Source: Adhaeribacter aquaticus DSM 16391
Lineage (GTDB): Bacteria; Bacteroidota; Bacteroidia; Cytophagales; Hymenobacteraceae
NCBI RefSeq assembly: GCF_000473365.1
Contig: NZ_KI421517.1
Coordinates: forward strand, 3,118,634 to 3,182,633
Length of the DNA: 64,000 nucleotides
Direction: 5' to 3'
Shown: piece by piece, positions 1-64,000 of the stretch
Numbering within the stretch: the first letter of the stretch is position 1
Layout: each line of letters begins with the position of its first letter
Translations under genes and position numbers: made by a program
Notes under the pieces: model-generated
What the model saw: the letters and a program-made list of their open reading frames with translations, nothing else
What the model was told of the DNA's origin: nothing
Databases searched by the model: none

Positions 1-396
1 GGACTTGAAGGAAGAAAGTTGTACAAATACATGGTAGTTCAAATAGATTTGATCTACCCTGTAATGTATGGTTTGTTTTTTATTTTGGTATTGGCATTTT
101 TGCTAAAGAATTTGTTTAATACCCACTCCAAGTATATTCTGTTTTCCCTGATTCCTGCTTTTGGAGTAGCTTTTGATTACCTGGAAAACCTAAATACCAT
201 AAAATTATTAAACACTTATCCGCACCTTTCTGCGCAGGATGTAGCATGGGGAGAATTGATGACCAGAATGAAACATGGAATATTGTTTTTCTCCATTGGA
301 TTAACCGTTTTCCTGGCTTTAGTGTTACTAGTTAAAAAAATAATGCAACGACAAAATAATAAGCCTTATTTTGAAAATAGGGCATTTGAATCTTAA
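1..396 (+). CDS. Membrane protein of unknown function, 5' end cut by the window
   Basis: The reading frame is open from base 1, so the true start probably lies outside the window; a TTG at 19 and an ATG at 31 are the first start codons seen. The visible part has three hydrophobic stretches (about residues 18-36, 46-58 and 95-113 counted from base 1), separated by a short loop containing the motif FDYLEN and a charged stretch ending in KKIMQR. It is therefore an inner-membrane protein. I do not recognise the family. It ends at a TAA and is followed by a long noncoding gap, so it is the last gene of its unit. Confidence 0.55.
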   Translation, partial: GLEGRKLYKYMVVQIDLIYPVMYGLFFILVLAFLLKNLFNTHSKYILFSLIPAFGVAFDYLENLNTIKLLNTYPHLSAQDVAWGELMTRMKHGILFFSIGLTVFLALVLLVKKIMQRQNNKPYFENRAFES

Positions 397-943
397 TTCT
401 AAATATCCTTAAATTTGATGGGGTTCCCGATTGAGTAGTAGCTATCTGGATGAGCTGTAATATCCAATCCAACCCAATGGGTTTTCTTAACCTTGTTCCA
501 TTTCTTATAATTCTAGCTAATGCTATTAAAGTGTTTTTGACTTAGCTATTTACATTTATAAAATAAGTGAATAAATGGTGATGCCACTTTAACTTCCAGC
601 AATAACAGGCGCTTTTAAGAATTACTAGTTAATAATCTATTAGTTAGGCTGGGTGTTACCTATCTTCCGGAAACAAGTTTAAAAAAAGCTAAAATCTAAA
701 AGTTGGAAACGATTGTAGTGGCTACATATGTTCAAGTAACATAGGAAATAACCATCACCTTTGTTGGTTTTTAATAAAAATTCAAATTTAAGGTGTAAGA
801 GCAGGGGGCTTTTAGGGTTAACATCCTCTTATAAATACAAAAGGAGAATGGTTTTGGGTAAAACTGAAATCAAATTTAGATTTCAGTTTAGCCATTAATT
901 TCTTGTTTTCATATCCTCATTATTTTAGAATATCTTTGCAACA
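397..943. other. Noncoding gap before ddl
   Basis: No gene is supported here. The stretch is AT-rich with stops in all frames. Its clearest structure is a perfect 11-bp inverted repeat, AAACTGAAATC at 861-871 and its complement at 879-889 with a 7-base spacer, about 40 bp upstream of the predicted ddl promoter; it could be an operator or a weak terminator. Confidence 0.5.
931..938 (+). promoter_or_regulatory. -7 element of the ddl promoter
   Basis: TATCTTTG matches the Bacteroidota -7 consensus TAnnTTTG. It ends only 5 bases before the ATG at 944, so transcription would begin at or next to the start codon and the ddl mRNA could be leaderless. No good -33 TTTG is seen at the usual distance; a TTG lies at 903-905. 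Confidence 0.5.
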
Positions 944-3667
944 ATGAAAATTGGAATCATATTTGGCGGACCTTCGCGCGAACGCGAGATTTCTTTTGCG
1001 GGCGGAAGAACAGTTTACGACAATTTAGATAAGTCTTTATTTGAAGCAGTACCTGTTTTTGCTGATAGCCTTGGCAATTTTATCCTGCTCGATTGGCAAT
1101 ATATATATAAAGGTACTATCCGGGATTTTTACCCGCCGGTAGAAGCCGTTCCGGAATCGGTACACCAACTGCAAATCTACCTGGAATCACTTGGTGATTT
1201 AACAGATGAAGAATTAGATGCTGTAATTGGCAAAGTAGGAAAACGAATCCAGCCCCACGCGTTTAAGCAATATTTTGATTTTGCCTTTCTGGCATTACAC
1301 GGACCTTACGGCGAAGATGGCAGCATTCAGGGGTTATTGGAGTGGTATCATATACCATATTCCGGTTCTGGTATATTACCTTCGGCTATTGGTATCGATA
1401 AAATTGTGCAAAAGCAGTTTATGGCCAGCCACAATTTCCCGACGCCACAATATCAAATTATCTCTGCCGATAGTTGGGCGGACGAAACCAAAAGGCATGA
1501 AATTTTTAATCAGTTAAAGCAAGAACTTGGCTTGCCGTTAGTTTTAAAAGCACCGCATCAGGGTTCGTCTATAGGGGTTTCTATTATTAAAGAAGATAAT
1601 TTTGCTGCTTTTTCCGAAGCCATAGAACGAAGCTTATTTGTAAAAACCATTTCTAAAGAAAAATGGCAGCAAATGAGCGAAGACCAGCGGTTGTTTTTAA
1701 TTAAACAATTAACGGATATCCGGGAAGGGATTGGGATGCCGGTGCGCACCGAAAATGGCACCGTTATTCATCACCCCGAGCAGTTACTGGAAGTTATAAA
1801 ACGCCTGTTTAGTGAAACAGGCCGCGATAAACTTACCCTTACCAATATTGAAAGCGAGGCTTATGTTTTAATTGAGTCTTTTATTAGAGGCAGAGAATTC
1901 TCGTGTATCGTTATTCAGGATCCGCAAGGAAACCCATTAGCTTTACCACCAACCGAAATTATTAAAGGTGGCGAAGTATTTGACTACCGGTCTAAATATT
2001 TGCCAGGCTTAAGCCGGAAAATAACACCTATTAATTTACCGCAGGAAAAGATTCAGCAAATCCGGCAGGAATGCCAGCGATTATTTTTGGCCATTGGGTT
2101 TAATGTTTATGCCCGTTTAGATGGCTTCATCTCCGATGCTGGAGAAATATTCCTGAACGACCCGAATACCACTTCTGGTATGTTGCCGTCTTCGTTCTTC
2201 TTTCACCAGGCAGCCGAAATAGGTTTAAATCCATCCCAGTTTCTGACCTATATTATCAGAACTTCTTTAGCAGAACGCCTGAAAACTGGTAAGGATACAA
2301 CCAAAATGCTGCACCAATTGCACCAGTTAGACGCTGCTATAAAGAATAAAAATGCCGCCCGCCACGATAAAATAAAAGTAGGCGTAATTATGGGGGGCTA
2401 TTCTTCGGAGCGTCATATTTCGGTGGAGAGTGGCCGCAACATTTATGAAAAATTATCATCTTCTATTAAGTATCAGCCTATTCCTATTTTCTTAACAGGT
2501 TCAGCCGAGCAACATAAATTATATATCATGCCGATAAATATTATGTTGAAAGATAATGCGGATGATATTAAAGAGAAGGTTACGCATTTTGAGCAAGGCC
2601 ACGGGCATCATCCGGTGCTGGAACAGATCATGAATGAGGCCGAAGGCATTACGGCTACTTATGCAGGTTCTATGTTACGGGAGCCACAGCAATTAAATTT
2701 CGAGCAATTACATAATCTGGTAGATGTCGTATTTATTGCCTTACATGGCCGCCCGGGAGAAGATGGGGCTCTACAAGCCGAGCTAGAAAAGTACCATATT
2801 CCGTACAACGGCTCGGGCATTGCCTCCTCACAGGTTACTATTAATAAATACGAAACAAACGAGATTCTGCGGCAAAACGGCATGCACGTAGCTAACCACA
2901 TGCTGGCGTATAAGCAAGATTGGGTAACGGATGCTGAAGGTTTTTATCAGAAAATAGAAAGTAATTTTGCTTACCCATTAATTGCCAAACCTTCAGACGA
3001 TGGCTGTAGCTCAGCTGTGAAAAAGATAAAATCAAGGGCAGAATTAGAAGCTTTCTCCTCCTTAATTTTCCGGGAAGGCGAAGATTTAGATCCGCAAGTT
3101 GCCCAAGTGTTGTCTTTGGGCTTTAAGGAAGAATTTCCGAATAAAGAAGTATTTCTGGTAGAAAACCTGATTTCAAAAGAAGAGGCTTCTCACTTCCTGG
3201 AGGTAACAGGTGGTTTGCTGACCAAGTATTTACCTGATGGCCGCGTTGATTACGAAGTATTTGAAGCATCCGAAGCATTGGCCGTAGGCGAAGTTCTATC
3301 TTTGGAAGAGAAGTTTCTAGCCGGCGAAGGACAAAATATAACACCAGCTCGTTATGCCACCGATCCGGAAGCCCGTCAGGCAATTTCTGATAAGGTAAAA
3401 GCTGATTTGAAAAAGGTAGCCCAAACGTTGAATATTGAAGGCTATGCCCGGATCGATGCTTTTGTGCGGGTAAAAGGGAAGGACGAGGTAGAAACCATTA
3501 TTATTGAGGTAAATTCGTTGCCCGGTATGACTCCGGCCACTTGTATCTTTCACCAGACAGCTATAAATGGGTATAAGCCTTACGATTTTATTGATCGTAT
3601 TTTGCAATTTGGAATGGAGCGTACGAAGAAGAAAGGAACGGGTACGGTAATGGGGGTTGGGCAATAG
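944..3667 (+). CDS. ddl: Tandem (fused, two-domain) D-alanine--D-alanine ligase
   Basis: Cytoplasmic ATP-grasp ligase making D-Ala-D-Ala for peptidoglycan. It has 907 residues, about three times a normal Ddl (about 310), because it holds two complete ligase copies. Copy 1 (about 1-455) has GGPSRERE, ALHGPYGEDG, APHQGSSIGVS and KYLPG (K351, Y352), but its metal motif is D406-P-N408 where E-x-N is usual, and it has an insertion of about 70 residues around 230-300. Copy 2 (about 478-907) has GGYSSERH, ALHGRPGEDG and a normal EVNSLPGMT motif. In copy 2 the GSS loop reads GCSSAV and the Tyr that sets dipeptide specificity (E. coli DdlB Tyr216) is Phe791. Both copies could be active, or one may be regulatory. 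The PASTA gene downstream is likely co-transcribed. Confidence 0.93.
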   Translation: MKIGIIFGGPSREREISFAGGRTVYDNLDKSLFEAVPVFADSLGNFILLDWQYIYKGTIRDFYPPVEAVPESVHQLQIYLESLGDLTDEELDAVIGKVGKRIQPHAFKQYFDFAFLALHGPYGEDGSIQGLLEWYHIPYSGSGILPSAIGIDKIVQKQFMASHNFPTPQYQIISADSWADETKRHEIFNQLKQELGLPLVLKAPHQGSSIGVSIIKEDNFAAFSEAIERSLFVKTISKEKWQQMSEDQRLFLIKQLTDIREGIGMPVRTENGTVIHHPEQLLEVIKRLFSETGRDKLTLTNIESEAYVLIESFIRGREFSCIVIQDPQGNPLALPPTEIIKGGEVFDYRSKYLPGLSRKITPINLPQEKIQQIRQECQRLFLAIGFNVYARLDGFISDAGEIFLNDPNTTSGMLPSSFFFHQAAEIGLNPSQFLTYIIRTSLAERLKTGKDTTKMLHQLHQLDAAIKNKNAARHDKIKVGVIMGGYSSERHISVESGRNIYEKLSSSIKYQPIPIFLTGSAEQHKLYIMPINIMLKDNADDIKEKVTHFEQGHGHHPVLEQIMNEAEGITATYAGSMLREPQQLNFEQLHNLVDVVFIALHGRPGEDGALQAELEKYHIPYNGSGIASSQVTINKYETNEILRQNGMHVANHMLAYKQDWVTDAEGFYQKIESNFAYPLIAKPSDDGCSSAVKKIKSRAELEAFSSLIFREGEDLDPQVAQVLSLGFKEEFPNKEVFLVENLISKEEASHFLEVTGGLLTKYLPDGRVDYEVFEASEALAVGEVLSLEEKFLAGEGQNITPARYATDPEARQAISDKVKADLKKVAQTLNIEGYARIDAFVRVKGKDEVETIIIEVNSLPGMTPATCIFHQTAINGYKPYDFIDRILQFGMERTKKKGTGTVMGVGQ

Positions 3668-3738
3668 TTATTCGCAGCACGCGTGCTGGTAAATAAATTT
3701 AGCCATTTAAATTTTTAAAATTCTTAAATATAAAAAGC

Positions 3739-4521
3739 GTGTTTTTGAAAGCTAATTCGCTGGCCGACGTTATAAAGCATATTATCATTATTTTAGTGAT
3801 TGGGGCATTAATGCTGTTTTTCTTCTTCTTTGTTTATTTGCCTACCACTACTAATCATGGCCAAACCATAGAGGTGCCCAAAGTTACTGGTATGAAAATG
3901 TCGGAAATTGAAGATTTTCTGGATGAGCATTCGTTGCAGTATTACATCAGTGACTCTAGTTATAATTCTAACCTGGAACCGTTCATCGTAATGAAACAAG
4001 ATCCGGCTCCGGGCTCCAAAGTAAAAAAAGACCGGAAGATTTACATTACCTATAATATGAAAACGGCGCCCATGATAAAAATGCCAAAATTGGTAGATGG
4101 CTCCGTGAAAAATGCACAGATGATATTAAAGAGCTACGACCTGCAGATTGGACAAATAAAGTTTGTGCCGGATTTAGCTCAGAATGCGGTTTTAAAACAA
4201 TTGGTAAATGGCAAAGAAATAGCGCCTGGTGCTCCGGTTGCTAAAGGCTCCGTGGTAGATTTGGAAGTAGGCAACGGGTTAGGTAATACCGAGTTTCAGA
4301 TACCCAATGTAGTAGGCATGCCGGTAGATGAGGCAACCACTTTATTAGTAGGTGCCGGTTTGCAAGTTGGAACCGTGGGATACATGGCAGCGCCAAATGG
4401 TGAAGCCGATGGTACTGTAATCCGGCAAAGACCTACTGCCAGTCCGGGGGCTATGATTCGGGTAGGGGAGTTGGTAGATATCTGGGTGGCTGGAACGGAG
4501 CCAGCCTCGCAGTTGGAGTAA
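3739..4521 (+). CDS. PASTA-domain membrane protein
   Basis: The start is GTG, 71 bp after ddl, probably in the same transcript. Residues 12-33 form one transmembrane helix (LADVIKHIIIILVIGALML and beyond), so the protein is anchored in the inner membrane with its C-terminus in the periplasm. Three PASTA repeats follow (about 43-108, 112-178 and 187-252), each starting with a PKV/PKL/PNV motif and ending in a glycine-containing beta strand. PASTA domains bind uncrosslinked peptidoglycan or lipid II in other bacteria. There is no kinase or penicillin-binding domain here, so it is a stand-alone sensor or scaffold. Its position behind the D-Ala-D-Ala ligase supports a cell-wall role. Confidence 0.88.
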   Translation: MFLKANSLADVIKHIIIILVIGALMLFFFFFVYLPTTTNHGQTIEVPKVTGMKMSEIEDFLDEHSLQYYISDSSYNSNLEPFIVMKQDPAPGSKVKKDRKIYITYNMKTAPMIKMPKLVDGSVKNAQMILKSYDLQIGQIKFVPDLAQNAVLKQLVNGKEIAPGAPVAKGSVVDLEVGNGLGNTEFQIPNVVGMPVDEATTLLVGAGLQVGTVGYMAAPNGEADGTVIRQRPTASPGAMIRVGELVDIWVAGTEPASQLE

Positions 4522-4572
4522 AACTTTACCGCCCGGGAAAGCAATATTTTCTTCGACTTAATCGTAATGGTA

Positions 4573-4606
4573 AAACCAGAAGAAGCAATTCTTCTGGTTT
4601 TATATT
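4573..4606 (+). terminator. Rho-independent terminator after the ddl-PASTA unit
   Basis: A perfect 12-bp stem (AAACCAGAAGAA at 4573-4584, complement at 4589-4600) with a GCAA loop is followed by a T-rich tail. It lies 50 bp after the PASTA stop and just before the next gene. Confidence 0.8.
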
Positions 4607-4618
4607 TTAATAGAACGA

Positions 4619-6484
4619 ATGCTAAAATATTTACTCGCTTATATCTTTTTGCTGATTTTCTATAGTGTAAGTCCTGCCCAGGTGCTTTCGCCTCTGGATT
4701 CCTATCCTATTCGGCAAAGTAAAAAGGAAACTACGAAGCGTAATGCTAAAACAATGGCTATCGGCGATACTTTAAGCTTGCCTTTTTTTGAAGATTTTGC
4801 AGGTTATACCGGCACTCCCAGTAACAGCCATTGGCAAAAAGGAGGAGGCGTATATGTAAATAATCAATTTGGCATAAATCCCCCTTCTATTAATGTGGCC
4901 ACCTTTGAAGGGGTTACAGCTTCTGGCACCCCTTATAGCGAGTTTACGGCTTATGGCTACACTGATTCACTTACCTCTAAACCGATAAACCTGCAGAACC
5001 TGAATCCTGCCGCGGCGGGCGTTTATTTAAGTTTTTATTGGCAGGCAGGCGGCCTAGGGGGAGCTCCGGATAACAACAGCGATACCAGGCCTATTTTTCT
5101 TCAGTTGGAGTTTAAAGACCAAAGTGGTAATTGGGTACCGGTATGGCAACAGCCCGGTGAAAATAAGGTAACGGCTTTTAAACGGGAAATTATTGAGGTA
5201 GCCAAGGCCGAATATTTATATAATGGTTTTCAGTTTCGGTTCAGAAGTTCGGGTGTTCGGAAAGGGACGGAAGATAGCTGGAATCTGGATTACATTTATT
5301 TAGATAAGAGCCGGAATCCTGCTAATCCTGATTTACCAGATGTAGCAATAAGTCATCGGCTAAATTCTTTTTTGCAAAATTACACGGCCATGCCGGTAAA
5401 TCAGTTTTTAGCTAATCCGGCTGCTGAAGTTAATGATTCGGCTTATACCAAATTAAATAACCTGAATAACCTATTTACCCCTATTACCTGGCGGGGGTAT
5501 GTAAAAACTACTACTCCGGCATCTCCCGCCGATACTTTTCTGAGAGGGAATGCCGCTATTCCGCCGCTGGCAACCCAATATTTAATTATTGGCCAGCTTA
5601 ATGCCGCTGCTATTCCCAATAACAGTAATCAGTTATTAATAAAACATTCCATCTTTCTCAGCACCTTAGAGAAAAATACCCAAACCCGGTTAAACGATAC
5701 GGTAAGCAGGGTAACAGAATTAGCTGATTATTTTGCTTATGATGATGGTACCGCCGAGGTAAATTTCTCTTTAAATCCTTCCGGCGTCCGGCAATTAGCT
5801 TATCGGTTTGATTTAAATGCTCCTGATTTTGTGCGGGGGATCCGGGTATATATCACTAAAACCAACCGGCAGGGCAATAACATATCTTTTAGGATTTGGG
5901 ACGACGATAATGGCAGACCCTCAGCTACTGTAAAGTCCCAGCGAACATTTACCATTCCTCAAATAGATACTTTAAACCGGTTCTTTGATGTGTTATTTAC
6001 CTCTCCGGTGCCGGTTCGGGATAAATTTTATATCGGATACTTTTTAAATGCCGGCATCAGTGATTTTGTAAATATGGGATTTGATTTAAATGAACGAGCT
6101 GATAACCGCATCCAGTACAACAACAATACCGGGTGGTTAACTTTTGAAGAAGCAAAAGGTGCTTTAATGATGAGACCGCTAATGGCCAATGTTACCGGTA
6201 TTGAGGACGAACATAATGAACCGGGCAATCCAGCAGATGCTCCAGAGAAAGAGCCTAATACCACTTTATTAGTTTATCCAAACCCTAGTAATGGCGTATT
6301 TACTATAAAGGGCGACTATCAGCAACTTTGCTTATCAGACCTGACTGGAAAAATATTCTTTTGTAAATCAGCAAAAGAGGTAGGTGCGGTATTAAATGTA
6401 AGGGGGGTAGCTAGTGGTATTTATTTAATGCAGTTTACTTTAAAAGATAAGGTTATTACTAAAAAAGTAGTTATAACCCCTTAA
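4619..6484 (+). CDS. Secreted protein with type IX secretion (T9SS) C-terminal sorting domain
   Basis: 621 residues. Residues 1-20 are a signal peptide (LLAYIFLLIFYSVSPAQ, cut after the last Ala). The C-terminal 70 residues are a type A T9SS sorting domain: the start motif LLVYPNPSNGVFTI, the middle LSDLTGK, and the end GIYLMQFTLKDKVITKKVVI. The protein therefore crosses the inner membrane by Sec, the outer membrane by the Por machinery, and is anchored at or released from the cell surface. The central 500 residues are rich in beta-strand patterns with FEDFAGY and WNLDYIYLD motifs, as in jelly-roll or adhesin-like domains of this cargo class. No catalytic motif is visible. Only 12 bp separate it from the preceding terminator. 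Confidence 0.88.
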   Translation: MLKYLLAYIFLLIFYSVSPAQVLSPLDSYPIRQSKKETTKRNAKTMAIGDTLSLPFFEDFAGYTGTPSNSHWQKGGGVYVNNQFGINPPSINVATFEGVTASGTPYSEFTAYGYTDSLTSKPINLQNLNPAAAGVYLSFYWQAGGLGGAPDNNSDTRPIFLQLEFKDQSGNWVPVWQQPGENKVTAFKREIIEVAKAEYLYNGFQFRFRSSGVRKGTEDSWNLDYIYLDKSRNPANPDLPDVAISHRLNSFLQNYTAMPVNQFLANPAAEVNDSAYTKLNNLNNLFTPITWRGYVKTTTPASPADTFLRGNAAIPPLATQYLIIGQLNAAAIPNNSNQLLIKHSIFLSTLEKNTQTRLNDTVSRVTELADYFAYDDGTAEVNFSLNPSGVRQLAYRFDLNAPDFVRGIRVYITKTNRQGNNISFRIWDDDNGRPSATVKSQRTFTIPQIDTLNRFFDVLFTSPVPVRDKFYIGYFLNAGISDFVNMGFDLNERADNRIQYNNNTGWLTFEEAKGALMMRPLMANVTGIEDEHNEPGNPADAPEKEPNTTLLVYPNPSNGVFTIKGDYQQLCLSDLTGKIFFCKSAKEVGAVLNVRGVASGIYLMQFTLKDKVITKKVVITP

Positions 6485-6512
6485 ATAATAAAAGATTAAT
6501 CCTTGGTCCAGG

Positions 6513-6544
6513 CTACTCCATTTATTCAATAATAAATGGAGTAG
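6513..6544. terminator. Hairpin between convergent genes
   Basis: A perfect 14-bp inverted repeat (CTACTCCATTTATT at 6513-6526, complement 6531-6544, loop CAAT) overlaps the 3' end of the minus-strand protease gene. It lacks a clean T-run on either strand but sits where two converging transcripts must stop. Confidence 0.5.
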
Positions 6545-7664
6545 GAGAAAAGCATAAAATAAATATAATAAGGGCTAAAATACCTAAAAGCTTTCTGCCT
6601 GCAGATAGCGGACGCTCGTCAGGGGCCGGGGGGTGAAAAACGCCCAAAAACTTGCCTAGAATCAATCCAAATACAAGCCAGCCGTGATAGCCTCTTAGGG
6701 TAGGAAAAATTAAAACCAATACATACTGTAGAACCATTATACCCACGGCTATATAGAGAGCATGTAGGGCTTTAGGTACAGCCTTTCGAAATATAATATA
6801 AAGGTAAAGAGCATATATGGGGTACACCCATTGTGCTACCTCAAAAGGTAAGCCCGGGGTTAAAATACCTAAACCAGAATAGCCGATAAAAATTGCAAAA
6901 AGTATTGGCGAAATGCGGTTAAAGTTCCGGAAGCCAATAAGTCCATATAAGATATGTCCTCCATCTAGCTGCCCGATAGGTAATAAATTTAAGGCAGTAA
7001 AGAAAAGCGATAAATAACCGGCAAAAAGAAAAGGATAATGAATAATTTCGTACCGGTTTGGAATGAGGCCTGGATCGGGAGCAACAAACTTTTCAAAAAA
7101 TAAAAACAATAAATTCTGGCCCAACGCAAAAGAGCCACCTTGGTCCTGGTACACGTACTGAGCATAATTAGAGCCAAAGAGTTGGTACTCCGGATGAATT
7201 TGAAAAATATATTCGGGTGGGGGTAAATGGGTAAAGCCATAATATAACAAGGGTAGGGCTGCTATAAATCCGGCAATTGGTCCGGCAATGCCCACATCAA
7301 AAAACTCCTTTTTAGAGAAGATGCGATCTTTTATTTTTATAAAAGCCCCCATAGTACCAATAGTAGAGGTAAACCCCAACCAAATAGGTATATAATAAGG
7401 CAAGGTAACCCGAATGCGGTACAGTTTTGCTGTAAAATAATGCCCAAATTCGTGGCAGGTTAATACAAATAAAAAAGGTAAAGAAAATTGCAATCCGTTT
7501 TTTACCTGGGCCCAGTTAAGCCAAAACTTAAAATCGTAACTTTCTGATAGACCAAGAAAAGGCCGGCCGTATATCCATTCGGCACCGGCCAGGGTAGTGG
7601 TAATCAGGGTTAGTACAAAAAGAAATAAATGCAGTGCGTAATTTTTTGCTTTGTTAGAAAGCAT
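6522..7664 (-). CDS. Site-2 protease family (M50) membrane metalloprotease
   Basis: 380 residues with about seven to eight hydrophobic helices. The zinc site HEFGH (in LTCHEFGHYFTAKL, about residue 66) and the second M50 motif LPIGQLDGGH (about residue 227) identify an intramembrane protease, which cuts transmembrane segments of substrate proteins, often anti-sigma factors. GxAGPIAGF, a usual motif of this group, is also present. No PDZ domain is present. The first 11 bases overlap the end of the HAD phosphatase gene, so the two are translationally coupled. The substrate cannot be told from the neighbourhood. Confidence 0.9.
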   Translation of the reverse strand: MLSNKAKNYALHLFLFVLTLITTTLAGAEWIYGRPFLGLSESYDFKFWLNWAQVKNGLQFSLPFLFVLTCHEFGHYFTAKLYRIRVTLPYYIPIWLGFTSTIGTMGAFIKIKDRIFSKKEFFDVGIAGPIAGFIAALPLLYYGFTHLPPPEYIFQIHPEYQLFGSNYAQYVYQDQGGSFALGQNLLFLFFEKFVAPDPGLIPNRYEIIHYPFLFAGYLSLFFTALNLLPIGQLDGGHILYGLIGFRNFNRISPILFAIFIGYSGLGILTPGLPFEVAQWVYPIYALYLYIIFRKAVPKALHALYIAVGIMVLQYVLVLIFPTLRGYHGWLVFGLILGKFLGVFHPPAPDERPLSAGRKLLGILALIIFILCFSPTPFIIE

Positions 7665-8283
7665 TCTTAAAAACTTGGTTGATGGTGAGGGGCGGCTCCA
7701 GGAAAATTGTTTTAAGTCCTACTTTGTTAGCACTTTCAATATGTTGAATGCTATCATCAATAAATAAAGTCTCAGAACGTTCCAGGTTATGTTGCGCCAG
7801 TATCTGCTCAAATACGATGGCATCTGGCTTGCGTTGCCCAATTAAGTGCGAATAATACGCTTTTTCAAACAAAGAATCTAAACTCGGAATGGTAAAATTA
7901 TCGGTTACTATTTTGGAGAAGGCTACCAGGTGAATAGCATTGGTATTACTAAGTAAGAACAACCGGTATTTTTTTCCTAATTCCTGGAGTAACGCTATCC
8001 GTTCTTGCGGAATATCTAAAAGCAGGGCATTCCAGGCTTCATCAATTTGTTCGTCGGTTGCTTCAATGTCGTACAATTGGCGTAGGCCAGCCCGGAATTC
8101 GTCGTCACCGATGCGGCCGGTTTCGTAGTCGTCAAATAACTTGGATTGCTTTGCCTGGGTAAACTCAATTATTTTTCCGGATTTACTTAATTTCTGAAAA
8201 GCGTCCAGCGATTGCTGAATTTTTATATTAATAATAACACCCCCTAAATCGAAGATAATGTTTTTAATACCAGTTAGATCCAT
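7654..8283 (-). CDS. HAD family hydrolase (phosphatase, HAD-IA type)
   Basis: 209 residues, normal for this group. Motif I is NIIFDLGGVI near residue 10, motif II LLSNTNAIH near 114, the lysine in GQRKPD near 150, and motif IV FIDDSIQHIESA near 178. The acid/base Asp at position +2 of motif I is replaced by Gly (DLGG instead of DxD), a variation common in YihX/YjjG-like sequences of the DLGGV type. It is cytoplasmic and would act on small phosphorylated metabolites, with the substrate unknown. It is first in a two-gene unit with the M50 protease, overlapping it by 11 bp. Confidence 0.85.
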   Translation of the reverse strand: MDLTGIKNIIFDLGGVIINIKIQQSLDAFQKLSKSGKIIEFTQAKQSKLFDDYETGRIGDDEFRAGLRQLYDIEATDEQIDEAWNALLLDIPQERIALLQELGKKYRLFLLSNTNAIHLVAFSKIVTDNFTIPSLDSLFEKAYYSHLIGQRKPDAIVFEQILAQHNLERSETLFIDDSIQHIESANKVGLKTIFLEPPLTINQVFKNAF

Positions 8284-8322
8284 ATAGAAATCAAATTTTT
8301 TTATAAAAAGGTTAGCATTTTG

Positions 8323-8354
8323 TTTGGAAAATGCGCTGCAAATATGTAGAATTG
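8323..8354 (+). promoter_or_regulatory. Promoter of the tRNA gene
   Basis: TTTG at 8323-8326, then 20 bp, then TAGAATTG at 8347-8354, one mismatch from TAnnTTTG. Transcription would begin about 30 bp before the mature tRNA. Confidence 0.5.
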
Positions 8355-8392
8355 CACCTCCAAAATCAAAGAGAATCTTGATTCTTTTTGAC

Positions 8393-8466
8393 GGGCCTAT
8401 AGCTCATTCGGTTAGAGCAACTGACTCATAATCAGTAGGTGCTTGGTTCGATTCCAAGTGGGCCCA
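8393..8466 (+). tRNA. tRNA with CAT anticodon (elongator Met or Ile2)
   Basis: A full cloverleaf can be folded by eye. The acceptor stem is GGGCCTA paired with TGGGCCC (one T-G pair), the D-arm GCTC...GAGC, the anticodon stem ACTGA/TCAGT with loop CTCATAA, and the T-arm CTTGG-TTCGATT-CCAAG. The discriminator is A at 8466 and the next bases are CTT, so the CCA end is not encoded. CAT is read by elongator tRNA-Met or, after lysidine modification, by tRNA-Ile2. I cannot separate the two by eye. It is not initiator tRNA-fMet, because the first pair is a normal G-C. Confidence 0.93.
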
Positions 8467-8477
8467 CTTTATAATCA

Positions 8478-8516
8478 GCCACTTACGAGGTAAAACTTGT
8501 AAGTGGCTTTTTTATT
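8478..8516 (+). terminator. Terminator of the tRNA transcript
   Basis: A perfect 9-bp stem GCCACTTAC (8478-8486) and GTAAGTGGC (8499-8507) is followed by six T. It lies 12 bp after the tRNA. Confidence 0.85.
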
Positions 8517-8604
8517 TGGACACATTAATTAAGCTTTGGTGTATGTCTGCTTGTAGCTCAAAAGGTTCTTCTTGCTTACTGAAACTTGGTTTTTATAATT
8601 TATC

Positions 8605-9132
8605 CTATTGAGATATAACTGAGTGTCCATCTTCTATGACCTTTAAGAATACATTCACCTCGGCTTCATTGATCAAAGGGAGACCATTCTCCTCCACACA
8701 ATAGATATCTGCCAGATACGTCATGCCTAAATACTTTGCTGTTTCAATAAAGGGCATATAAAACCCATCTTTTAACTTCTGATCACAACCGCAACAAATA
8801 ACGGCCATCTCCATTCCTCTTAATTTCCTGCCGGTTTCTTTTTCTGTTTTCAGGCAATCTGAAAGTCGGTCGAAAAAGGTTTTCATAGTACCGCTCATGG
8901 CATAACAGTATACCGGGGTTGCAAAAACGATGGTCTGATAGCCTTCTACTATCTGCCTGATCAAAGGGAGGAAATCATCATTCCTATTTTTAAATTCATA
9001 ATCGAATTCTCCTATAGTTTTGGTTTTTAGATCTGTGATTTGGAAATTAGTTCTTGCACCAATAAAAGAAGCTATTTTGTGAGTAGTACCACTACTGTTA
9101 GAACTGCCGACGATTATGATTCCTTTCTTCAT
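8605..9132 (-). CDS. Flavodoxin-like NAD(P)H-dependent FMN reductase (cassette gene)
   Basis: 175 residues. The N-terminal GSSNSSGTTHKIA is the phosphate-binding loop for FMN, and FATPVYCYAMSGTMKTFFDR (about 77-96) is the second conserved flavin-contacting motif of the NADPH-dependent FMN reductase family. It is a cytoplasmic redox enzyme whose substrate is unknown; relatives reduce FMN, quinones or azo compounds. There are three Cys near residues 120-122 and 153 (CCGC and YC), unusual but not diagnostic. It is the distal gene of the cassette array and has no palindrome on its 3' side, so its own attC site may have been lost. Confidence 0.8.
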   Translation of the reverse strand: MKKGIIIVGSSNSSGTTHKIASFIGARTNFQITDLKTKTIGEFDYEFKNRNDDFLPLIRQIVEGYQTIVFATPVYCYAMSGTMKTFFDRLSDCLKTEKETGRKLRGMEMAVICCGCDQKLKDGFYMPFIETAKYLGMTYLADIYCVEENGLPLINEAEVNVFLKVIEDGHSVISQ

Positions 9133-9160
9133 TTAGATTTAAATTCTTGTATTTAGGTTG

Positions 9161-9296
9161 TTGCTAACGTTGAACTGCTTTGTGCAGTAGCGGCATTAGC
9201 GTACCTTCAGTCGAAACGATTACTATAGATAAATCTTCATTCAACTGCTTGGATTAAGAACTTCAAGCCGCTATTGCACAAAACTGATGTTAGCCG
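9161..9296. repeat. attC-like site B
   Basis: The outer arms GCTAAC (9163-9168) and GTTAGC (9289-9294) are perfect complements. The inner arms TTTGTGCAGTAGCGGC (9179-9194) and 9267-9282 pair with a single mismatch. The loop between them is about 72 nt. At about 132 bp this is the longest of the set with site F, similar in size to Vibrio VCR repeats. Confidence 0.65.
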
Positions 9297-9362
9297 TTCG
9301 CCTTTTGTTCAGCATCGTTATTGGTTGAACCAGCCTGAATGGTTAATATGCGGTATTGTCTT

Positions 9363-10376
9363 TCAAAATTTCACGACAACTTTTCCAACTGTTTTGCCGC
9401 TTTCCAATAAACGGTGTGCTTCCTTCATGTTTTCGGCAGTCAAGCCATGCATGGTGGTATGAAGTGTTGGTTGTAATATGCCATCATCCAGCAGTTGAGC
9501 AATTTTGTTTAAAATATGGTGCTGGTCTATCATGTCTTCTGTTTGATACATAGAACGTGTAAACATCAGCTCCCAATAAAAGCTGACACTCTTTCTCTTT
9601 AGCTGCTGTAACTTTACAGGTTCTGTCGGGTCGCTGATACAACCTACCTTTCCCAACGGCTTAATGAGTTCTACTATGGCTTCCCAATATTGATTCAAGT
9701 CTACAAAGTCTACAATATAGTCTACCTGTTCAAAGCCAATGTTTTTTACCTCACTCACAAGGTTGGTGTGGTTGACTACATGATCTGCCCCCATTTTTTT
9801 GCACCAATCAATGGTAACGTCTCTTGAAGCGGTGGCAATCACGGTTAACCCCAGCAGCTTTTTAGCCAGTTGGATGGCAATGGAGCCAACACCTCCTGCA
9901 CCGCCAATAATAAGAAGAGTTTTGCCTGCATCTTTCTCTTTGCTCAATTGGAAATGGTCAAAGAACATTTCCCAGGCAGTAAGGGAAGTAAGCGGCATGG
10001 CGGCTGCTTGTTCAATGTTTAGACTTTTAGGGGCTAACCCTACAATGCGTTCATCTACTAACTGATATTGTTGGTTAGAGCCTTCTCTTGTCAAGTCTCC
10101 TGCATAAAATACCCTGTCACCTTTTTGGAAGAGGGTAACTTCATCGCCGGTAGCTTCTACTGTACCTATAGCATCCCAACCAATGACTTTGGGAGTATCC
10201 TGCCGCTTGTCTTTGAGGCTGTTTCTTCTTATTTTATAATCTACAGGATTGACCGATATGGCTTCAACTTTTACCAAAATGTCTTTTCCTTTCGCAGTTG
10301 GTATTTCCTTTTCAAACTCAATGAAGCTATCCGCTTCATCAATGGGCAATGACGTTTTAAATCCAATTGCTTTCAT
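9363..10376 (-). CDS. Zinc-independent quinone oxidoreductase-like alcohol dehydrogenase (MDR family, cassette gene)
   Basis: 337 residues of the medium-chain dehydrogenase/reductase superfamily. The N-terminal GroES-like fold includes KVEAISVNPVDYKIR (about 37-51), typical of the QOR/zinc-binding alcohol dehydrogenase family 1. The Rossmann fold carries the NADPH motif LLIIGGAGGVGSIAIQLAK (about 154-172). The catalytic and structural zinc Cys residues of true alcohol dehydrogenases are missing, so it probably reduces quinones or enals with NADPH. It is an unrelated metabolic gene inside the cassette array, with a palindrome on both sides. Confidence 0.88.
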   Translation of the reverse strand: MKAIGFKTSLPIDEADSFIEFEKEIPTAKGKDILVKVEAISVNPVDYKIRRNSLKDKRQDTPKVIGWDAIGTVEATGDEVTLFQKGDRVFYAGDLTREGSNQQYQLVDERIVGLAPKSLNIEQAAAMPLTSLTAWEMFFDHFQLSKEKDAGKTLLIIGGAGGVGSIAIQLAKKLLGLTVIATASRDVTIDWCKKMGADHVVNHTNLVSEVKNIGFEQVDYIVDFVDLNQYWEAIVELIKPLGKVGCISDPTEPVKLQQLKRKSVSFYWELMFTRSMYQTEDMIDQHHILNKIAQLLDDGILQPTLHTTMHGLTAENMKEAHRLLESGKTVGKVVVKF

Positions 10377-10508
10377 AATAACTGTTGTTTTTTGTTTCTT
10401 TTATATTTTAACTAATAGTTCTGAAAACTGTATCAAATAAATTCCTGTAGTTGTTGTCAAAAATCTTCTTTTCTTAAATTCTTCAGTTCTACTTGTTGGA
10501 AAGGTGAC

Positions 10509-10564
10509 GGCTAACGGCCCGGCTAAAAAGCATTTTTTAATGCTTTTTAGCTTTGGTTGAGAGT
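10509..10564. repeat. attC-like site C
   Basis: The left end is GGCTAACGGCCCGGCTAAA and the right end TTTAGCTTTGGTTGAGA. Between them is a perfect 13-bp stem GCTAAAAAGCATT (10522-10534) and 10539-10551 with a TTTT loop. The stop codon of the next gene (10537-10539) lies inside the hairpin. Confidence 0.65.
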
Positions 10565-11127
10565 TGTTGTATTTTAACAGATATTGCAATATCTGAATTG
10601 GGTTCGAATGTCGAACAAGAGCTTGTTGTAAAAACCCGATATTTTATTAATAATTTCTCCCAATAATTAATTTCTATTTTGTCGTAAGTAAAACTTGTAA
10701 AAATTCCATTCTTATCTATTCCTTCTCCCATACCTGGCGGCAAGTCAATAGGTCTTTTAGAGTTGTTACTTTCCTTTTTTTTACTCTGGAATCCTTTTAT
10801 TTCATAACCAAATAGGAGGTAGCGATTACCTATTTTGTAATACTCTGCACAACCTCCAAATATCTCCTGATTTATGGCTAACACTTTATTATTTAGGTTC
10901 CCTTTGATTATAGAAGTAACATCAAATAAAAGATTTACCCCTTCTTTTTTCTGATTGTCACCAGAGTATTTGTTGCTTTTTATTATTGAATAAGGAGTAC
11001 CTTCAACAACTATGTCAGCATCGCTAATTAATTTAGCAATACCTTCCTTTGTATCAGGTGTAGCACAACTACAACCAAAGGAATAAGTGAATGATAGAGA
11101 AAGAATAAATATCAAAATATTTTTCAT
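10537..11127 (-). CDS. Secreted protein with a TIMP/NTR-like N-terminus (cassette gene)
   Basis: 196 residues. A signal peptide (MKNILIFILSLSFTYSFG) is followed directly by CSCATP, then a helix SDADIVVEGTPYSI, a strand LLFDVTSIIKGN, and GCAEYYKIGNRYLLFGYEI. A Cys-x-Cys start, an AD-hVhEG motif and a later Cys before hGxRYLhhG are the pattern of tissue-inhibitor-of-metalloprotease/netrin-like domains in bacteria, a beta-barrel fold. The protein is exported to the periplasm or surface, possibly as a lipoprotein (GC at the cleavage point). Bacterial function is unknown. Its stop codon lies within attC-like site C. Confidence 0.6.
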   Translation of the reverse strand: MKNILIFILSLSFTYSFGCSCATPDTKEGIAKLISDADIVVEGTPYSIIKSNKYSGDNQKKEGVNLLFDVTSIIKGNLNNKVLAINQEIFGGCAEYYKIGNRYLLFGYEIKGFQSKKKESNNSKRPIDLPPGMGEGIDKNGIFTSFTYDKIEINYWEKLLIKYRVFTTSSCSTFEPNSDIAISVKIQQLSTKAKKH

Positions 11128-11137
11128 AATTCAATTA

Positions 11138-11206
11138 CTCTCAATGGTTTGGCTAAAAGGCATTGCTGCCCAGCAGGGCAGCAATGATTTTTAGGTCTTG
11201 TTAGAT
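11138..11206. repeat. attC-like site D
   Basis: The left end is CTCAATGGTTTGGCTAAAA and the right end TTTTTAGGTCTTGTTAGAT, where GTTAGAT (11200-11206) fits the attC core GTTRRRY exactly. The centre is a perfect 11-bp stem CATTGCTGCCC (11161-11171) and 11176-11186 with loop AGCA. Confidence 0.65.
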
Positions 11207-11210
11207 GGTG

Positions 11211-11687
11211 TTATTTTTTCTTTATCCACTTCCTAAAAAGAATCTCCGCTCGCCTTTCACCAATAACGTTTAAAAACTTGTTTGTCTGAAGAAAGTTTTC
11301 CTTACTAAAAAGCTCTCTTATTAACTCCATATTTAAATTTAACAATTCAGCTATGTCTCTTAGGCTCAATCTCTTTATTGGAATGGTGCTCAAAGTTTGT
11401 TTATCTAAACTCACTTTACCTTCCTTCTTCAAAATAATTAGTACATTTAGTAAATCAAGATCGCAGTAGCTCTCATTGCTGTAGATTGATGCTATTCTTG
11501 TTTCAATCAATCCCCTGTCATTGACTAAGTCAATTCTTAATCTGTCATTCTTGAAAGAGTATAAAGCAGCCATACCCGACATAAGTTGGTTTTCTAATTT
11601 AAAACCATGCTTCTCCAAAATTTTCTCGTAATAAGTTTCTAAGCAGTAGTCCAGGTATTCTTTTATCCCTTTTGGTTCTTCTTTCAT
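11211..11687 (-). CDS. Hypothetical cytoplasmic protein (cassette gene)
   Basis: 158 residues, charged, without signal peptide or membrane helix. It starts with a predicted helix (KEYLDYCLETYYEKILEKHG), passes through a small beta region (LRIDLVNDRGLIETRIASIY) and ends in helices with NLNMELIRELFS and a basic tail RKWIKKK. The layout resembles immunity- or toxin-partner-like small proteins often carried on integron cassettes, but I see no specific family motif and give no function. Palindromes lie on both sides. Confidence 0.65.
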   Translation of the reverse strand: MKEEPKGIKEYLDYCLETYYEKILEKHGFKLENQLMSGMAALYSFKNDRLRIDLVNDRGLIETRIASIYSNESYCDLDLLNVLIILKKEGKVSLDKQTLSTIPIKRLSLRDIAELLNLNMELIRELFSKENFLQTNKFLNVIGERRAEILFRKWIKKK

Positions 11688-11698
11688 TATTGTAATAC

Positions 11699-11766
11699 CA
11701 GGTAACGGTTTTTATATGCAAAGGCCGTAGCGCAGCAAGGGTTTTGCATATAAAAACCGTTACCTG
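11699..11766. repeat. attC-like site E (perfect 24-bp inverted repeat)
   Basis: The arms 11699-11722 (starting CAGGTAACGG) and 11743-11766 are perfect complements over 24 bp. The 20-nt loop contains GCCGTAGCGCAGC. The core ends are AGGTAAC and GTTACCT. The stop of the next cassette gene (11760) lies inside the right arm. Confidence 0.7.
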
Positions 11767-12386
11767 CTGTTTTTATTTTGTGCATTATTTTTCATATAAT
11801 CTGCGATCAATTGCTCATTTGTGTCTTCACTTTTTGAAAGGGCATTAATAATTTTTTGCTGTTCATTATCATTCTTGTTTTGACTCAGCTTTTTCTTTCC
11901 TTGTAAGTCCGTTATTATAATGTCAAAAGCTACAAGACCTTGTATAAGTCTTAGTTTATAGTCGCTTGGGAAATTATCCCATTGTTGTTTATAGGAAAGG
12001 TCGTAGGTATTAATGGTTCTTTCAATTATTTCAATGACCTTGTCCGCATCCGTGATGAGGGTACCTTGTCCATAAGCATGCACAGCAATGTAATTCCAGG
12101 TAGGTACATTTAATCCTTTGTCGTAATGCTTAGGCGAAATATAAGCGTGAGGTTCACTGAAAATTACCAATGTTTTATTGTTTTCAAAGTCTTTCCATTG
12201 TTCGTTTGCCTTGGCCATATGTGAAGTAAGAATAATATTATCGTCTTTGGTGGTTACGATAACAGGTAAGTGTGTTGCTATTGGCAATCCGTCTTTTGCA
12301 GTAATAATCGTGGCAAAACTAAACCTCTTCATAAATTCAACAATTTCTGCCTTATCTGTCACAGCAAACTGATTTGGAATGTACAT
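11760..12386 (-). CDS. PaiB-like FMN-binding protein (cassette gene)
   Basis: 208 residues. The opening MYIPNQFAVTDKAEIVEFMK, the strand THLPVIV, and the motif VPTWNYIAVHAYGQG (about 109-123) are the signature of the FMN-binding negative transcriptional regulator family (PaiB). This family has a split-barrel flavin-binding fold like pyridoxamine oxidase. In Bacillus PaiB is linked to sporulation and protease gene repression, but its biochemical reaction is not settled. The C-terminal tail (GKKKLSQNKNDNEQQ) is typical. It sits between two palindromes and is adjacent to a GNAT cassette; paiA in Bacillus is also a GNAT acetyltransferase, which could be a coincidence. Confidence 0.85.
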   Translation of the reverse strand: MYIPNQFAVTDKAEIVEFMKRFSFATIITAKDGLPIATHLPVIVTTKDDNIILTSHMAKANEQWKDFENNKTLVIFSEPHAYISPKHYDKGLNVPTWNYIAVHAYGQGTLITDADKVIEIIERTINTYDLSYKQQWDNFPSDYKLRLIQGLVAFDIIITDLQGKKKLSQNKNDNEQQKIINALSKSEDTNEQLIADYMKNNAQNKNSR

Positions 12387-12430
12387 AATTTTATACCTAT
12401 AAATGGTATTATTTTATTTAATTATAAATT

Positions 12431-12565
12431 GGCAGGTAACGTTAAGCGTTTATATTGTGCCCGCTTAAAAGCACTTCCATATTGAGCTGCACTGAAGTAA
12501 ACAAAAGGCATAAAACGTCGAGAAGCACGTCAGCCGAGCATAATTTAAACATTCTTTTACCTGCC
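12431..12565. repeat. attC-like site F
   Basis: The outer arms GGCAGGTAA (12431-12439) and TTACCTGCC (12557-12565) are perfect. Inside them GTTTATATTGTGC on the left and GCATAATTTAAAC on the right pair imperfectly. Total length is 135 bp, like site B. Confidence 0.6.
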
Positions 12566-12588
12566 GTTTTTTTCTTCACTTTTGTTAT

Positions 12589-13098
12589 TTAGTCTAATGT
12601 AATTTGAAATAAGCTTACAGTCGCATTGTTATAATGTGCTGGTAAACCATCTGTATTTTTTAACTTCAAAAGTCCTAAAAATACAAAACCACATTTTTGA
12701 TAATAGTTAATAAGTCCTCTGTTTTCACCTACAGTGTCCATACGGATAAACTTTTTACCATTTTCTTCTGCGTAATTTCTCGACCAATTAACAATTTGGC
12801 CAACCAGATTTTGTCCTCTAAAAATTGGATTAGTTGCAATTCGATGAATATAAACTGAAGGGTCCTTATTTCTTTCTTCCCATATTTGTGGGTCATGGAA
12901 GGTTGTCGACCAAATGCAAGCAACTTGATTATCAATGACGATTTTCCATTGTCTTTTTTCAAAGATGTCTGTTTCGATTTGTGTCTTGTCAAACTCCGGC
13001 CAAAGAACAACTCCCTTAGTCTTTTGAAAGCTTCTAGCGATTTCGTAAAGCCTGAGAATTTCGCTCATGTCCTCAGGTGCACTATTTTGTATTGTCAT
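12589..13098 (-). CDS. GNAT family N-acetyltransferase (cassette gene)
   Basis: 169 residues, normal length for GNAT enzymes, which move an acetyl group from acetyl-CoA to an amine. It has the alpha1 region MSEILRLYEIARSFQ, the strand IVIDNQVACIWSTTF, and the acetyl-CoA loop IATNPIFRGQNLVGQIVNWS (about 90-109), a version of R/Q-x-x-G-x-G/A. The C-terminal INYYQKCGFVFLG motif (about 128-140) is also typical. The substrate is unknown. Acetyltransferases are among the commonest integron cassette genes, often acting on antibiotics or toxins, which is context and not evidence for this one. Confidence 0.85.
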   Translation of the reverse strand: MTIQNSAPEDMSEILRLYEIARSFQKTKGVVLWPEFDKTQIETDIFEKRQWKIVIDNQVACIWSTTFHDPQIWEERNKDPSVYIHRIATNPIFRGQNLVGQIVNWSRNYAEENGKKFIRMDTVGENRGLINYYQKCGFVFLGLLKLKNTDGLPAHYNNATVSLFQITLD

Positions 13099-13150
13099 TT
13101 GTTATTTAACTCATTATAGGTTGTCGGCTTTTGATCTGTCTTAAAATGGC

Positions 13151-13217
13151 AGATAACGGTTGGGCTAAACGGCGGCGGAGGCCGTAGGCCGATGCTGCTG
13201 TTTAGCTGTTGTTCTCA
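13151..13217. repeat. attC-like site G
   Basis: The left end is AGATAACGGTTGGGCTAAAC and the right end GTTTAGCTGTTGTTC. GCTAAAC (13164-13170) pairs with GTTTAGC (13200-13206). Two GGCC blocks lie in the centre. The stop of the 200-residue gene (13202) lies in the right arm. Confidence 0.65.
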
Positions 13218-13804
13218 TTAGTTTTTCTTCTTTGCCTAATGTCAAGATTCTTTATTCTCTCTGAATCAGGATTCTCTGGCTTATAGTAAAGGTTATCAAA
13301 ACTTATCGCTGATTTTCCCTTCTCTAATTCTGCCTTCACATATTTTGTCAATTGTTCTTCACTATCTGGTGCAAATCCATAGTAGTCGAAGCTGACGATT
13401 CTTTCTTTTGGAAACTCACAAATGATTGCAAATATCTTTTGGTGAGCGTAGCCTAAGTTTTTGACCTTCCACTCAGGCTTTAAGCTAAAGAAGGAAAGTT
13501 TCTCGTTAATTGCTTTTGTGTTAAGGTTAAATCTGGTTCTCAGATAATCATCTAATGTTATCGGTTGGATAAAGTCGAAGAAATTTCTTTTCACCCTAGC
13601 TGGGCATACCCTTTTTATTTCTTTACCAGGGTGAGTAGATTGGAGGCTTTCTATCAATTTGCTTGGCGCCCAATAACCATCGGTGACGGTTTCGGATTGT
13701 GGAACAACCTCAACCCAGAACCTAATCATTTCTCCTTTACTTAAAGCAAATGCAGGAACCTCAAAATTCTTTAGATTGAACACCTGATTTTGGATAAGTA
13801 TCAT
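13202..13804 (-). CDS. Hypothetical protein (first cassette gene)
   Basis: 200 residues with no signal peptide and no membrane helix. There is a mixed alpha/beta pattern: MILIQNQVFNLKNFEVPAF, then FALSKGEMIRFWVEVVPQ, and later RIVSFDYYGFAPDSEEQ and AISFDNLYYKP. The N-terminal part reads like the start of an ABC ATPase domain, but there is no Walker A GxxxxGK, so that is not supported. I do not recognise the family. It is the gene nearest the recombinase remnant, so in an integron it would be the most recently gained cassette. No palindrome is seen upstream of it. Confidence 0.6.
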   Translation of the reverse strand: MILIQNQVFNLKNFEVPAFALSKGEMIRFWVEVVPQSETVTDGYWAPSKLIESLQSTHPGKEIKRVCPARVKRNFFDFIQPITLDDYLRTRFNLNTKAINEKLSFFSLKPEWKVKNLGYAHQKIFAIICEFPKERIVSFDYYGFAPDSEEQLTKYVKAELEKGKSAISFDNLYYKPENPDSERIKNLDIRQRRKTNENNS

Positions 13805-13969
13805 TTTTTAAATTAATGAGAACGCCAAGATACCTGTACCGGTACTGATATTTTTCATACAAGTGTAGTTTTTGAGAGATTCAGATATTTCGGTGTTTAC
13901 AAGGTTAATCTCTTTAATTTTCAGCTATTTGTAAATTGGTGTAAAAATCACGAATTAGAATAATCCGAA

Positions 13970-14397
13970 TTATAAATTATCAAAAGGACTCTTAATATTT
14001 TCCAGGCCTTTCCGGATAATGTGGTTGTAAATCTCAGTTGTTTTACTGGAGTAATGGCCTAACAAAGCCTGTATATACCTTAAGTCGGCTCCTTGTTCCA
14101 GTAAATGCGTCGCAGAGCTATGTCTTAGGGTTTGCAGCGATACCTGCTTTCTGATTCCCGCTGCCATACAAGCCCGTTGAAAAATCTTCCTAGCGCTCTC
14201 ATAACTGTAAGCTTCTCCCTGCTGACCTTCAAAGAGCCATACCTTTGGTCTATACTCCCGATAATACTGCCTTAAATAAGTATGGATTTTCTCCGAAAGC
14301 AAGGTGATTCGATCTTTTTTACCCTTACCACTCCGGATGTTTAAGACTTTCCTGTCCGGATCACTATCCCAAATCCTTAGGTTAACCAAATCCTTAG
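13970..14397 (-). pseudogene. Tyrosine recombinase remnant (C-terminal catalytic half only)
   Basis: Residues VNLRIWDSDPDRKVLNIR, GKGKKDR, LRHSSATHLLEQG, ALLGHYSSKTTEIYNHI and SPFDNL give the catalytic Lys, the HxxR-like LRHS box, the LGH and the Tyr nucleophile of XerC/D- and IntI-type recombinases. The N-terminal half with the first catalytic Arg is missing: an in-frame TAA lies 6 codons before the first usable start (TTG 14387-14389). A 12-bp direct repeat CCAAATCCTTAG (14369-14380 and 14386-14397) marks the break point. The IntI-specific extra helix between the Lys and LRHS motifs is not present, so it is closer to Xer/phage-type enzymes. It is on the same strand as the cassettes. Confidence 0.8.
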
Positions 14398-14915
14398 ATT
14401 AATAAGTTAGATGCCTAAACAGGATGCAGATTGTTTCTCCTGAATTTAACCATAGAAAAACGCACTAGTACATGCATTGCACTTTCGGCATTTCCTCCAA
14501 TATAAGAATACATTGCACTGAAGTTATGCCTACAGGATTTTGGCAATAGGTGTACCAATGTATGGAGTAACTGTAATATAGGTGGGGGTGTTAAACTGAA
14601 TTGGAACAGCCTAAACTAGACTGGGTAGATAGGAATTCTACCTGAAGGGAAATTTTATTACTCTTGTTAGCTGGAGTTTTGCCATGAGATGAGAAGTTGA
14701 ATCTTTAATCAGGGGTTGCCATTTTAAACATATTAAATAAGCCTATTAGAGGCTATCATTTTCTTAGCCATCTTTTGCTTTGCCCATTTGAACTTTAAAA
14801 TCTTTTTAAGGATCTGATGCAATGGTTTAATCAGCTTAGATCTTTGTATTGGTATTTATTTCCATTATTAAATAATCAAGATACCTTTTTTCAGGGAGTA
14901 AAAAATAATAAAATT
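14398..14915. other. Noncoding gap between recombinase remnant and the efflux regulator
   Basis: No convincing gene. All frames carry frequent stops. On the minus strand I looked for the missing N-terminal half of the recombinase and found no readable match. Nothing else stands out before the operator at 14916. Confidence 0.5.
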
Positions 14916-14939
14916 TTAGTTCTGTAAATTATGAACTAA
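14916..14939. promoter_or_regulatory. Candidate MarR/GbsR operator 1
   Basis: TTAGTTC-N10-GAACTAA, a perfect 7-bp inverted repeat upstream of the regulator gene. The same arms with the same 10-bp spacer recur at 15494-15517, before tolC. Confidence 0.75.
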
Positions 14940-14962
14940 CGGAACTTGTTATTACCTTTGAC

Positions 14963-14992
14963 TTGTTAAAGAATAAAAAATAAATAAATTTG
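14963..14992 (+). promoter_or_regulatory. Promoter of the regulator gene
   Basis: TTG (14963-14965), 19 bp, then TAAATTTG (14985-14992), a perfect TAnnTTTG. The transcript would start about 20 bp before the ATG at 15019. Operator 1 lies just upstream. Confidence 0.65.
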
Positions 14993-15018
14993 TTAATTGG
15001 AAAAGCAAAAAAATTAAA

Positions 15019-15480
15019 ATGGTATTAACTGAGAAGCAAAAAACCTTAATCGAAAAAATCGGGATTGCCATCGAACACGAAGGCTTGCAGCCAGTGGCAG
15101 CCCGGATTATAGGATTGCTTTATGTTTCTGATAAACCAGAATTAACCTTTGATGAAATAACCGCTTTCCTGCGCATCAGTAAAAGCGCTACCAGCAACGG
15201 CGTAAACTTATTGCTGCAAACCGAACGCATTGAATATATTACTTTTTCCGGTGATCGACGGCGCTATTTCCGCTTAAAAATATCTGATTGGCGGAATGCA
15301 TTTACCCGGAGAATTGAAAGTATGACCAAATTTAATGTGGTTTTACGGGAGGTGTTAGAAATCCGTACGAAAGAAACGCCGGAATACAATAAAAATATAG
15401 AAGAAGTCATCGACTTCATGGACTATGTATCCGAGCAGATGCCCATCTTATTCCGAGAATGGGAGAATAAACGCAAATAA
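15019..15480 (+). CDS. GbsR/MarR family transcriptional regulator
   Basis: 153 residues. Residues 10-75 form a winged helix of the GbsR/MarR type: GLQPVAARIIGLLYVSD, then FDEITAFLRISKSATSNGVNLLL (recognition helix SKSATSNGVNLLL) and a wing GDRRRYFRLK. The C-terminal helices make the dimer. It is a cytoplasmic repressor or activator. The three genes behind it encode a tripartite efflux pump, the common partner of such regulators. Identical inverted repeats flank the gene, one before it and one before tolC, so it probably controls both itself and the pump. The inducer is unknown. Confidence 0.88.
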   Translation: MVLTEKQKTLIEKIGIAIEHEGLQPVAARIIGLLYVSDKPELTFDEITAFLRISKSATSNGVNLLLQTERIEYITFSGDRRRYFRLKISDWRNAFTRRIESMTKFNVVLREVLEIRTKETPEYNKNIEEVIDFMDYVSEQMPILFREWENKRK

Positions 15481-15493
15481 TTTTTTTGCCCAA

Positions 15494-15517
15494 TTAGTTC
15501 TTTGTTTTCAGAACTAA
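15494..15517. promoter_or_regulatory. Candidate MarR/GbsR operator 2 (before tolC)
   Basis: TTAGTTC-N10-GAACTAA again; in this copy the symmetry extends one base inward on each side (AGTTCT...AGAACT). It lies 32 bp before the tolC start. Confidence 0.75.
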
Positions 15518-15548
15518 ATAATAATATCAAAACAATTAAAACTTAAAC

Positions 15549-16901
15549 GTGAAAAAGAAAATATTAATGCTAGGCCTGGGATTATCCTTGTTTGGAACGG
15601 CTTTTTCCCAATCCCCAGTACCAGAAGCCAAATTATCGCTGTCTCAGACCCTTCAATATGCGCTCGCCAATAATGAAAGCATCAGAAAGGCATTATTAGA
15701 TGAAAAAACTGCCGAGTATAGAATCCGGGAAACGAAAGGTTCTGGCTTGCCTCAGGTAGCCGGTAGCGGACAACTTACCGTGAATCCGGCACTGCCTACC
15801 CAGTTGTTACCAGGGGAAATAGCCGGGCAACCTGGAAGGCTGATTCCGGTACAGTTTGGTACTAAGTATGCTGCTCAAGGAGGATTAGAGTTACAGCAAA
15901 TGCTCTTCCGGAAATCATTTTTTGTGGGCCTGGAAGCTGCTAGTACTACCCGTGAGTTGTATAGTTTACGCACGAAAATGAGCCAGGAAGAAATTATTTA
16001 CAATGTCAGCTCAGCTTATTTACAGGTATTGCAAACCAAGCAGCAGTTTAATATCATCGATGCGAACTTTAACCGCCTCGAACAATTAGAAAAAATATTA
16101 ACGCTGCAATATAAAAACGATGTAGCTACTAAAGTACAGCTAAACCGGGTAACGGTTAATAAAATTAATCTGGAAAATCAGCGGACTTCTTTAAACGCAG
16201 GGCTTAAGCAGCAGGAAAATGCCTTAAAGTTTTTTATGGGCATGCCTCTGGAACAACCTATTGCGCTGACTGATTCGGTAGTTGTTTTAAATACGCAGGT
16301 TCCGACAAATGAAAATGCAGCGGATATTATTGCTTCCCGGCTGGAATTTAAAGTCTTAACTACTCAAAAGGAGCTTAATAAACTAAACGTGAAAAATATC
16401 AAGGCCGGGTATTTCCCAACTTTAAATGGGTTTGGTAATTATGGCTATAATGCTATGCGAAAAGAATTTAATTTTCTGGATACCAGCCAGCCTTGGTTTA
16501 ATGCCGTGAGTATAGGCGTTAGATTGAATATACCTATTTTCGATGGTTTTCAAAGAAAAAATCAAATCCGCCAGGCCGAGGTAGAGGTAGCTAAAGTAGA
16601 ACAGGATTTAAGTTTATTAACCCGCCAAACCCAAATGGCCTTAGATAATGCCATTACCCAAATGCAAACCAGCCTTTCTTCCATTCAGGCCCAGGAACGC
16701 AATGTGAGCCTGGCGCAGGAAGTTTACCGCAACACCAACGAGCTTTACAAAGAAGGTTTATCCCCTTTGACCGATGTTTTGGATACCGAGGTAAGCCTGC
16801 GGGAAGCCCAAACCAATTTAAATAACGAAAGATTAAAATACCAACTGGCCCAATTAACCTTCTTACAAGCCAAAGGAGAATTAAACACATTAACCAAATA
16901 G
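15549..16901 (+). CDS. TolC family outer-membrane efflux protein
   Basis: 450 residues, starting with GTG. The signal peptide is residues 1-20 (MKKKILMLGLGLSLFGTAFS). Two long coiled-coil repeats follow, containing the OEP-family phrases LSLSQTLQYALANN at the start of repeat 1 and NELYKEGLSPLTDVLDTE near 400-417 at the end of repeat 2. It forms a trimeric channel through the outer membrane and periplasm for the pump encoded behind it. The next gene begins 13 bp downstream. The gene order TolC-adaptor-RND is the usual one in Bacteroidota. It is likely controlled by the upstream GbsR/MarR protein through operator 2. Confidence 0.92.
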   Translation: MKKKILMLGLGLSLFGTAFSQSPVPEAKLSLSQTLQYALANNESIRKALLDEKTAEYRIRETKGSGLPQVAGSGQLTVNPALPTQLLPGEIAGQPGRLIPVQFGTKYAAQGGLELQQMLFRKSFFVGLEAASTTRELYSLRTKMSQEEIIYNVSSAYLQVLQTKQQFNIIDANFNRLEQLEKILTLQYKNDVATKVQLNRVTVNKINLENQRTSLNAGLKQQENALKFFMGMPLEQPIALTDSVVVLNTQVPTNENAADIIASRLEFKVLTTQKELNKLNVKNIKAGYFPTLNGFGNYGYNAMRKEFNFLDTSQPWFNAVSIGVRLNIPIFDGFQRKNQIRQAEVEVAKVEQDLSLLTRQTQMALDNAITQMQTSLSSIQAQERNVSLAQEVYRNTNELYKEGLSPLTDVLDTEVSLREAQTNLNNERLKYQLAQLTFLQAKGELNTLTK

Positions 16902-16914
16902 CATAAAACTTAAA

Positions 16915-17967
16915 ATGAAAAAGATTATTTATATCATCGTGGCATTTGCCCTGGTTGGTTTAGTTGCTTATAAATTAGTAGATAACAAAAAGGAAATGGC
17001 TACCGAAGCTGCCGTAGCCGAAATAAAAAGCGAAGCTATTGCTGTACAGATAACGGAGCCAAAATTGGGCAAAATTGATAAATCCTTTACCGCCCAGGGT
17101 AACTTCAAACCCGTGCAAACTTTAGCTTTAATGTCGGAAACCTCTGGTCAGATAAAGCAGGTCTTAAAACGCAAAGGCGACCGGGTACGGGCCGGAGATT
17201 TATTACTGGTAGTAGAAGCCAATACCATGAACGCCGACCTGGCCACGGCCCAGGCCAATTACGAGCGCGCCCAGCGGGATTTAGGCCGTTACGAAAACCT
17301 GGCCGCCGGCGAAGCCATTACCAAACGTCAGTTGGAAGAAGCCCGCTTAGCTGTAAAAACCAGCCAGGCCCAATTAATAGCCGCCCGGCAACGCGTTAAC
17401 AAAACCCGCATTACTTCCCCTATTAACGGTGAGATAAATGAGATGTACATTGAAGTAGGTTCTTATTTGGGCATGGCTACCAAACTGTACGATATCGTGA
17501 ATGTGGACCGCTTGAAATTGAATGTGAAAGTAGACGAAGCCCAGGTATTGCTGATTAAGAAAGGTGACAAGGTTGACGTGCGGGCCGATGTAAATGCCAC
17601 GCAGGAATACCAGGGAACCGTGAAAGCGATTGCGGCCCAGGCCGATGCTGCTTTGAAATACGACGTGGAAATTGAACTTAAAAACCCGGGCAATAACAGC
17701 TTACGGGCCGGTATGTATGGTACGGCCGCTTTTGAATTAGCCGAAGAACGCGATGCTTTGTTGTTACCGCGCGAAGCCATTGTGGGAAGTTTACAAGATC
17801 CGGCGGTGTATGTAGTAGAAAATAATATTGCCCGGTTAAAGAAAATTAAAATTGGCACCATTACCCAAGGCCAGGTTGAAGTGGCCGAAGGGCTGGCAAC
17901 GGGTCAGAAAGTGGTGCAAAGCGGGCAGATTAACTTACGTGAAGGCTCAAAAGTAACGGCTCTGTAA
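16915..17967 (+). CDS. RND efflux periplasmic adaptor subunit (membrane fusion protein)
   Basis: 350 residues. An N-terminal uncleaved helix or signal anchor (IIYIIVAFALVGLVAYKLV) is followed by the first half of the lipoyl domain (SGQIKQVLKRKGDRVRAGD, about 76-94), a coiled-coil hairpin (LATAQANYERAQRDLGRYE), the second lipoyl half (ITSPINGEINEMYIEVGSYL) and a beta-barrel plus membrane-proximal domain ending in TGQKVVQSGQINLREGSKV. It links the inner-membrane RND pump to TolC. The order and spacing (13 bp after tolC, 38 bp before the permease) show an operon. Confidence 0.93.
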   Translation: MKKIIYIIVAFALVGLVAYKLVDNKKEMATEAAVAEIKSEAIAVQITEPKLGKIDKSFTAQGNFKPVQTLALMSETSGQIKQVLKRKGDRVRAGDLLLVVEANTMNADLATAQANYERAQRDLGRYENLAAGEAITKRQLEEARLAVKTSQAQLIAARQRVNKTRITSPINGEINEMYIEVGSYLGMATKLYDIVNVDRLKLNVKVDEAQVLLIKKGDKVDVRADVNATQEYQGTVKAIAAQADAALKYDVEIELKNPGNNSLRAGMYGTAAFELAEERDALLLPREAIVGSLQDPAVYVVENNIARLKKIKIGTITQGQVEVAEGLATGQKVVQSGQINLREGSKVTAL

Positions 17968-18005
17968 GTTTTTAATTTCTGGTTCAGATTTAAACAAAAA
18001 AGAAA

Positions 18006-21000
18006 ATGAATATTACAAAAATATCCATACAACGCTCAACTATTGTGGTGGTGGTATTTACCATCCTTACCTTACTCGGCGTTGTTTCCTATAATTCGCT
18101 CAACTACGAGCTTTTACCTAAGTTCAGTCCGCCGGTACTTACCATTTCTACCATTTATCCTGGAGCTTCGCCTTCAGAAGTAGAAAACTCGGTTACGAAA
18201 GAAATTGAAGATGCGATTTCTTCGCTGGAGAACGTGGACAATATTAAAAGTACCTCGCAGGAAAGCTTTTCGGTAATTGTTATAAATTTAAAGCAAGGCA
18301 CCAATGTAGATTTAAGTTTACAGGATGCCCAGCGAAAAGTGAATGCCATATTATCGCGCCTGCCGGACGATGTTGATGCGCCAACCCTGGGTAAATTCGA
18401 CTTTGATGATTTACCTATTATAAAAATGGGGGCAACCGCCAACATGCCGGCTACCCAGTTTTTCGATTTGATTGATAAGGAAATTAAGCCGCAGCTGGCC
18501 CGGGTGCAGGGCGTGGCTTCCTTAAAAGTATTAGGTGGCCAGGAGCGGGAAATCAAAGTAAATATTAATGCGAATAAATTGGAGAGCTACGGCATTCCTA
18601 TTCTACAAGTATTGCAGACAATCCGGAATTCCAACCTCGATTTCCCTACCGGCGAAATTAAAGATGCCAATGGACAAACCCAGATTCGTCTGGCTGGTAA
18701 ATTCCAGTCCTTGGACCAGCTTAGAAACTTGGTTATCCGGCAGGATATGAATGGGGCGGTGCGGTTAAGCGATTTAGCCGAGGTGCAGGATTCCCAGAAA
18801 GATATTGATATTCTGAGCCGGATAAATGCGAATCCTTCGGTTGGTATTACCATTCAGAAGCAATCAGATGCCAACGCCGTGGAAGTTAGTGAACAAGCCC
18901 GGGCCGCTCTGGCAGGGTTAGAAAAAACGTATGCTAATGTCGGCCTGAAATTTAATATTGCCAACGACAGTTCTACCTTTACTTTAGAAGCGGCCGATTC
19001 GGTGCTGCATGATTTAATGCTGGCCGTTATTCTGGTGGCCGTGGTAATGCTGTTGTTTTTGCACAGTATCCGGAATGCTATTATTGTAATGGTTTCCATT
19101 CCGGCCTCTTTGGTAGCCACGTTTATCGCTATCTGGTTATTCGGTTTCTCTCTGAATTTAATGTCGTTAATGGCCTTATCGCTGGTAGTAGGTATCCTGG
19201 TAGATGACGCGATTGTGGTAATTGAAAATATTCACCGCCACATGGAAATGGGCAAAAAGCCCGCGCAGGCGGCTTACGATGGTATTCGGGAAATCAGTGC
19301 CACCGTAACTTCTATTACCCTGGTAATTGTAGTCGTATTTGTGCCACTGGCCTTGTCTACTGGTCTGGTATCGGATATTCTGCGGCAATTTGCGGTGGTG
19401 GTAGCGGTAGCTACTTTAATAAGCTTGTTCGTGGCCTTTACCTTGATTCCATTACTGGCTAGCCGGTTTTCCCGCCTGGAACATGTTTCAGATAAAAATA
19501 TGTTCGGCCGTTTCATTATGGCCTTCGAGCGCTTCCTGGACGGGGTGATTGATGGGTTTACTACGGCTTTGAAATGGTCTTTTAACCATAAAATCATTGT
19601 TATTTTGCTTACCATAGGAGCCTTTATTGGTTCGGTTATGCTAATACCTGGTGGTTTTATTGGTAGTGAATTTATTGGCAACGGCGACCGGGGTGAGGTA
19701 AATATTCAGTTAGAATTACCTAAAAATTCCACAGTAGAACAAACCAACCAGGTTACGCGGCAGGTAGAACGGTATTTGCAGAAATATCCGGAGGTGAAAA
19801 ATATATTTACCACGGTTGGTTCAACCTCTACTTCGCAGCAAGGCCAGGGCAATGCCTACGAATCGGAAGTATTTGTGGCTTTGGTTGACGTAGAAAAACG
19901 GGATTTCAGTACTGAAAAATTCAGCCGGATAGTAAAAGCCGATGTAGAAAATTTGATACCCGGAGTAAAAGTAACGCCTGTACCCGTAGGGATGGTGGGT
20001 AGTGCGCAGGCGCCTATTCAGATAGTTTTATCAGGCCCCAACCTAGATACGCTGCTATCTTTTTCGCAGCGGGTAATGGACCAGGTAATCGCGGTACAAG
20101 GTACTTCGGATGTGGAAACCTCGGTAGAAGGGGGTAACCCGGAAATTGAAGTAGCTGTGGATCGCGATAAAATGGCAAGTCTGGGTCTTACGCTTGAAAA
20201 CGTGGGAGCCGGTATGCAGGTAGCTTTTAGCGGCAACACCGATGCTGAATACCGGGACGGAATAAACAATTACAATATTAATATTCGGCTGGATGTTTTC
20301 AACCGCCAGAACGTAACTGATATTGCAAACTTGTCATTTGTCAATAATAAGGGCCAGCTTATCCGGTTAGGACAGTTTGCCGACATCAGGCAATCATCGG
20401 GTCCGTCTAAATTGGAACGTACCGACCGGGTTACTTCAGTGAATGTAAATTCCTTTGTGGTAGGCCGCCCTTCCGGTTCGGTAGGTGCCGAAATTCAGGA
20501 GCGGTTGGGTAAAATAAAAATGCCAACCGGCGTAACCATTGGCTACGAAGGGAATATGAAAAACCAATCCGAAGGTTTTGGTACCTTAGGGGTTGCTTTA
20601 TTAGCCTCCATTGTATTTATGTACCTGATTATGGTGGGCTTGTACGACAGCTACGTGTATCCATTTGTGGTATTGTTCTCTATTCCGTTGGCAATTATTG
20701 GTGCCTTACTGGCTTTGGCTTTATCTTCCGAAACCTTGAGTATCTTCTCTATTCTGGGTATTATCATGATGATTGGTCTGGTAGCGAAGAACGCCATTAT
20801 GGTGGTCGACTTTACGAACAAACTTAAATCAGAAGGGGTACCGGTAAAAGACGCCCTAATAGAAGCCGTTCGAATTCGTTTCCGTCCTATTCTGATGACT
20901 ACCCTGGCGATGGTAATTGGTATGTTGCCGATAGCTTTGGCCGGCGGGGCTGTAGCGGCTTCTAAAAACGGCTTGGCCTGGGCCCTGATTGGTGGCTTGA

Positions 21001-21179
21001 GCAGTTCCATGTTCCTGACCCTGATTGTGGTGCCGATTATTTATTACCTCTTCGATCGCGTTCTGGCCAAGTTTGGTTTAGATAAAAGCACAAAAATTGA
21101 ACTGGAAGAAAAATCATTAGAAGAGTTAGAGCACGAAACCGCGCTCTTGGAAGAACACAAAATGGCTCATACTTATTAA
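18006..21179 (+). CDS. RND efflux transporter permease (AcrB/HAE1-like)
   Basis: 1057 residues, full length for an AcrB-type pump, which uses the proton gradient to export hydrophobic compounds. There are twelve transmembrane helices: one at the N-terminus (STIVVVVFTILTLLGVVSYN), five after the first large periplasmic loop, one near 530, and five near the C-terminus. TM4 has the proton-relay acids in VVGILVDDAIVVIENIHRH (DD near 399-400), and TM10 the matching Lys in MIGLVAKNAIMVVDF. The PAIKIG-like pore and docking regions are present as expected. The substrate range is unknown. It ends the operon, followed by a strong hairpin terminator. Confidence 0.95.
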   Translation: MNITKISIQRSTIVVVVFTILTLLGVVSYNSLNYELLPKFSPPVLTISTIYPGASPSEVENSVTKEIEDAISSLENVDNIKSTSQESFSVIVINLKQGTNVDLSLQDAQRKVNAILSRLPDDVDAPTLGKFDFDDLPIIKMGATANMPATQFFDLIDKEIKPQLARVQGVASLKVLGGQEREIKVNINANKLESYGIPILQVLQTIRNSNLDFPTGEIKDANGQTQIRLAGKFQSLDQLRNLVIRQDMNGAVRLSDLAEVQDSQKDIDILSRINANPSVGITIQKQSDANAVEVSEQARAALAGLEKTYANVGLKFNIANDSSTFTLEAADSVLHDLMLAVILVAVVMLLFLHSIRNAIIVMVSIPASLVATFIAIWLFGFSLNLMSLMALSLVVGILVDDAIVVIENIHRHMEMGKKPAQAAYDGIREISATVTSITLVIVVVFVPLALSTGLVSDILRQFAVVVAVATLISLFVAFTLIPLLASRFSRLEHVSDKNMFGRFIMAFERFLDGVIDGFTTALKWSFNHKIIVILLTIGAFIGSVMLIPGGFIGSEFIGNGDRGEVNIQLELPKNSTVEQTNQVTRQVERYLQKYPEVKNIFTTVGSTSTSQQGQGNAYESEVFVALVDVEKRDFSTEKFSRIVKADVENLIPGVKVTPVPVGMVGSAQAPIQIVLSGPNLDTLLSFSQRVMDQVIAVQGTSDVETSVEGGNPEIEVAVDRDKMASLGLTLENVGAGMQVAFSGNTDAEYRDGINNYNINIRLDVFNRQNVTDIANLSFVNNKGQLIRLGQFADIRQSSGPSKLERTDRVTSVNVNSFVVGRPSGSVGAEIQERLGKIKMPTGVTIGYEGNMKNQSEGFGTLGVALLASIVFMYLIMVGLYDSYVYPFVVLFSIPLAIIGALLALALSSETLSIFSILGIIMMIGLVAKNAIMVVDFTNKLKSEGVPVKDALIEAVRIRFRPILMTTLAMVIGMLPIALAGGAVAASKNGLAWALIGGLSSSMFLTLIVVPIIYYLFDRVLAKFGLDKSTKIELEEKSLEELEHETALLEEHKMAHTY

Positions 21180-21197
21180 TTCCCCTTTTCTCTTACT

Positions 21198-21250
21198 TTC
21201 AGGAGCTGGGTTTACTTATTTGTTAATACCCAGCTCCTGAATTTTACTTC
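21198..21250 (+). terminator. Terminator of the efflux operon
   Basis: A perfect 14-bp stem (TTCAGGAGCTGGGT at 21198-21211, complement 21228-21241) with a 16-nt loop, followed by TTTTACTT. Confidence 0.75.
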
Positions 21251-21299
21251 TTGGCAGCGGAATAAAACATATCCTTTACAGTTTAAGCCCAATTGTTGC

Positions 21300-21716
21300 A
21301 TGATACTATACCAAAATTCCCTTATGGTTTTAAATTACGAACCCAGTTCTGATATTTTGACTGTTGAATGGCCTAATGCTGAGTTATTTTTGCTGCCGGA
21401 CCTAAAACAAACATTTCTGACCTTAATTGAAACAGTGCGGAATTATGATATAAAACAACTATTAATAAAGACCACTGCTGAATCTGTTATTCCTGTTTTG
21501 GATAACACTAAAGATAATTCAATTTATATCAGGCAGGTTTTGAAAGGCTTACGCGGCACCCGATTACAAAAAATAGCCAGGATATTAGCATTTGAAATAG
21601 AACAGGATAAAGAGGAACAAAAATTATCGGCTGAAATTAACGCTGATGCTACTATAACCATACAGTATAGAACATTTTTGGAAAACGAAATGGCCATGGC
21701 GTGGCTTTTAGAATAG
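21300..21716 (+). CDS. STAS/SpoIIAA-like small protein, subfamily A (copy A1)
   Basis: 138 residues. It belongs to a family with five copies in this window. Shared features are the start MILYQNSLMVLNYEPSSDIL, the motif RNYDIKQLL (about 55-63), LQKIARI (about 93-99) and a C-terminal helix ending AMAWLLE. The alternating beta-alpha pattern and the closing A-x-x-WL helix resemble SpoIIAA/STAS-like proteins that switch partners by contact, but no phosphorylatable serine stands out. This copy is the most diverged: the Asp or Asn after RNYDIKxLL is Lys. No operon partner is evident; it lies alone after the efflux terminator. Confidence 0.6.
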   Translation: MILYQNSLMVLNYEPSSDILTVEWPNAELFLLPDLKQTFLTLIETVRNYDIKQLLIKTTAESVIPVLDNTKDNSIYIRQVLKGLRGTRLQKIARILAFEIEQDKEEQKLSAEINADATITIQYRTFLENEMAMAWLLE

Positions 21717-21889
21717 CGGGTTGTGATTTGGGTTTTGTCCTAACAATAGGAAATCATACTTACTAATGTTGCTTTCCTCCAGCTAAACAAAATGCTATTT
21801 TTTAAATTTAGGTATTGAAAATTCCATGATTCTTTACATGAATTCTTTTTTGTTAATGCTATATGAACCCAGGACAAAAATTCTAACGG

Positions 21890-22504
21890 TTGAGTAGCGT
21901 GAGAGAAAGGATAATGGCCCGTTCACTGGCTCTTTTTAAACAATACAGCATAAGAAGTATCTCCATGGATAATTTAGCTCAGGACTTGGGAACCTCAAAA
22001 AAAACGTTGTACAAATGGTTTGAAAATAAAGAGCAATTGGTAGAAGAAACACTAGGCGCTTACCTGATGCAAATGGATCCTGACTGCCTTAATCTTCCCC
22101 AAAATGAAGTAGAAGCCCTGTACCATACTTCGAATAGAATCCTGCAGGAACTGTTATCTTTTCATACTTCTTTCTTTTATGATTTAAGAAAATATTATTT
22201 CCGGGCTTACCAGTTGTGGTGTGGATATTGGCAGCGGTCCGTTGTTAATTTCTTTAAAAGCAATCTGGAGAACGGAATTAAAAAAGGGCTTTACCGGTCT
22301 GAGATTAATCCTGAAATTATGGCTCAGTTATATGCCAGCCAAATGCAAACCATATTAAACCGGGAATTATTCCCGGAGGATAAATTTAATATTAAAGAAA
22401 TTTATGATCAAAACCTGCTCCATTTATTTAACGGACTGGTTTCTCCGGAAGGCCTAAAATATTTTAATCTTTTACAACCCGGATCTGAAAATTTAATTTT
22501 TTAA
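21890..22504 (+). CDS. TetR/AcrR family transcriptional regulator
   Basis: 204 residues, usual length. The N-terminal helix-turn-helix is ALFKQYSIRSISMDNLAQDLGTSKKTLYKWFENKEQL (about 13-49), with recognition helix SKKTLYKWF. The C-terminal ligand-binding part is all helical. The start used is TTG at 21890; a GTG at 21899 is an alternative. The next genes, an acyl carrier protein and an outer-membrane barrel, are close (23 and 83 bp gaps) and probably its targets or co-transcribed partners. The ligand is unknown. Confidence 0.85.
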   Translation: MSSVRERIMARSLALFKQYSIRSISMDNLAQDLGTSKKTLYKWFENKEQLVEETLGAYLMQMDPDCLNLPQNEVEALYHTSNRILQELLSFHTSFFYDLRKYYFRAYQLWCGYWQRSVVNFFKSNLENGIKKGLYRSEINPEIMAQLYASQMQTILNRELFPEDKFNIKEIYDQNLLHLFNGLVSPEGLKYFNLLQPGSENLIF

Positions 22505-22527
22505 ACTTAATTTAAAGCTCATCTTAT

Positions 22528-22779
22528 ATGACACTTGTTCATCATCAGGCACTAAGGCACGAATTAGTGCAAATAATAAAAGTGCGCAAAAATATAGAAC
22601 CCTCCCGATTGCTGTCTCAAAATTTTGAACAGATTGGTTTCGATTCAGTTGACCTGGTAGATATCATTTTAGAAGTTGAGAAAGCATACCAAATTTTTAT
22701 CCCGGATGAGGTTCCTTTACACAAAGTGGATGATTTTGTCCAGTTTATCGCCTCTCAAAGTTTAGAAATTCAGGCTTAA
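22528..22779 (+). CDS. Orphan acyl carrier protein
   Basis: 83 residues, typical size. The phosphopantetheine attachment motif is FEQIGFDSVDLVDIILEVEK with Ser at about residue 39 (DS followed by hydrophobic residues and D), and there is a helix III region VPLHKVDDFVQFI. It carries acyl groups for fatty acid or polyketide-like synthesis after modification. No synthase genes are near, and the neighbours are a TetR regulator and an outer-membrane protein, so it is a dedicated or spare carrier and not the primary acpP, which normally lies next to fabF. Confidence 0.85.
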   Translation: MTLVHHQALRHELVQIIKVRKNIEPSRLLSQNFEQIGFDSVDLVDIILEVEKAYQIFIPDEVPLHKVDDFVQFIASQSLEIQA

Positions 22780-22862
22780 ATAACGTCTGATAGAATCCGT
22801 TTGTAATCTAATTAAAACTACTTAGCGCCCGAGAGAGCGTTATTTTACCTACTAATATTAAC

Positions 22863-24044
22863 ATGATCATAAGTATACCAAACAGGAAATATTTGGTTAA
22901 CCAATTGGTTAAGATTATTCCCAGGGTTTTGTTTTTGCTGCTGGTTCTTCAAATTAGTTTTTCTGAGGCCCAGGGGCAGAGTCCTAATTTTATTTCCCGG
23001 TATATTAAGAAAATAGTAAACGACACCACCCATACTGCCCGGCCCCAGTTCCTGTTTTATCCTACTCTGGGCTATTCACCGGAAACTAGTCTGGAAATGG
23101 GTATAAGTGGACTGTATGTCTATTATGCCAATGGCGATACTACCAACCGTCTCAGTGAAATGAATGGGTTTGGTTTTTATACCCTACAAGAACAATATGG
23201 CTTGATTGCAGATCATAACCTGTATTCTAATCACAACAAATGGGCCTTCCCGGGACGGATTCGGTACCAGAGCTTTCCTGTTTTATATCATGGAATTGGT
23301 CCGGAATCTCCGCCCGAACAATTGGCCGAAGTTAATTCCAGGCAATTGCAAATTCGGGAACGTGCCTTAAGGCAAACAATCAAAAACCTTTATTTTGGTT
23401 TGGAAGTGGATTATCAAAGGTTAAGTTCGGTTAATTTTGATTTTAATTCGGACGAACCATTTGCGCTGCCGCTTGGGGGTAATGGCTCTAAAAATTTGGC
23501 CTTTGGCCTGGGAATTTTGTATGATACCCGTCACAATGTTTTAAATGTCCGGAATGGCCAATTTTCTGAACTTGCTTTTTTAAAATATAACACCCGTTGG
23601 GGTGGCGATTATAATTTTTCGACCATCATTTCGGATAACCGGTTCTACCGGAGCCTGAATAAAAAACACGTTTTGGCGGCCCAGGTTTTAGGTCAGTTTA
23701 CCACCGGAAATACTCCTTTTAATATGCTGGCTCTCATGGGCGGCGAAAATATGATGCGTGGGTATTATGCGGGTCGTTACCGCGATAAAAACCAGGTGGC
23801 AGCACAAGCCGAATATCGTTTATTACCATTGCCTTTTAGTAAAAGATGGGGAGCCACTTTTTTTGTCAGTACGGGCACTGTTTTTAACACTTTTACATCC
23901 TTCAATTATAAAGACTTTGTAGTCGCAGGAGGAGGGGGGATTAGATATTTGTTATTCCCCAAGAAGGATATTTTTACCCGGCTAGATGTTGCCTTTACAA
24001 AGGAAAAGCCTGGATTCTATATTTTTATTGGAGAGGCTTTTTAA
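22863..24044 (+). CDS. BamA/TamA family outer-membrane barrel (surface antigen domain)
   Basis: 393 residues. The N-terminal signal region (IIPRVLFLLLVLQISFSEAQG) is followed by a 16-strand-like barrel with no visible POTRA domains. Diagnostic bits are FLFYPTLGYSPETSLEMG, the turn LAFGLGILYDTRHN and the late motif MGGENMMRGYYAGRYRDKNQ, which corresponds to the conserved RG-Y-xGRYRD lock region of the Omp85 family. The C-terminus ends in an aromatic (FIGEAF), as outer-membrane proteins do. Small POTRA-less members of this family occur in Bacteroidota and are of unknown cargo. It follows the acyl carrier protein by 83 bp. Confidence 0.85.
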   Translation: MIISIPNRKYLVNQLVKIIPRVLFLLLVLQISFSEAQGQSPNFISRYIKKIVNDTTHTARPQFLFYPTLGYSPETSLEMGISGLYVYYANGDTTNRLSEMNGFGFYTLQEQYGLIADHNLYSNHNKWAFPGRIRYQSFPVLYHGIGPESPPEQLAEVNSRQLQIRERALRQTIKNLYFGLEVDYQRLSSVNFDFNSDEPFALPLGGNGSKNLAFGLGILYDTRHNVLNVRNGQFSELAFLKYNTRWGGDYNFSTIISDNRFYRSLNKKHVLAAQVLGQFTTGNTPFNMLALMGGENMMRGYYAGRYRDKNQVAAQAEYRLLPLPFSKRWGATFFVSTGTVFNTFTSFNYKDFVVAGGGGIRYLLFPKKDIFTRLDVAFTKEKPGFYIFIGEAF

Positions 24045-24608
24045 GGTTCTTTTATTCCATATAAATTTTACAAAAAAAGATTACCACCTTGGAACTTGGC
24101 ATCAACGAACAAAAGCTATTTTGGGTAATTATTAAAAAATTACCATGAACACTTCCCTTCAGCAAGTCATCAAAACACCATTTCAATTAGGGAGTCTGAG
24201 CTTGAATTTATGTTATTCTTATTCAAGCCTTTATATTAGAAAATAATCCTTAAAGTTTGCCATTGATGCACCAGTACCGCTATAAAAACAGAAAATCAGG
24301 GCTTAAATACTTAAATGGGCTCGGGTGAGACAAAGTACTTTAAATTAAGGAATAATAACCGCGGGCCGCTATCCTTTATTAGTGAAAAAGTAGCTAAGAG
24401 TTTAATAGTAAGAGAAATTAAGTCTTCTGATGTTTTAGTAAAAAGTATGGAGAGAAGGAGGTTGTATAGCTGCATATATCTTCCAACGTATTAACACAAT
24501 TTTGTAAATAATAATTTTTCACCAAATAAATCCATGTATAATAATATACATTAAATTTTTAAAAATTAGTTGATTATTTGTAGCACTCGAGTGTTTAGCA
24601 TTGATTTG
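24045..24608. other. Noncoding gap with a gene remnant
   Basis: Apart from the remnant at 24145-24246, no gene is seen. A 7-bp inverted repeat, GGTAATT (24124-24130) and AATTACC (24138-24144), ends exactly at the ATG of the remnant and could have been its operator. Confidence 0.45.
24145..24246 (+). pseudogene. N-terminal remnant of an old yellow enzyme-like flavin oxidoreductase
   Basis: An ATG opens 33 codons starting MNTSLQQVIKTPFQLGSLSL, which is the N-terminus of the alkene reductase / NADH:flavin oxidoreductase family (normally followed by KNRIVMAPMTR). Here the frame drifts after LSL and stops. No barrel sequence is seen downstream. It is judged a small leftover of a deleted gene; a chance match over 18 residues is possible. 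Confidence 0.4.
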
Positions 24609-25028
24609 ATGAAAAGAAAAAGATACTTAGATAGGTTAGTACTGGCTAGATTTAGGATGTTTACATTGGCCTGTACTGGTATGACAACCTTGGGTATATA
24701 TTATTTTATTGAAGGACATATAACCTTTATGCAGGCTTTTTTAGCTTTAGGAGCAGGTCTTATAATCGGATTCCTGGTAGGTAGGACAAATAATATTAAA
24801 TGGCAGGAGAAGGACAAGAAAGTATTTGCCAAATTTGATGTATTTGGCTTAATCATAATGGCTTCTTATCTCTTATTTGTGATGGTTAGAAGAAAAATAT
24901 TAGGACAATGGTTGGCAGGGGACGAGTTATCTGGATTTATATTGTTCCTTTGTTCTGGTATTATGTTAGGACGATTAGTAACATTAAGAAAAATGGTGTT
25001 AAAAGTATTAATTGAACAGGGATTATAG
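24609..25028 (+). CDS. Small integral membrane protein of unknown function
   Basis: 139 residues from the ATG at 24609 (an upstream TTG at 24570 is possible but less likely). Four hydrophobic segments are seen (about 13-34, 39-56, 75-92 and 100-117), separated by a basic loop GRTNNIKWQEKDKKVFAKFD. The arrangement is similar to CcdC-like four-helix proteins, but no Cys pair or other motif confirms that. It has no operon partner. Confidence 0.6.
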   Translation: MKRKRYLDRLVLARFRMFTLACTGMTTLGIYYFIEGHITFMQAFLALGAGLIIGFLVGRTNNIKWQEKDKKVFAKFDVFGLIIMASYLLFVMVRRKILGQWLAGDELSGFILFLCSGIMLGRLVTLRKMVLKVLIEQGL

Positions 25029-25119
25029 TTTCATTTGCTTTAATAAGATGATGGGAATAAAAACATTTAAAAGTTGAAATTCAATAAGAAAAAATAGGTT
25101 TAAGAATATTAAAACTCCT

Positions 25120-25269
25120 TTACTTACCACTTCTAAATTGTTCTGTTAGCTTCTTATCAGCTTCTGAAGGAGTAAGTGTTCCAGAGGGATGATTATGGGA
25201 AATAATGATGCCGGTACTTAAGCCTTTCAAACTAACAGCCAGAATTAATCGGATGCCTACTACAGCTGC
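25120..25269 (-). pseudogene. RadC-type JAB domain remnant
   Basis: About 50 codons contain AVSLKGLSTGIIISHNHPSG followed by LTPSEADKKLTEQF. HNHPSG-x(n)-SxxD is the metal-binding core of RadC/JAMM domains. The N-terminus is missing and the frame ends shortly after, before the final LDH-motif. Noncatalytic remnant. Confidence 0.7.
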
Positions 25270-25516
25270 CTATATTCCTCCGCTTAATCCCTTGTAAACT
25301 CTTAATACCTGGTTGGCATTGTTCAGGTACAGCACCAGTATTCTTCCCGGATAGGTAGGAAATTCGGTAAACTCGTTGTTGACCACTGCCACAATAATAT
25401 CTCCTGAGTTAGGTTTTAGAGAACGATCCACTGCCAGATTAGGGCCGTCTACAATATGGGCATCCTGCATGCTATCGCGGTGTACACGCACGAAGAAGGT
25501 CCTGGTAGGAATCGGT
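25270..25516 (-). pseudogene. UmuD/LexA-type S24 peptidase remnant
   Basis: The frame carries FFVRVHRDSMQDAHIVDG, VDRSLKPNSGDIIVAVV and NNEFT, the UmuD core with the nucleophile Ser in DSM. The lysine-containing strand (usually EFTVKRL) is replaced by EFTEFPTYPG, and an in-frame stop lies just upstream of PTRTFFVRV, so the protein start is lost. It ends at TAG 25270-25272, directly abutting the RadC remnant. Both are typical accessory genes of Bacteroidota plasmids and conjugative elements. Confidence 0.7.
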
Positions 25517-25751
25517 TAAACCTGAACGGCAGTGGCTCAAAAAAGGAAAAAAAGAAAAAAAATAGAGCCAACCCAAAAGTCAGGTACTTATTTACTTTAC
25601 AGTGGCTGTCGAGCAGAAGCGGAAACTGTAAGCCATCACTATTGTAATCTAATTGTTTGATTAGACTCATGTTGTAATTTCCGTTAATAAAATGTATACC
25701 TTGTAACTTAATTTATAATTACAACATTATAGTTGTAATTAACCCCATCTT

Positions 25752-28700
25752 ATGAATAATCTTGGTACGCTGTTGGAACAAGTGCTGAAAGCCTATGAAA
25801 AAGTACCGGATTGTTACCTGATACTTTCACCGGAACTGGTTATTCTCACGGCTTCGGATTCTTATCTGGAGGCTACGCATACGCAACGAGTGGCCCTGAT
25901 GGGAAAGTATATATTTGATGCTTTCCCTATGACATCTTCGGCTGCAAACGGGCCGGATGCCTTGTTGGCCTCCCTGCAACAGGTACTAAAAACCAAAAAG
26001 CCACACCACCTACACCGGCACCGCTACGACCTGGTTCATTCGAAGGAAGGCCAGGGAGAGCGTTATTGGCATATATCCAATACACCAATAGAAGAAGAAG
26101 GAACTATTCTTTACCTTATTCAGAAAGTAGAAGATATTACGAAGCAGGTAACCACGGAACAAAGACTGGCCAGCAATGAAGCCTTGCTGCGTGCTACCGA
26201 AGCAGCAGCCAACGTTGGCAGTTACGAAGTGAATTTAACAACGAATCAATTCCGCTTTTCCGACGGTATGTACCGGTTATTTGGGGAAGAACCTGGTAGC
26301 CTGGTGCCTTCTTTGGAATGGATCGACAGCCGTTCGCATCCGGATGATATTATACCGGTCAGGCAGGTTTTAGAGGAAGCAGCAGCAAACAATAAGCCTT
26401 ATTACTATACCCGCCGCATCTACCGGAAAGACAGAGAACTGCGCTTGTTGGAAGCTCACGGCAAGGTGATAGTTGATGCAGCGGGACATGCCATCAAATT
26501 TATTGGTTTGGTGCAGGATATTACCGAACGCACAAAAGCCGAGCTGGCGTTTAAGCAAAAACAGGAGTTGCAGCAGGCTACCCTGAACAGTTTACCGGAC
26601 ATGATCCAGGTGTTTGAAGCGGTACGGGATGATAGAGGCAATATTATTGACTTTATTTGGGTTTTAAACAACCACGAATCTGAAAAAGCTTATGGTGATG
26701 CGATTGGCAAAAGTTTGCTGCAATTGCAACCCGGCGTTGTGAAAGAAGGAATTTTCGATGCCTTTAAAGCGGTAACCGAAACCGGCATGCCGCAGCAATA
26801 CGAAAAGTATTATGTCCACGAGCAGTTTAATGGCTGGTTTCATCAATCAGTGGTAAAGCTGCAGGACGGCGTAGCTACCATCACCTCCAACATTACCCAA
26901 CGGAAAGAAGCCGAGGAGCAAATAAAAACCACCAAAGAAAGTTTACAGGCCACCCTGGATAGCTCCTTGTATTTTATTCAGGCGTTCAAAGCCGTTCGGG
27001 ACGAAACCGGAAAAATTATTGACTTTACCTGGATATTTACCAATCACGTCTGGAACGAGCAATTTGGGGATGTAACCGGTAAAAGCCTTTTGCAGCAAAA
27101 TCCGGCTGTTGTCGAAACCGGCTTGTTTACCCAATTTGTGCAGGTAACGGAAACAGGCGTCGCCCTGGATTACGAACATTACTACTCCCACGAACAGTTT
27201 CACCAGCAGTGGTTTCATCAAATAGTGGTGAAAATGGATGATGGATTTGTTATTAATACCGAAGACATCACCAGCCGCAAAAAAATTGAGCAGGAATTGC
27301 AGCAGAGCAAAAACTTACTGCAGCATGTTATCGATGCGCCTAACATCGGTATGGCGGTATACAAAGCCCTTCGGAATGATAAAGGCGAAATCATGGACTT
27401 TGTGCATGAGTATATCAACCGGGCCAGTGTAGAGATGCTGGGTGACGATTTTACCGGCAAACTGTTTACTGACCACGGGGCAAACGGCCGGTTACAACTG
27501 CCACAATTGATTGAAGTAATTGAAACTGGTCAGAGAAATAGCTACCTAAGAGAAGCAGATTTCCGGGGCCGGAAGGTTTGGTTTGCCATTACCAATACCC
27601 CCTTGGATGCCGACCGGCTGGTACATACCTGGGAAGACGTTACCGAACGCAAGAAGGCAGAAGTGGAAATCCTGCACCTGAAAGAAGAGATAGCCCAAAA
27701 AGCAACGGATAAGTACAAAACCATTTTTAATGCCGTTGATGATGGTTTTTGCGTGATTGAGTTACTCCACCATGAAAATGGCCGTGCTGTTGATTTTATT
27801 TATCACGATACCAATCCGTCGTTCGTCAGGCAGACCGGTCTGCAAATGGAAGGCAGAAAGCGAAGCGAATTTTTTACGCACATCGAACCGTCTATACTGA
27901 ATACCTATGACCGGGTGGCAAAGACCGGTGAAACAGCGCAACAGGAATACCAGGTAAAGGAATTGGATAACCGCTGGTTTCAAACCCGGGCGTCACGGGT
28001 TGGCGGCGAAGGAAGCAACCAGGTGGCGGTGATATTTAGAGACATCACCGAACGCAAAGAACGGGAGCAACAGCAGGAATTTCTTTTGGAATTTTCCGAT
28101 GCCTTGCGGACGGAGCTAAACGCGGATGCCGTGGCGAACCGTGCGCTCCAAATGCTCGTCGAGCAGTTAAGGCTCGACCGCTGCTACATTGCCGTGTACC
28201 GGCAGGAGGCTGGCCATGTTGACTTCACGCATCAGGTAGGAAACGACCGGGTGCCGCCGCTGCCTGAAGGCGGCATTCACCTCTCCAACTTTCCCGAAGC
28301 CTTTCGGGTCGTATCTGACCGGACGCTGCTGATTGACGACTTCGAGGAGATAGAAGGGTTGTCTGACACGGACCGGCGCAACATCAATGCCCTCGGCCTG
28401 CGGGCGCTCGTTGCTGCCATCTTGCGAAGGAGCGAGCACATGCCAAACTTTGTGATTGTCGCTGCCTCAGCCACCCTACGGCAGTGGACGAAAGGCGAGA
28501 TTGCCCTGATAGAAGAGGTAACCGAACGGACGTGGTTGGCGATGGAACGTGCCCGTGCCGGGGAAGCCCTGCGCGAATCGGAAGAACGCTTGCAGTCTAT
28601 CGCCAACCTCGTCCCCGACCTTCTCTGGGAAAGCGAGTCCGATGGGTCAACCTACTGGTATAATCAACGGTGGCTGGAATACACGGGACAATCTTTGGAA

Positions 28701-30788
28701 GAAGCAATTGACAGGGGCTGGGTAGACGCTATTCATCCTGACGATTACGAAGCATCAACACGGCGCTATCATGAAACGGTAGAAAATGGAGAGGTACTTC
28801 ACCAGGAACACCGTATTCGGCGTTATGACGGAGAATATCGCTGGTTTGTCGTTAATGTATTTATGCTTAGAGATGAAAGTGGTCAGCCCATAAAGGTGTA
28901 TGGCGCAGCAACGGATATTCACGAATTGCACCTAATGAATGAAGCTCTGCGCGAATCCGAAACGCGTTTTCGTTCTTTTGTTTTAGCCAGTTCTGATTCG
29001 GTATATAGGATGAGTGCAGACTGGCAGGTGATATATAACCTTGAAGGAAAGACTTTTCTTGCCAATACAAGTATTGCCAACAATTCGTGGCTGAACAATT
29101 ACATACCGGACCATGAGCAATTACGGGTAAGTAAGGCCATTGAAGAAGCCATCAAAAACAAAAGCATTTTTGAACTCGAGCACCATATACTTGACGCGAA
29201 TAAAAACTTAAGCTGGGCACTTTCACGTGCCGTTCCGATACTGGATGAAAAAGGAGAAATAGTTGAGTGGCTCGGTGCAGCCAGCGATATTACCCCTCGT
29301 AAAAAAGCAGAAGAAGCGCTTCGTGAAAGCAAAGAGCGGATGCAAAAAGCACTTTCCATCGAAACGGTGGGTGTCCTTTACTTCGACCTGGAAGGCGGTA
29401 TTGACGACTGCAACGTCGCCTTTGAACGCATGAGCGGCTATTCCAGACAAAATTTTGTGAGCGGCCGTGTCCACTGGACAAAACTTATTCCACCGGAATT
29501 CATGGAAGCTGCTCTTTATTCGAGAGAGGAGCTTCTCACCCAAGGTCAATATACCCCTTATGAGAAGCAATACCTCCGTCCGGATGGTACCCGCTGGTGG
29601 GGGTTGTGTGCCGGAAAACGCCTCAGCGAAAACGAATACGTAGAGTTTATATTGGATATTACCGAATTAAAAGAGGCGGAAGAGAAGTTGCAGCAATTTA
29701 ATGAGTTGCTGGAACAGCAAGTGCAGGAACGAACTTCTGAGTTAATAAAAACCACCGAAGAACTGCAAAAGAACCTGGCCAAACTGCAGCGGGCCGAAGA
29801 AGTAGCGCAGATGGGCAGCTGGGAATACGATATTGCCAGCGGCGAAATGAGCTGGAGTGCGGGCATGTACCGCCTGTTTGGTTTGCCCGCCGGCAGTCCC
29901 GTCCAGCCGGAAACGTACCTGGAATATGTAATAGAAGAAGACCGGCCAATCGCTGAGAAGCTAGTAGACGTAATCCGGCATCATCCCCAGCCCATAGAAG
30001 AAACCTTACGCCTGCGGGTAGACGGCCAGATTCTTACCTGCCGGATTAAGGCCGTGGTGCAACGCAACGAACAAGGTTCTCCGACCAAGATTTTAGGCAT
30101 TGATTTAGATATTTCGGCTGTAAAACGGTTGGAAGAAGAAAACCTGCAAATACGGTTAAACCAGCAAAAAGCCTTGTTACTGGCAATTCTGGAAGCGCAG
30201 GAAGAAGAACGCCGCCGTATATCAGAATCGTTGCACAATGGCGTAGGCCAGATGTTATACGCTACTAAATTGAATCTCGAACAAGCCACCCATAGCTTGC
30301 CACTTGTCCCTTTAGAAAAGGCTAACAAATTATTGGATGCGGCCATTCAGGAAACCAGAAGAGTATCCCATGAACTGGTGCCGATTGTACTCAGGGATTT
30401 CGGCCTGACCAAAGCAGTGGAAGAAATGTGTGAGAAGTTCGCCAATAGTTTGATTCGGGTAAAGTGTGAAATAGAAATAGAAAGCCGGCTGGAACCTTAT
30501 TTAGAACTCGCCATTTACCGCATTAGCCAGGAGTTACTCAATAATGTAATTAAACATGCGCATGCCTCAAAAGCAAATTTGTTACTGGTGCAAGAAAATG
30601 AAAAGGTTATTTTACGCGTACGCGACAATGGCCAAGGCATTCCGGTAGAACCAGGCATAATTAAAGGAATAGGCTTGCGCTCCATTGCGGACCGGATAAA
30701 ATTGTTGAACGGTACTTTTATCATGAATACACCGCCTTCGGGTAAAGGGACAATGGTTACAATTAGGATTCCAATTCCGGGTAAATAA
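25752..30788 (+). CDS. Giant multi-PAS/GAF sensor histidine kinase (HisKA_3 type)
   Basis: 1678 residues, cytoplasmic, no membrane helix. From the N-terminus: about six PAS-like domains (roughly 10-130, 140-265, 270-390, 395-510, 515-640, 650-765), a GAF domain (about 770-935), three more PAS domains (about 945-1060, 1065-1185, 1190-1310), a coiled coil, a tenth PAS (about 1345-1470), a HisKA_3 dimerisation domain with EERRRISESLHNGVGQ (phospho-acceptor His1495), and a HATPase domain (N-box ELLNNVIKHAHA, G-box DNGQGIP). HisKA_3 kinases normally phosphorylate NarL/LuxR-type regulators; none is adjacent. PAS 3 and 4 are clear tandem copies. The GAF segment (28.08-28.62 kb) is GC-richer than the rest. 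Ligands are unknown. Confidence 0.93.
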   Translation: MNNLGTLLEQVLKAYEKVPDCYLILSPELVILTASDSYLEATHTQRVALMGKYIFDAFPMTSSAANGPDALLASLQQVLKTKKPHHLHRHRYDLVHSKEGQGERYWHISNTPIEEEGTILYLIQKVEDITKQVTTEQRLASNEALLRATEAAANVGSYEVNLTTNQFRFSDGMYRLFGEEPGSLVPSLEWIDSRSHPDDIIPVRQVLEEAAANNKPYYYTRRIYRKDRELRLLEAHGKVIVDAAGHAIKFIGLVQDITERTKAELAFKQKQELQQATLNSLPDMIQVFEAVRDDRGNIIDFIWVLNNHESEKAYGDAIGKSLLQLQPGVVKEGIFDAFKAVTETGMPQQYEKYYVHEQFNGWFHQSVVKLQDGVATITSNITQRKEAEEQIKTTKESLQATLDSSLYFIQAFKAVRDETGKIIDFTWIFTNHVWNEQFGDVTGKSLLQQNPAVVETGLFTQFVQVTETGVALDYEHYYSHEQFHQQWFHQIVVKMDDGFVINTEDITSRKKIEQELQQSKNLLQHVIDAPNIGMAVYKALRNDKGEIMDFVHEYINRASVEMLGDDFTGKLFTDHGANGRLQLPQLIEVIETGQRNSYLREADFRGRKVWFAITNTPLDADRLVHTWEDVTERKKAEVEILHLKEEIAQKATDKYKTIFNAVDDGFCVIELLHHENGRAVDFIYHDTNPSFVRQTGLQMEGRKRSEFFTHIEPSILNTYDRVAKTGETAQQEYQVKELDNRWFQTRASRVGGEGSNQVAVIFRDITERKEREQQQEFLLEFSDALRTELNADAVANRALQMLVEQLRLDRCYIAVYRQEAGHVDFTHQVGNDRVPPLPEGGIHLSNFPEAFRVVSDRTLLIDDFEEIEGLSDTDRRNINALGLRALVAAILRRSEHMPNFVIVAASATLRQWTKGEIALIEEVTERTWLAMERARAGEALRESEERLQSIANLVPDLLWESESDGSTYWYNQRWLEYTGQSLEEAIDRGWVDAIHPDDYEASTRRYHETVENGEVLHQEHRIRRYDGEYRWFVVNVFMLRDESGQPIKVYGAATDIHELHLMNEALRESETRFRSFVLASSDSVYRMSADWQVIYNLEGKTFLANTSIANNSWLNNYIPDHEQLRVSKAIEEAIKNKSIFELEHHILDANKNLSWALSRAVPILDEKGEIVEWLGAASDITPRKKAEEALRESKERMQKALSIETVGVLYFDLEGGIDDCNVAFERMSGYSRQNFVSGRVHWTKLIPPEFMEAALYSREELLTQGQYTPYEKQYLRPDGTRWWGLCAGKRLSENEYVEFILDITELKEAEEKLQQFNELLEQQVQERTSELIKTTEELQKNLAKLQRAEEVAQMGSWEYDIASGEMSWSAGMYRLFGLPAGSPVQPETYLEYVIEEDRPIAEKLVDVIRHHPQPIEETLRLRVDGQILTCRIKAVVQRNEQGSPTKILGIDLDISAVKRLEEENLQIRLNQQKALLLAILEAQEEERRRISESLHNGVGQMLYATKLNLEQATHSLPLVPLEKANKLLDAAIQETRRVSHELVPIVLRDFGLTKAVEEMCEKFANSLIRVKCEIEIESRLEPYLELAIYRISQELLNNVIKHAHASKANLLLVQENEKVILRVRDNGQGIPVEPGIIKGIGLRSIADRIKLLNGTFIMNTPPSGKGTMVTIRIPIPGK

Positions 30789-31197
30789 ACCTTTTAGTTA
30801 AAGAATATACTGGATTTAACAACGGATACAAAGGGCAAGCTAGTTTAGAAAAATAGAGAGGGAATTTGTGTCCTTTAAAAACAGGCATTTTTATTTATAG
30901 CTAATACAAACACAAAATTTGGCTTTCGTAATAAAGACCTCTTTAATTAAGTTAACTTGAAACACAAACTACTTTTTCTATCCTTATTACTTGTAGTAAA
31001 CCGCTTTCATTTGGCTTCCTTTTATATTCATTTCTTATTCAATTAATTTCCGCTCCTTTTATAACTTGCTTTACCGGGCAAAAAGGGGAGTTTACCTAGA
31101 GGGCATATAGGTTAAACGAAATATAAGAACAGGCTATATTCTATAAAGTACATTTGAATATCAAAAGAGCACAACAGAGATAAAAAGCATAAAGGAT
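30789..31197. other. Noncoding gap with a -7 element
   Basis: No gene is seen. TACATTTG at 31149-31156 fits TAnnTTTG and would start the next gene's transcript about 35 bp before its ATG. Confidence 0.45.
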
Positions 31198-31572
31198 ATG
31201 AAAAAGCACTTACTACTACTAGCCTTCACATTAGTACTTTCAACGGTAGGATTTGCTAATGGAACTGTGGATCAGAAAAGATTTGATGCTACTTTAGATC
31301 AGCAGGTAAGAGTAGAAGTTCGCCAGTTACAGGAGCTGCTTCGTTTCAACGAATTTGAATACATCCAGATCAAGAAATTAACCGCAGCTGAGTTAGCAGA
31401 TTTACAAGCCGCTAAACAAACATATACAGATGCTGCTGAGCTTCATATCCAATTACAACAAATTAGAGATGCTTATACTGCCAAAGTAAGTGCTTTATTA
31501 AACGACTCGCAAAAGAAAGCCTTTTCTGCTTATTTAGCGGCTACACAAGCTAACTTATTAGCTATTCAATAA
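31198..31572 (+). CDS. Small exported helical protein of unknown function
   Basis: 124 residues. The signal peptide is MKKHLLLLAFTLVLSTVGFA (cut before NG). The mature part is almost all helix and rich in Gln, Ala and Leu, with phrases such as VRVEVRQLQELLRFNEFEY, KLTAAELADLQAAKQ and LLNDSQKKAFSAYLAA. The pattern (a paired helix with LN-xxQ) resembles periplasmic Spy/CpxP-like or DUF-type stress proteins of Bacteroidota but lacks the LTxxQ pair in full. A good SD-like AAAGGAT precedes the start and a strong terminator follows, so it is a stand-alone, probably well-expressed gene. Confidence 0.7.
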   Translation: MKKHLLLLAFTLVLSTVGFANGTVDQKRFDATLDQQVRVEVRQLQELLRFNEFEYIQIKKLTAAELADLQAAKQTYTDAAELHIQLQQIRDAYTAKVSALLNDSQKKAFSAYLAATQANLLAIQ

Positions 31573-31603
31573 GCTGTTACTATACCTACCACTATTTTAC
31601 CTG

Positions 31604-31632
31604 AAGCCAGCTTTTTGCTGGCTTTTGTTTTT
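31604..31632 (+). terminator. Strong terminator after the small exported protein
   Basis: AAGCCAGC (31604-31611), T5 loop, GCTGGCTT (31617-31624), then TTGTTTTT. Confidence 0.88.
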
Positions 31633-31942
31633 AGGCTTGGTTTAGTTTGTTTGAAGATAGCGGAAAATTTAAATCCAGCTGGTTTGGAGACTTAATTTAG
31701 CGGCAAATTCCAAGTTACGCAGGTGCAACGGATTTATGAATGGCCATAAGTATAAAGAAATTACTGCAGCCTATCCAAAGTGTAAAATTAGGTCTGAGAC
31801 AAGATGTAAAAGTCCAAAGGTTGTTAATATCTAAAAATTTAATATATCCCAATTCGGATATTATTTCATTTAGGGGTCTTTCTTTTTGTTTATAAAATGA
31901 TTAAAATTATTACTTCAACAGTTTAAGTTGAAATGAGGAAAT
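31633..31942. other. Noncoding gap
   Basis: Nothing readable is seen upstream of the kinase remnant; any sensor domain it once had is gone. Confidence 0.4.
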
Positions 31943-31945
31943 AGG

Positions 31946-32596
31946 AGCTATATTATTTCTCATAACTTTCGTTCTCCCGTTGCCAATGCATTAGGTCTTA
32001 TCAGCATGTTGGAAAGTGTTAGTAAGGACTCCGCTAACTTTGATCAGGCTTTAACTTATTTAAAGAATAGCATTGTTCGGCTGGATGAAATATTGAAAGA
32101 TATAAACTCCATTTTATCTATCCGGGATAAGATCCATGTGCTGGAAAAGGAAAGTATAAAGCTGGTGGATGTAATTGAGCAAACTATATATGATTTCAAG
32201 GCTACTTTAGATTATTGCCAGGGAGAAGTTAGTTTACATATAGAAGAAGAACTGCAGGTTTAGGCAAACCGGGCTTATTTGTATAGCATCTTTAATAACC
32301 TATTGTCTAACGCCATTAAATACCGTTCGTCCGAGCGCCCGCTTCAGATTACCATTCAGGCTCATACAAACGCGGCAGGAACAAAAACAATTAGCTTCTC
32401 GGATAACGGATTGGGTTTCGACATGAAAAAAGCCAAGGATAATGTTTTTAAACCTTATAAAAGGTTTCATGCCACAAAAGAAGGAAAAGGTATTGGTTTA
32501 TTTCTGGTAAAGATGCACATAGAAGCTATGGGTGGGCAAATTCAGGTAAATAGCCAGGTAAATAGTGGAACCAGTTTTACTATTATTTTAAAGTAA
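31946..32596 (+). pseudogene. Histidine kinase lacking its sensor part, with one internal stop
   Basis: One reading frame gives YIISHNFRSPVANALGL (H-box, His codon 31961-31963), then the rest of the dimerisation domain to EEELQV, a TAG stop at 32261-32263, and continues in the same frame through ANRAYLYSIFNNLLSNAIKY (N-box), DNGLGFDM (G1), GKGIGLFLVK (G2) to the end. No start codon or sensor domain lies upstream: a TGA at 31934 closes the frame four codons before the H-box region. A single nonsense change separates the two halves, while codons on both sides stay well conserved. Either a recent pseudogene or two separately translated parts (starts at 32006 and TTG 32279). Confidence 0.75.
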
Positions 32597-32602
32597 GAAC
32601 GC

Positions 32603-32983
32603 ATGCAAGCTTTTATTATTGATGATAATGAAGTCAGCCTATTCCTGGTTAAAAATAAACTGCAAGCAGAAGGATTTACCGGAACAGTTTCATCTTTTCT
32701 TTCTGCCGAAGAAGCTTTGGAGATGATGGTATTGGAAAATGAAACAAAGCTGCCGGAACTAATTTTATTAGACCTTGATATGCCTGGTATGGACGGCTGG
32801 GAATTCCTGGAGGAGCTGGAGCCTTATAAACCGCAAGTTAAAGCCAGCTGTAAAATTTTTATTCTGACTTCTTCCTTGAGTTTGGATGATACGGATAAAG
32901 CCTCTACTAACGATTTGATTAGCGGGTTTAAACATAAACCATTGGATGCAACTGATGTACAGGAAATTCTATCGCATTTATAA
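32603..32983 (+). CDS. Single-domain response regulator
   Basis: 126 residues, one receiver domain. Acidic pair DD (residues 7-8, FIIDDNEVS), phospho-acceptor Asp in LILLDLDMPGMDGWEF (about residue 53), Thr/Ser in FILTSSLS and Lys in GFKHKPLD. There is no output domain, so it works as a phospho-transfer or CheY-like switch. It begins 6 bp after the kinase remnant and may now be served by the bacteriophytochrome 170 bp downstream, whose kinase core (MSHNLRAPIANIEGL, YRSPDRKLQI) is of the same subfamily as the remnant. Confidence 0.88.
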   Translation: MQAFIIDDNEVSLFLVKNKLQAEGFTGTVSSFLSAEEALEMMVLENETKLPELILLDLDMPGMDGWEFLEELEPYKPQVKASCKIFILTSSLSLDDTDKASTNDLISGFKHKPLDATDVQEILSHL

Positions 32984-33155
32984 GGGCACAAGAATCAAAA
33001 GGAGAAAAATCATTTTGTTACCGTAGAAGCAGTATGCAGTTAAAACAGCGAGCATTTAAACATAAGCTGGGGATGAGGTGAAACAACCTGCTTTTTAATT
33101 TTAAAACAGTTTCTTAAATAGGTGGGTTAATCAGGTTCCGGAGATAAAAAAGAAC

Positions 33156-35393
33156 ATGCTAAATTATAAAAACATTCAGGTAGACCTTTCTAATTGTGAT
33201 AAGGAACCTATACATATTATTGGCCGCATTCAGCCACACGGTTTTTTACTTATCATCAATAAGCACACCTTTGTGGTAGAACAGGTAAGCCGAAACACTC
33301 CTGATTTTCTACCTTTTTCTTCTGCCGAAGATCTACTGCAAAAAAAAATACATGATCTTTTATCTGATCATGAACCTGCTTTCAACCTAAATTCTTTATT
33401 GGAGCCAGATCATGCAAATCCGGATATTCTATTTTTTGGCGGAAAAAAGTTCTTTGGTTTTAGCCATATATCAGGCAACCATATTATACTTGAATGTGAA
33501 CCTTATACTCCTTATCCCGAAGAAGAAAAAATAAAACATAACCACCTATTATCGCAACTACACAAGCAATTAGCACCCTTACAAACAATTGAAAGTCTGG
33601 GTACAACCGTGTGCGAAGCAGTAAGGAATATTATAAATTACGACCGGGTAGATATCATGCAATTTGATACCGACTGGCACACCGAAGTAATAGCCGAGCG
33701 TTGCAATGAAAATTTAGATTCTTACCTGAGGCATCATTTTCCGGCCACAGATATACCTGAACCTGCCAGGAACCTGCTCGTGCAAAAGCCGATCCGCCAT
33801 ATTCCAGATGTAAATGCCGAAGCAATTGAAATAGTACCTTACTACAACCCTGCTACCGGTCAGCCTTCTAATATTCTTAAATCGGAACTACGTAACCCTT
33901 CCGAAATCCACCTCGAATACCTGAGAAATGCGGGTGTATCGGCAACTATTTCATTTTCTATTGTGGTAAAAGGCCAGCTTTGGGGAACACTTTCCTGTCA
34001 TAATATTAAACCTGCTTTTCTGGACGTTTGGAAAAGACAGCTGTGCGAACTCATCACTCAAATTTTTGCAGATGTTATTGCTGCCGTTCAAGAGACACGG
34101 GATATAAAGCAGTTTGAGGTGTTTAAGAAAAATGAACAAGCCCTTATCTCGGATTTAAGCCAATACCCGGAATTAATTCTTGGACTTACCCAAACAAAAC
34201 AAAGTCTGCTGAACTTTACCCAAAGCACAGGAGTTGCCTTGGTGTTAAACAAAGAAGTTTTTACGTGTGGAAAAACGCCTAGCTCTTCTCAGATAAACAA
34301 TTTAACCAGCTGGTTAGCTCAATTCACCGATGAAAAGGTATTTAGTACGCGTACCCTTTCCTTGCATTTCCCGGAAGCCGCAGCTTATCCCGAAATTGCC
34401 AGTGGCTTTTTAGCTTTGGAAATTTCAAAGTTTGACCGCGAGTACCTATTATTTTTCAAGCAAGAAATAAAAGAGACCCGCATTTGGGCCGGTAATCCGG
34501 AAAAGCCAACCGTTAGCTCCGATATGCGCATACATCCCCGGAAATCATTTGAAAAATGGCAGGAAGTTGTAAAAGGGAAATCGCAGCCCTGGAATATAAA
34601 TGAAATTGAGATCGCTCAGATTTTTGTAAAAGATTTAACAGCCATTCAGCTACGCAACCAGGCTAACAGTATGGAGCAGGTAAATGCACAATTGAATACT
34701 ACGGCTAAACTTCTGGCTGTAAAGAATAGCCAGTTAAAAGATATTGCGCTTATTATGTCGCATAACCTGCGAGCACCAATAGCTAACATAGAGGGCCTTC
34801 ATAGTATTTATAAAGATTCTCCCAGTGAAACTATGGCCAATTGGGTAATAGACAATTTGAAAGAAGTAGCCGATAACATGCGGGGCACCATTACTGATTT
34901 AGAATCTATTGTAAATAGCCGGTTAGATGAGCAACTGCGTTTTGAGGAAGTGGACCTGAACCAAATGATTCAAAAGGAAATACAAAACCAGGGCACTATT
35001 TTAGAAGAATCAGGAGGAGACGTAAAAACAGAGTTGGATGTACCAACCTTTACCTTACCCAAAATTTATTTGGAAAGTATTCTGCACAACTTTATTTTCA
35101 ACGCTTTCAAATACCGTTCTCCTGATCGGAAACTCCAAATTTTAATTAAAACCTGGAAAGAACCAGGCAAGGTTTACCTTTCCATTACCGACAACGGATT
35201 AGGCATAAATTTAGAAAAAGCTGGCGATAAGCTATTTGGGTTATATCGAACTTTTCATGAACATAAACAAGCTAAAGGCTTGGGGTTGTACTTAACCAAA
35301 ATACAAATAGAATCGCTGGGGGGACAGGTATCAGTGCAAAGTGAATTAAATGTTGGTACAACGTTTACGATTACCTTTCCAATGACCACATAA
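33156..35393 (+). CDS. Bacteriophytochrome: red/far-red light sensor histidine kinase
   Basis: 745 residues with full photosensory core. N-terminal Cys14 in SNCDKEPIHIIGRIQPHG is the usual biliverdin-linking Cys of bacterial phytochromes. PAS is about 15-125; GAF about 145-305 with FPATDIPEPAR (Asp199) and the chromophore histidines His252 (IHLEYLRNAG) and His282 (LSCHN). PHY about 320-510 has the tongue motif HPRKSFEKW (PRxSF). The kinase part has MSHNLRAPIANIEGL (His536), N-box LHNFIFNAFKYRSPDR and G-boxes DNGLGIN and AKGLGLYL. It should bind biliverdin covalently and switch with red and far-red light. No heme oxygenase gene is in this window; biliverdin must come from elsewhere. The likely partner is the receiver protein just upstream. 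Confidence 0.93.
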   Translation: MLNYKNIQVDLSNCDKEPIHIIGRIQPHGFLLIINKHTFVVEQVSRNTPDFLPFSSAEDLLQKKIHDLLSDHEPAFNLNSLLEPDHANPDILFFGGKKFFGFSHISGNHIILECEPYTPYPEEEKIKHNHLLSQLHKQLAPLQTIESLGTTVCEAVRNIINYDRVDIMQFDTDWHTEVIAERCNENLDSYLRHHFPATDIPEPARNLLVQKPIRHIPDVNAEAIEIVPYYNPATGQPSNILKSELRNPSEIHLEYLRNAGVSATISFSIVVKGQLWGTLSCHNIKPAFLDVWKRQLCELITQIFADVIAAVQETRDIKQFEVFKKNEQALISDLSQYPELILGLTQTKQSLLNFTQSTGVALVLNKEVFTCGKTPSSSQINNLTSWLAQFTDEKVFSTRTLSLHFPEAAAYPEIASGFLALEISKFDREYLLFFKQEIKETRIWAGNPEKPTVSSDMRIHPRKSFEKWQEVVKGKSQPWNINEIEIAQIFVKDLTAIQLRNQANSMEQVNAQLNTTAKLLAVKNSQLKDIALIMSHNLRAPIANIEGLHSIYKDSPSETMANWVIDNLKEVADNMRGTITDLESIVNSRLDEQLRFEEVDLNQMIQKEIQNQGTILEESGGDVKTELDVPTFTLPKIYLESILHNFIFNAFKYRSPDRKLQILIKTWKEPGKVYLSITDNGLGINLEKAGDKLFGLYRTFHEHKQAKGLGLYLTKIQIESLGGQVSVQSELNVGTTFTITFPMTT

Positions 35394-35560
35394 CTTTGGT
35401 GCTGAAATTTTATTTAAGTTGTAATACCTAAACTAGTGCACTTCAAAATTTAACTGAATATCAGTAATTTTAATGTACCTGCCTGGACCTAGGGACCAAT
35501 CGCTCTGAAAAACAGGTTTCATTTTTTGCATGCTCAACAACTGCTTAGGTAACTTAACAA

Positions 35561-37273
35561 TTAAACTTTTGGATCTTGTTTAAAGAAAAGATGGAAAGTA
35601 CTTCCTTCTTCTGGCTTTGTTTGTACCTCGATATATCCTCCATTATTTTTGATAATCCGGTTAACTAAATATAAACCTATTCCAGAACCGGGTACATGAT
35701 CATGAAAACGAGAAAACATTTGAAATAGCTTTTCTTGTCTGTTCTCCAGATTCATCCCTATGCCATTATCCGCAACACTTATTTTGACGTACCCGGACTC
35801 TAAACTACTCTTAATCTTTATCTTGGCATTTCGAGCCGCAGAACGGTATTTAAGGCCGTTATTAACCAAATTATATAAAATACTTTTCAAATGTCCCCGG
35901 TTAAAAGCAATGACCGGAGCTTCGTTAAAATCAGTTTCTATCTGTGCATTCGATTCTAAAATCAGCATTTTCAAGCTGATTTTAACTTCTTCCAACAACC
36001 TTTCTAAATTTATTTCTTCGTCAGCTTCCTGTTGACTTTTCTGTACTTTTACTACCTCTGATAAATCCTGAATAGTTTGCTGTAGCTGATTTAAGGAATC
36101 ATGAAGTAAAACTTGCAAGAGTTCCGCATCTTCTGCCCTAAAATTTGCTTCCGCATGTAGTTCCTGAATAATTTGCCGGATATTGATAACAGGCCCTTTC
36201 AAGTCATGAGAAGCGGTGTAAACAAAGCTATCTAAATCAGAATTGCTTTTCATTAGCTCCATATTCTTTTGAAATAGACCTTGCTGCACCTGTTTTACTT
36301 CCTGTACATCCGTACAGGTCCCTATCCACATATTAATAATGCCTCTGCTGTCCTTAATTGGTGTTGCCCGCCCTAAATGCCAGCGGTAGCTGTTATCTAT
36401 GGCCTGTTTCAACCGATATTCATGTTCAAAAGTTACTCCTGTTTTTACGGCTTGTTCCCACTTCTGAGTCGTTATTTCCAAATCATCAGGATGGACTATG
36501 GTTTTCCAGTAATCAGAAGCTAAACTTTGTTCAGGTAAAAGCCCGGTGTACTCATACCATCGTTGGTTGAAGTAATTGATACTACCGTCAGCATGAGAAG
36601 TCCAAGCAATGTGAGGCATAGACTCCAGGATGGTTTTTGCCTTTTGTTCAGCTTCTACATTGGCCTCAAACAAACGGGCATTATCAATAGCTACGGCTGC
36701 CTGGGCCGCTATTCCTTGTACTAAATCTTCTTCGTACTGCGTGAAAATGCCCGCCTCTGGGTGACCGAAAAACAAACCACCCAAAACCTTCCCCGTTCTG
36801 GAAATAACAGGAAGAGCTAAGTAGCTTCTTAAAAAGAGATGGCCTTTCGGCATGCCATGATGTGGTTTGTTATGACCATACCTGGGATCCAGGGTAATGT
36901 CATCGGAACGAATAACGCCTTCTCCATTAAAAGTGGGAGAAAGTAAGGGCGTATTCCGAAGCGAATGCATGCCGGAAAAAGCCTCTTTATCAGCGCCGGA
37001 AAGAGTAAAAAGAGTAATTTCTTCCCCTTGCGAATTCTCCTTTTTATAAAATAAGGCTCCGAATTGGGCCTTGCTGATTTGGGTGGCCAGATCAGTTACT
37101 TTCTGTACCAGTTTTTCTAGAGCCAATTCCGAAGTTAACATCATGCCAACCTGGTTTATCAGCTCTAATTGCTTGTTTTTATCTTCTAATTTCTGCTGTG
37201 TTTCTTTTAACTGAACAAGCAGGTCAGGTTGAGCACTGGTATTCATAAAAGACTTAAGGTTATCTATGTCCAC
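35561..37273 (-). CDS. GAF-PAS sensor histidine kinase
   Basis: 570 residues, soluble. A short N-terminal coiled coil (LVQLKETQQKLEDKNKQLEL), a GAF domain (about 45-205; FGALFYKKEN and LALPVISRTGKVLGGLFFGH), a PAS domain (about 215-330; IAWTSHADGSINYFNQRWYE), a coiled linker, HisKA with YTASHDLKGPVINI (His near 353), and HATPase with LYNLVNNGLKYRS, DNGIGMN and GSGIGLYLV. It is convergent with the bacteriophytochrome gene. A partial CRP-like half-site lies upstream (37274-37284) but has no second half. Signal and partner are unknown. Confidence 0.92.
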   Translation of the reverse strand: MDIDNLKSFMNTSAQPDLLVQLKETQQKLEDKNKQLELINQVGMMLTSELALEKLVQKVTDLATQISKAQFGALFYKKENSQGEEITLFTLSGADKEAFSGMHSLRNTPLLSPTFNGEGVIRSDDITLDPRYGHNKPHHGMPKGHLFLRSYLALPVISRTGKVLGGLFFGHPEAGIFTQYEEDLVQGIAAQAAVAIDNARLFEANVEAEQKAKTILESMPHIAWTSHADGSINYFNQRWYEYTGLLPEQSLASDYWKTIVHPDDLEITTQKWEQAVKTGVTFEHEYRLKQAIDNSYRWHLGRATPIKDSRGIINMWIGTCTDVQEVKQVQQGLFQKNMELMKSNSDLDSFVYTASHDLKGPVINIRQIIQELHAEANFRAEDAELLQVLLHDSLNQLQQTIQDLSEVVKVQKSQQEADEEINLERLLEEVKISLKMLILESNAQIETDFNEAPVIAFNRGHLKSILYNLVNNGLKYRSAARNAKIKIKSSLESGYVKISVADNGIGMNLENRQEKLFQMFSRFHDHVPGSGIGLYLVNRIIKNNGGYIEVQTKPEEGSTFHLFFKQDPKV

Positions 37274-37692
37274 AACTGATAATTAAGTAAAATCCTATGT
37301 TTGTACTTTTTGTATTAAAACAGGAAAACTATCTGATAAATAAACTACATTAAAATTATAATTTTAGTTCTTTATAAGCAGCACATATATAAAATAATAT
37401 AGTACTAAATTTATTTTTACGTTTTACAGTTAAAACCAAAATTTAAAGGGCAATAAAATATCAATTGAACTTTGTATTTAAAAAATAACTAATTCATTAA
37501 AAATGCCAAATAAAGGATAACAAATCAGTATTAAGTGCGTTGTTTTTTTAACAAACAAAACAAAAACTTTAATGTAGATTTCCCTGAAGGTGTTGTGCTT
37601 TTTTAGGATTAATTATATTAGTCTTTTTACACCTAAATTAAGTGAATTAAAAAGACATTCCAGGCTATGACTAAAGAAAGGAGGTTGCTAAG
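37274..37692. other. AT-rich noncoding gap
   Basis: No gene. The stretch is strongly AT-rich, holds the promoter regions of two divergent genes, and ends with a strong Shine-Dalgarno AAAGGAGG 11 bp before the ATG at 37693, which is unusual in Bacteroidota where SD sequences are usually weak. Confidence 0.5.
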
Positions 37693-37959
37693 ATGGGATT
37701 AAATAAAGATTTTGCTAATATAGATATAAAACAGGTAAGTAAAAGTAAAGCCTCAGAAATCCTCATCTACGTGAGGTATTTACTCGCTCGGGTACAAAAT
37801 CAGGCTGAAAAAGAAGAGTTGGAAAATTATAAAATCTTATTGGAAGCCAGGTTAGCTGAGTTAGAGGGTTTTGAAACTTTACTAAATCAACCAGAATTGA
37901 ATAATGATCCTGCTGGTAGTAATGCTTCTTTAGAAGATAATGAACCTAAGTTAATTTAA
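37693..37959 (+). CDS. Small helical-hairpin protein (paralog 1)
   Basis: 88 residues, all helix. The central part ILIYVRYLLARVQNQAEKEE and ENYKILLEARLAELEG forms two amphipathic helices. The C-terminal 25 residues are acidic and Asn-rich, probably disordered. The pattern RYL-x(2)-R, E/Q-E-x(3)-Y and E-x-RLA-x-L recurs in the 64-residue protein encoded tail-to-tail on the other strand, so the two are probably paralogs. I do not know the family. It has the best SD in the region. It is surrounded by sensor kinases and STAS-like genes, so a signalling partner role is possible but unproven. Confidence 0.6.
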   Translation: MGLNKDFANIDIKQVSKSKASEILIYVRYLLARVQNQAEKEELENYKILLEARLAELEGFETLLNQPELNNDPAGSNASLEDNEPKLI

Positions 37960-37961
37960 TT

Positions 37962-38156
37962 TTACTCCAGCTCCTTTTTTAAATTAGCCAGTCGGTACTC
38001 TATTTTTATTATATAATCCTGAAATTCCTGTTGATACGCATGTAATTCCTCCCTCCGTTGCAAATACCGAATAAGCATTAACCGGTCTTCACATTCCTCT
38101 ATGGTAAACCGATGGATTTGCCGCAGCATTAACCTTTTTTTGATTTCTTCTAACAT
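37962..38156 (-). CDS. Small helical-hairpin protein (paralog 2)
   Basis: 64 residues, helical: DRLMLIRYLQRREELHAYQQ then EFQDYIIKIEYRLANLKKEL. RYL-x-x-R, the Tyr in the second helix and E-x-RLAxL match the neighbour at 37693. Only 2 bp separate the two stop codons, so they converge end to end. No signal peptide, no membrane helix, function unknown. Confidence 0.55.
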   Translation of the reverse strand: MLEEIKKRLMLRQIHRFTIEECEDRLMLIRYLQRREELHAYQQEFQDYIIKIEYRLANLKKELE

Positions 38157-38201
38157 GTATCTAGTGTAAGGAGGCTTTAAAGATTTTTAAGGTTTTAACC
38201 A

Positions 38202-38597
38202 TTACTCTATTAACCATTCCAATGCGTCGTGTAGTTCTGTAAAAATTCTGAACTGAATAGGCATTACATTTTCTTTGAAGAGGTTGCTAATCATATTTTC
38301 CTTAGCATAACTAGCCGAGGTAATGCGTGCAATTTTCTGTACCCGGGTAGTTTGTAAACCCTGAATAAAATTAGTCACGATAGGTGAAAAGGTAGTTTCT
38401 TCCACTTCCACTTTTGTTTCCTTAGCGTTAAATAATAACCTTTTTACGTCATAATTTCTGGCATATTCTATTACTAAACCAAAAGACATTTCAATTTCGG
38501 GTAGCAGGATATTGTCAACCGGTGGTAAATCAACCGTAAGGATATCGGTTGTTGGATCAAAATCCAATTTCATAAATCCATTTTCATATAAAACCAT
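38202..38597 (-). CDS. STAS/SpoIIAA-like small protein, subfamily A (copy A2)
   Basis: 131 residues from the ATG at 38597, chosen because all paralogs begin with M-hydrophobic-x-x-N-G/S (here MVLYENGFMKLDFDPTTDIL); an ATG 30 bp upstream is an alternative. It has ARNYDVKRLLFNA (about 51-63), VQKIARI and the end ALEWLIE. Closest in the window to A4. It lies between the helical-hairpin gene and an unknown 127-residue gene, without operon spacing that would name a partner. Confidence 0.65.
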   Translation of the reverse strand: MVLYENGFMKLDFDPTTDILTVDLPPVDNILLPEIEMSFGLVIEYARNYDVKRLLFNAKETKVEVEETTFSPIVTNFIQGLQTTRVQKIARITSASYAKENMISNLFKENVMPIQFRIFTELHDALEWLIE

Positions 38598-38754
38598 AGA
38601 ATAAGTGTTTTCTTTAAATAGGGACAAAAATAGTTAGGTTATACTTTAACCTTATAGAATTTTGTTGCTCAAATCCTTGAACTCTTTTAAAATAAATAGA
38701 CCTTGCAGAGGCAAAAAAGATTGTGAGCAGAAGGCACAAATAATTAAAGTAGTT

Positions 38755-39138
38755 TTACAAAAATACCGAATTATAAATCTTGTCTATTTCATCAGCCAGG
38801 TCTTTCTTAAATATGGCAGGAACAGTATCGGGCTTATGTGCCTGGTTTAAAAATTTAATAATATCATCTAACCTGTTCCCAGCGAAAGCGACTAGTTCTT
38901 TTTGTGTTTTTGGGTGCAGCTTGTGAAAAGCAATTATTACTTTTAATCTTTCCTCCGGAATAGGTCCTGGTTCTGCACCAAGCTGATTGCACAACAGTAA
39001 GCCATCTTGAAAAGTAACGAAATCAGAAGGATTCAAGGCATTCATAAATCTTCTGTGCCCATTTTTAGGCGCTAATTCCACTAACCCATTTCCCGATAAT
39101 ACCTCAGCCAATTTATTATCTATCTGATATTCCTTCAT
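38755..39138 (-). CDS. Hypothetical helical protein
   Basis: 127 residues, soluble. It starts MKEYQIDNKLAEVLSGNGLV and is mainly helical with the phrases EERLKVIIAFHKLHPKT and ELVAFAGNRLDDIIKFLNQA. I recognise no family. The gene stands alone with a long noncoding stretch upstream. Two residues, GHRR near 28, are the only basic cluster, so DNA binding is not suggested. Confidence 0.55.
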   Translation of the reverse strand: MKEYQIDNKLAEVLSGNGLVELAPKNGHRRFMNALNPSDFVTFQDGLLLCNQLGAEPGPIPEERLKVIIAFHKLHPKTQKELVAFAGNRLDDIIKFLNQAHKPDTVPAIFKKDLADEIDKIYNSVFL

Positions 39139-39240
39139 TTTTCCTGCAAATTATTCACCTGGTATCCTGAAAACAAAAACAGTGCCTTATTGTATGGTAA
39201 CTAAATCTGCAATACTTAAATAGCCCATCAGGTTAAGAAT

Positions 39241-39336
39241 TTATACTTTTTATTTTCATGGAAAAGTATAACAAGTAAGCTGTATCAAAAGTAATGGTGC
39301 AAAAAAGGCAGCTGATTATTAGCTGCCTTTTTTGTA
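39241..39336 (+). ncRNA. Possible small RNA or leftover terminator
   Basis: TTATACTTTT (39241-39250) pairs with 39262-39271. 29 bp later a perfect 13-bp stem AAAAAAGGCAGCT (39301-39313) and 39321-39333 ends in six T, an ideal terminator on both strands. No coding gene ends near it on the plus strand, so it may end a small RNA or belong to a lost gene. Confidence 0.3.
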
Positions 39337-39385
39337 ATCTTCTTATTAGTTGCAAGGCAATTAGTAAAAGGAATTGGAATAAATT

Positions 39386-39547
39386 GTGACTATTGGTAAA
39401 TCACTTCGTTATATTTTTTTCATTTGTTTAATTACCCAGTTTATCTCGGCAATATTTGCGGGCCTTCCGACAGCAGATATGTTGTCAAGAGGCTATAATC
39501 TGGCCAAGTTGAACGCCTTGATAGATAATAGAGTAAGAGGTTGGTAA
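39386..39547 (+). CDS. Possible 53-residue exported peptide
   Basis: GTG start, 53 codons: a basic start (TIGKSLRYIFF), a hydrophobic stretch (ICLITQFISAIFAG) and a hydrophilic tail (LPTADMLSRGYNLAKLNAL). It reads like a signal peptide plus short mature part. It follows the hairpin at 39301-39333. No family recognised; may be a fragment of a decayed gene. Confidence 0.3.
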   Translation: MTIGKSLRYIFFICLITQFISAIFAGLPTADMLSRGYNLAKLNALIDNRVRGW

Positions 39548-39747
39548 AATTAAAGCCCGGATCAGGCCTTACTTGTTAGCTTACTTGCTTTTATCGAATC
39601 TTGCTATTAAAAACGGATTAAAAGAAATCGTATGGCAGTGGTTTTACTTATTGCATGGTTGGTGCTGTTACTGCACTGGGGTGATGCCAACCATATTTGA
39701 TTTGCCGCTTAAGAAAATATTTCAGGTATAAATTAAATCCAAAAAAA

Positions 39748-39837
39748 ATGATTGACTTGTTCGTTAAGCTCATGTTGTTATTTTCTTGTGTTGTAGTAAT
39801 CTTTATTAATACCAAAAGCTTACTGAAAGAAGAATAA
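39748..39837 (+). CDS. Possible 29-residue single-helix membrane peptide
   Basis: An ATG after an A-rich stretch opens 29 codons: MIDLFVKLMLLFSCVVVIFI then NTKSLLKEE. One transmembrane helix with a charged C-terminus, similar in design to small membrane peptides. No other support. Confidence 0.25.
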   Translation: MIDLFVKLMLLFSCVVVIFINTKSLLKEE

Positions 39838-39848
39838 CTGCTTTATCC

Positions 39849-40262
39849 TTAATTTTGGTTCTTTAGCCATTCGATAGCTTCAGCTTTATTAGAAAAGTTT
39901 AGTAATTCAAAAGGGAGTAGTCCGGTATTCTTTATATGCTTTATATTATTTTGAGCCGTGTTTTCAACAGCACTCCTGGGCGATTGAATCCTGGCAAGCT
40001 TCCGTAACCTCGTTTGTATTAAACCAGCGGCTAAATAAGAAGCTATTTCCCTGCTTTCCTGTTCACTAACAGAAATAATAGTATTGGAAGAATCTAATAA
40101 AAGTTTCTTTACATCGTAATTCCTTACATTTTCTACCAAAGCATCAATACTGTTCTTGATTTCGGTTAAGAGGTAGCCGTGTAGGTCCGGATAAGCTACT
40201 TCTAGTATATCTGTAGCCGCACTATAATTTAATTTAATTAATGAGTTGTCAAATAATATCAC
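39849..40262 (-). CDS. STAS/SpoIIAA-like small protein, subfamily A (copy A3)
   Basis: 137 residues. It shares with the other copies MILFDNSLIKLNYSAATDIL, VRNYDVKKLLLDSS (about 55-68), LRKLARI (about 94-100) and the final AIEWLKNQ. Cytoplasmic, no membrane part. It stands alone on the minus strand between two noncoding gaps. The Asp in LLLDSS lies where STAS proteins often have the end of the second strand, which supports the fold assignment but not a mechanism. Confidence 0.65.
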   Translation of the reverse strand: MILFDNSLIKLNYSAATDILEVAYPDLHGYLLTEIKNSIDALVENVRNYDVKKLLLDSSNTIISVSEQESREIASYLAAGLIQTRLRKLARIQSPRSAVENTAQNNIKHIKNTGLLPFELLNFSNKAEAIEWLKNQN

Positions 40263-40730
40263 CTGGAATAGGAAAATATGAATAGTGCAATTTTAAAGCT
40301 AACAAAGATAAGTTCTTTGTTGTTTCAATTTTAACTGTAATATAAACTTTTCTTACCTAATTTTTAGGAGCCTATTATTGAGCTTGTTTAGAAAAATTTC
40401 CTTCCACTAAGGGGGAGCGGCAAATTTATAAAGCCCTCAATAAAGTTGAAAAGTGCATTAATACAACTTATATGGATAGGGTGGGGCTCAAATTTAAACG
40501 CTTTGGACTAGCCCAGGGAGGTTAGGTTTGGATACGAGCTAAAACCTATAATGCTGGCAAACAGAAAAGGCAACCCGACAAATAGCCTCTTATGAGCAAA
40601 TAGCTGTGATAAAATTGATTAGGCTTTAATGTGGCTAATCAATATTTTAGCCTTAAAATTACATCTAAGGTAAAACAACTTATTTATTATTTATAATGTT
40701 ATACTTCATGATAAAACCTAACTTTGCAAT
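40263..40730. other. Noncoding gap with a decayed-looking frame
   Basis: One plus-strand frame stays open for about 45 codons around 40385-40520 (with KGERQIYKALNKVEKC and VGLKFKRFGLAQGG) and continues after a TAG with VWIRAKTYNAGKQKRQP. It has protein-like composition but no start, and I do not recognise it. Confidence 0.35.
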
Positions 40731-41108
40731 GTGGCAAGGGAATTAAAGATTTTTCTTTTATTAATTGTTTCAGTATTGTTTACCTCCCTCATAGGGTTAA
40801 ACAATACCGTTTCCTGCCGAGTACCATCCACCCCCGTAAACTATACCGCTTCTCAAAAGCAGCAATTCAAATTAATAGAGGCTCCCAACTCCAGTTGCTA
40901 TACAATTCCATCGGAAGTTTCTATTGCTGTCAATAATGGCTTTTCGCTTACTCTTCGGATACATCCGGGGAAGGTGTATGCTCCTTTTGCAAATGCCATT
41001 GAAAATGTATTTTACTGTGCTTTTATCCAATACCATTTTTACTCATATAATGGCTGGTTAGGCTTTTTGAGCCCTAACCTTATTTTTCCTTTCCACTACT
41101 TCTGGTAA
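40731..41108 (+). CDS. Hypothetical exported protein
   Basis: 125 residues from a GTG. An N-terminal hydrophobic stretch (ELKIFLLLIVSVLFTSLIG) suggests a signal peptide or anchor. The rest has two Cys pairs (SSCYTIP and FYCAF) and an unusual aromatic C-terminus (FIQYHFYSYNGWLGF and FPFHYFW). No family recognised. The gap to the next frame is very small, and both may belong together. Confidence 0.45.
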   Translation: MARELKIFLLLIVSVLFTSLIGLNNTVSCRVPSTPVNYTASQKQQFKLIEAPNSSCYTIPSEVSIAVNNGFSLTLRIHPGKVYAPFANAIENVFYCAFIQYHFYSYNGWLGFLSPNLIFPFHYFW

Positions 41109-41214
41109 TAAGTTTTTGCACTGCCTGGTCTATTCAGGAAATTTATTTTGGTGGTTATCTCTATTTGGAGCTATAACTATCCTTAATGGCTATTGTAAAA
41201 ATTTTATTAAGAAC

Positions 41215-41724
41215 ATGACTTTAGAAAACATAGTTAAAATAACGGGAGTTATGCTCCTGTTCATAATCCCATTCCTAGTAATGGGAATAAACAATAAAAA
41301 AAAGGACACAAAGCTCCTGCAACGCTTAAGACTTTTGGCAGAAAAGACCAACGGCTCTATTACCCACTATGATTTGTGGAGCAATACGTTATTGATCGGA
41401 ATTGATAATAATACTTGCCAAATCTTTTTTATCCGTCAGGAGGAAAATAAGGAGACTTCTAAACAGATAGAATTATCTGAAATACAAACTGCAAGTGTGT
41501 TAAATAACTCCCGAGAAATAAATAATAAAGAAGGAAGCTCTAAAATATCAGATGAGATAGGCTTACTACTTTCCTATAAAGGCCAACGCCAAAAGGAAGA
41601 AGTACTAACTTTCTATAATTCAAATTTTGATGGGCTAATGTTAAAAGGAGAGCTTCAACTGGCAGATAAGTGGTCCAGAATAATTAATGATTCCATCGCT
41701 TCTTATCAAAAACAAGTAATTTAA
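41215..41724 (+). CDS. Hypothetical membrane-anchored protein
   Basis: 169 residues from the ATG at 41215, placed just before a hydrophobic helix (ITGVMLLFIIPFLVMGI, about 8-24); the frame is open upstream to 41116 but that part looks untranslated. The helix is followed by a basic turn (NNKKKDTKLLQRLRLL) and a soluble domain with strands (NTLLIGIDNNTCQIFFI, IGLLLSYKG). It resembles short anchored proteins with a PH-like or lipocalin-like cytosolic part, but I cannot name a family. A clear terminator follows. Confidence 0.6.
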   Translation: MTLENIVKITGVMLLFIIPFLVMGINNKKKDTKLLQRLRLLAEKTNGSITHYDLWSNTLLIGIDNNTCQIFFIRQEENKETSKQIELSEIQTASVLNNSREINNKEGSSKISDEIGLLLSYKGQRQKEEVLTFYNSNFDGLMLKGELQLADKWSRIINDSIASYQKQVI

Positions 41725-41736
41725 ATAATAAGAAAG

Positions 41737-41775
41737 TAACAGTAGAGCTATGTAAAAACTCTGCTGTTATTTTTA
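41737..41775 (+). terminator. Terminator after the anchored protein gene
   Basis: TAACAGTAGAG (41737-41747) pairs with CTCTGCTGTTA (41759-41769) with one T-G pair, and a T-run follows. Confidence 0.75.
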
Positions 41776-41824
41776 ATAAAAATTTTCAGATTGAATACCA
41801 GTATTTATCTAATGAAATTTATTT

Positions 41825-42709
41825 ATGAACCCTAAACTCAATACGCCAATTAATATCGTTGGTGAAATCAAAAACGCAGTACTGATTCTTTTAGGAATAC
41901 TATCAGCTAGTATGGGGCTGAAAGGATTTTTATTATCCAGTCATTTTATTGATGGCGGTGTTACCGGCATCTCCATGTTACTTACCCATATTTTCGGGAT
42001 CCCTTTGCCTTACCTACTAATAATTATTAACCTGCCTTTCATTCTTATAGGTTACAAATTCATGGGAAAGGTATTTGCATTTAAAAGCGCTTTTGCCATT
42101 ATAGGCTTATCTGTATGCCTGGCTGGTATAACTTTCCCTGACATTACTCCGGATAAGCTTTTAACAGCAATCTTTGGAGGCGTATTCATTGGCGTAGGAA
42201 TTGGCTTGGCTATGCGGGGAGGGGCTGTTTTGGATGGAACTGAAATTGCGGCTATGCTGGTCAGCAAAAGTACTCAGATTTTAAAAGTTAGTGATGTTAT
42301 CTTAATCCTGAATATTGTCATTTTTGCTACTGCTGCCTTTTTCTTAAGCATGGAAGTAGCCTTATATTCTATCTTGACTTATTTTGCCGCCGCTAAAATG
42401 ATTGATTTTTTATTACACGGTATAGAACAATATACTGGAGTAACTATTATTTCAGAACAGAGTGAACGCATCCGGCAAGTCATTACTGAAAAATTAGGTC
42501 GGGGGGCCACTATTTATCAGGGCAAACGAGGTTATGGTAAACGGGGTGAACGCAACGTAGACATTGATATTATCTTTACAGTAGTCACTCGGCTAGAAAT
42601 TCCCCAGCTCCGAAGAGAAATAAAGCTCCTGGATGCGCAAGCCTTTATTATCCAACACAGTATTGATGATACAGAAGGCGGCATGATAAAGAAAAGAGTG
42701 CTGCATTAA
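41825..42709 (+). CDS. YitT family membrane protein (DUF161-DUF2179)
   Basis: 294 residues. Five to six transmembrane helices lie in residues 15-200, with the family phrases GLKGFLLSSHFIDGGVTGIS (about 29-48), LLGISLA-like segments, and GGVFIGVGIGLAMRGGAVLD-GTE near 125. The C-terminal soluble domain (about 215-290; VTIISEQSERIRQVITEKLG, GATIYQGKRGYGKRGER) is DUF2179. Widespread in bacteria; the function is not firmly known and transport is assumed. No link to neighbours is seen. Confidence 0.92.
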   Translation: MNPKLNTPINIVGEIKNAVLILLGILSASMGLKGFLLSSHFIDGGVTGISMLLTHIFGIPLPYLLIIINLPFILIGYKFMGKVFAFKSAFAIIGLSVCLAGITFPDITPDKLLTAIFGGVFIGVGIGLAMRGGAVLDGTEIAAMLVSKSTQILKVSDVILILNIVIFATAAFFLSMEVALYSILTYFAAAKMIDFLLHGIEQYTGVTIISEQSERIRQVITEKLGRGATIYQGKRGYGKRGERNVDIDIIFTVVTRLEIPQLRREIKLLDAQAFIIQHSIDDTEGGMIKKRVLH

Positions 42710-42788
42710 GAGCCACGTTGAGAAGTATCGTGTAATGCAGGTGGAAATCTCAATAATGCCTGAATTGTAAGGGGTGAAGGAAACTGGA

Positions 42789-43184
42789 TCACTCCTTCAG
42801 CCAATCTATTGCAGAGGTAATATCCGTAAAGCTCTGGAGCTGGATGGGAAGCTTCGGTCCGGTATACACATTTTTCACAGCTGATTCCCTTACGGTGCTT
42901 GAGGAGACAATCCGAGCTAATTTTTGTAGATGGGTAGATAGTAATGCATGCAGGAAATCTGACATCATAGCTGAATAAGTTTCTTCATTTACTTCGACCT
43001 GAGTTTTTCTTGCATCCACAAGCAGCTTTTTTACATCATAGTTTCTAACCTGCTCTACAATAATCCCTAAAAAACGGTTGATCTCTGGTAATATCAGCGT
43101 ATCTACGTCCGGCATCTGAGTCACAAGAATATCAGTTGCAGGATCATAGTCCATCTTAATAAAGGGGTTTTCGTAAACAATCAT
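42789..43184 (-). CDS. STAS/SpoIIAA-like small protein, subfamily A (copy A4)
   Basis: 131 residues. MIVYENPFIKMDYDPATDIL, VRNYDVKKLLVDARKTQVEV (about 50-69), LQKLARI (about 92-98), and ending AIDWLKE. Very close to A2 in the middle (KLL/RLL, xVEVxEET). It converges with the YitT gene. Its likely role as a partner-switch or scaffold protein is inference from the fold only. Confidence 0.65.
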   Translation of the reverse strand: MIVYENPFIKMDYDPATDILVTQMPDVDTLILPEINRFLGIIVEQVRNYDVKKLLVDARKTQVEVNEETYSAMMSDFLHALLSTHLQKLARIVSSSTVRESAVKNVYTGPKLPIQLQSFTDITSAIDWLKE

Positions 43185-43309
43185 GTGATGTAGCTAATCT
43201 CCAGATAACAAAACCATTTTGCAACTATGGAGTGCAAACTTAGTGTTTTTTAGTTATGGTTGTAGCCCATTTTATACAATTTTGAAGTAGAACTTACAGG
43301 AACAAGCTT

Positions 43310-43800
43310 ATGGTAAAAAAGCTATTCTATCTTGCGGTGCTAATTGGTCTAGGTGCCTGTAAGAAGGAGGGTATGGCATCGTAGAACACGAATAATCTAA
43401 CGCTTAATACTCACCCTTGCCTTAGGTAATCCCAGCAATGCCACCACGGAAATTAACAACAGTAATAACTGTCCTTTTAAAAAGCTCAAATACGCTTTAT
43501 CTTACAGCAAAGACCGGGGCACTCCTAACTGGGTAAGCTGCCTGTAAACAAGGGTTGGTTAGGTAGCGCCCAAAATGAAGTGTATGTCATTATGGGTAGT
43601 TGAAGCTAGATGTAACAATGGGTAGTTATGGTAAAGGTGGAACAGGCAGAAATGGTAGTGCCGAAACCATAGTTCAGGGTAGATTAACTGTATTTAAGCA
43701 AATCTGGCAGGTTATAGTTATACTACCGGAGAAGATTATATAAGCTGAATAACTACGAGCACTAGAGTAAGAACGATAAGTACTCCTTAAAAAATGTAGA
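43310..43800 (+). pseudogene. Decayed DNA/RNA non-specific endonuclease (NUC1 family)
   Basis: From ATG 43310 the frame begins like a lipoprotein (KKLFYLAVLIGLGACKK). After stops and frameshifts, the family blocks LGNPSNATTEINN, KYALSYSKDRGTPNWVS, EVYVIMGS, SYGKGGTGRNGS and the end (LPEKII-like, then TSTRVR) can be read. These match secreted NucA/NUC1 nucleases in order, but the catalytic DRGH block is not found. It is clearly dead and partly deleted. It lies in an 850-bp gap otherwise without genes. Confidence 0.7.
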
Positions 43801-43961
43801 GGTATATTATAATTATCGAGCTTGTATCATTTTTAGTAACCAAATCTAATTAAAGCTGGTAGTTTTAGTAATTTATAGCTGGAGCCATCTAAAATAATTT
43901 GGAGCTTTAAAAAATAAGTATGCTCTAGACTTTATTTTATGACGAGGCCCACGTTGCAAGG

Positions 43962-44003
43962 TGATTTTTGTCATTATTTATATTTCTGAAAAAAGTATTT
44001 TTG
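43962..44003 (+). promoter_or_regulatory. CRP-type box and promoter of the FixL-like kinase operon
   Basis: TGAT-TTTT-GTCA (43962-43973) followed by the -7 element TATTTTTG (43996-44003). The box centre is 35.5 bp before the last G, one bp closer than at hemA, ccoI and ccoN. It suggests that the relay's own output controls the kinase gene. Confidence 0.6.
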
Positions 44004-44036
44004 CATATTCATAAATAAGTTCTTAAAACCACCATA

Positions 44037-45584
44037 TTGTTGGAAGAATCATCAAAGGAGCCGAACTCAAGCTTAGAAGATAGAACCCGTTTGCAGGCCA
44101 TTATAGATACGGCTATTGATGGTATTATTACCATTGACCGGAGCGGAATAATAGAAACTGTAAATCCGGCTGCGGCCCGTATTTTTGGGTATAAATCTGA
44201 GGAAGTTATTGGGCAAAATATAAGTATTTTAATGCCAGAGCCTGATCATAGCTTGCATGATCAATATATTGAAAACTACCACCAAACCGGGATTGGACAA
44301 ATAATAGGGAAGGGGCGTGAAGTTCTAGGAAAGAAAAAGGATGGTACCGTTTTCCCATTTTTATTAAGCATCAGCGAAGTGAATTTGCCCAATAAAAAAT
44401 TATTTACGGGCATTATCCACGATATTACCAATTTAAAGAAAGCCGAAGCAGCCTTACGGGAAAGTGAAAACAAGATAAATTCCATAATCCAGGCTGCCGT
44501 AGATGGTATTATTACAATTGATACCCGGGGAGTTATAGAAATGGTAAATCCGTCTGCTGCCAAATTGTTCGGGTATCATGCTAATGACTTAATAGGTAAG
44601 AGTATAAACATGTTGATGCCAGAACCTGATCATAGCCGACATGATACCTACATGGATAATTACCAAACTACCGGTAAGAAACGGATTATTGGAATAGGTC
44701 GAGAGGTAACTGGTTTACGAAAAGACGGCACTATTTTTCCATTTTATCTAAGCATAAGTGAAGTAGAATTAGCGGATAGAAAAGTTTATACCGGTTTTAT
44801 TCATGACATTACCCAACAGAAGTTAAATGAGGAGAAGCTAAGACGGTATGCAGCCGAACTGGAAAGAAGTAATTTAGAATTACAGGATTTTGCCTATGTG
44901 TCATCTCATGATCTGCAAGAGCCGTTACGAAAGATTCAGGCATTTGGTGATCGGTTGTTAGCCAAAGAATACGCCAACCTGAGCGACCAGGGGAAAGATT
45001 ATGTAGAAAGGATGCTGAATGCTGCTTCCCGAATGCAAAACCTTATAAATGATTTGTTAGATTTTTCCAGAGTTACCACTAAATCTAAACCCTTTGTTAA
45101 AGTAAATTTAGAAAAAGTTATTTCAGAGGTTTTATCAGATTTAGAAATAATAATTGAAAAAAGTGGGGCTAAAATTGAGCGGGCTCCTTTGCCTGAAATT
45201 GAGGCTGAGCCCACGCAAATGCGCCAATTATTCCAAAATCTAATTAGTAATGCTATAAAATTTCGGAAAGAAACAGAGCCTCCGGTAATTAAAATTTATA
45301 CCAAACATGTGCAGCGTCAGGCACATTTAACCGCTACTCCAGGCGATGAATCCATTGAAATATATGTGGAGGATAACGGGATTGGGTTTGAAGAAAAATA
45401 TTTAGACCGGATTTTTAATATATTTCAGCGTTTAGAAGGCCAGAAATATGAAGGATCAGGCATTGGGTTAGCCATTTGCCGAAAAATTGCCATCCGACAC
45501 GGTGGCGATATTACTGCTAAAAGTAAACCTGGCGTAGGGACCACCTTTATATTAACCTTAGCCACCAAACAACCAAAAGAATAA
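44037..45584 (+). CDS. FixL-like oxygen-sensor histidine kinase with two heme-PAS domains
   Basis: 515 residues, starting with TTG (44037 or 44040), soluble. Two PAS domains (about 15-135 and 143-262) are close copies. Each carries the FixL pattern MPEPDHS, HDxYxxNY, TG, IIGxGREVxG, KDGTxFPF. The His (His74, His202) corresponds to the heme-binding His200 of Bradyrhizobium FixL and the Arg (Arg94, Arg222) to Arg220; both pairs are 20 residues apart, as in FixL. The kinase core has SSHDLQEPLRK (His291), N-box LFQNLISNAIKF, DNGIGFE and GSGIGLAIC. It should sense O2 through heme. Three receiver genes and hemA follow in the same direction. Confidence 0.88.
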   Translation: MLEESSKEPNSSLEDRTRLQAIIDTAIDGIITIDRSGIIETVNPAAARIFGYKSEEVIGQNISILMPEPDHSLHDQYIENYHQTGIGQIIGKGREVLGKKKDGTVFPFLLSISEVNLPNKKLFTGIIHDITNLKKAEAALRESENKINSIIQAAVDGIITIDTRGVIEMVNPSAAKLFGYHANDLIGKSINMLMPEPDHSRHDTYMDNYQTTGKKRIIGIGREVTGLRKDGTIFPFYLSISEVELADRKVYTGFIHDITQQKLNEEKLRRYAAELERSNLELQDFAYVSSHDLQEPLRKIQAFGDRLLAKEYANLSDQGKDYVERMLNAASRMQNLINDLLDFSRVTTKSKPFVKVNLEKVISEVLSDLEIIIEKSGAKIERAPLPEIEAEPTQMRQLFQNLISNAIKFRKETEPPVIKIYTKHVQRQAHLTATPGDESIEIYVEDNGIGFEEKYLDRIFNIFQRLEGQKYEGSGIGLAICRKIAIRHGGDITAKSKPGVGTTFILTLATKQPKE

Positions 45585-45590
45585 CAGATT

Positions 45591-46046
45591 ATGACTCCCT
45601 TAAAATCATCCATAATTATTCTTGTTGCCGACGATGATGCAGAAGACCGAATGTTATTACTAGAGGCAATGGAGGAAAACAGGTTAAAGAATAGCATTGA
45701 GTTTGTTGAAAATGGAGAAGAATTACTGGATTATCTATATAATAGAGATAAGTTTTCAGATCCGGAGAAGTATCCGATGCCAGGATTAATTCTTTTAGAT
45801 TTAAATATGCCTAAAAAAGATGGACGAGAGGCACTAAAAGAAATAAAATCTGACCCCCAGTTGCGGCTTATTCCTATTGTAATTTTAACTACTTCTAAAG
45901 CCGAGGAAGACATAGTAAAAACCTATAATTTGGGGGTAAGTTCTTTTATAACCAAGCCTGTTACGTTTACCGCTTTGGTTGATATGATGAAAACCTTAAC
46001 TAGTTATTGGTTTGAATTGGTAGAGCTACCTAATATCAAAAAATAA
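45591..46046 (+). CDS. Rcp1-type single-domain response regulator
   Basis: 151 residues, receiver only. DDD near residues 14-16 (LVADDDAED), the phospho-acceptor in LILLDLNMPKKDG (about residue 66) and Lys in FITKPVTF. The inserted loop LDYLYNRDKFSDPEKYP is the mark of Rcp1-like receivers that serve phytochrome-type kinases. It starts 7 bp after the FixL-like kinase and is thus its likely first phospho-acceptor. With no output domain it probably passes phosphate on or acts by protein contact. Confidence 0.9.
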   Translation: MTPLKSSIIILVADDDAEDRMLLLEAMEENRLKNSIEFVENGEELLDYLYNRDKFSDPEKYPMPGLILLDLNMPKKDGREALKEIKSDPQLRLIPIVILTTSKAEEDIVKTYNLGVSSFITKPVTFTALVDMMKTLTSYWFELVELPNIKK

Positions 46047-46092
46047 GGTTTAAACGAGTAGTATATTCTCTCCTAATTAGGTTTTGATACAA

Positions 46093-47319
46093 ATGTCCGA
46101 CATGATTAAAATATTGCTGGTGGATGATGATGAGGATGATTACATTATTACCCGTGAAATTATTGAGGAGATACCTGCCCGCAATTATTCTTTAGATTGG
46201 GCCTCTTCTTTTAATGAGGCATTAAGGATAATAGCTGAAAAAAAACACGATGTATATTTAATTGATTACCGGTTAGGTGCCCACGATGGTCTGGAATTAA
46301 TACAGGAAGCTATTGCCAGTGGATCAACTTCCCCTTTAATTTTATTAACCGGCCAGAGTGATCTGGAAATAGATGAGAAAGCTATGCGGATGGGAGCCTC
46401 AGATTACCTGGTAAAAGGTGCCATCAGTCCGTATGATTTAGAACGTTCTATCCGGTATAGCATTGAACACGCTAAAAATATTGCTGAAATTCAGAAACTG
46501 AATAGTGAATTAGAGCAAAGGGTAATGGACCGTACCCAGGAGCTAGGCGAAGCAATAAAGAAATTAGAGGGGTCTAATCGCAGCTTATTTGCCGCTCAAC
46601 AAGAAATTAAAAAGGCTTTACAAAAAGAAAAAGAATTAAATGAATTGAAGTCCCGGTTCGTAACCATTGCCTCCCACGAGTTCAGGACGCCCTTAAGTAC
46701 CATACTTTCTTCGGCATCTCTTATAAGTAGATACAAAACGCTGGAAGAAGATGATAAAAGGCAAAAGCATGTAAACCGGATTAAATCAGCTGTCAATAAC
46801 TTAACCGGTATTTTAAACGATTTCCTGTCGCTTAGCCGCATTGAAGAGGGAAAGATATACAACGTGCCTACTACTTTTGATTTAGAGAATTTTGCGGCTG
46901 AAGTGGTAGATGAAATGCAAAGTTACATTAAAGTTGGGCAACAAATCTATTACCAACATCTGGGTTTAAATAGTCCGGTAACGTTAGATAAGCAACTCTT
47001 AAAAAACATTCTCCTCAATCTGCTTTCAAACGCCAGTAAGTATTCCGGGGAAGGTAAAAACATTTATCTTTTTACGGAGATTACGCCTAATCAAATTAAA
47101 GTAAAAGTTAAAGATGAGGGAATAGGAATTCCGGAAACGGATCAAGCACATTTGTTTACCTTGTTTTTCAGGGCCCAAAATGCCTCGAACTGTGAGGGGA
47201 CCGGCTTAGGCTTACACATTGTTAAAAGGTATGTCGATATCATGAATGGTAGTTTAAGCTTTCAAAGTAAGCTAGATCAGGGCACTACCTTTACCATTGA
47301 ACTTCCAAAAAATCTTTAA
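46093..47319 (+). CDS. Receiver-histidine kinase hybrid (REC-HisKA-HATPase)
   Basis: 408 residues from ATG 46093. An N-terminal receiver (about 5-120; LLVDDDEDDYII, IDYRLGAHDG with the phospho-acceptor near 58, YLVKGAIS), a long coiled coil (about 130-190), HisKA with FVTIASHEFRTPLSTI, N-box LKNILLNLLSNASKYS, DEGIGIP and GTGLGLHIV. No other sensor part, so its input is phosphate or contact at the receiver. It lies between two receiver genes, with 1 bp to the REC-CRP gene, so it probably relays the signal onward. Confidence 0.92.
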   Translation: MSDMIKILLVDDDEDDYIITREIIEEIPARNYSLDWASSFNEALRIIAEKKHDVYLIDYRLGAHDGLELIQEAIASGSTSPLILLTGQSDLEIDEKAMRMGASDYLVKGAISPYDLERSIRYSIEHAKNIAEIQKLNSELEQRVMDRTQELGEAIKKLEGSNRSLFAAQQEIKKALQKEKELNELKSRFVTIASHEFRTPLSTILSSASLISRYKTLEEDDKRQKHVNRIKSAVNNLTGILNDFLSLSRIEEGKIYNVPTTFDLENFAAEVVDEMQSYIKVGQQIYYQHLGLNSPVTLDKQLLKNILLNLLSNASKYSGEGKNIYLFTEITPNQIKVKVKDEGIGIPETDQAHLFTLFFRAQNASNCEGTGLGLHIVKRYVDIMNGSLSFQSKLDQGTTFTIELPKNL

Positions 47320-47320
47320 A

Positions 47321-48382
47321 ATGAAAAAGATATTATTAATTGAGGACAACCCCGAAATAAGAGAAAATATAGCTGAGATTTTAACTTTAGCTAATTACCA
47401 GATTTTGGAGGCAGAGAATGGGAGAGTTGGGGTGGAGCTGGCAAAAAAAGAAAACCCGGACTTAATTATTTGTGATATTATGATGCCGCAGTTGGATGGC
47501 TATGGCGTATTGCATATGCTTAGCAAAAACCAGGTTACCGCCAGTATTCCCTTTATATTCTTAACGGCTAAATCCGAAAAAGAAGATTTTCGCAAGGGCA
47601 TGAATTTAGGAGCCGATGATTATTTAATTAAACCTTTTGATGATCTGGAGTTATTGGATGCAGTAGAAATTAGATTAAAGAAAAATGAAATAATTAAAGC
47701 TGAATTCAAAAAAAGTCCAGAAGGCTTACAAGAGTTTATTCAGGAAGCAAAAGGTCTGGCGGCATTAAATAAATTAATTTCAGATGAGCAAAAGATATTC
47801 CATTTTAGAAAGAAACAACAACTGTTTTCAGAAGGACAGTATCCGCACGCGTTGTTTTTTTTAAGTAAAGGTAAAATGAAAGCCTTCAAAACAAATGAGG
47901 AGGGACGGGAATACATTACGCATTTGTACAAAGCTGGAGATTTTATAGGGTACCTGGATTTACTGGAAGATAAAGCTTACCGCGAATCAGCGGAAGCGCT
48001 GGAAGACTCCGAGGTGTGCATTATCCAAAAAGAAGATTTTTTCTCTTTGTTGTTTAATAACCGCGATGTAGCTAACAAGTTTATTAAAATCCTTTCGGAT
48101 AACTTAGCGGATCGGGAAGAAAGATTATTGAAATTAGCCTATAATTCTGTTCGGAAACGGGTGGCGGAAGCTTTGTTATTGGTAGAAAAACAGTACCAGC
48201 AGGATCAAGCTAAAAATTTTAAAGTTGCTATCTCACGCGAAGATTTAGCCAATATAGTAGGAGCCTCCAAAGAAACAGTAATTCGTACCTTATCAGATTT
48301 TAAAGATGAGCAATTAATAGATATTAATGGAGGTAAAATTACTATTTTAAATAAAGAAAAGCTGGTACGGATGCGGAATTGA
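47321..48382 (+). CDS. REC-CRP fusion: response regulator with CRP/FNR DNA-binding output
   Basis: 353 residues from ATG 47321. Residues 1-120 are a receiver (LLIEDNPEI, phospho-acceptor Asp52 in LIICDIMMPQLDG, KPFDD). About 140-260 are a cNMP-binding-like beta roll (LFSEGQYPHALFFLSKGKMK, then GDFIGYLDLLEDKAYRESAE). About 275-353 are a CRP-type winged helix, with recognition helix GASKETVIRTLSDF. The E-T-V-x-R pattern is as in CRP and FNR, which read TGA half-sites. There are no FNR-type N-terminal cysteines, so no iron-sulfur cluster: oxygen information would come by phosphorylation. It is the best candidate to bind TGAY-N4-RTCA boxes before hemA, ccoI, ccoN and the kinase gene. Confidence 0.9.
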   Translation: MKKILLIEDNPEIRENIAEILTLANYQILEAENGRVGVELAKKENPDLIICDIMMPQLDGYGVLHMLSKNQVTASIPFIFLTAKSEKEDFRKGMNLGADDYLIKPFDDLELLDAVEIRLKKNEIIKAEFKKSPEGLQEFIQEAKGLAALNKLISDEQKIFHFRKKQQLFSEGQYPHALFFLSKGKMKAFKTNEEGREYITHLYKAGDFIGYLDLLEDKAYRESAEALEDSEVCIIQKEDFFSLLFNNRDVANKFIKILSDNLADREERLLKLAYNSVRKRVAEALLLVEKQYQQDQAKNFKVAISREDLANIVGASKETVIRTLSDFKDEQLIDINGGKITILNKEKLVRMRN

Positions 48383-48445
48383 AGTTTTGATTTTGCACAA
48401 CTACTAATGGCCTGATTAAAAATTGATAACAGTCTTTTCCTGAAC

Positions 48446-48488
48446 TGATAATTATCATCTTTCTGGAAATTTATTCTGTTAAAATTTG
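48446..48488 (+). promoter_or_regulatory. CRP-type box and promoter of hemA
   Basis: TGATAATTATCA (48446-48457), a perfect 12-bp palindrome, then CTTT (48459-48462), 18 bp, then AAAATTTG (48481-48488), one mismatch from TAnnTTTG. The box centre is 36.5 bp before the last G. The context AACTGAxAATxxTCATCTTT is shared with ccoN. Confidence 0.78.
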
Positions 48489-48506
48489 CATAAGATTAGA
48501 AGAGAA

Positions 48507-49787
48507 ATGCAAAATCAGTTTAAAGCCATTACCTTATCCTATAAACATGCTCCTATTGCCATTCGGGAAGCAGTAGCCTTAAACGAAGCTGCCTGTAAAA
48601 ACCTGCTGCAAAACATTCAAGCGTTTACTCAGGCTACTGATGTACTGGTTTTATCTACCTGCAACCGCACAGAAATTTATTATGTTGCTGGGCAAGATTA
48701 TTCTGCTGAAATAATAAAACTGATTGCCATAGAAAAAGGCTTTATTGCTACTAAACATATTAAACCATTCTTCCGGAACATTACCGATACAGAGGAGGCT
48801 ATAAAGCATTTATTTCACGTGTCTTTGGGTTTAGAATCGCAGGTAGTAGGCGATATGCAGATAATGAACCAGGTGAAAAATGTCTACCAATGGTCGGCAG
48901 ATGCCGGTTTGGCTGGCCCGTTTCTGCACCGCCTGATGCACGCCATTTTTTATACCAACAAGCGGGTCGTAAACGAAACCGCTTTTAAAGATGGAGCGGC
49001 TTCGGTTTCTTATGCTACCGTAGAGTTGGTGGAAGAACTAACCAAAGAAATAGAAGCCCCACGGGTATTAATGATTGGGGTGGGCGATATTGGTGCTAAT
49101 GTTTGCCGGAACTTCCAAAAATCCAGCCTCAACAATATAATTATAATTAACCGTACCTTCCGGAAAGCAGCTGATTTGGCCCAGGAAAGTAATGCCGTTG
49201 CTGTGCCCTGGGAACAGGTTTGGGAAGAAATAGAAAAGGCCGATGTTGTTATTTCGTCGGTGCCGGGAGATGCTTTCTTTATCAGCCGGGAGAAAATAGA
49301 AACAATGGGAAGGTTAGAGCATAATAAATTCTTTATTGATCTTTCCATGCCCCGCAGTATTGATAATTCTATTGAAACCATTCAGGGTGCTTGTGTCTAT
49401 AATATTGATAATATCCGGAATCGGGCGACCGAAGCCCTGGAAAAAAGAATAGCTGCTATTCCGGAGGTGAAAAATATAGCGGATCAATCAATCAGCGATT
49501 TCCTGGATTGGGCTCAGAAATTGATAATATCACCAGCTATTCAGCAATTCAAAAATAAGCTGGAGCAAATCCGGCAACAGGAAATTGCCCGCCACCTAAA
49601 AAACATAAACGATCAGGAAAAAGAATTGGTAGAAGTTTTGACTAAAAACATACTGCAAAAGATAATAAAGCTGCCCGTACTGGAGCTTAAAGCAGCCTGC
49701 CAACGAGGCGAGTCTGAAACGTTATTGGAAGGACTAAGTACCCTTTTTAAACTGGAACCCGAAGCGGTAATGGAAAAATTGAAATAG
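48507..49787 (+). CDS. hemA: Glutamyl-tRNA reductase
   Basis: 426 residues from ATG 48507; a TTG 21 bp upstream falls within the promoter -7 element and is rejected. It makes glutamate-1-semialdehyde from Glu-tRNA with NADPH, the first step of heme synthesis. Catalytic Cys52 is in LVLSTCNRTEIYYVAG. Further family marks are HLFHVSLGLESQVVGDMQI, the NADPH fold MIGVGDIGANVCRNF, and IDLSMPRSID. Placing hemA behind the oxygen relay, under a CRP-type box, fits a rise in heme supply when heme-containing terminal oxidase and globins are made. Confidence 0.96.
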   Translation: MQNQFKAITLSYKHAPIAIREAVALNEAACKNLLQNIQAFTQATDVLVLSTCNRTEIYYVAGQDYSAEIIKLIAIEKGFIATKHIKPFFRNITDTEEAIKHLFHVSLGLESQVVGDMQIMNQVKNVYQWSADAGLAGPFLHRLMHAIFYTNKRVVNETAFKDGAASVSYATVELVEELTKEIEAPRVLMIGVGDIGANVCRNFQKSSLNNIIIINRTFRKAADLAQESNAVAVPWEQVWEEIEKADVVISSVPGDAFFISREKIETMGRLEHNKFFIDLSMPRSIDNSIETIQGACVYNIDNIRNRATEALEKRIAAIPEVKNIADQSISDFLDWAQKLIISPAIQQFKNKLEQIRQQEIARHLKNINDQEKELVEVLTKNILQKIIKLPVLELKAACQRGESETLLEGLSTLFKLEPEAVMEKLK

Positions 49788-50255
49788 TATATATTTTGTT
49801 CATTAAAGGCCGGGTAAAATTATCCGTTCTAAATTTTTAAGTTGTTTTAATAGTTGTCCTTATAAGAATTTATTTTTCTAAATTATATATAATGAGGTGA
49901 ACAAACAACCGTAAATAAATAAATCCTAAACCAGAAGAATCTGTTCATCCCTAAATTATAGCCATTCATCCACTTTTCTTAGGTAAGTCAGCAGGCAGTC
50001 TCCTTATTTTGGTGATTCATAAAATTTTATTTTATTTATGGGCGCACAAGGCCAGATGACTACTTTAGTTTCAGAGATATTTTTTATGCCCCCACCCGGA
50101 ATACCAATACATTTAAAACCATTGGTAATTATCTCTAACAAATTCGGGTGCGTTATTGTCCGGCACTGGCACTTGTCTTAATACACATGGAGCCAAAATT
50201 ATTTATTAGGAGAGAAAAAGAATAAGGCATTAGAAAATAAGATTAAAAATTTCCT
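49788..50255. other. Noncoding gap
   Basis: No supported gene. A plus-strand frame around 50065-50135 reads YFSFRDIFYAPTRNTNTFK, protein-like in composition but without start or continuation, so perhaps decayed coding DNA. I see no terminator of good quality after hemA. Confidence 0.4.
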
Positions 50256-51413
50256 TTACAGAGGCATTATGGTTTCTGATCTATCCAACCCATAAATATC
50301 TTTTCGGAATTGTAGTTGCCCATGTTCATCGGCCCAGCAGGTGTAGTAGCCTAACCTTACTCGGACAGGTTTTGGTAAATGAAATACTTTTTCCCGGTTA
50401 GTCTCTCTTTTAAGGAAGGTTGCGTTTGGAGTGGTTTTCCAATCCAGGCTAAGTAAATAAGCTCCTAAAAGTTCTGGGTTTTGTACCCGTATACAACCGT
50501 GGCTGTAAGCACGGGTGCGGTGCCCGAATAAAGTTTTTACTCGTGTATCGTGCAGATAAATAGCATGATTATTTGGGAAATAGAATTTCATTCTCCCCAA
50601 TGTATTCTGGAATCCTGGATCCTCCACTATCATGATCTTTTCCTTTTTCAGATCAAAAGTATTCCAATTTATGGTGTTAGCTTTTACTTCTGTTTTCTGC
50701 CCATTTCTGAATAGGTAAAGACGCATAGAATTGCGCACTAAGTAATTGGGGTCATTTTTTAGAATTGGGATAATTTCTTTATTGATAATGCTTTGCGGAA
50801 TAACCCAGGCTGGATTTAGAACCAGGTATTTGATTTTGCTTTCAAATAATTTGGTCTGGTAACCTTTACTTACCTGCCCAACAATTACCTTGGTTTGCCA
50901 AACCTCCTGACGGTCTGAATTAAGCAGATGTAGGGTAAAGTTGGGGATATTTACCAACACTAAGGGCTCGTTGGTTACCGTATCTTCGTGCCACCGCAAA
51001 AGGTTTATTTCAATTTGTTTGGCTCTTTCTGCCGGAGTAATATTGAGTGCTTCCAGGGTTGGTCCATCTACATATCCGGTTAGTTCCAAATTATGCCGCA
51101 TCTGAAATTTTAGGAGTGCCTCTGCCAAGGTTTGGTCAAAAACCTTTGAAACTGAATCTTCAGTAATGAAATCACCAGTTAAGATTAAATTCTGCCGGAG
51201 CTTACCTATATTATCACCGCTTTCTCCCGGCCGTAAACAAGTACCTTCCGGGAAAACCTGCCAGGAACTAGAGGCCGCTAAACCCTGGTAATGGGTTAAG
51301 GCTTGGACTAGATGCTTAACCTGGCTAGGGGCGGAATAAACCGTAATCTCTTGAGCAAAAATCAGCTTTGTAGCCAAGCAGAGACTAAGCAACAATAGTA
51401 GCTTCCTTTTCAT
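50256..51413 (-). CDS. L,D-transpeptidase (YcbB-like) with peptidoglycan-binding domain
   Basis: 385 residues. The signal peptide is MKRKLLLLLSLCLATKLIFA. A peptidoglycan-binding domain (about 65-115; KFQMRHNLELTGYVDGPTLE) is followed by a YkuD catalytic domain (about 150-335), with YLVLNPAWVIPQSI, AIYLHDT and the active-site AYSHGCIRVQNP (Cys near 309). It makes 3-3 crosslinks in peptidoglycan in the periplasm. Its first 29 bases overlap the end of the dehydrogenase gene, so translation is coupled. A cell-wall enzyme behind a fermentation enzyme is an odd pair. Confidence 0.92.
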   Translation of the reverse strand: MKRKLLLLLSLCLATKLIFAQEITVYSAPSQVKHLVQALTHYQGLAASSSWQVFPEGTCLRPGESGDNIGKLRQNLILTGDFITEDSVSKVFDQTLAEALLKFQMRHNLELTGYVDGPTLEALNITPAERAKQIEINLLRWHEDTVTNEPLVLVNIPNFTLHLLNSDRQEVWQTKVIVGQVSKGYQTKLFESKIKYLVLNPAWVIPQSIINKEIIPILKNDPNYLVRNSMRLYLFRNGQKTEVKANTINWNTFDLKKEKIMIVEDPGFQNTLGRMKFYFPNNHAIYLHDTRVKTLFGHRTRAYSHGCIRVQNPELLGAYLLSLDWKTTPNATFLKRETNREKVFHLPKPVRVRLGYYTCWADEHGQLQFRKDIYGLDRSETIMPL

Positions 51414-52413
51414 TTTTATGTGTTTCTTTAAAAGCTAATTCGTTTTCAGAATCTTGCCCGTTGGCCCAGGTATTCAGGTTGTAAAAAGTGGTTTCGGCAA
51501 TATTGTGCAGAGCGGTGCGGGTTAAAAAAGCCTGGTGCCCCGTTACCAGCACATTGGGCAAGGAGATCAACTCCGCAAATACTTTGTCAGTTAAGGGTTC
51601 GGCAGAACGCTCGTGAAAGAAAAGGGCTCTTTCTTTTTCATATACATCCAAACCTGCTGCGTTAATTTGGCCAATTTTCAATGCAGCTACTAAGGCCTCG
51701 GTATTTATTAAACCACCCCGGCTGGTATTTAACAAAATAGCTCCTTTTTTCATGAAGCTAAGGGTCTGGGCGTTTATCAGGTATTTTGTAGCCTCGGTTA
51801 AAGGAGCGTGCAAAGAAACTATATCTGACTGGGATAATAACTCGGTTAGGCTAACCAAGGAAGCAGGAATTGTAAAAGAAGCAGGGGCTGGAGCTATGTC
51901 GTAAAACAAAATACGGCAGCCAAAGCCTTGTAGTATCTTAGCGGTTATAGCCCCAATTTTACCAAGGCCTATGATCCCAACTGTTTTGCCATTTAAGTCA
52001 AACCCAACTAAATTATCCAAAGCAAAGTTGTTTTGTTTAATCTGTTCATGGGCCAGAATTAATTTCCGGTTTATGGCTAGTAGCAGTGCTACCGTATGTT
52101 CGGCAATGGCATACGGGGAATAGGCCGGAACATTGGCTACTTTTAGTCCTAATTCCTGTGCTTTAGGTAAATTTACATGTTCGTAACCAGCCGAACGCAA
52201 GGCTACATATTTTACACCTAAGGCTTTTAGTTTTTCCAAAACCGGTGCGGAAGCATCATCGTGGGTAAATAAGCATACAGCTTCGCTGCCTGTTGCAGAC
52301 TGCACATTCTCTAAAGTTAAAGGCTCGGAAATATAGTTTATTTGGTGTCCTGAACCTGCTTTTTCAATAAACTCCTTTTCAAAGGATAATGCACTAAATA
52401 CCGTTACCTGCAT
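51385..52413 (-). CDS. ldhA: D-lactate dehydrogenase-like 2-hydroxyacid dehydrogenase
   Basis: 342 residues, usual length for LdhA. It reduces pyruvate to D-lactate with NADH. NAD fold TVGIIGLGKIGAITAKIL (about 144-161); catalytic Arg in LLNTSRGGLINTEAL (about 230), Glu in YEKERALFF, His in VTGHQAFLT (about 296). The D-LDH insert GLDVYEKERALFFHERS is typical of this enzyme and not of serA-type dehydrogenases. It probably regenerates NAD when oxygen is low. A TGAT-AAAA-ATCA box lies 145 bp upstream, in line with control by the same system as the cbb3 oxidase. Confidence 0.9.
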   Translation of the reverse strand: MQVTVFSALSFEKEFIEKAGSGHQINYISEPLTLENVQSATGSEAVCLFTHDDASAPVLEKLKALGVKYVALRSAGYEHVNLPKAQELGLKVANVPAYSPYAIAEHTVALLLAINRKLILAHEQIKQNNFALDNLVGFDLNGKTVGIIGLGKIGAITAKILQGFGCRILFYDIAPAPASFTIPASLVSLTELLSQSDIVSLHAPLTEATKYLINAQTLSFMKKGAILLNTSRGGLINTEALVAALKIGQINAAGLDVYEKERALFFHERSAEPLTDKVFAELISLPNVLVTGHQAFLTRTALHNIAETTFYNLNTWANGQDSENELAFKETHKNEKEATIVA

Positions 52414-52553
52414 AATTTCTATCTTTTAAGATGAAGGCAGGTGAGGTTTTTCTTTGAACGGTTTTTCCTGTTTAATTAAGAAAAATAGCATCCTGCTCTT
52501 CTACAAAACTAGTAGGGCGGCTGATGCTTTCTGATGATGGGTGTAAAATCTTT

Positions 52554-52571
52554 GCATGATAAAAATCATGC
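52554..52571. promoter_or_regulatory. CRP-type box upstream of D-lactate dehydrogenase
   Basis: GCATGAT-AAAA-ATCATGC, perfect 7-bp arms, fits TGAY-N4-RTCA. On the minus strand a TAnnTTTG element (TAGTTTTG, 52511-52504) ends 58.5 bp from its centre. It lies between the globin and the dehydrogenase genes, with the latter the only gene it could drive. Confidence 0.6.
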
Positions 52572-52582
52572 CTTTATAATAA

Positions 52583-52999
52583 TTAAACGGTATGGTTATT
52601 CAAAGTACCTATCGGTGACTCCTGCCCCTGGATAACCCGGATCTTATTTGAAAAAATACGAGCAATGCTGGCAGCCCGGAACTTGGCTTCCTCGGCTATT
52701 GGGCCTCTAAAGTTTTCGGTAATAGTTTCGTAAAAGAGTAAAAGCCACTGAGCAAAGTGCGTTTGGTTTACTGGCAAAAAAGCATGTTTCGGGAAAGGGT
52801 GCCCGTTGTAGGTGCTGGTGCCTAGTAAAATGGAACTCCAGAACCGGTACATAACAGGAAGGTGATTATCCCAGTTTACGTGCGCGTGCTCATTAAAAAC
52901 AGGAGAAAGCATCGCATCCTGGTTTACTTTCTTGTAAAAATCATCCACCAGCTTTTTTATATCTTCTTCCGACGTAATGTCTTTTAAATTAGTTTCCAT
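52583..52999 (-). CDS. Group III truncated hemoglobin
   Basis: 138 residues with the 2-on-2 globin pattern of group III. Proximal heme His81 is in LPVNQTHFAQWLLLF, with FWSSILLGTSTYNGHPFPKH before it and FRGPIAEEAKFRAASIARIF after. Such globins bind O2, NO or peroxide with high affinity and are often found with nitrogen-oxide or microaerobic respiration. It is the distal member of a minus-strand series, followed by D-lactate dehydrogenase. No perfect CRP-type box lies upstream, only a half-site near 53075. Confidence 0.9.
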   Translation of the reverse strand: METNLKDITSEEDIKKLVDDFYKKVNQDAMLSPVFNEHAHVNWDNHLPVMYRFWSSILLGTSTYNGHPFPKHAFLPVNQTHFAQWLLLFYETITENFRGPIAEEAKFRAASIARIFSNKIRVIQGQESPIGTLNNHTV

Positions 53000-53088
53000 T
53001 TGGTATTATATCTAAAAAGTAACAAACTTTCTATAAAGTTTAATTCCGATTGGCTAAAGGATTAATTCTGATTTTGACCAATAAACCT

Positions 53089-53403
53089 TTACTTTATCAG
53101 TACCACCTTACAATCAATAGTAGCCATTACTGAATGGGGTTCATTGGCGGGTATTCTAATGTTTTCACCGGGTTTTAAATCTTGTTCTTTGCCGTAAATG
53201 GTGAAACAACAACTTCCTTCCAAAACCAGCAATAAGGCTGGAGAAGAGGTGGTATGAGTTTTTAAACCTTGGCCTTGGGCAAAAACAAACAGAATAATTT
53301 TTTGACCATCTTTCTCCGATATTACTTGGCTGGTGAATTTCTCCTGGTTAAATGTAAGCTGATTAGCTATTTTCCTAAACTCGGCTTCTTGTAATATATT
53401 CAT
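53089..53403 (-). CDS. Small cupin-domain protein
   Basis: 104 residues, a single cupin barrel. The first motif is partly seen in GQGLKTHTTSSPALLLVLEG (only one His) and the second in LKPGENIRIPANEPHSVMA. Metal ligands are thus incomplete (missing one His and Glu of the first motif), so binding of a small molecule or a reduced metal site is more likely than catalysis. It sits 3 bp after the membrane protein gene and 89 bp before the globin gene, and they probably form an operon. Confidence 0.83.
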   Translation of the reverse strand: MNILQEAEFRKIANQLTFNQEKFTSQVISEKDGQKIILFVFAQGQGLKTHTTSSPALLLVLEGSCCFTIYGKEQDLKPGENIRIPANEPHSVMATIDCKVVLIK

Positions 53404-53406
53404 GAG

Positions 53407-53886
53407 TTAAGCTTTATCTAAATATAAATCGGCCATGGTAGGGTGGTGGCTGATTTGTTGCTTATAAACTGTAACCGCAGTACCTAATAACATTACTAAT
53501 TTAATAAGGTCTAAAGCAATATAAATAAAGTGCAGGTTGTTGGGAGCAGGTATTTGTCCGGCTATAATTTGTAACGCCCGGATGTCTAAAGCCGGTAATA
53601 ACCAGGTCGTTTGTAAAAATAATATCATACTAACTACTAAAGCCGGAACCCAGACACGCATAGTTGCCCGATTAAAAAACAAACCCGTTAGCATTACAGC
53701 GCAAAAAAAGATTTCACATTTATTCAGCCAACCAAAAACCAAACGGCCAATACCTAGCCCAATGGCTAAGGTTACTTGTGGTGCCGTAAATTTTATGGGC
53801 GCTTCTAAAAAAGAAATTCCGGCTACCATTCCAGTCCAAACCAGCACAGCTATTAAAATTATAAGAGTAATCAGGTGTGATCTCAT
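53407..53886 (-). CDS. Four-helix membrane protein of unknown function
   Basis: 159 residues with four hydrophobic helices (about 5-25, 40-75 partly, 83-100 and 120-142). Phrases such as AGISFLEAPIKFTAPQVTL and GIGRLVFGWLNKCEIF are shared with small uncharacterised inner-membrane proteins of Bacteroidota. A role with heme or respiration is suggested only by its neighbours (globins, cupin, cbb3 assembly). First gene of the unit that runs through the cupin and globin genes. Confidence 0.7.
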   Translation of the reverse strand: MRSHLITLIILIAVLVWTGMVAGISFLEAPIKFTAPQVTLAIGLGIGRLVFGWLNKCEIFFCAVMLTGLFFNRATMRVWVPALVVSMILFLQTTWLLPALDIRALQIIAGQIPAPNNLHFIYIALDLIKLVMLLGTAVTVYKQQISHHPTMADLYLDKA

Positions 53887-53983
53887 TTTTTCAGAAAAAT
53901 AAAATAGAGGTTTTGCTAAGAATGTCCACTAGGGTGTTGATTTCATCAATTGTTTAAAGAAACCAATTTATCTTTAAAAAGTC

Positions 53984-54349
53984 TTACTTAAAAGCGGTTT
54001 TATAAGTAAAAACCTGTACCAGTTTATCTGCTAATTGCTGGGCGGCAGCGGCAGTCGGACCTGTAAAATGTTCTTCTATGGCTTCGTGAAACAAATGCAC
54101 CCATTCTCTTACCTGATCCTGTTGAGCCGGCAAAAAAGCATGTAAAATTTGAGGGTGCCCTTTATATCTACCAGATTTTAATAAAATAGAATCCCAGAAA
54201 TTCTTCATTTGAAACAAGTGAAGGGTCCAGTCCCGGGGCGAAAGCTTTTCATAAAGTGCTAACAGGTAAGGTTGGGATTGAATTTTATTGTAAAAGGTTT
54301 CTACCAAAATCTGGATGTCATTGGTATTGGTAATATCGGATTTGTTCAT
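53984..54349 (-). CDS. Truncated hemoglobin-like protein lacking the usual proximal His
   Basis: 121 residues from ATG 54349, chosen to match the start of the other globin; an ATG at 54403 would add 18 residues. Alignment to the globin at 52583 is gap-free through FWDSILLKSGRYKGHPQILH, AFLPAQQDQVREWVHLF and FTGPTAAAAQQLA. At the place of the proximal His81 of that protein it has Gln79 (QQDQVREW). His residues at WVHLFHEAI are near but not in the usual spot. It may bind heme differently, be heme-free, or act as a sensor. It is divergent from ccoI and shares its promoter region. Confidence 0.8.
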   Translation of the reverse strand: MNKSDITNTNDIQILVETFYNKIQSQPYLLALYEKLSPRDWTLHLFQMKNFWDSILLKSGRYKGHPQILHAFLPAQQDQVREWVHLFHEAIEEHFTGPTAAAAQQLADKLVQVFTYKTAFK

Positions 54350-54464
54350 AAGGTGTATTAGAATTGGTTTTGATTGTCTGGTAATCGCCCCAGAGAGCTT
54401 CATAAACAGTACAAATATTGCGCCTCTTATTTTTACCCGTGATGAGAAAGATTAGCCTTAACTA

Positions 54465-54507
54465 TGACATGCATCATCTTTTAGGGGTACCGTCCTAAGT
54501 AATTTTG
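54465..54507 (+). promoter_or_regulatory. CRP-type box and promoter of ccoI, shared with the globin gene
   Basis: TGAC-ATGC-ATCA (54465-54476), CTTT (54478-54481), 18 bp, then TAATTTTG (54500-54507), a perfect TAnnTTTG. Box centre to last G is 36.5 bp. In the other direction, AATATTTG (54419-54412, minus) could serve the globin gene at 58.5 bp. Confidence 0.78.
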
Positions 54508-54531
54508 TGTCTAAACTTGAGGAGCAATAAC

Positions 54532-56967
54532 ATGATGGAAACCGCACAAACCAAAGTTAAAGAGCATTGCTACCATTGCGGAGACGAATGTATCACCGAA
54601 CCTATTTATTCCGAAGAAAAGACCTTTTGCTGTACCGGGTGTAAATCGGTATATGAATTGTTGTATGCCAATAACCTTTGTACTTATTATAATTTAGATA
54701 AAAGCGAAAAGCCGGGTTTAACAATCAAGGAAGAGTACGTAACCATGAGTCAGTTTTCTTATTTAGATGAGGAAACTGTACGGAATAAATTACTTAGTTT
54801 CCAAAGCGATTGTTTGGATAAAGTGTTGTTCCAGGTGCCGGGCATGCACTGTAGTTCCTGTATCTGGTTATTGGAAAATTTATATAAGCTGGATAAGGGA
54901 ATTATTGAGGCAAGGGTAAACTTTCCACGAAAGGAGATTTCCATTTCCTTCAACCCGCAATCAACCCAATTAAGCGCGGTAGTTACGCTGCTGCATAAAA
55001 TAGGATATGCGCCCACACTAAACTTAGAAATTTTATCGGGTGCACCACAACAGAAAAGCTATGGCATTTATTTAAAATTAGGTCTGGCTGGTTTCTGTTT
55101 TGGTAATATTATGCTGTTTAGCTTCCCAGAATATTTTGCCTTTGCCGATGAGATTAAACAGGAATTTGGTTCCTTCTTTGGGTACATGAGTATTGTTTTG
55201 GCTTTGCCAGTTTTTCTGTATAGCGCCAATGGTTTTTTCAGCTCGGCCTGGGCATCTTTAAAGCAAAAGCACATAAACCTCGATACACCTATTAGCCTGG
55301 GTTTGCTTTCGTTGTTCTGCGTGAGCTTGTACGATATTTTTACCGCTAGTGGTCCAGGTTATCTAGATTCCTTTACTGGCTTGGTGTTCTTTATGCTGAT
55401 TGGCAAGTATGTGCAGCAAACTACTTACGATGCCTTAGCCTTCGATCGCGATTACAAAGCTTACTTCCCCATTTCCGTTACGGTTTTGGAAAAAGGATTG
55501 GAAAAAGTTATATCAGTTAAAGACTTGGTGCCCGGCAAACGCATTCGCATTCGGAACCAGGAGTTAGTACCCGCCGATGCCATTTTGCTGCGCGGCAATG
55601 CTTTTATTGATTACAGTTTTGTGTCCGGCGAATCGGTACCTGTGCGTAAGGTAGCCGGCGAAATTATATATGCTGGTGGCCGGCAGGTAGGAGAGAGCAT
55701 TGAGCTGGAAACGGTAAAAGATGTGTCGCAGAGTTACCTGACTCAGCTCTGGAACAACGAGGTTTTTACGAAAGAGAAAAGCTATTTTGGCTTTGGCACC
55801 TACGCCGATAAAGTGGGCAGTTATTTTATTTCTGTAACCTTACTTATTGCGGCAGGAGCGTTGGTTTACTGGGTGCCCCGCGATACCGATATGGCGGTAA
55901 AAGCCTTTACGTCGGTGTTAGTAATTGCCTGCCCGTGTGCCTTATCATTGAGTACACCGTTTACCTTATCTAATGCCTTACGGATATTTGGCCGCCATAA
56001 GTTTTACCTGAAGAATGGTGATGTAGCCGAAACGTTGGCTAAAGCCGATACCATAGTTTTTGATAAAACCGGTACCTTAACCCAAAGCTCCGAAGCCGAA
56101 ATTGAGTATCATGGTCAGGAACTTAGCGCTGAGGATAAGGTTTTAGTACGGTCAGTGTTGCAGCACTCCACGCACCCGCTGAGCCAAAGCCTATATCACT
56201 TTTTAAAAGGAGCAGTACTGCCGGTAGGTAACTATAAGGAAGTAGCGGGCAAAGGAATTCAAGGACTGGTAAAGGGCAAAGAGGTAAAAGTTGGATCTGC
56301 TTTTTTTGTAGGAGCTACCAGTGCCGATGTTAGGGGCCTGGAAACTCGGGTGTATGTCAGCATAGATTCTGCTCAACCGAGCTATTTTGCCTTTCATAAC
56401 AACTACCGAGCAGGCTTACCAGACTTAATTGCGGAGCTGCAAAAACAAGGCAAAAAGCTGGCCGTACTTTCCGGCGATAATGCTTCAGAAAAAGAAAATC
56501 TAAAGCACTTATTAGGGCCAGGGGCAGAGCTGCGTTTCAATCAATCTCCGGTTGATAAACTAGCTTACATTGCTTTACTAAAAAAACAAGGCAATAAGGT
56601 AATTATGGTAGGTGATGGCCTGAATGATGCCGGGGCTTTAAGAATGAGTGATGCCGGTATATCGGTAACCGATTCGGTAAATGGTTTTTCCCCAGGTTGC
56701 GATGCTATTCTGGATGCCAGTAATTTTGCTCAACTAGGACAGTTTATTCGATTTGCCCGCTACAGCATGCTGGTAATTCTCACCAGTTTCGGGGTTTCTT
56801 TTGTCTATAATATTTTTGGCTTAACCATGGCCGTAATGGGTAAATTTTCGCCGGTTGTTTCGGCCATACTTATGCCTGTTAGTTCGCTTAGTGTAATAGT
56901 ATGCTCGGTACTGGGGGTACGGTTGGTTGCCCGGAAAATGAATTTATTACATAAAACTAAAAATTAA
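54532..56967 (+). CDS. ccoI: Copper-exporting P-type ATPase for cbb3 oxidase assembly (CcoI/FixI)
   Basis: 811 residues from ATG 54532 (SD GAGGAG just before); a TTG at 54505 lies inside the promoter and is rejected. It carries a Cys-rich N-terminal metal-binding part (YHCGDEC, FCCTGCKSVYE), an HMA domain with GMHCSSC, eight membrane helices, the actuator SGESVPV, ACPCALSLSTP in helix 6, DKTGTLT with the phosphorylated Asp, and VMVGDGLND. It transports copper out of the cytoplasm for the CuB site of the oxidase. ccoS follows by 8 bp. Identification as FixI type rests on the Cys-rich N-terminus plus ccoS and the oxidase nearby. Confidence 0.93.
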   Translation: MMETAQTKVKEHCYHCGDECITEPIYSEEKTFCCTGCKSVYELLYANNLCTYYNLDKSEKPGLTIKEEYVTMSQFSYLDEETVRNKLLSFQSDCLDKVLFQVPGMHCSSCIWLLENLYKLDKGIIEARVNFPRKEISISFNPQSTQLSAVVTLLHKIGYAPTLNLEILSGAPQQKSYGIYLKLGLAGFCFGNIMLFSFPEYFAFADEIKQEFGSFFGYMSIVLALPVFLYSANGFFSSAWASLKQKHINLDTPISLGLLSLFCVSLYDIFTASGPGYLDSFTGLVFFMLIGKYVQQTTYDALAFDRDYKAYFPISVTVLEKGLEKVISVKDLVPGKRIRIRNQELVPADAILLRGNAFIDYSFVSGESVPVRKVAGEIIYAGGRQVGESIELETVKDVSQSYLTQLWNNEVFTKEKSYFGFGTYADKVGSYFISVTLLIAAGALVYWVPRDTDMAVKAFTSVLVIACPCALSLSTPFTLSNALRIFGRHKFYLKNGDVAETLAKADTIVFDKTGTLTQSSEAEIEYHGQELSAEDKVLVRSVLQHSTHPLSQSLYHFLKGAVLPVGNYKEVAGKGIQGLVKGKEVKVGSAFFVGATSADVRGLETRVYVSIDSAQPSYFAFHNNYRAGLPDLIAELQKQGKKLAVLSGDNASEKENLKHLLGPGAELRFNQSPVDKLAYIALLKKQGNKVIMVGDGLNDAGALRMSDAGISVTDSVNGFSPGCDAILDASNFAQLGQFIRFARYSMLVILTSFGVSFVYNIFGLTMAVMGKFSPVVSAILMPVSSLSVIVCSVLGVRLVARKMNLLHKTKN

Positions 56968-56975
56968 AACTCTAC

Positions 56976-57137
56976 ATGACTATCATATTCTTACTTATAG
57001 GCATTAGTTTAACAGTAGCCATCCTGTTTTTAGGCTCTTTTATCTGGGCAGTGCGCACCGGGCAATACGAAGATGATTACACACCTTCGGTTAGAATGTT
57101 ATTTGATGAGGAAGAAAAAAAAGATCAGATTACTTAA
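56976..57137 (+). CDS. ccoS: cbb3 oxidase assembly protein CcoS
   Basis: 53 residues: one transmembrane helix (IIFLLIGISLTVAILFLGSF) followed by the CcoS signature (FIWAVRTGQYEDDYTPSVRM then LFDEE). CcoS is needed for cofactor insertion into cbb3 oxidase. It starts 8 bp after ccoI, as in the classic ccoGHIS cluster. ccoG and ccoH are not in the window between here and the oxidase genes. Confidence 0.93.
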   Translation: MTIIFLLIGISLTVAILFLGSFIWAVRTGQYEDDYTPSVRMLFDEEEKKDQIT

Positions 57138-57211
57138 ATATTCCAATTCTTATATAAACCTATTGCCCCTATCAGGATTTTGTATTAATTTTAATGCCAT
57201 TTCTGTTCAGC

Positions 57212-57610
57212 ATGATTTTATTCCAAAACGGACTTATTCGATTAGATTATCAGCCATCCAGTGATATTTTGTACATGGACTGGCCAAGCATGCATTCCTA
57301 TGCTTTATCCGAAATTCGGTTCTCTTTGGAGAAATTAGTGGAAGTAGTACGGCATTATGATATTAAATTGCTTTTAGTGGATGCCAGTAAGTCGGTAGTG
57401 GATATTGGCGATCCGGAATATAAGGGTGTAATGACGGAGTTTATTTATAACATTATGCAGACCCGCTTGCAAAAGCTAGCTCGCATTGAAACAGGTAATG
57501 TTACCCGTGAAAAAAGAATTGGGGAATTAAAAGAAGCAACTAAACCAACATTTAGTTATCAGGGCTTCACCAATAAAGAAGCTGCCAAAGAATGGCTTTT
57601 AGAGTCCTGA
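57212..57610 (+). CDS. STAS/SpoIIAA-like small protein, subfamily A (copy A5)
   Basis: 132 residues from ATG 57212, chosen by the common start MILFQNGLIRLDYQPSSDIL; an ATG 18 bp upstream is possible. VRHYDIKLLLVDASKSVVDI (about 49-68), LQKLARI (about 92-98) and the end AAKEWLLES. It is 74 bp after ccoS and could be read from the ccoI promoter; a terminator follows it. Its neighbours downstream are three subfamily B proteins. Confidence 0.65.
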   Translation: MILFQNGLIRLDYQPSSDILYMDWPSMHSYALSEIRFSLEKLVEVVRHYDIKLLLVDASKSVVDIGDPEYKGVMTEFIYNIMQTRLQKLARIETGNVTREKRIGELKEATKPTFSYQGFTNKEAAKEWLLES

Positions 57611-57657
57611 AATAATAACCGGTTCAGGAATAAAACTTAAACTCCACCAACAAAAAG

Positions 57658-57691
57658 AAGGATAAGGCCAACTGGCTTTATCCTTTTTTTA
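57658..57691 (+). terminator. Terminator after copy A5
   Basis: AAGGATAAGGCC (57658-57669) pairs with GGCTTTATCCTT (57674-57685) with one G-T pair; the T-run is 57684-57690. Confidence 0.85.
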
Positions 57692-57811
57692 TGGTGTATG
57701 TATTTTAAGTTTTAACCTTAGTAAATAATATTATAAATTTACAATATAGCACTACCCTATAAGTTTGCTCCGGAGAGGTATCAAACCAAAAGCAACTCTT
57801 ATTGTACGCCC

Positions 57812-58207
57812 ATGAAACATAGAAAATTACACACCAACCATTACCTTGAAATAGAATACAATCTGATTGATGATATTATCACAGGTAATTGGATAGGTCC
57901 GCAAACAGAATCTTCTATTAAGGCAGGATATGAAGATTTAAGTTTTTTCATGCAGCAACAGGTTTGCCATAAACTGCTGGATAACCATTTGGAAGTAAAG
58001 GGTATTTGGGTGGATGGAGCGGGCTGGATGGCATATGACTGGCACCCCAGAGCTGAAAAAAATGGCCTTATTTACCATGCCTGTGTTTATTCCCGGGATA
58101 CTTTCAGCCGTTTATCCACTCACCAAGCAATACATATGGTAGAAAAAGGCATTATTGAGGGTTTTGATACCCGGGAAGCCGCAGAAAACTGGTTAAAAGC
58201 AGTTTAA
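57812..58207 (+). CDS. STAS/SpoIIAA-like small protein, subfamily B (copy B1)
   Basis: 131 residues. A different branch from subfamily A: the strand YLEIEYNLIDDIITGNWIG, helix SIKAGYEDLSFFM, the strand CHKLLDNH, a tryptophan-rich stretch (GIWVDGAGWMAYDWHPRAE) and the closing REAAENWLKAV. The layout (strand-helix-strand, C-terminal A-x-x-WL) is like SpoIIAA/STAS-type proteins. The motif KLLDN/KLLNS/VLNDT with a following G-x-W is shared with B2 and B3. Function unknown. Confidence 0.65.
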   Translation: MKHRKLHTNHYLEIEYNLIDDIITGNWIGPQTESSIKAGYEDLSFFMQQQVCHKLLDNHLEVKGIWVDGAGWMAYDWHPRAEKNGLIYHACVYSRDTFSRLSTHQAIHMVEKGIIEGFDTREAAENWLKAV

Positions 58208-58806
58208 TATTTAATTATAGGGTATTGTTGTGTCTTGACTAGCCCGACTAATAGAAGCTTCCCAAAATAACCTGATAAACGTAGGCAAATAACCTCAAAT
58301 TAAATAATTGCGCAGTCTATTCTCCACTAACACGCTTACCGGTGTATAATTAAATGGTTAAGAAATAAGCTTCCCTTTTTTGGAATTTAAGACTTTCAAG
58401 GACTGGTCCTAAATTATAGAGATTAATTTATCTAAACACATTTATCTCTGATTAGCTTTTATTTTTAAACCATTATATAAATCGATAATTACTTTCTAGT
58501 GTTTTGATATCAATTAAACCATCAAGCTATCCAAATTCTTATATTTTCTTCTTTGGAATTTATATTGACAAGGTTTTCAGAATCAACCTTCTTTTTTTGA
58601 GATAAAGCAAAATCAGAAATCCTCAAATCAATAGTATTATAACCTTTAGACTTTGAATACCCTAGCCTAAGTTATCAAATATAAAAGTAATTTTGCCTCT
58701 TCTTTTATCTTATTTATTTAACTATAGTAATACCTTTATATTTAATTTTTCGTAATGGTTATTTATTAAACCAAACCTACCGGGCTTTTTGCTTTTAATT
58801 TTAAAT
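58208..58806. other. AT-rich noncoding gap
   Basis: Nearly 600 bp without a gene. It is very AT-rich with many stops, and I see no clear hairpin or repeat. Confidence 0.5.
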
Positions 58807-59220
58807 ATGATTCAAGAGCTTAAAAATACCTTTGACCGGGTATATCTTACCATTGAGGTTGATGATAAAAACAAATGGGTTCATGTAAACTGGATGGGTT
58901 ATTTAACCGAAGAAAATATTAAAACTGGCGGAACTGCTTACATAGATGCTTTAAAAAAGGCGGATTACCAGTGTGTTTTAAACGATACCCGTATGATTGT
59001 AGGGGGGTGGAATCATTCTTTGGACTGGGTAGTTAATGAGTGGGCACCTTATGCCGCTTCCTCAGGATTAGAATATTTTGCTATGATCAGTAATCCTGAA
59101 TCTTTTGGAGGTTCTTCTGCCTCTAAATTTTATGAAGATTTAAAGGCTTTTCAGGCACAGGTTTTCAATGAAAAGCGCACAGCTGAAGAATGGCTTCGTC
59201 AATTTTCTTTACGTAAATAA
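58807..59220 (+). CDS. STAS/SpoIIAA-like small protein, subfamily B (copy B2)
   Basis: 137 residues from ATG 58807 (MIQELKNTFDRVYLTIEV); an ATG 18 bp before is possible. It has VHVNWMGYLTEENIKTGG, the strand YQCVLNDTRMIVGGW, the tryptophan-containing helix LDWVVNEWAPYAASSGLEYF and the end RTAEEWLRQF. Clearly paralogous to B3 (WxxxEWxPxxxxxGLxYxA). It is 40 bp from B3 and they probably form an operon. Confidence 0.68.
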   Translation: MIQELKNTFDRVYLTIEVDDKNKWVHVNWMGYLTEENIKTGGTAYIDALKKADYQCVLNDTRMIVGGWNHSLDWVVNEWAPYAASSGLEYFAMISNPESFGGSSASKFYEDLKAFQAQVFNEKRTAEEWLRQFSLRK

Positions 59221-59260
59221 AGGAAAGCTTAGTAAAGTTATTTTTGATAAATAAGTATAA

Positions 59261-59677
59261 ATGGAACAGGTAATAACATTAAGGAAAGTATTTGGTGAAG
59301 TCTTCATTACCATCCAAAGAATGCCTGATAATGCCTTTATTTTAGCGGAATGGTTTGGAGTACAATCCGTTGAAACTGTGATGCAGGGCGGTTATAGGAT
59401 GTTGGAGTTAATAAAAGAAAAGCCTTGTTCTAAATTACTCAATAGCAATAAAAATGTAATCGGGTCTTGGGATATGGCTTTGGAGTGGGCCCAAAATGAA
59501 TGGACGCCTCAGGTTAGGGCGGCAGGATTAAGATATTTAGCCCAGGTAGTTCCCTCGAGTATTTATGCCACCATGACCATTGAAACGCTTATTCAGCGCA
59601 TAAATAATGATCTGGAAATAAGAACTTTTGAAGATGAGGCAGCGGCAGAAGCCTGGCTTCGGTCAGTACCGGATTAA
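59261..59677 (+). CDS. STAS/SpoIIAA-like small protein, subfamily B (copy B3)
   Basis: 138 residues. Strand FILAEWFGVQSVETVMQGGY, KLLNSNKNVIGSW (about 67-79), LEWAQNEWTPQVRAAGLRYL (about 83-102) and the end AAAEAWLRSV. Companion of B2. The shared NEWxPxxxxxGLxY motif lies where SpoIIAA-like proteins have helix 3 and strand 4. Whether the copies bind one another or the nearby kinases is unknown. Confidence 0.68.
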   Translation: MEQVITLRKVFGEVFITIQRMPDNAFILAEWFGVQSVETVMQGGYRMLELIKEKPCSKLLNSNKNVIGSWDMALEWAQNEWTPQVRAAGLRYLAQVVPSSIYATMTIETLIQRINNDLEIRTFEDEAAAEAWLRSVPD

Positions 59678-59732
59678 ACCTAAAAAATATAAAATTTAAC
59701 CTCGCTTTTTACGGTCTTAGACTCACTAATGA

Positions 59733-59749
59733 GCGGATGTTACTTCCGT
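59733..59749 (-). repeat. REP-like sequence 1
   Basis: GCGGATGTTACTTCCGT, one of four copies of the GGAAGTTACTTCC-type palindrome around the RAYT gene. Confidence 0.65.
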
Positions 59750-59760
59750 TCTTAATTAAT

Positions 59761-60312
59761 CTATTCCATAAATTTAATTCCCAGTAAACCCTTGCCACCC
59801 GCATAATCAATCGCACTGCTGTAAACATAATGCGTTGCTTCCGATACCAGGCCAGCTACAACGGGGTTGTTATGGATGTAATTTAAACAGCGTTGTTGTT
59901 TATCGTTGTCCGAAAGCTCAATGGGATGATATTGGTTTTGCCAGAACTGGTATTTCTGGTGTTTGGAGCTATTTTCAGCAGCGGTTCTAAATATCTCCAG
60001 CATCCAGTCCTTCCGGCTTTCCTGCGGGTTTTCGGCAATGGTCCGGATTAGCGCGACGGAAGTATATTTCTTAAAGTCCCGCACAATGTCTGGCAAGGGA
60101 TGTTGCCCCGCCGTTCCTAAAGCCAGATGAAGGTGATTAGACATAATGCACCATGCGTAAATTTCTAATCCTTTTTGTTTCCGGCAATGTTGCAGGCTTT
60201 CTATAACTAAATCTTTATAAACTTGCCGGGTAAAAACATCTACCCACTGCACCACGGCAAACGTGATAAAATAAATTTTTTCCTGATCCCGGACTTTGTA
60301 TTTTTCACTCAT
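59761..60312 (-). CDS. REP-associated tyrosine transposase (RAYT)
   Basis: 183 residues of the Y1/IS200-like transposase superfamily. HUH motif SNHLHLALG (about 56-64), preceded by EIYAWCIM; the nucleophile Tyr is in the region YQFWQNQYHPIEL or YIHNNPVVAGL (about 122-155), the latter a RAYT signature (YIHxNPVxxGLV). RAYTs are domesticated single-copy enzymes that act on REP palindromes; four such palindromes flank the gene, so it is the likely mover of these repeats. It is not an insertion sequence of its own, as it lacks defined ends. Confidence 0.9.
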   Translation of the reverse strand: MSEKYKVRDQEKIYFITFAVVQWVDVFTRQVYKDLVIESLQHCRKQKGLEIYAWCIMSNHLHLALGTAGQHPLPDIVRDFKKYTSVALIRTIAENPQESRKDWMLEIFRTAAENSSKHQKYQFWQNQYHPIELSDNDKQQRCLNYIHNNPVVAGLVSEATHYVYSSAIDYAGGKGLLGIKFME

Positions 60313-60407
60313 TATCTAATAAACGTAGCTAGGTCAGGTTTTATGTAATTATTGGAATAGGCAGGGTACTACAACTTTTTTTCTCCTTACTTTACAAACT
60401 AAATTAT

Positions 60408-60430
60408 GGCGCGGAAGTTACTTCCGTGCC
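60408..60430 (+). repeat. REP-like sequence 2
   Basis: GGCGCGGAAGTTACTTCCGTG followed by CC: palindromic, nearly identical to the copy at 60731. Confidence 0.75.
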
Positions 60431-60550
60431 TTGCTGCTTTCCTTAATGATAGAATATAATGTAAAGAAGCTAATATTAAAATTAACTTGAATCATTTTTC
60501 GTGGAGCTATAATTACCTATAGTAAAAATTAATTTTTGGAGATTTAGAAA

Positions 60551-60572
60551 GGCACGGAAGTAACATCCGCAC
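60551..60572 (-). repeat. REP-like sequence 3
   Basis: GGCACGGAAGTAACATCCGC, in the opposite orientation to copies 2 and 4; with copy 4 it forms an inverted pair as in a REPIN. Confidence 0.7.
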
Positions 60573-60730
60573 CATAGTGGGAAATATATCAACCATCTAA
60601 ATGTGGATTTAGAGAAAATATTTCTTTTTTTTGGACATCCAAAAATGTATTCTGTTGAAAAGAAAAAGTAGAATTGGCTAGCAAGTTTGTTATTCTAAAA
60701 TACCAAATTGGTAGAATTTTAAAACCTAAT

Positions 60731-60753
60731 GGCGTGGAAGTTACTTCCGTGCC
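60731..60753 (+). repeat. REP-like sequence 4
   Basis: GGCGTGGAAGTTACTTCCGT followed by GCC, 40 bp before the CRP-type box of ccoN. Confidence 0.75.
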
Positions 60754-60793
60754 TTCCCTCCAAAATCCTCCTGACAACAATCACCCCCAGAAC

Positions 60794-60836
60794 TGACAAT
60801 CGTCATCTTTTAAGCTAGCGGATCTGCGGAAATTTG
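60794..60836 (+). promoter_or_regulatory. CRP-type box and promoter of the cbb3 oxidase operon
   Basis: TGAC-AATC-GTCA (60794-60805), a perfect palindrome in its arms, CTTT (60807-60810), 18 bp, then GAAATTTG (60829-60836), one mismatch from TAnnTTTG. Centre to last G is 36.5 bp, as at hemA and ccoI. The ATG is 24 bp further. Confidence 0.8.
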
Positions 60837-60860
60837 AAGTGTTAAAAATAGAACACGCAC

Positions 60861-63041
60861 ATGTCAACGCTAACGCTAACGAAACCAAATCCGCCGCTCC
60901 GGAAAACCGAAGAAAAAAGCTGGCTGGATACCTTTTACTACGACAATAAAATTGTCCGCGACTTCGGCTATGCTACCTTGTTCTGGGGAGTAGCCGGTAT
61001 GCTGATCGGGGTACTTATTGCCTTCCAATTGGCTCGTCCCGAACTGAATATGGGCACGCCCTATACCACCTTTGGCCGCATCCGGCCGCTCCACACCAAT
61101 GCGGTTATATTTGCGTTTGTGGGCAACGGTATATTTATGGGTGTTTATTATTCGCTGCAACGCCTGTGCAAAACCCGGATGTACTCCGATAAACTCAGCA
61201 GCCTGCATTTCTGGGCCTGGCAAGCCGTAATTGTGGCTGCCGTAGCTACCTTGCCTTTAGGCTATACTACTTCTAAAGAATATGCCGAGCTGGAATGGCC
61301 GATAGATATTGCTATTACACTGGTGTGGGTGGTGTTTGGCTGGAACATGTTCGGGACTATTTTAAACCGCCGCGAGCGCCACTTATACGTGGGTATCTGG
61401 TTTTACATTGCTACCTTCTTAACCGTTGCGGTATTGCACATTGTTAACTCTTATGAAATTCCGGTTACCTTCTTAAAAAGCTACTCGGGTTATGCCGGGG
61501 TACAGGATGCGCTTGTGCAGTGGTGGTATGGCCACAATGCGGTAGCATTCTTCTTAACTACGCCTTACCTGGGCATGATGTATTACTTTTTGCCAAAAGC
61601 CGCTAACCGTCCGGTTTATTCGTACCGCTTATCCATTATTCACTTCTGGTCGTTGATCTTTATTTACATCTGGGCCGGTCCGCACCACTTGTTATATACC
61701 GCCTTGCCTGATTGGGCACAAAGTTTAGGGGTAGTATTTTCGATTATGCTGATTGCACCCAGCTGGGGGGGGATGATTAACGGGTTATTAACCCTGCGTG
61801 GAGCCTGGGATAAAGTACGCGAAGAGCCGGTACTTAAATTTATGGTAGTGGCTATTACCGCTTACGGTATGGCTACCTTCGAAGGGCCGATGCTTTCCCT
61901 GAAAAACGTAAATGCCATTGCCCACTTTACCGACTGGATTGTAGCCCACGTACACGTCGGCGCTTTAGGCTGGAATGGCTTCCTGACCTTTGCTATCCTG
62001 TACTGGCTATTGCCCCGCATATTCCAGACCAAATTATACTCTAAAAGATTAGCGAATACGCACTTCTGGTTAGGCACGCTGGGTATTTTATTCTATGCCA
62101 TACCTATGTACTGGGCCGGCTTTACCCAAGGCCTGATGTGGAAACAGTTTAACGACCAGGGGGTACTGCAATACGCTAACTTCTTGGAAACTGTGATGCA
62201 AATTGTACCGATGTATTACCTGCGCGGTATTGGCGGGGTGCTGTACTTAGCTGGCGTGTTTGTGATGATTTACAATGTGGTGAAAACCGTAAAAACCGGT
62301 ACTTTATTAGCCGACGAAAAAGCTCAAGCCGCTCCGCTGTTACCTGCCATCCAAGAAGGGCACGAAGGCGGTCACTGGCATCGCTGGATTGAGCGCCGCC
62401 CGATACAACTAGCCGTTTGGGCTACCGTAGCCATCTTAATTGGTGGTATTGTAGAAATGATGCCTACCTTCCTGATTGATTCTAACGTGCCGACAATTGC
62501 TGCCGTGAAACCTTACACCTCACTGGAATTACAGGGCCGCGATATCTACATCAAAGAGGGCTGCGTGAACTGCCATACCCAAATGATCCGGCCGTTCCGT
62601 TCCGAAACTGAGCGTTACGGCGAATATTCCAAAGCGGGTGAATTTGTGTACGACCGTCCTTTTCTGTGGGGCTCTAAACGTACCGGACCCGATTTACACC
62701 GGGTAGGCGGGAAGTATCCGCACAGCTGGCACTACCACCACATGCTAGACCCAACCAGTATGTCGCCGGGTTCCATTATGCCAAGTTACCCCTGGTTATT
62801 CGAAAACCAACTGGATGTAACGGATACCGAAGCCAAAATAGAGGCGCTGCAAAAGCTAGGTACACCTTACCCTGCTGGTTACGCCCAAAGAGCCAACGCC
62901 GATCTGCAAAAACAAGCAACTCAAATTTCGGCGGAGCTAGCCAAAGAAGGCATTGAGGTAAAACCAGATAAAGAAATTGTAGCCCTGATTGCTTATCTGC
63001 AACGCCTGGGTACCGACATTAAAGTGAAGGAGGCAGAATAA
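60861..63041 (+). CDS. ccoNO: cbb3-type cytochrome c oxidase, fused subunits I and II (CcoN-CcoO)
   Basis: 726 residues. Residues 25-485 are CcoN, with about twelve membrane helices and heme/CuB histidines in RPLHTNAVIF, WWYGHNAVAFFL, WAGPHHLLYT and IVAHVHVGALGWNG. After a helix near 512-532, residues 540-726 are CcoO, a periplasmic mono-heme domain with CVNCHTQMIRPF (Cys568 to His572) and the Met ligand in IMPSYPWLF. Separate genes in Proteobacteria are one polypeptide here, as known in Bacteroidota. It reduces oxygen to water at very low oxygen and pumps protons. ccoQ and ccoP follow after 354 bp of repeats. Regulated by the upstream CRP-type box. Confidence 0.96.
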   Translation: MSTLTLTKPNPPLRKTEEKSWLDTFYYDNKIVRDFGYATLFWGVAGMLIGVLIAFQLARPELNMGTPYTTFGRIRPLHTNAVIFAFVGNGIFMGVYYSLQRLCKTRMYSDKLSSLHFWAWQAVIVAAVATLPLGYTTSKEYAELEWPIDIAITLVWVVFGWNMFGTILNRRERHLYVGIWFYIATFLTVAVLHIVNSYEIPVTFLKSYSGYAGVQDALVQWWYGHNAVAFFLTTPYLGMMYYFLPKAANRPVYSYRLSIIHFWSLIFIYIWAGPHHLLYTALPDWAQSLGVVFSIMLIAPSWGGMINGLLTLRGAWDKVREEPVLKFMVVAITAYGMATFEGPMLSLKNVNAIAHFTDWIVAHVHVGALGWNGFLTFAILYWLLPRIFQTKLYSKRLANTHFWLGTLGILFYAIPMYWAGFTQGLMWKQFNDQGVLQYANFLETVMQIVPMYYLRGIGGVLYLAGVFVMIYNVVKTVKTGTLLADEKAQAAPLLPAIQEGHEGGHWHRWIERRPIQLAVWATVAILIGGIVEMMPTFLIDSNVPTIAAVKPYTSLELQGRDIYIKEGCVNCHTQMIRPFRSETERYGEYSKAGEFVYDRPFLWGSKRTGPDLHRVGGKYPHSWHYHHMLDPTSMSPGSIMPSYPWLFENQLDVTDTEAKIEALQKLGTPYPAGYAQRANADLQKQATQISAELAKEGIEVKPDKEIVALIAYLQRLGTDIKVKEAE

Positions 63042-63056
63042 AATAAAGCCAAGGAT

Positions 63057-63097
63057 CTACTGCTTATGGAGTCTAGTCCATGCTCCATAAGCAGTAG
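63057..63097. terminator. Long hairpin after ccoNO
   Basis: A perfect 15-bp inverted repeat (CTACTGCTTATGGAG at 63057-63071, complement 63083-63097) with an 11-nt loop. No T-run follows, so it may be an mRNA stability or processing hairpin within the operon and not a full stop. Confidence 0.55.
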
Positions 63098-63113
63098 TCA
63101 AAAACTTAGGGTT

Positions 63114-63229
63114 GTCATTCCGAGCCTGTCGAGGAATCTAATACTTCCTCTTATGGCTGGCGAGCGGTGCTAGCTAAGACTAAGACAAAAGCAATATTAT
63201 TTAGATCCTTCGACTACGCTCAGGATGAC
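63114..63229. repeat. Dispersed palindromic repeat (MITE-like)
   Basis: The ends GTCATTCCGAGCCTGTCGAG and CTTCGACTACGCTCAGGATG-AC are imperfect inverted repeats, about 116 bp apart. Sequences of the type GTCATCCTGAGC...TCGAAGGATCT are common repeated elements in many bacterial genomes. It sits between ccoNO and ccoQ. Confidence 0.6.
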
Positions 63230-63395
63230 CGAAAGTCGGGAGCGGAGGCTTAGAAAGCTTCACCAGTTTGGCCAGTCAGGGTCTTCTAAAATATCTTTTG
63301 TGAGGAGGTTCATTCCTAGTTTAGTAAGTACCCTCCCGGCAGCAAATGAAAATAAAAAGTTAAGAAATATAGCTACTCACTAACAGCTAGAAATC

Positions 63396-63590
63396 ATGTA
63401 TAAAAACGTATTACAAGCAATAGACGGCATCCAGATTTATCCTTTAATATCTTTCGCCATCTTCTTTATCTTCTTTATTGGGCTTATCTTATTCGTGATT
63501 TTTTCCGATAAGAAGCACATCTTATCTATGAGCGAGATGCCCCTGCAAAATGAAAATAAAACCCCACTTTTAGAAGAATTACAGTCATGA
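63396..63590 (+). CDS. ccoQ: cbb3 oxidase subunit CcoQ
   Basis: 64 residues with a single hydrophobic helix (LISFAIFFIFFIGLILFVIF, about 17-36) and a charged tail, as in CcoQ, which stabilises the oxidase. Position between ccoNO and ccoP and the 4-bp ATGA overlap with ccoP confirm the call more than the sequence alone. Confidence 0.88.
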   Translation: MYKNVLQAIDGIQIYPLISFAIFFIFFIGLILFVIFSDKKHILSMSEMPLQNENKTPLLEELQS

Positions 63591-64000
63591 AAAAGAATAT
63601 ATCAACCTTATTAGCGTGGGGGGGCGGTAGTTTATTAGCAGTACCTGCTTTAGCCCAAGAGGCCGCCAGTGAAGTACCCAAAGCAGCCGATAGCGGATTA
63701 GCTGATTTGCCGGTAACTTTAATTTTGGGAGGAACTATAGCAGCTTTTATATTGCTGCTGCTGCTGATATTTTTGTTAATTAATTTTATAATGGCTTTGC
63801 CATTTCTGTTTAAATTTTACGGGCATCCGACTCGTCAGAATTCGGCCATGGCTCGCTTTATATTCCTTTTCCGCGGCGATACTACCACCTTTACGGGTAA
63901 AGCAGCCGATATTTTAATGGAAGATCATTCCTACGATGGCATTCATGAGTTCGATAATGATTTACCGCCCTGGTGGAAAGCTTTGTTTTATGTAACCGCA
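63587..64000 (+). CDS. ccoP: cbb3 oxidase diheme cytochrome c subunit CcoP, 3' end cut by the window
   Basis: 138 residues are visible and the frame is open at the window end. The start ATG overlaps the ccoQ stop by 4 bp. A signal-like N-terminus (ISTLLAWGGGSLLAVPALAQ) is followed by two hydrophobic helices, one of them LILGGTIAAFILLLLLIFLL, which is typical of the longer CcoP of Bacteroidota. The motif YDGIHEFDNDLPPWWKALFY is the diagnostic CcoP N-terminal FixP motif. The heme c domains (two CxxCH) would lie beyond 64000. Confidence 0.93.
   Translation, partial: MKKNISTLLAWGGGSLLAVPALAQEAASEVPKAADSGLADLPVTLILGGTIAAFILLLLLIFLLINFIMALPFLFKFYGHPTRQNSAMARFIFLFRGDTTTFTGKAADILMEDHSYDGIHEFDNDLPPWWKALFYVTA

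Follow-up and report, generated by a model that had tools for sequence, protein, structure and literature searches.

A predicted four-protein oxygen relay as the probable switch for high-affinity respiration in Adhaeribacter aquaticus and related Bacteroidota

Genes of the relay and their products

The window analysed here is a stretch of 64,000 nucleotides from the genome of Adhaeribacter aquaticus DSM 16391 (5.17 Mb in four contigs, with a chromosome of 4.83 Mb). The nearest relatives of the host place it beside Adhaeribacter, Rufibacter and Pontibacter. The window carries four intact genes on one strand, designated g1 to g4, and the gaps between them (6, 46 and 1 nt for g1/g2, g2/g3 and g3/g4, respectively) make it likely that they form a single operon. 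A sequence-only reading of this DNA had described four same-strand genes with gaps of 1-50 bp encoding a kinase, a lone receiver, a receiver-kinase and a receiver-CRP (REC-CRP) fusion, and this gene list proved correct. The features of the relay, in window positions, are as follows.

44037-45584, plus strand: g1, soluble sensor kinase of 515 aa, PAS-PAS-HisKA-HATPase, with FixL-like PAS domains and a bacteriophytochrome-like kinase core
44088-44426, plus strand: PAS1 of g1, FixL-type heme pocket; H74, I89, R94, L110 and I112 equal BjFixL H200, I215, R220, L236 and I238
44472-44810, plus strand: PAS2 of g1, FixL-type heme pocket with H202, I217, R222, L238 and I240; BjFixL match E 4e-33
45591-46046, plus strand: g2, lone receiver of 151 aa, of the Rcp1/RcpA/RcpB kind, without an output domain
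46093-47319, plus strand: g3, receiver-HisKA-HATPase, with a kinase core akin to that of PAS-kinases adjoining REC-CRP genes elsewhere
47321-48382, plus strand: g4, REC-CRP transcription regulator, receiver-cNMP fold-Crp HTH, 353 aa from its ATG

In all three receivers the phospho-acceptor Asp, the Lys and the Thr are invariant or nearly so among roughly 50-80 relatives, as are the H- and N-boxes of both kinases. The description of g1 as a heme-PAS kinase holds at the level of sequence, except that there are two heme-type PAS domains and not one. The roles of H200, I215, R220, L236 and I238 in the BjFixL pocket belong to general knowledge of FixL. In an alignment of g1 with 55 close orthologs, the five corresponding residues of PAS1 are invariant in 56 of 56 sequences, and those of PAS2 are equally invariant apart from a change of I240 to V in five. 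Because the FixL pocket residues are kept in both domains, we infer with considerable confidence that both bind heme. Even so, g1 is FixL-like and is not the rhizobial FixL: the NCBIfam equivalog model for FixL (NF041777) gives it 331 bits, where the cut-off is 850, and assignment as a FixL equivalog was rejected on this basis.

The kinase core of g1 has the H-box HDLQEPL, and its best solved relatives outside FixL include bacteriophytochromes, while the receivers closest to g2 are those of the Rcp1, RcpA and RcpB kind. As g2 is a receiver only, Rcp-like and devoid of a NarL/LuxR-type HTH, it was rejected as a FixJ. With an Rcp-like g2 and a bacteriophytochrome-like core in g1, the pair looks like a Cph1/Rcp1-style couple equipped with FixL-type sensors.

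The regulator g4 matches PF00027, PF13545 and PF00325, which together describe a cNMP-type beta roll and a Crp HTH, and it differs from stand-alone FixK/FNR proteins in possessing an intact N-terminal receiver. Across 81 sequences, D52, E8/D9 and K104 of this receiver are kept in all 81 and T82 is T or S; in the recognition helix (KETVIR in g4), E318 and R322 never vary. The phosphate-binding stretch GDFIGYLDLL...YRESAEA, in an alignment read by eye, shows no match to the cAMP-contact residues of E. coli CRP, and the CRP part has no N-terminal Cys cluster, in agreement with the earlier statement that FNR-type cysteines are missing. That statement had led to phosphorylation, or else a ligand in the beta roll, as the input of g4; phosphorylation fits both the intact receiver and the absence of the CRP cAMP-contact residues and FNR cysteines. 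Among the best 60 structure matches, no solved chain spanning both the receiver and the CRP halves of g4 was reported.

Predicted operators, promoter geometry and regulon

TGA-N6-TCA sites in the window precede g1, hemA, ccoI and, twice, ccoNO. These predicted operators and the genes behind them are listed here, the operators without strand.

43962-43973: predicted REC-CRP operator TGATTTTTGTCA before g1 (autoregulation), with TATTTTTG at 43996-44003; TTTG 32.5 bp past the centre
48446-48457: predicted operator TGATAATTATCA, a perfect palindrome, before hemA2; TTTG at 48485-48488, 33.5 bp past the centre
48507-49787, plus strand: hemA2, second glutamyl-tRNA reductase (TIGR01035), with 55% identity to the housekeeping copy at G000:C1:1024940
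54465-54476: predicted operator TGACATGCATCA before ccoI, with TAATTTTG at 54500-54507; TTTG 33.5 bp past the centre
54532-56967, plus strand: ccoI-type P-ATPase, predicted target
60772-60783: predicted operator TGACAACAATCA, upper of two tandem sites before ccoNO, 22 bp upstream of its partner
60794-60805: predicted operator TGACAATCGTCA, lower member of the pair; TTTG at 60833-60836, 33.5 bp past the centre
60861-63041, plus strand: ccoNO fusion, cbb3 oxidase, predicted target

The strict form TGAYN4RTCA was found before hemA2 in 48 of 48 loci (dinucleotide shuffles: mean 0.96, maximum 4), before ccoNO in 23 of 23 (shuffled mean 0.58), and before g1 in 37 of 72 (shuffled mean 1.2), leaving about half of the g1 promoters without one; since these sites were counted in related genomes, which are not independent, the shuffle figures and the Fisher figures alike overstate significance. 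The housekeeping hemA was preceded by the strict form in none of eight relay genomes. Where two sites lie close together within a locus, the spacing is nearly always 22 bp (44 pairs, vs 0 in the shuffled control). TTTG stands exactly 33.5 bp past the operator centre in 49/49 hemA2 and 28/30 ccoNO promoters, whereas the intervening spacer is mostly of low conservation in both, and this difference between the constant elements and the freely varying spacer holds regardless of the non-independence of the relatives. Over all sites, the 33.5-bp offset accounts for 85 cases, where the median offset has 3, and an offset of 55.5 bp, or 22 bp more, for 41.

In Flavobacterium psychrophilum the motif TAnnTTTG, the Bacteroidota -7 box, occupies -12 to -5 (PMC9723704), from which the 33.5-bp spacing would place the operator centre at about -41.5. 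With box positions thus borrowed from F. psychrophilum, the predicted location is that of a class II activator, for which a separate -33 box would be unneeded. The FNR-type box TTGA-N6-TCAA is no commoner than chance within the window. A narrower pattern, TGAYAANNRTCA, gave 30 matches genome-wide, fewer than its reversed control, and was replaced by the class II pattern TGAYN4RTCA-N27-TTTG.

On the 4.83-Mb chromosome this class II pattern is confined to four places, before hemA2, ccoI, ccoNO and ccoG, all of them within 17 kb of the relay. In relatives it precedes ccoI, ccoNO, ccoG, hemN, g1 and genes for NO reductase and a globin, and further genes so preceded are nadA and those for a universal stress protein and a CcmB-like protein. 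Lactate dehydrogenase is not claimed as a target, the site at 52557 lacking the -41.5 geometry. Counted by hand, seven relay genomes contain 38 sites extended as TCATNTT and three relay-less ones contain none. Sites extended as TCACTG are present in relay and relay-less genomes alike and precede sulfur genes where read, and thus probably belong to a different regulator with a second CRP regulon.

That the relay directly precedes hemA, as the sequence-only reading had it, is correct as to position, the ATG of hemA2 at 48507 lying 124 nt downstream of g4, but the gene has a predicted regulated promoter of its own and is not a mere follower of the relay. Nor is it the sole housekeeping copy, an interpretation rejected in view of the second hemA in the genome. 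Among 200 family genomes, an orthologous REC-CRP was identified in 70, and a hemA2 ortholog in 68 of these 70 relay genomes and in 0 of the 130 others. For ccoNO, found in 53 of 70 family genomes, all 53 carry some REC-CRP. Within the relay genera, ccoNO is present in 38/39 relay genomes, the exception being a genome only 78% complete, and in 0/5 relay-less ones; linkage is backed by losses in three genera, though many relay-less genomes come from few genera. On the other side, the ccoNO promoters of genomes without a g4 ortholog bear the same sites in 7 of 7 cases, although those genomes carry a REC-CRP at the 49-50% level. We infer that the protein acting at these operators is g4, and its predicted control of the cco genes and hemA2, already put forward for cco and hemA by the sequence-only reading, is strongly supported by the predicted operators combined with co-occurrence. 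Oxygen limitation in F. psychrophilum raises expression of cbb3 oxidase and heme-synthesis genes (PMC9723704).

Distribution and origin of the cassette

A search with g4 collected 59 loci in which the g1-g2-g3-g4 cassette recurs, including five that scored short because of a frame cut-off and whose g3 is evident by tblastn. Hymenobacteraceae and nearby Cytophagales have kept the cassette, which is not a chance arrangement. Outside this group, a single PAS-kinase lies directly before the REC-CRP gene (24 loci without a kinase REC or g2), often adjoining ccoI and ccoNO (L062, L065, L068, L139, L140 and L142), and two Flammeovirgaceae loci, L058 and L061, encode a REC-PAS-kinase of intermediate form. 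The kinase REC of g3 is found exactly where g1 and g2 are found. In a kinase-core tree, g3 groups with the REC-CRP-adjacent PAS-kinases (95/97), within a group of poor internal resolution, and g1 falls in a separate clade (96/98).

These patterns are most economically explained by an old PAS-kinase/REC-CRP pair whose kinase exchanged its PAS domain for a receiver when g1-g2 was added. This runs counter to the earlier portrayal of the locus as a FixL-FixJ-FixK chain with one step removed, which did not survive comparison: the simple pair is widespread, and steps appear to have been added here. We give roughly even chances to a fuller account, in which a PAS-kinase to REC-CRP pair became the four-protein oxygen relay by swapping PAS for a receiver, a FixL-like kinase with two hemes was placed in front together with an Rcp-type receiver, and the regulator gained a dedicated second hemA. 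If true, this would be an evolutionary route by which a system outsources its sensor to a second kinase, with living intermediates in L058 and L061. The growth of a two-component pair into a relay could then be followed in simple, intermediate and full forms that are all living and can be compared side by side.

Proposed mechanism, alternatives and relation to known systems

We consider it probable that g1 to g4 constitute a four-protein oxygen relay that turns on high-affinity respiration, a proposal whose heme and O2 binding, phosphotransfers, operator-binding protein and REC sign are predicted from sequence. In this proposal, g1 would bind heme in its two FixL-type PAS domains, O2 would alter its autokinase activity, and g1 would phosphorylate both g2, which probably serves as a sink or buffer for phosphate, and the front receiver of g3. 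That receiver would set the kinase activity of g3, which would in turn phosphorylate the receiver of g4. Phosphorylated g4 would then sit as a CRP-type dimer on TGAY-N4-RTCA centred near -41.5 and recruit RNA polymerase in class II fashion, switching on ccoNO (with its two sites 22 bp apart), ccoI, ccoG, hemA2 and the relay operon itself, such that the oxidase and the heme for it would be produced together at low O2.

The sign of the REC step is where a rival with the same parts and targets arises. In the NmpRSTU system of Myxococcus xanthus the first kinase is active with O2 and silences the second (PMC11841059). Were phosphorylation of the receiver to switch g3 off, as is reported of NmpS, and g1 to be active without O2, the output would have the wrong sign; hence the g3 receiver would have to be an activator, or else g1 would differ from FixL in its behaviour. 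The second option, with g1 active in the presence of O2 and silencing g3 through its receiver until O2 loss frees g3 to phosphorylate g4, is possible though doubtful. NmpU and NmpS work in this way and share the U-T-S order and domain plan (PMC11841059), and since the ancestor of the g3 kinase carried a PAS domain, a REC acquired later could be a brake; however, the PAS pockets of g1 are FixL-type, known FixL kinases are off with O2 (PMC4999443), and the Nmp sensor is a protoglobin and not a PAS protein. An account in which one operon houses two pathways, g1-g2 being a Cph1/Rcp1-like pair with a separate output and g3-g4 a cco regulator driven otherwise, we regard as unlikely. The Rcp affinity of g2 and the bacteriophytochrome affinity of the g1 core speak for it, as do the self-contained Cph1/Rcp1 pairing of cyanobacteria and the sufficiency of g3-g4, in its PAS-kinase form, in other Bacteroidota. 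Yet in this family g3 bears a REC, with no further sensor domain, exactly where g1-g2 is present, leaving phosphate from elsewhere as its sole visible input, and the four genes stay joined across genera.

The remaining alternatives concern the signal and the regulator. Both NO and CO can be ligands of heme-PAS proteins, and the class II sites before NO reductase and globin genes in relatives would suit PAS domains in g1 that sense NO, CO or redox instead of O2 and reach the low-O2 genes indirectly, but the core shared targets are the cbb3 oxidase, its assembly factors and heme synthesis, which makes this distinctly improbable. We judge it very unlikely that a different member of the CRP/FNR family is the owner of the operators and that the relay is a mere neighbour and target. 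CRP-family sites do resemble one another, the TCACTG class marks a second CRP regulon, and the genome encodes seven further proteins with cNMP-type domains, several of them with an E..SR helix, so that a CRP-family protein besides g4 could share the operator. Against this, g4 is the sole chromosomal protein scoring on PF13545, the four chromosomal class II promoters all lie beside the relay, the TCATNTT form is absent from the three relay-less genomes, and ccoNO never occurs without a REC-CRP among the 53 ccoNO genomes.

If the four-protein oxygen relay is correct, these Bacteroidota have in it a likely master regulator of respiration at low oxygen, with an operator and a regulon assigned to it, and their cbb3 oxidase is paired with a dedicated second copy of the gene that begins heme synthesis. 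In the open-access literature searched we found no description of such a master regulator, of a TGAYN4RTCA operator at -41.5 or of this regulon in these Bacteroidota, and no REC-CRP regulators.

The FixL-FixJ-FixK-like interpretation advanced in the sequence-only reading probably captured the purpose of the locus but not its parts, as g2 is no FixJ and the nearest described layout is that of NmpRSTU of M. xanthus or the AfGcHK system of Anaeromyxobacter (PMC11841059). Common to Nmp and the relay, by domain plan and order, are a heme-based soluble kinase, a receiver-only protein, a REC-HisKA kinase and an output regulator, U-T-S corresponding to g1-g2-g3, and the likeness extends to autoregulation and to targets that include a cbb3 oxidase, a CcoI-like ATPase and hemN (PMC11841059). 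Nmp differs in sensing through a protoglobin where the relay has two heme-PAS domains, in the two receivers of its receiver-only protein, and in an NtrC/sigma-54-type output in place of CRP (PMC11841059). With FixL-FixJ-FixK of rhizobia and Caulobacter the relay shares FixL-type heme-PAS sensing and a CRP-family regulator of cco and heme genes (PMC4999443), but it has neither a FixJ with NarL-type HTH nor a separate FixK, and a second kinase and a lone receiver are interposed. The hFixL-FxkR-FixK chain of Rhizobium leguminosarum/etli similarly joins a FixL-related sensor through a longer chain to a final CRP-family regulator of fixNOQP, although hFixL is a hybrid kinase and FixK is encoded by its own gene and has no receiver (PMC7888657). 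Cph1-Rcp1-type pairs resemble the front of the relay in the Rcp-like g2 and the bacteriophytochrome-like core of g1, the relay having heme-PAS domains instead of a phytochrome module. The PAS-kinase/REC-CRP pairs of other Bacteroidota share the REC-CRP output, a homologous kinase core and the same kind of operator at ccoNO, but they are direct two-component systems whose kinase keeps its PAS and which lack g1, g2 and hemA2. The relay, whose predicted operator and regulon have unusually good support, is a well-supported variant of the oxygen-sensing systems of rhizobia and myxobacteria.

Operator, globin and cupin genes between hemA2 and ccoI

A strict match to the predicted REC-CRP operator (TGAYN4RTCA) lies 144 nt before the start, at 52413, of a 2-hydroxyacid (lactate-type) dehydrogenase gene, and TTTG is absent from this site at the class II distance (33.5 bp after the operator centre). 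Two truncated-globin-like genes and a cupin gene are situated between hemA2 and ccoI. A globin gene of one relative (L198) also carries the operator.

52557-52568, strict operator TGATAAAAATCA
52583-52999, truncated-globin-like gene
53089-53403, cupin gene
53984-54403, truncated-globin-like gene

Small proteins of the window

Many small proteins of ~131-143 aa, dispersed over the window, resemble one another in groups and represent a probable local paralog expansion. Among the eight listed here, only the last has a match, weak and SpoIIAA-like.

21300-21716
38202-38627
39849-40262
42789-43184
57194-57610
57812-58207
58789-59220
59261-59677

A predicted second CRP-type regulon

TGAYN4RTCACTG class II sites, which constitute a second, predicted CRP-type regulon, precede genes for TauE/SafE exporters, metallo-beta-lactamase/rhodanese (persulfide-dioxygenase-like) proteins and rhodaneses in several genomes (loci L146, L209, L210, L211 and L212). 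In the host genome (G000), the sites adjoin a CRP-family gene on contig C3 whose product has the helix SREVISR.

G000:C3:9900-11200, regulon locus L146
G000:C3:6000-10300, regulon locus L212

Relatives of the relay

At two loci a REC-PAS-kinase adjoins REC-CRP; this architecture appears to be a surviving intermediate that links the PAS-kinase form to the REC-kinase form.

L058:8436-10001
L061:8359-10005

A same-genus species (G246; loci L132/L143) is without the relay, hemA2 and ccoNO; it nevertheless has a different REC-CRP (47%) with a FixL-like single-PAS kinase.
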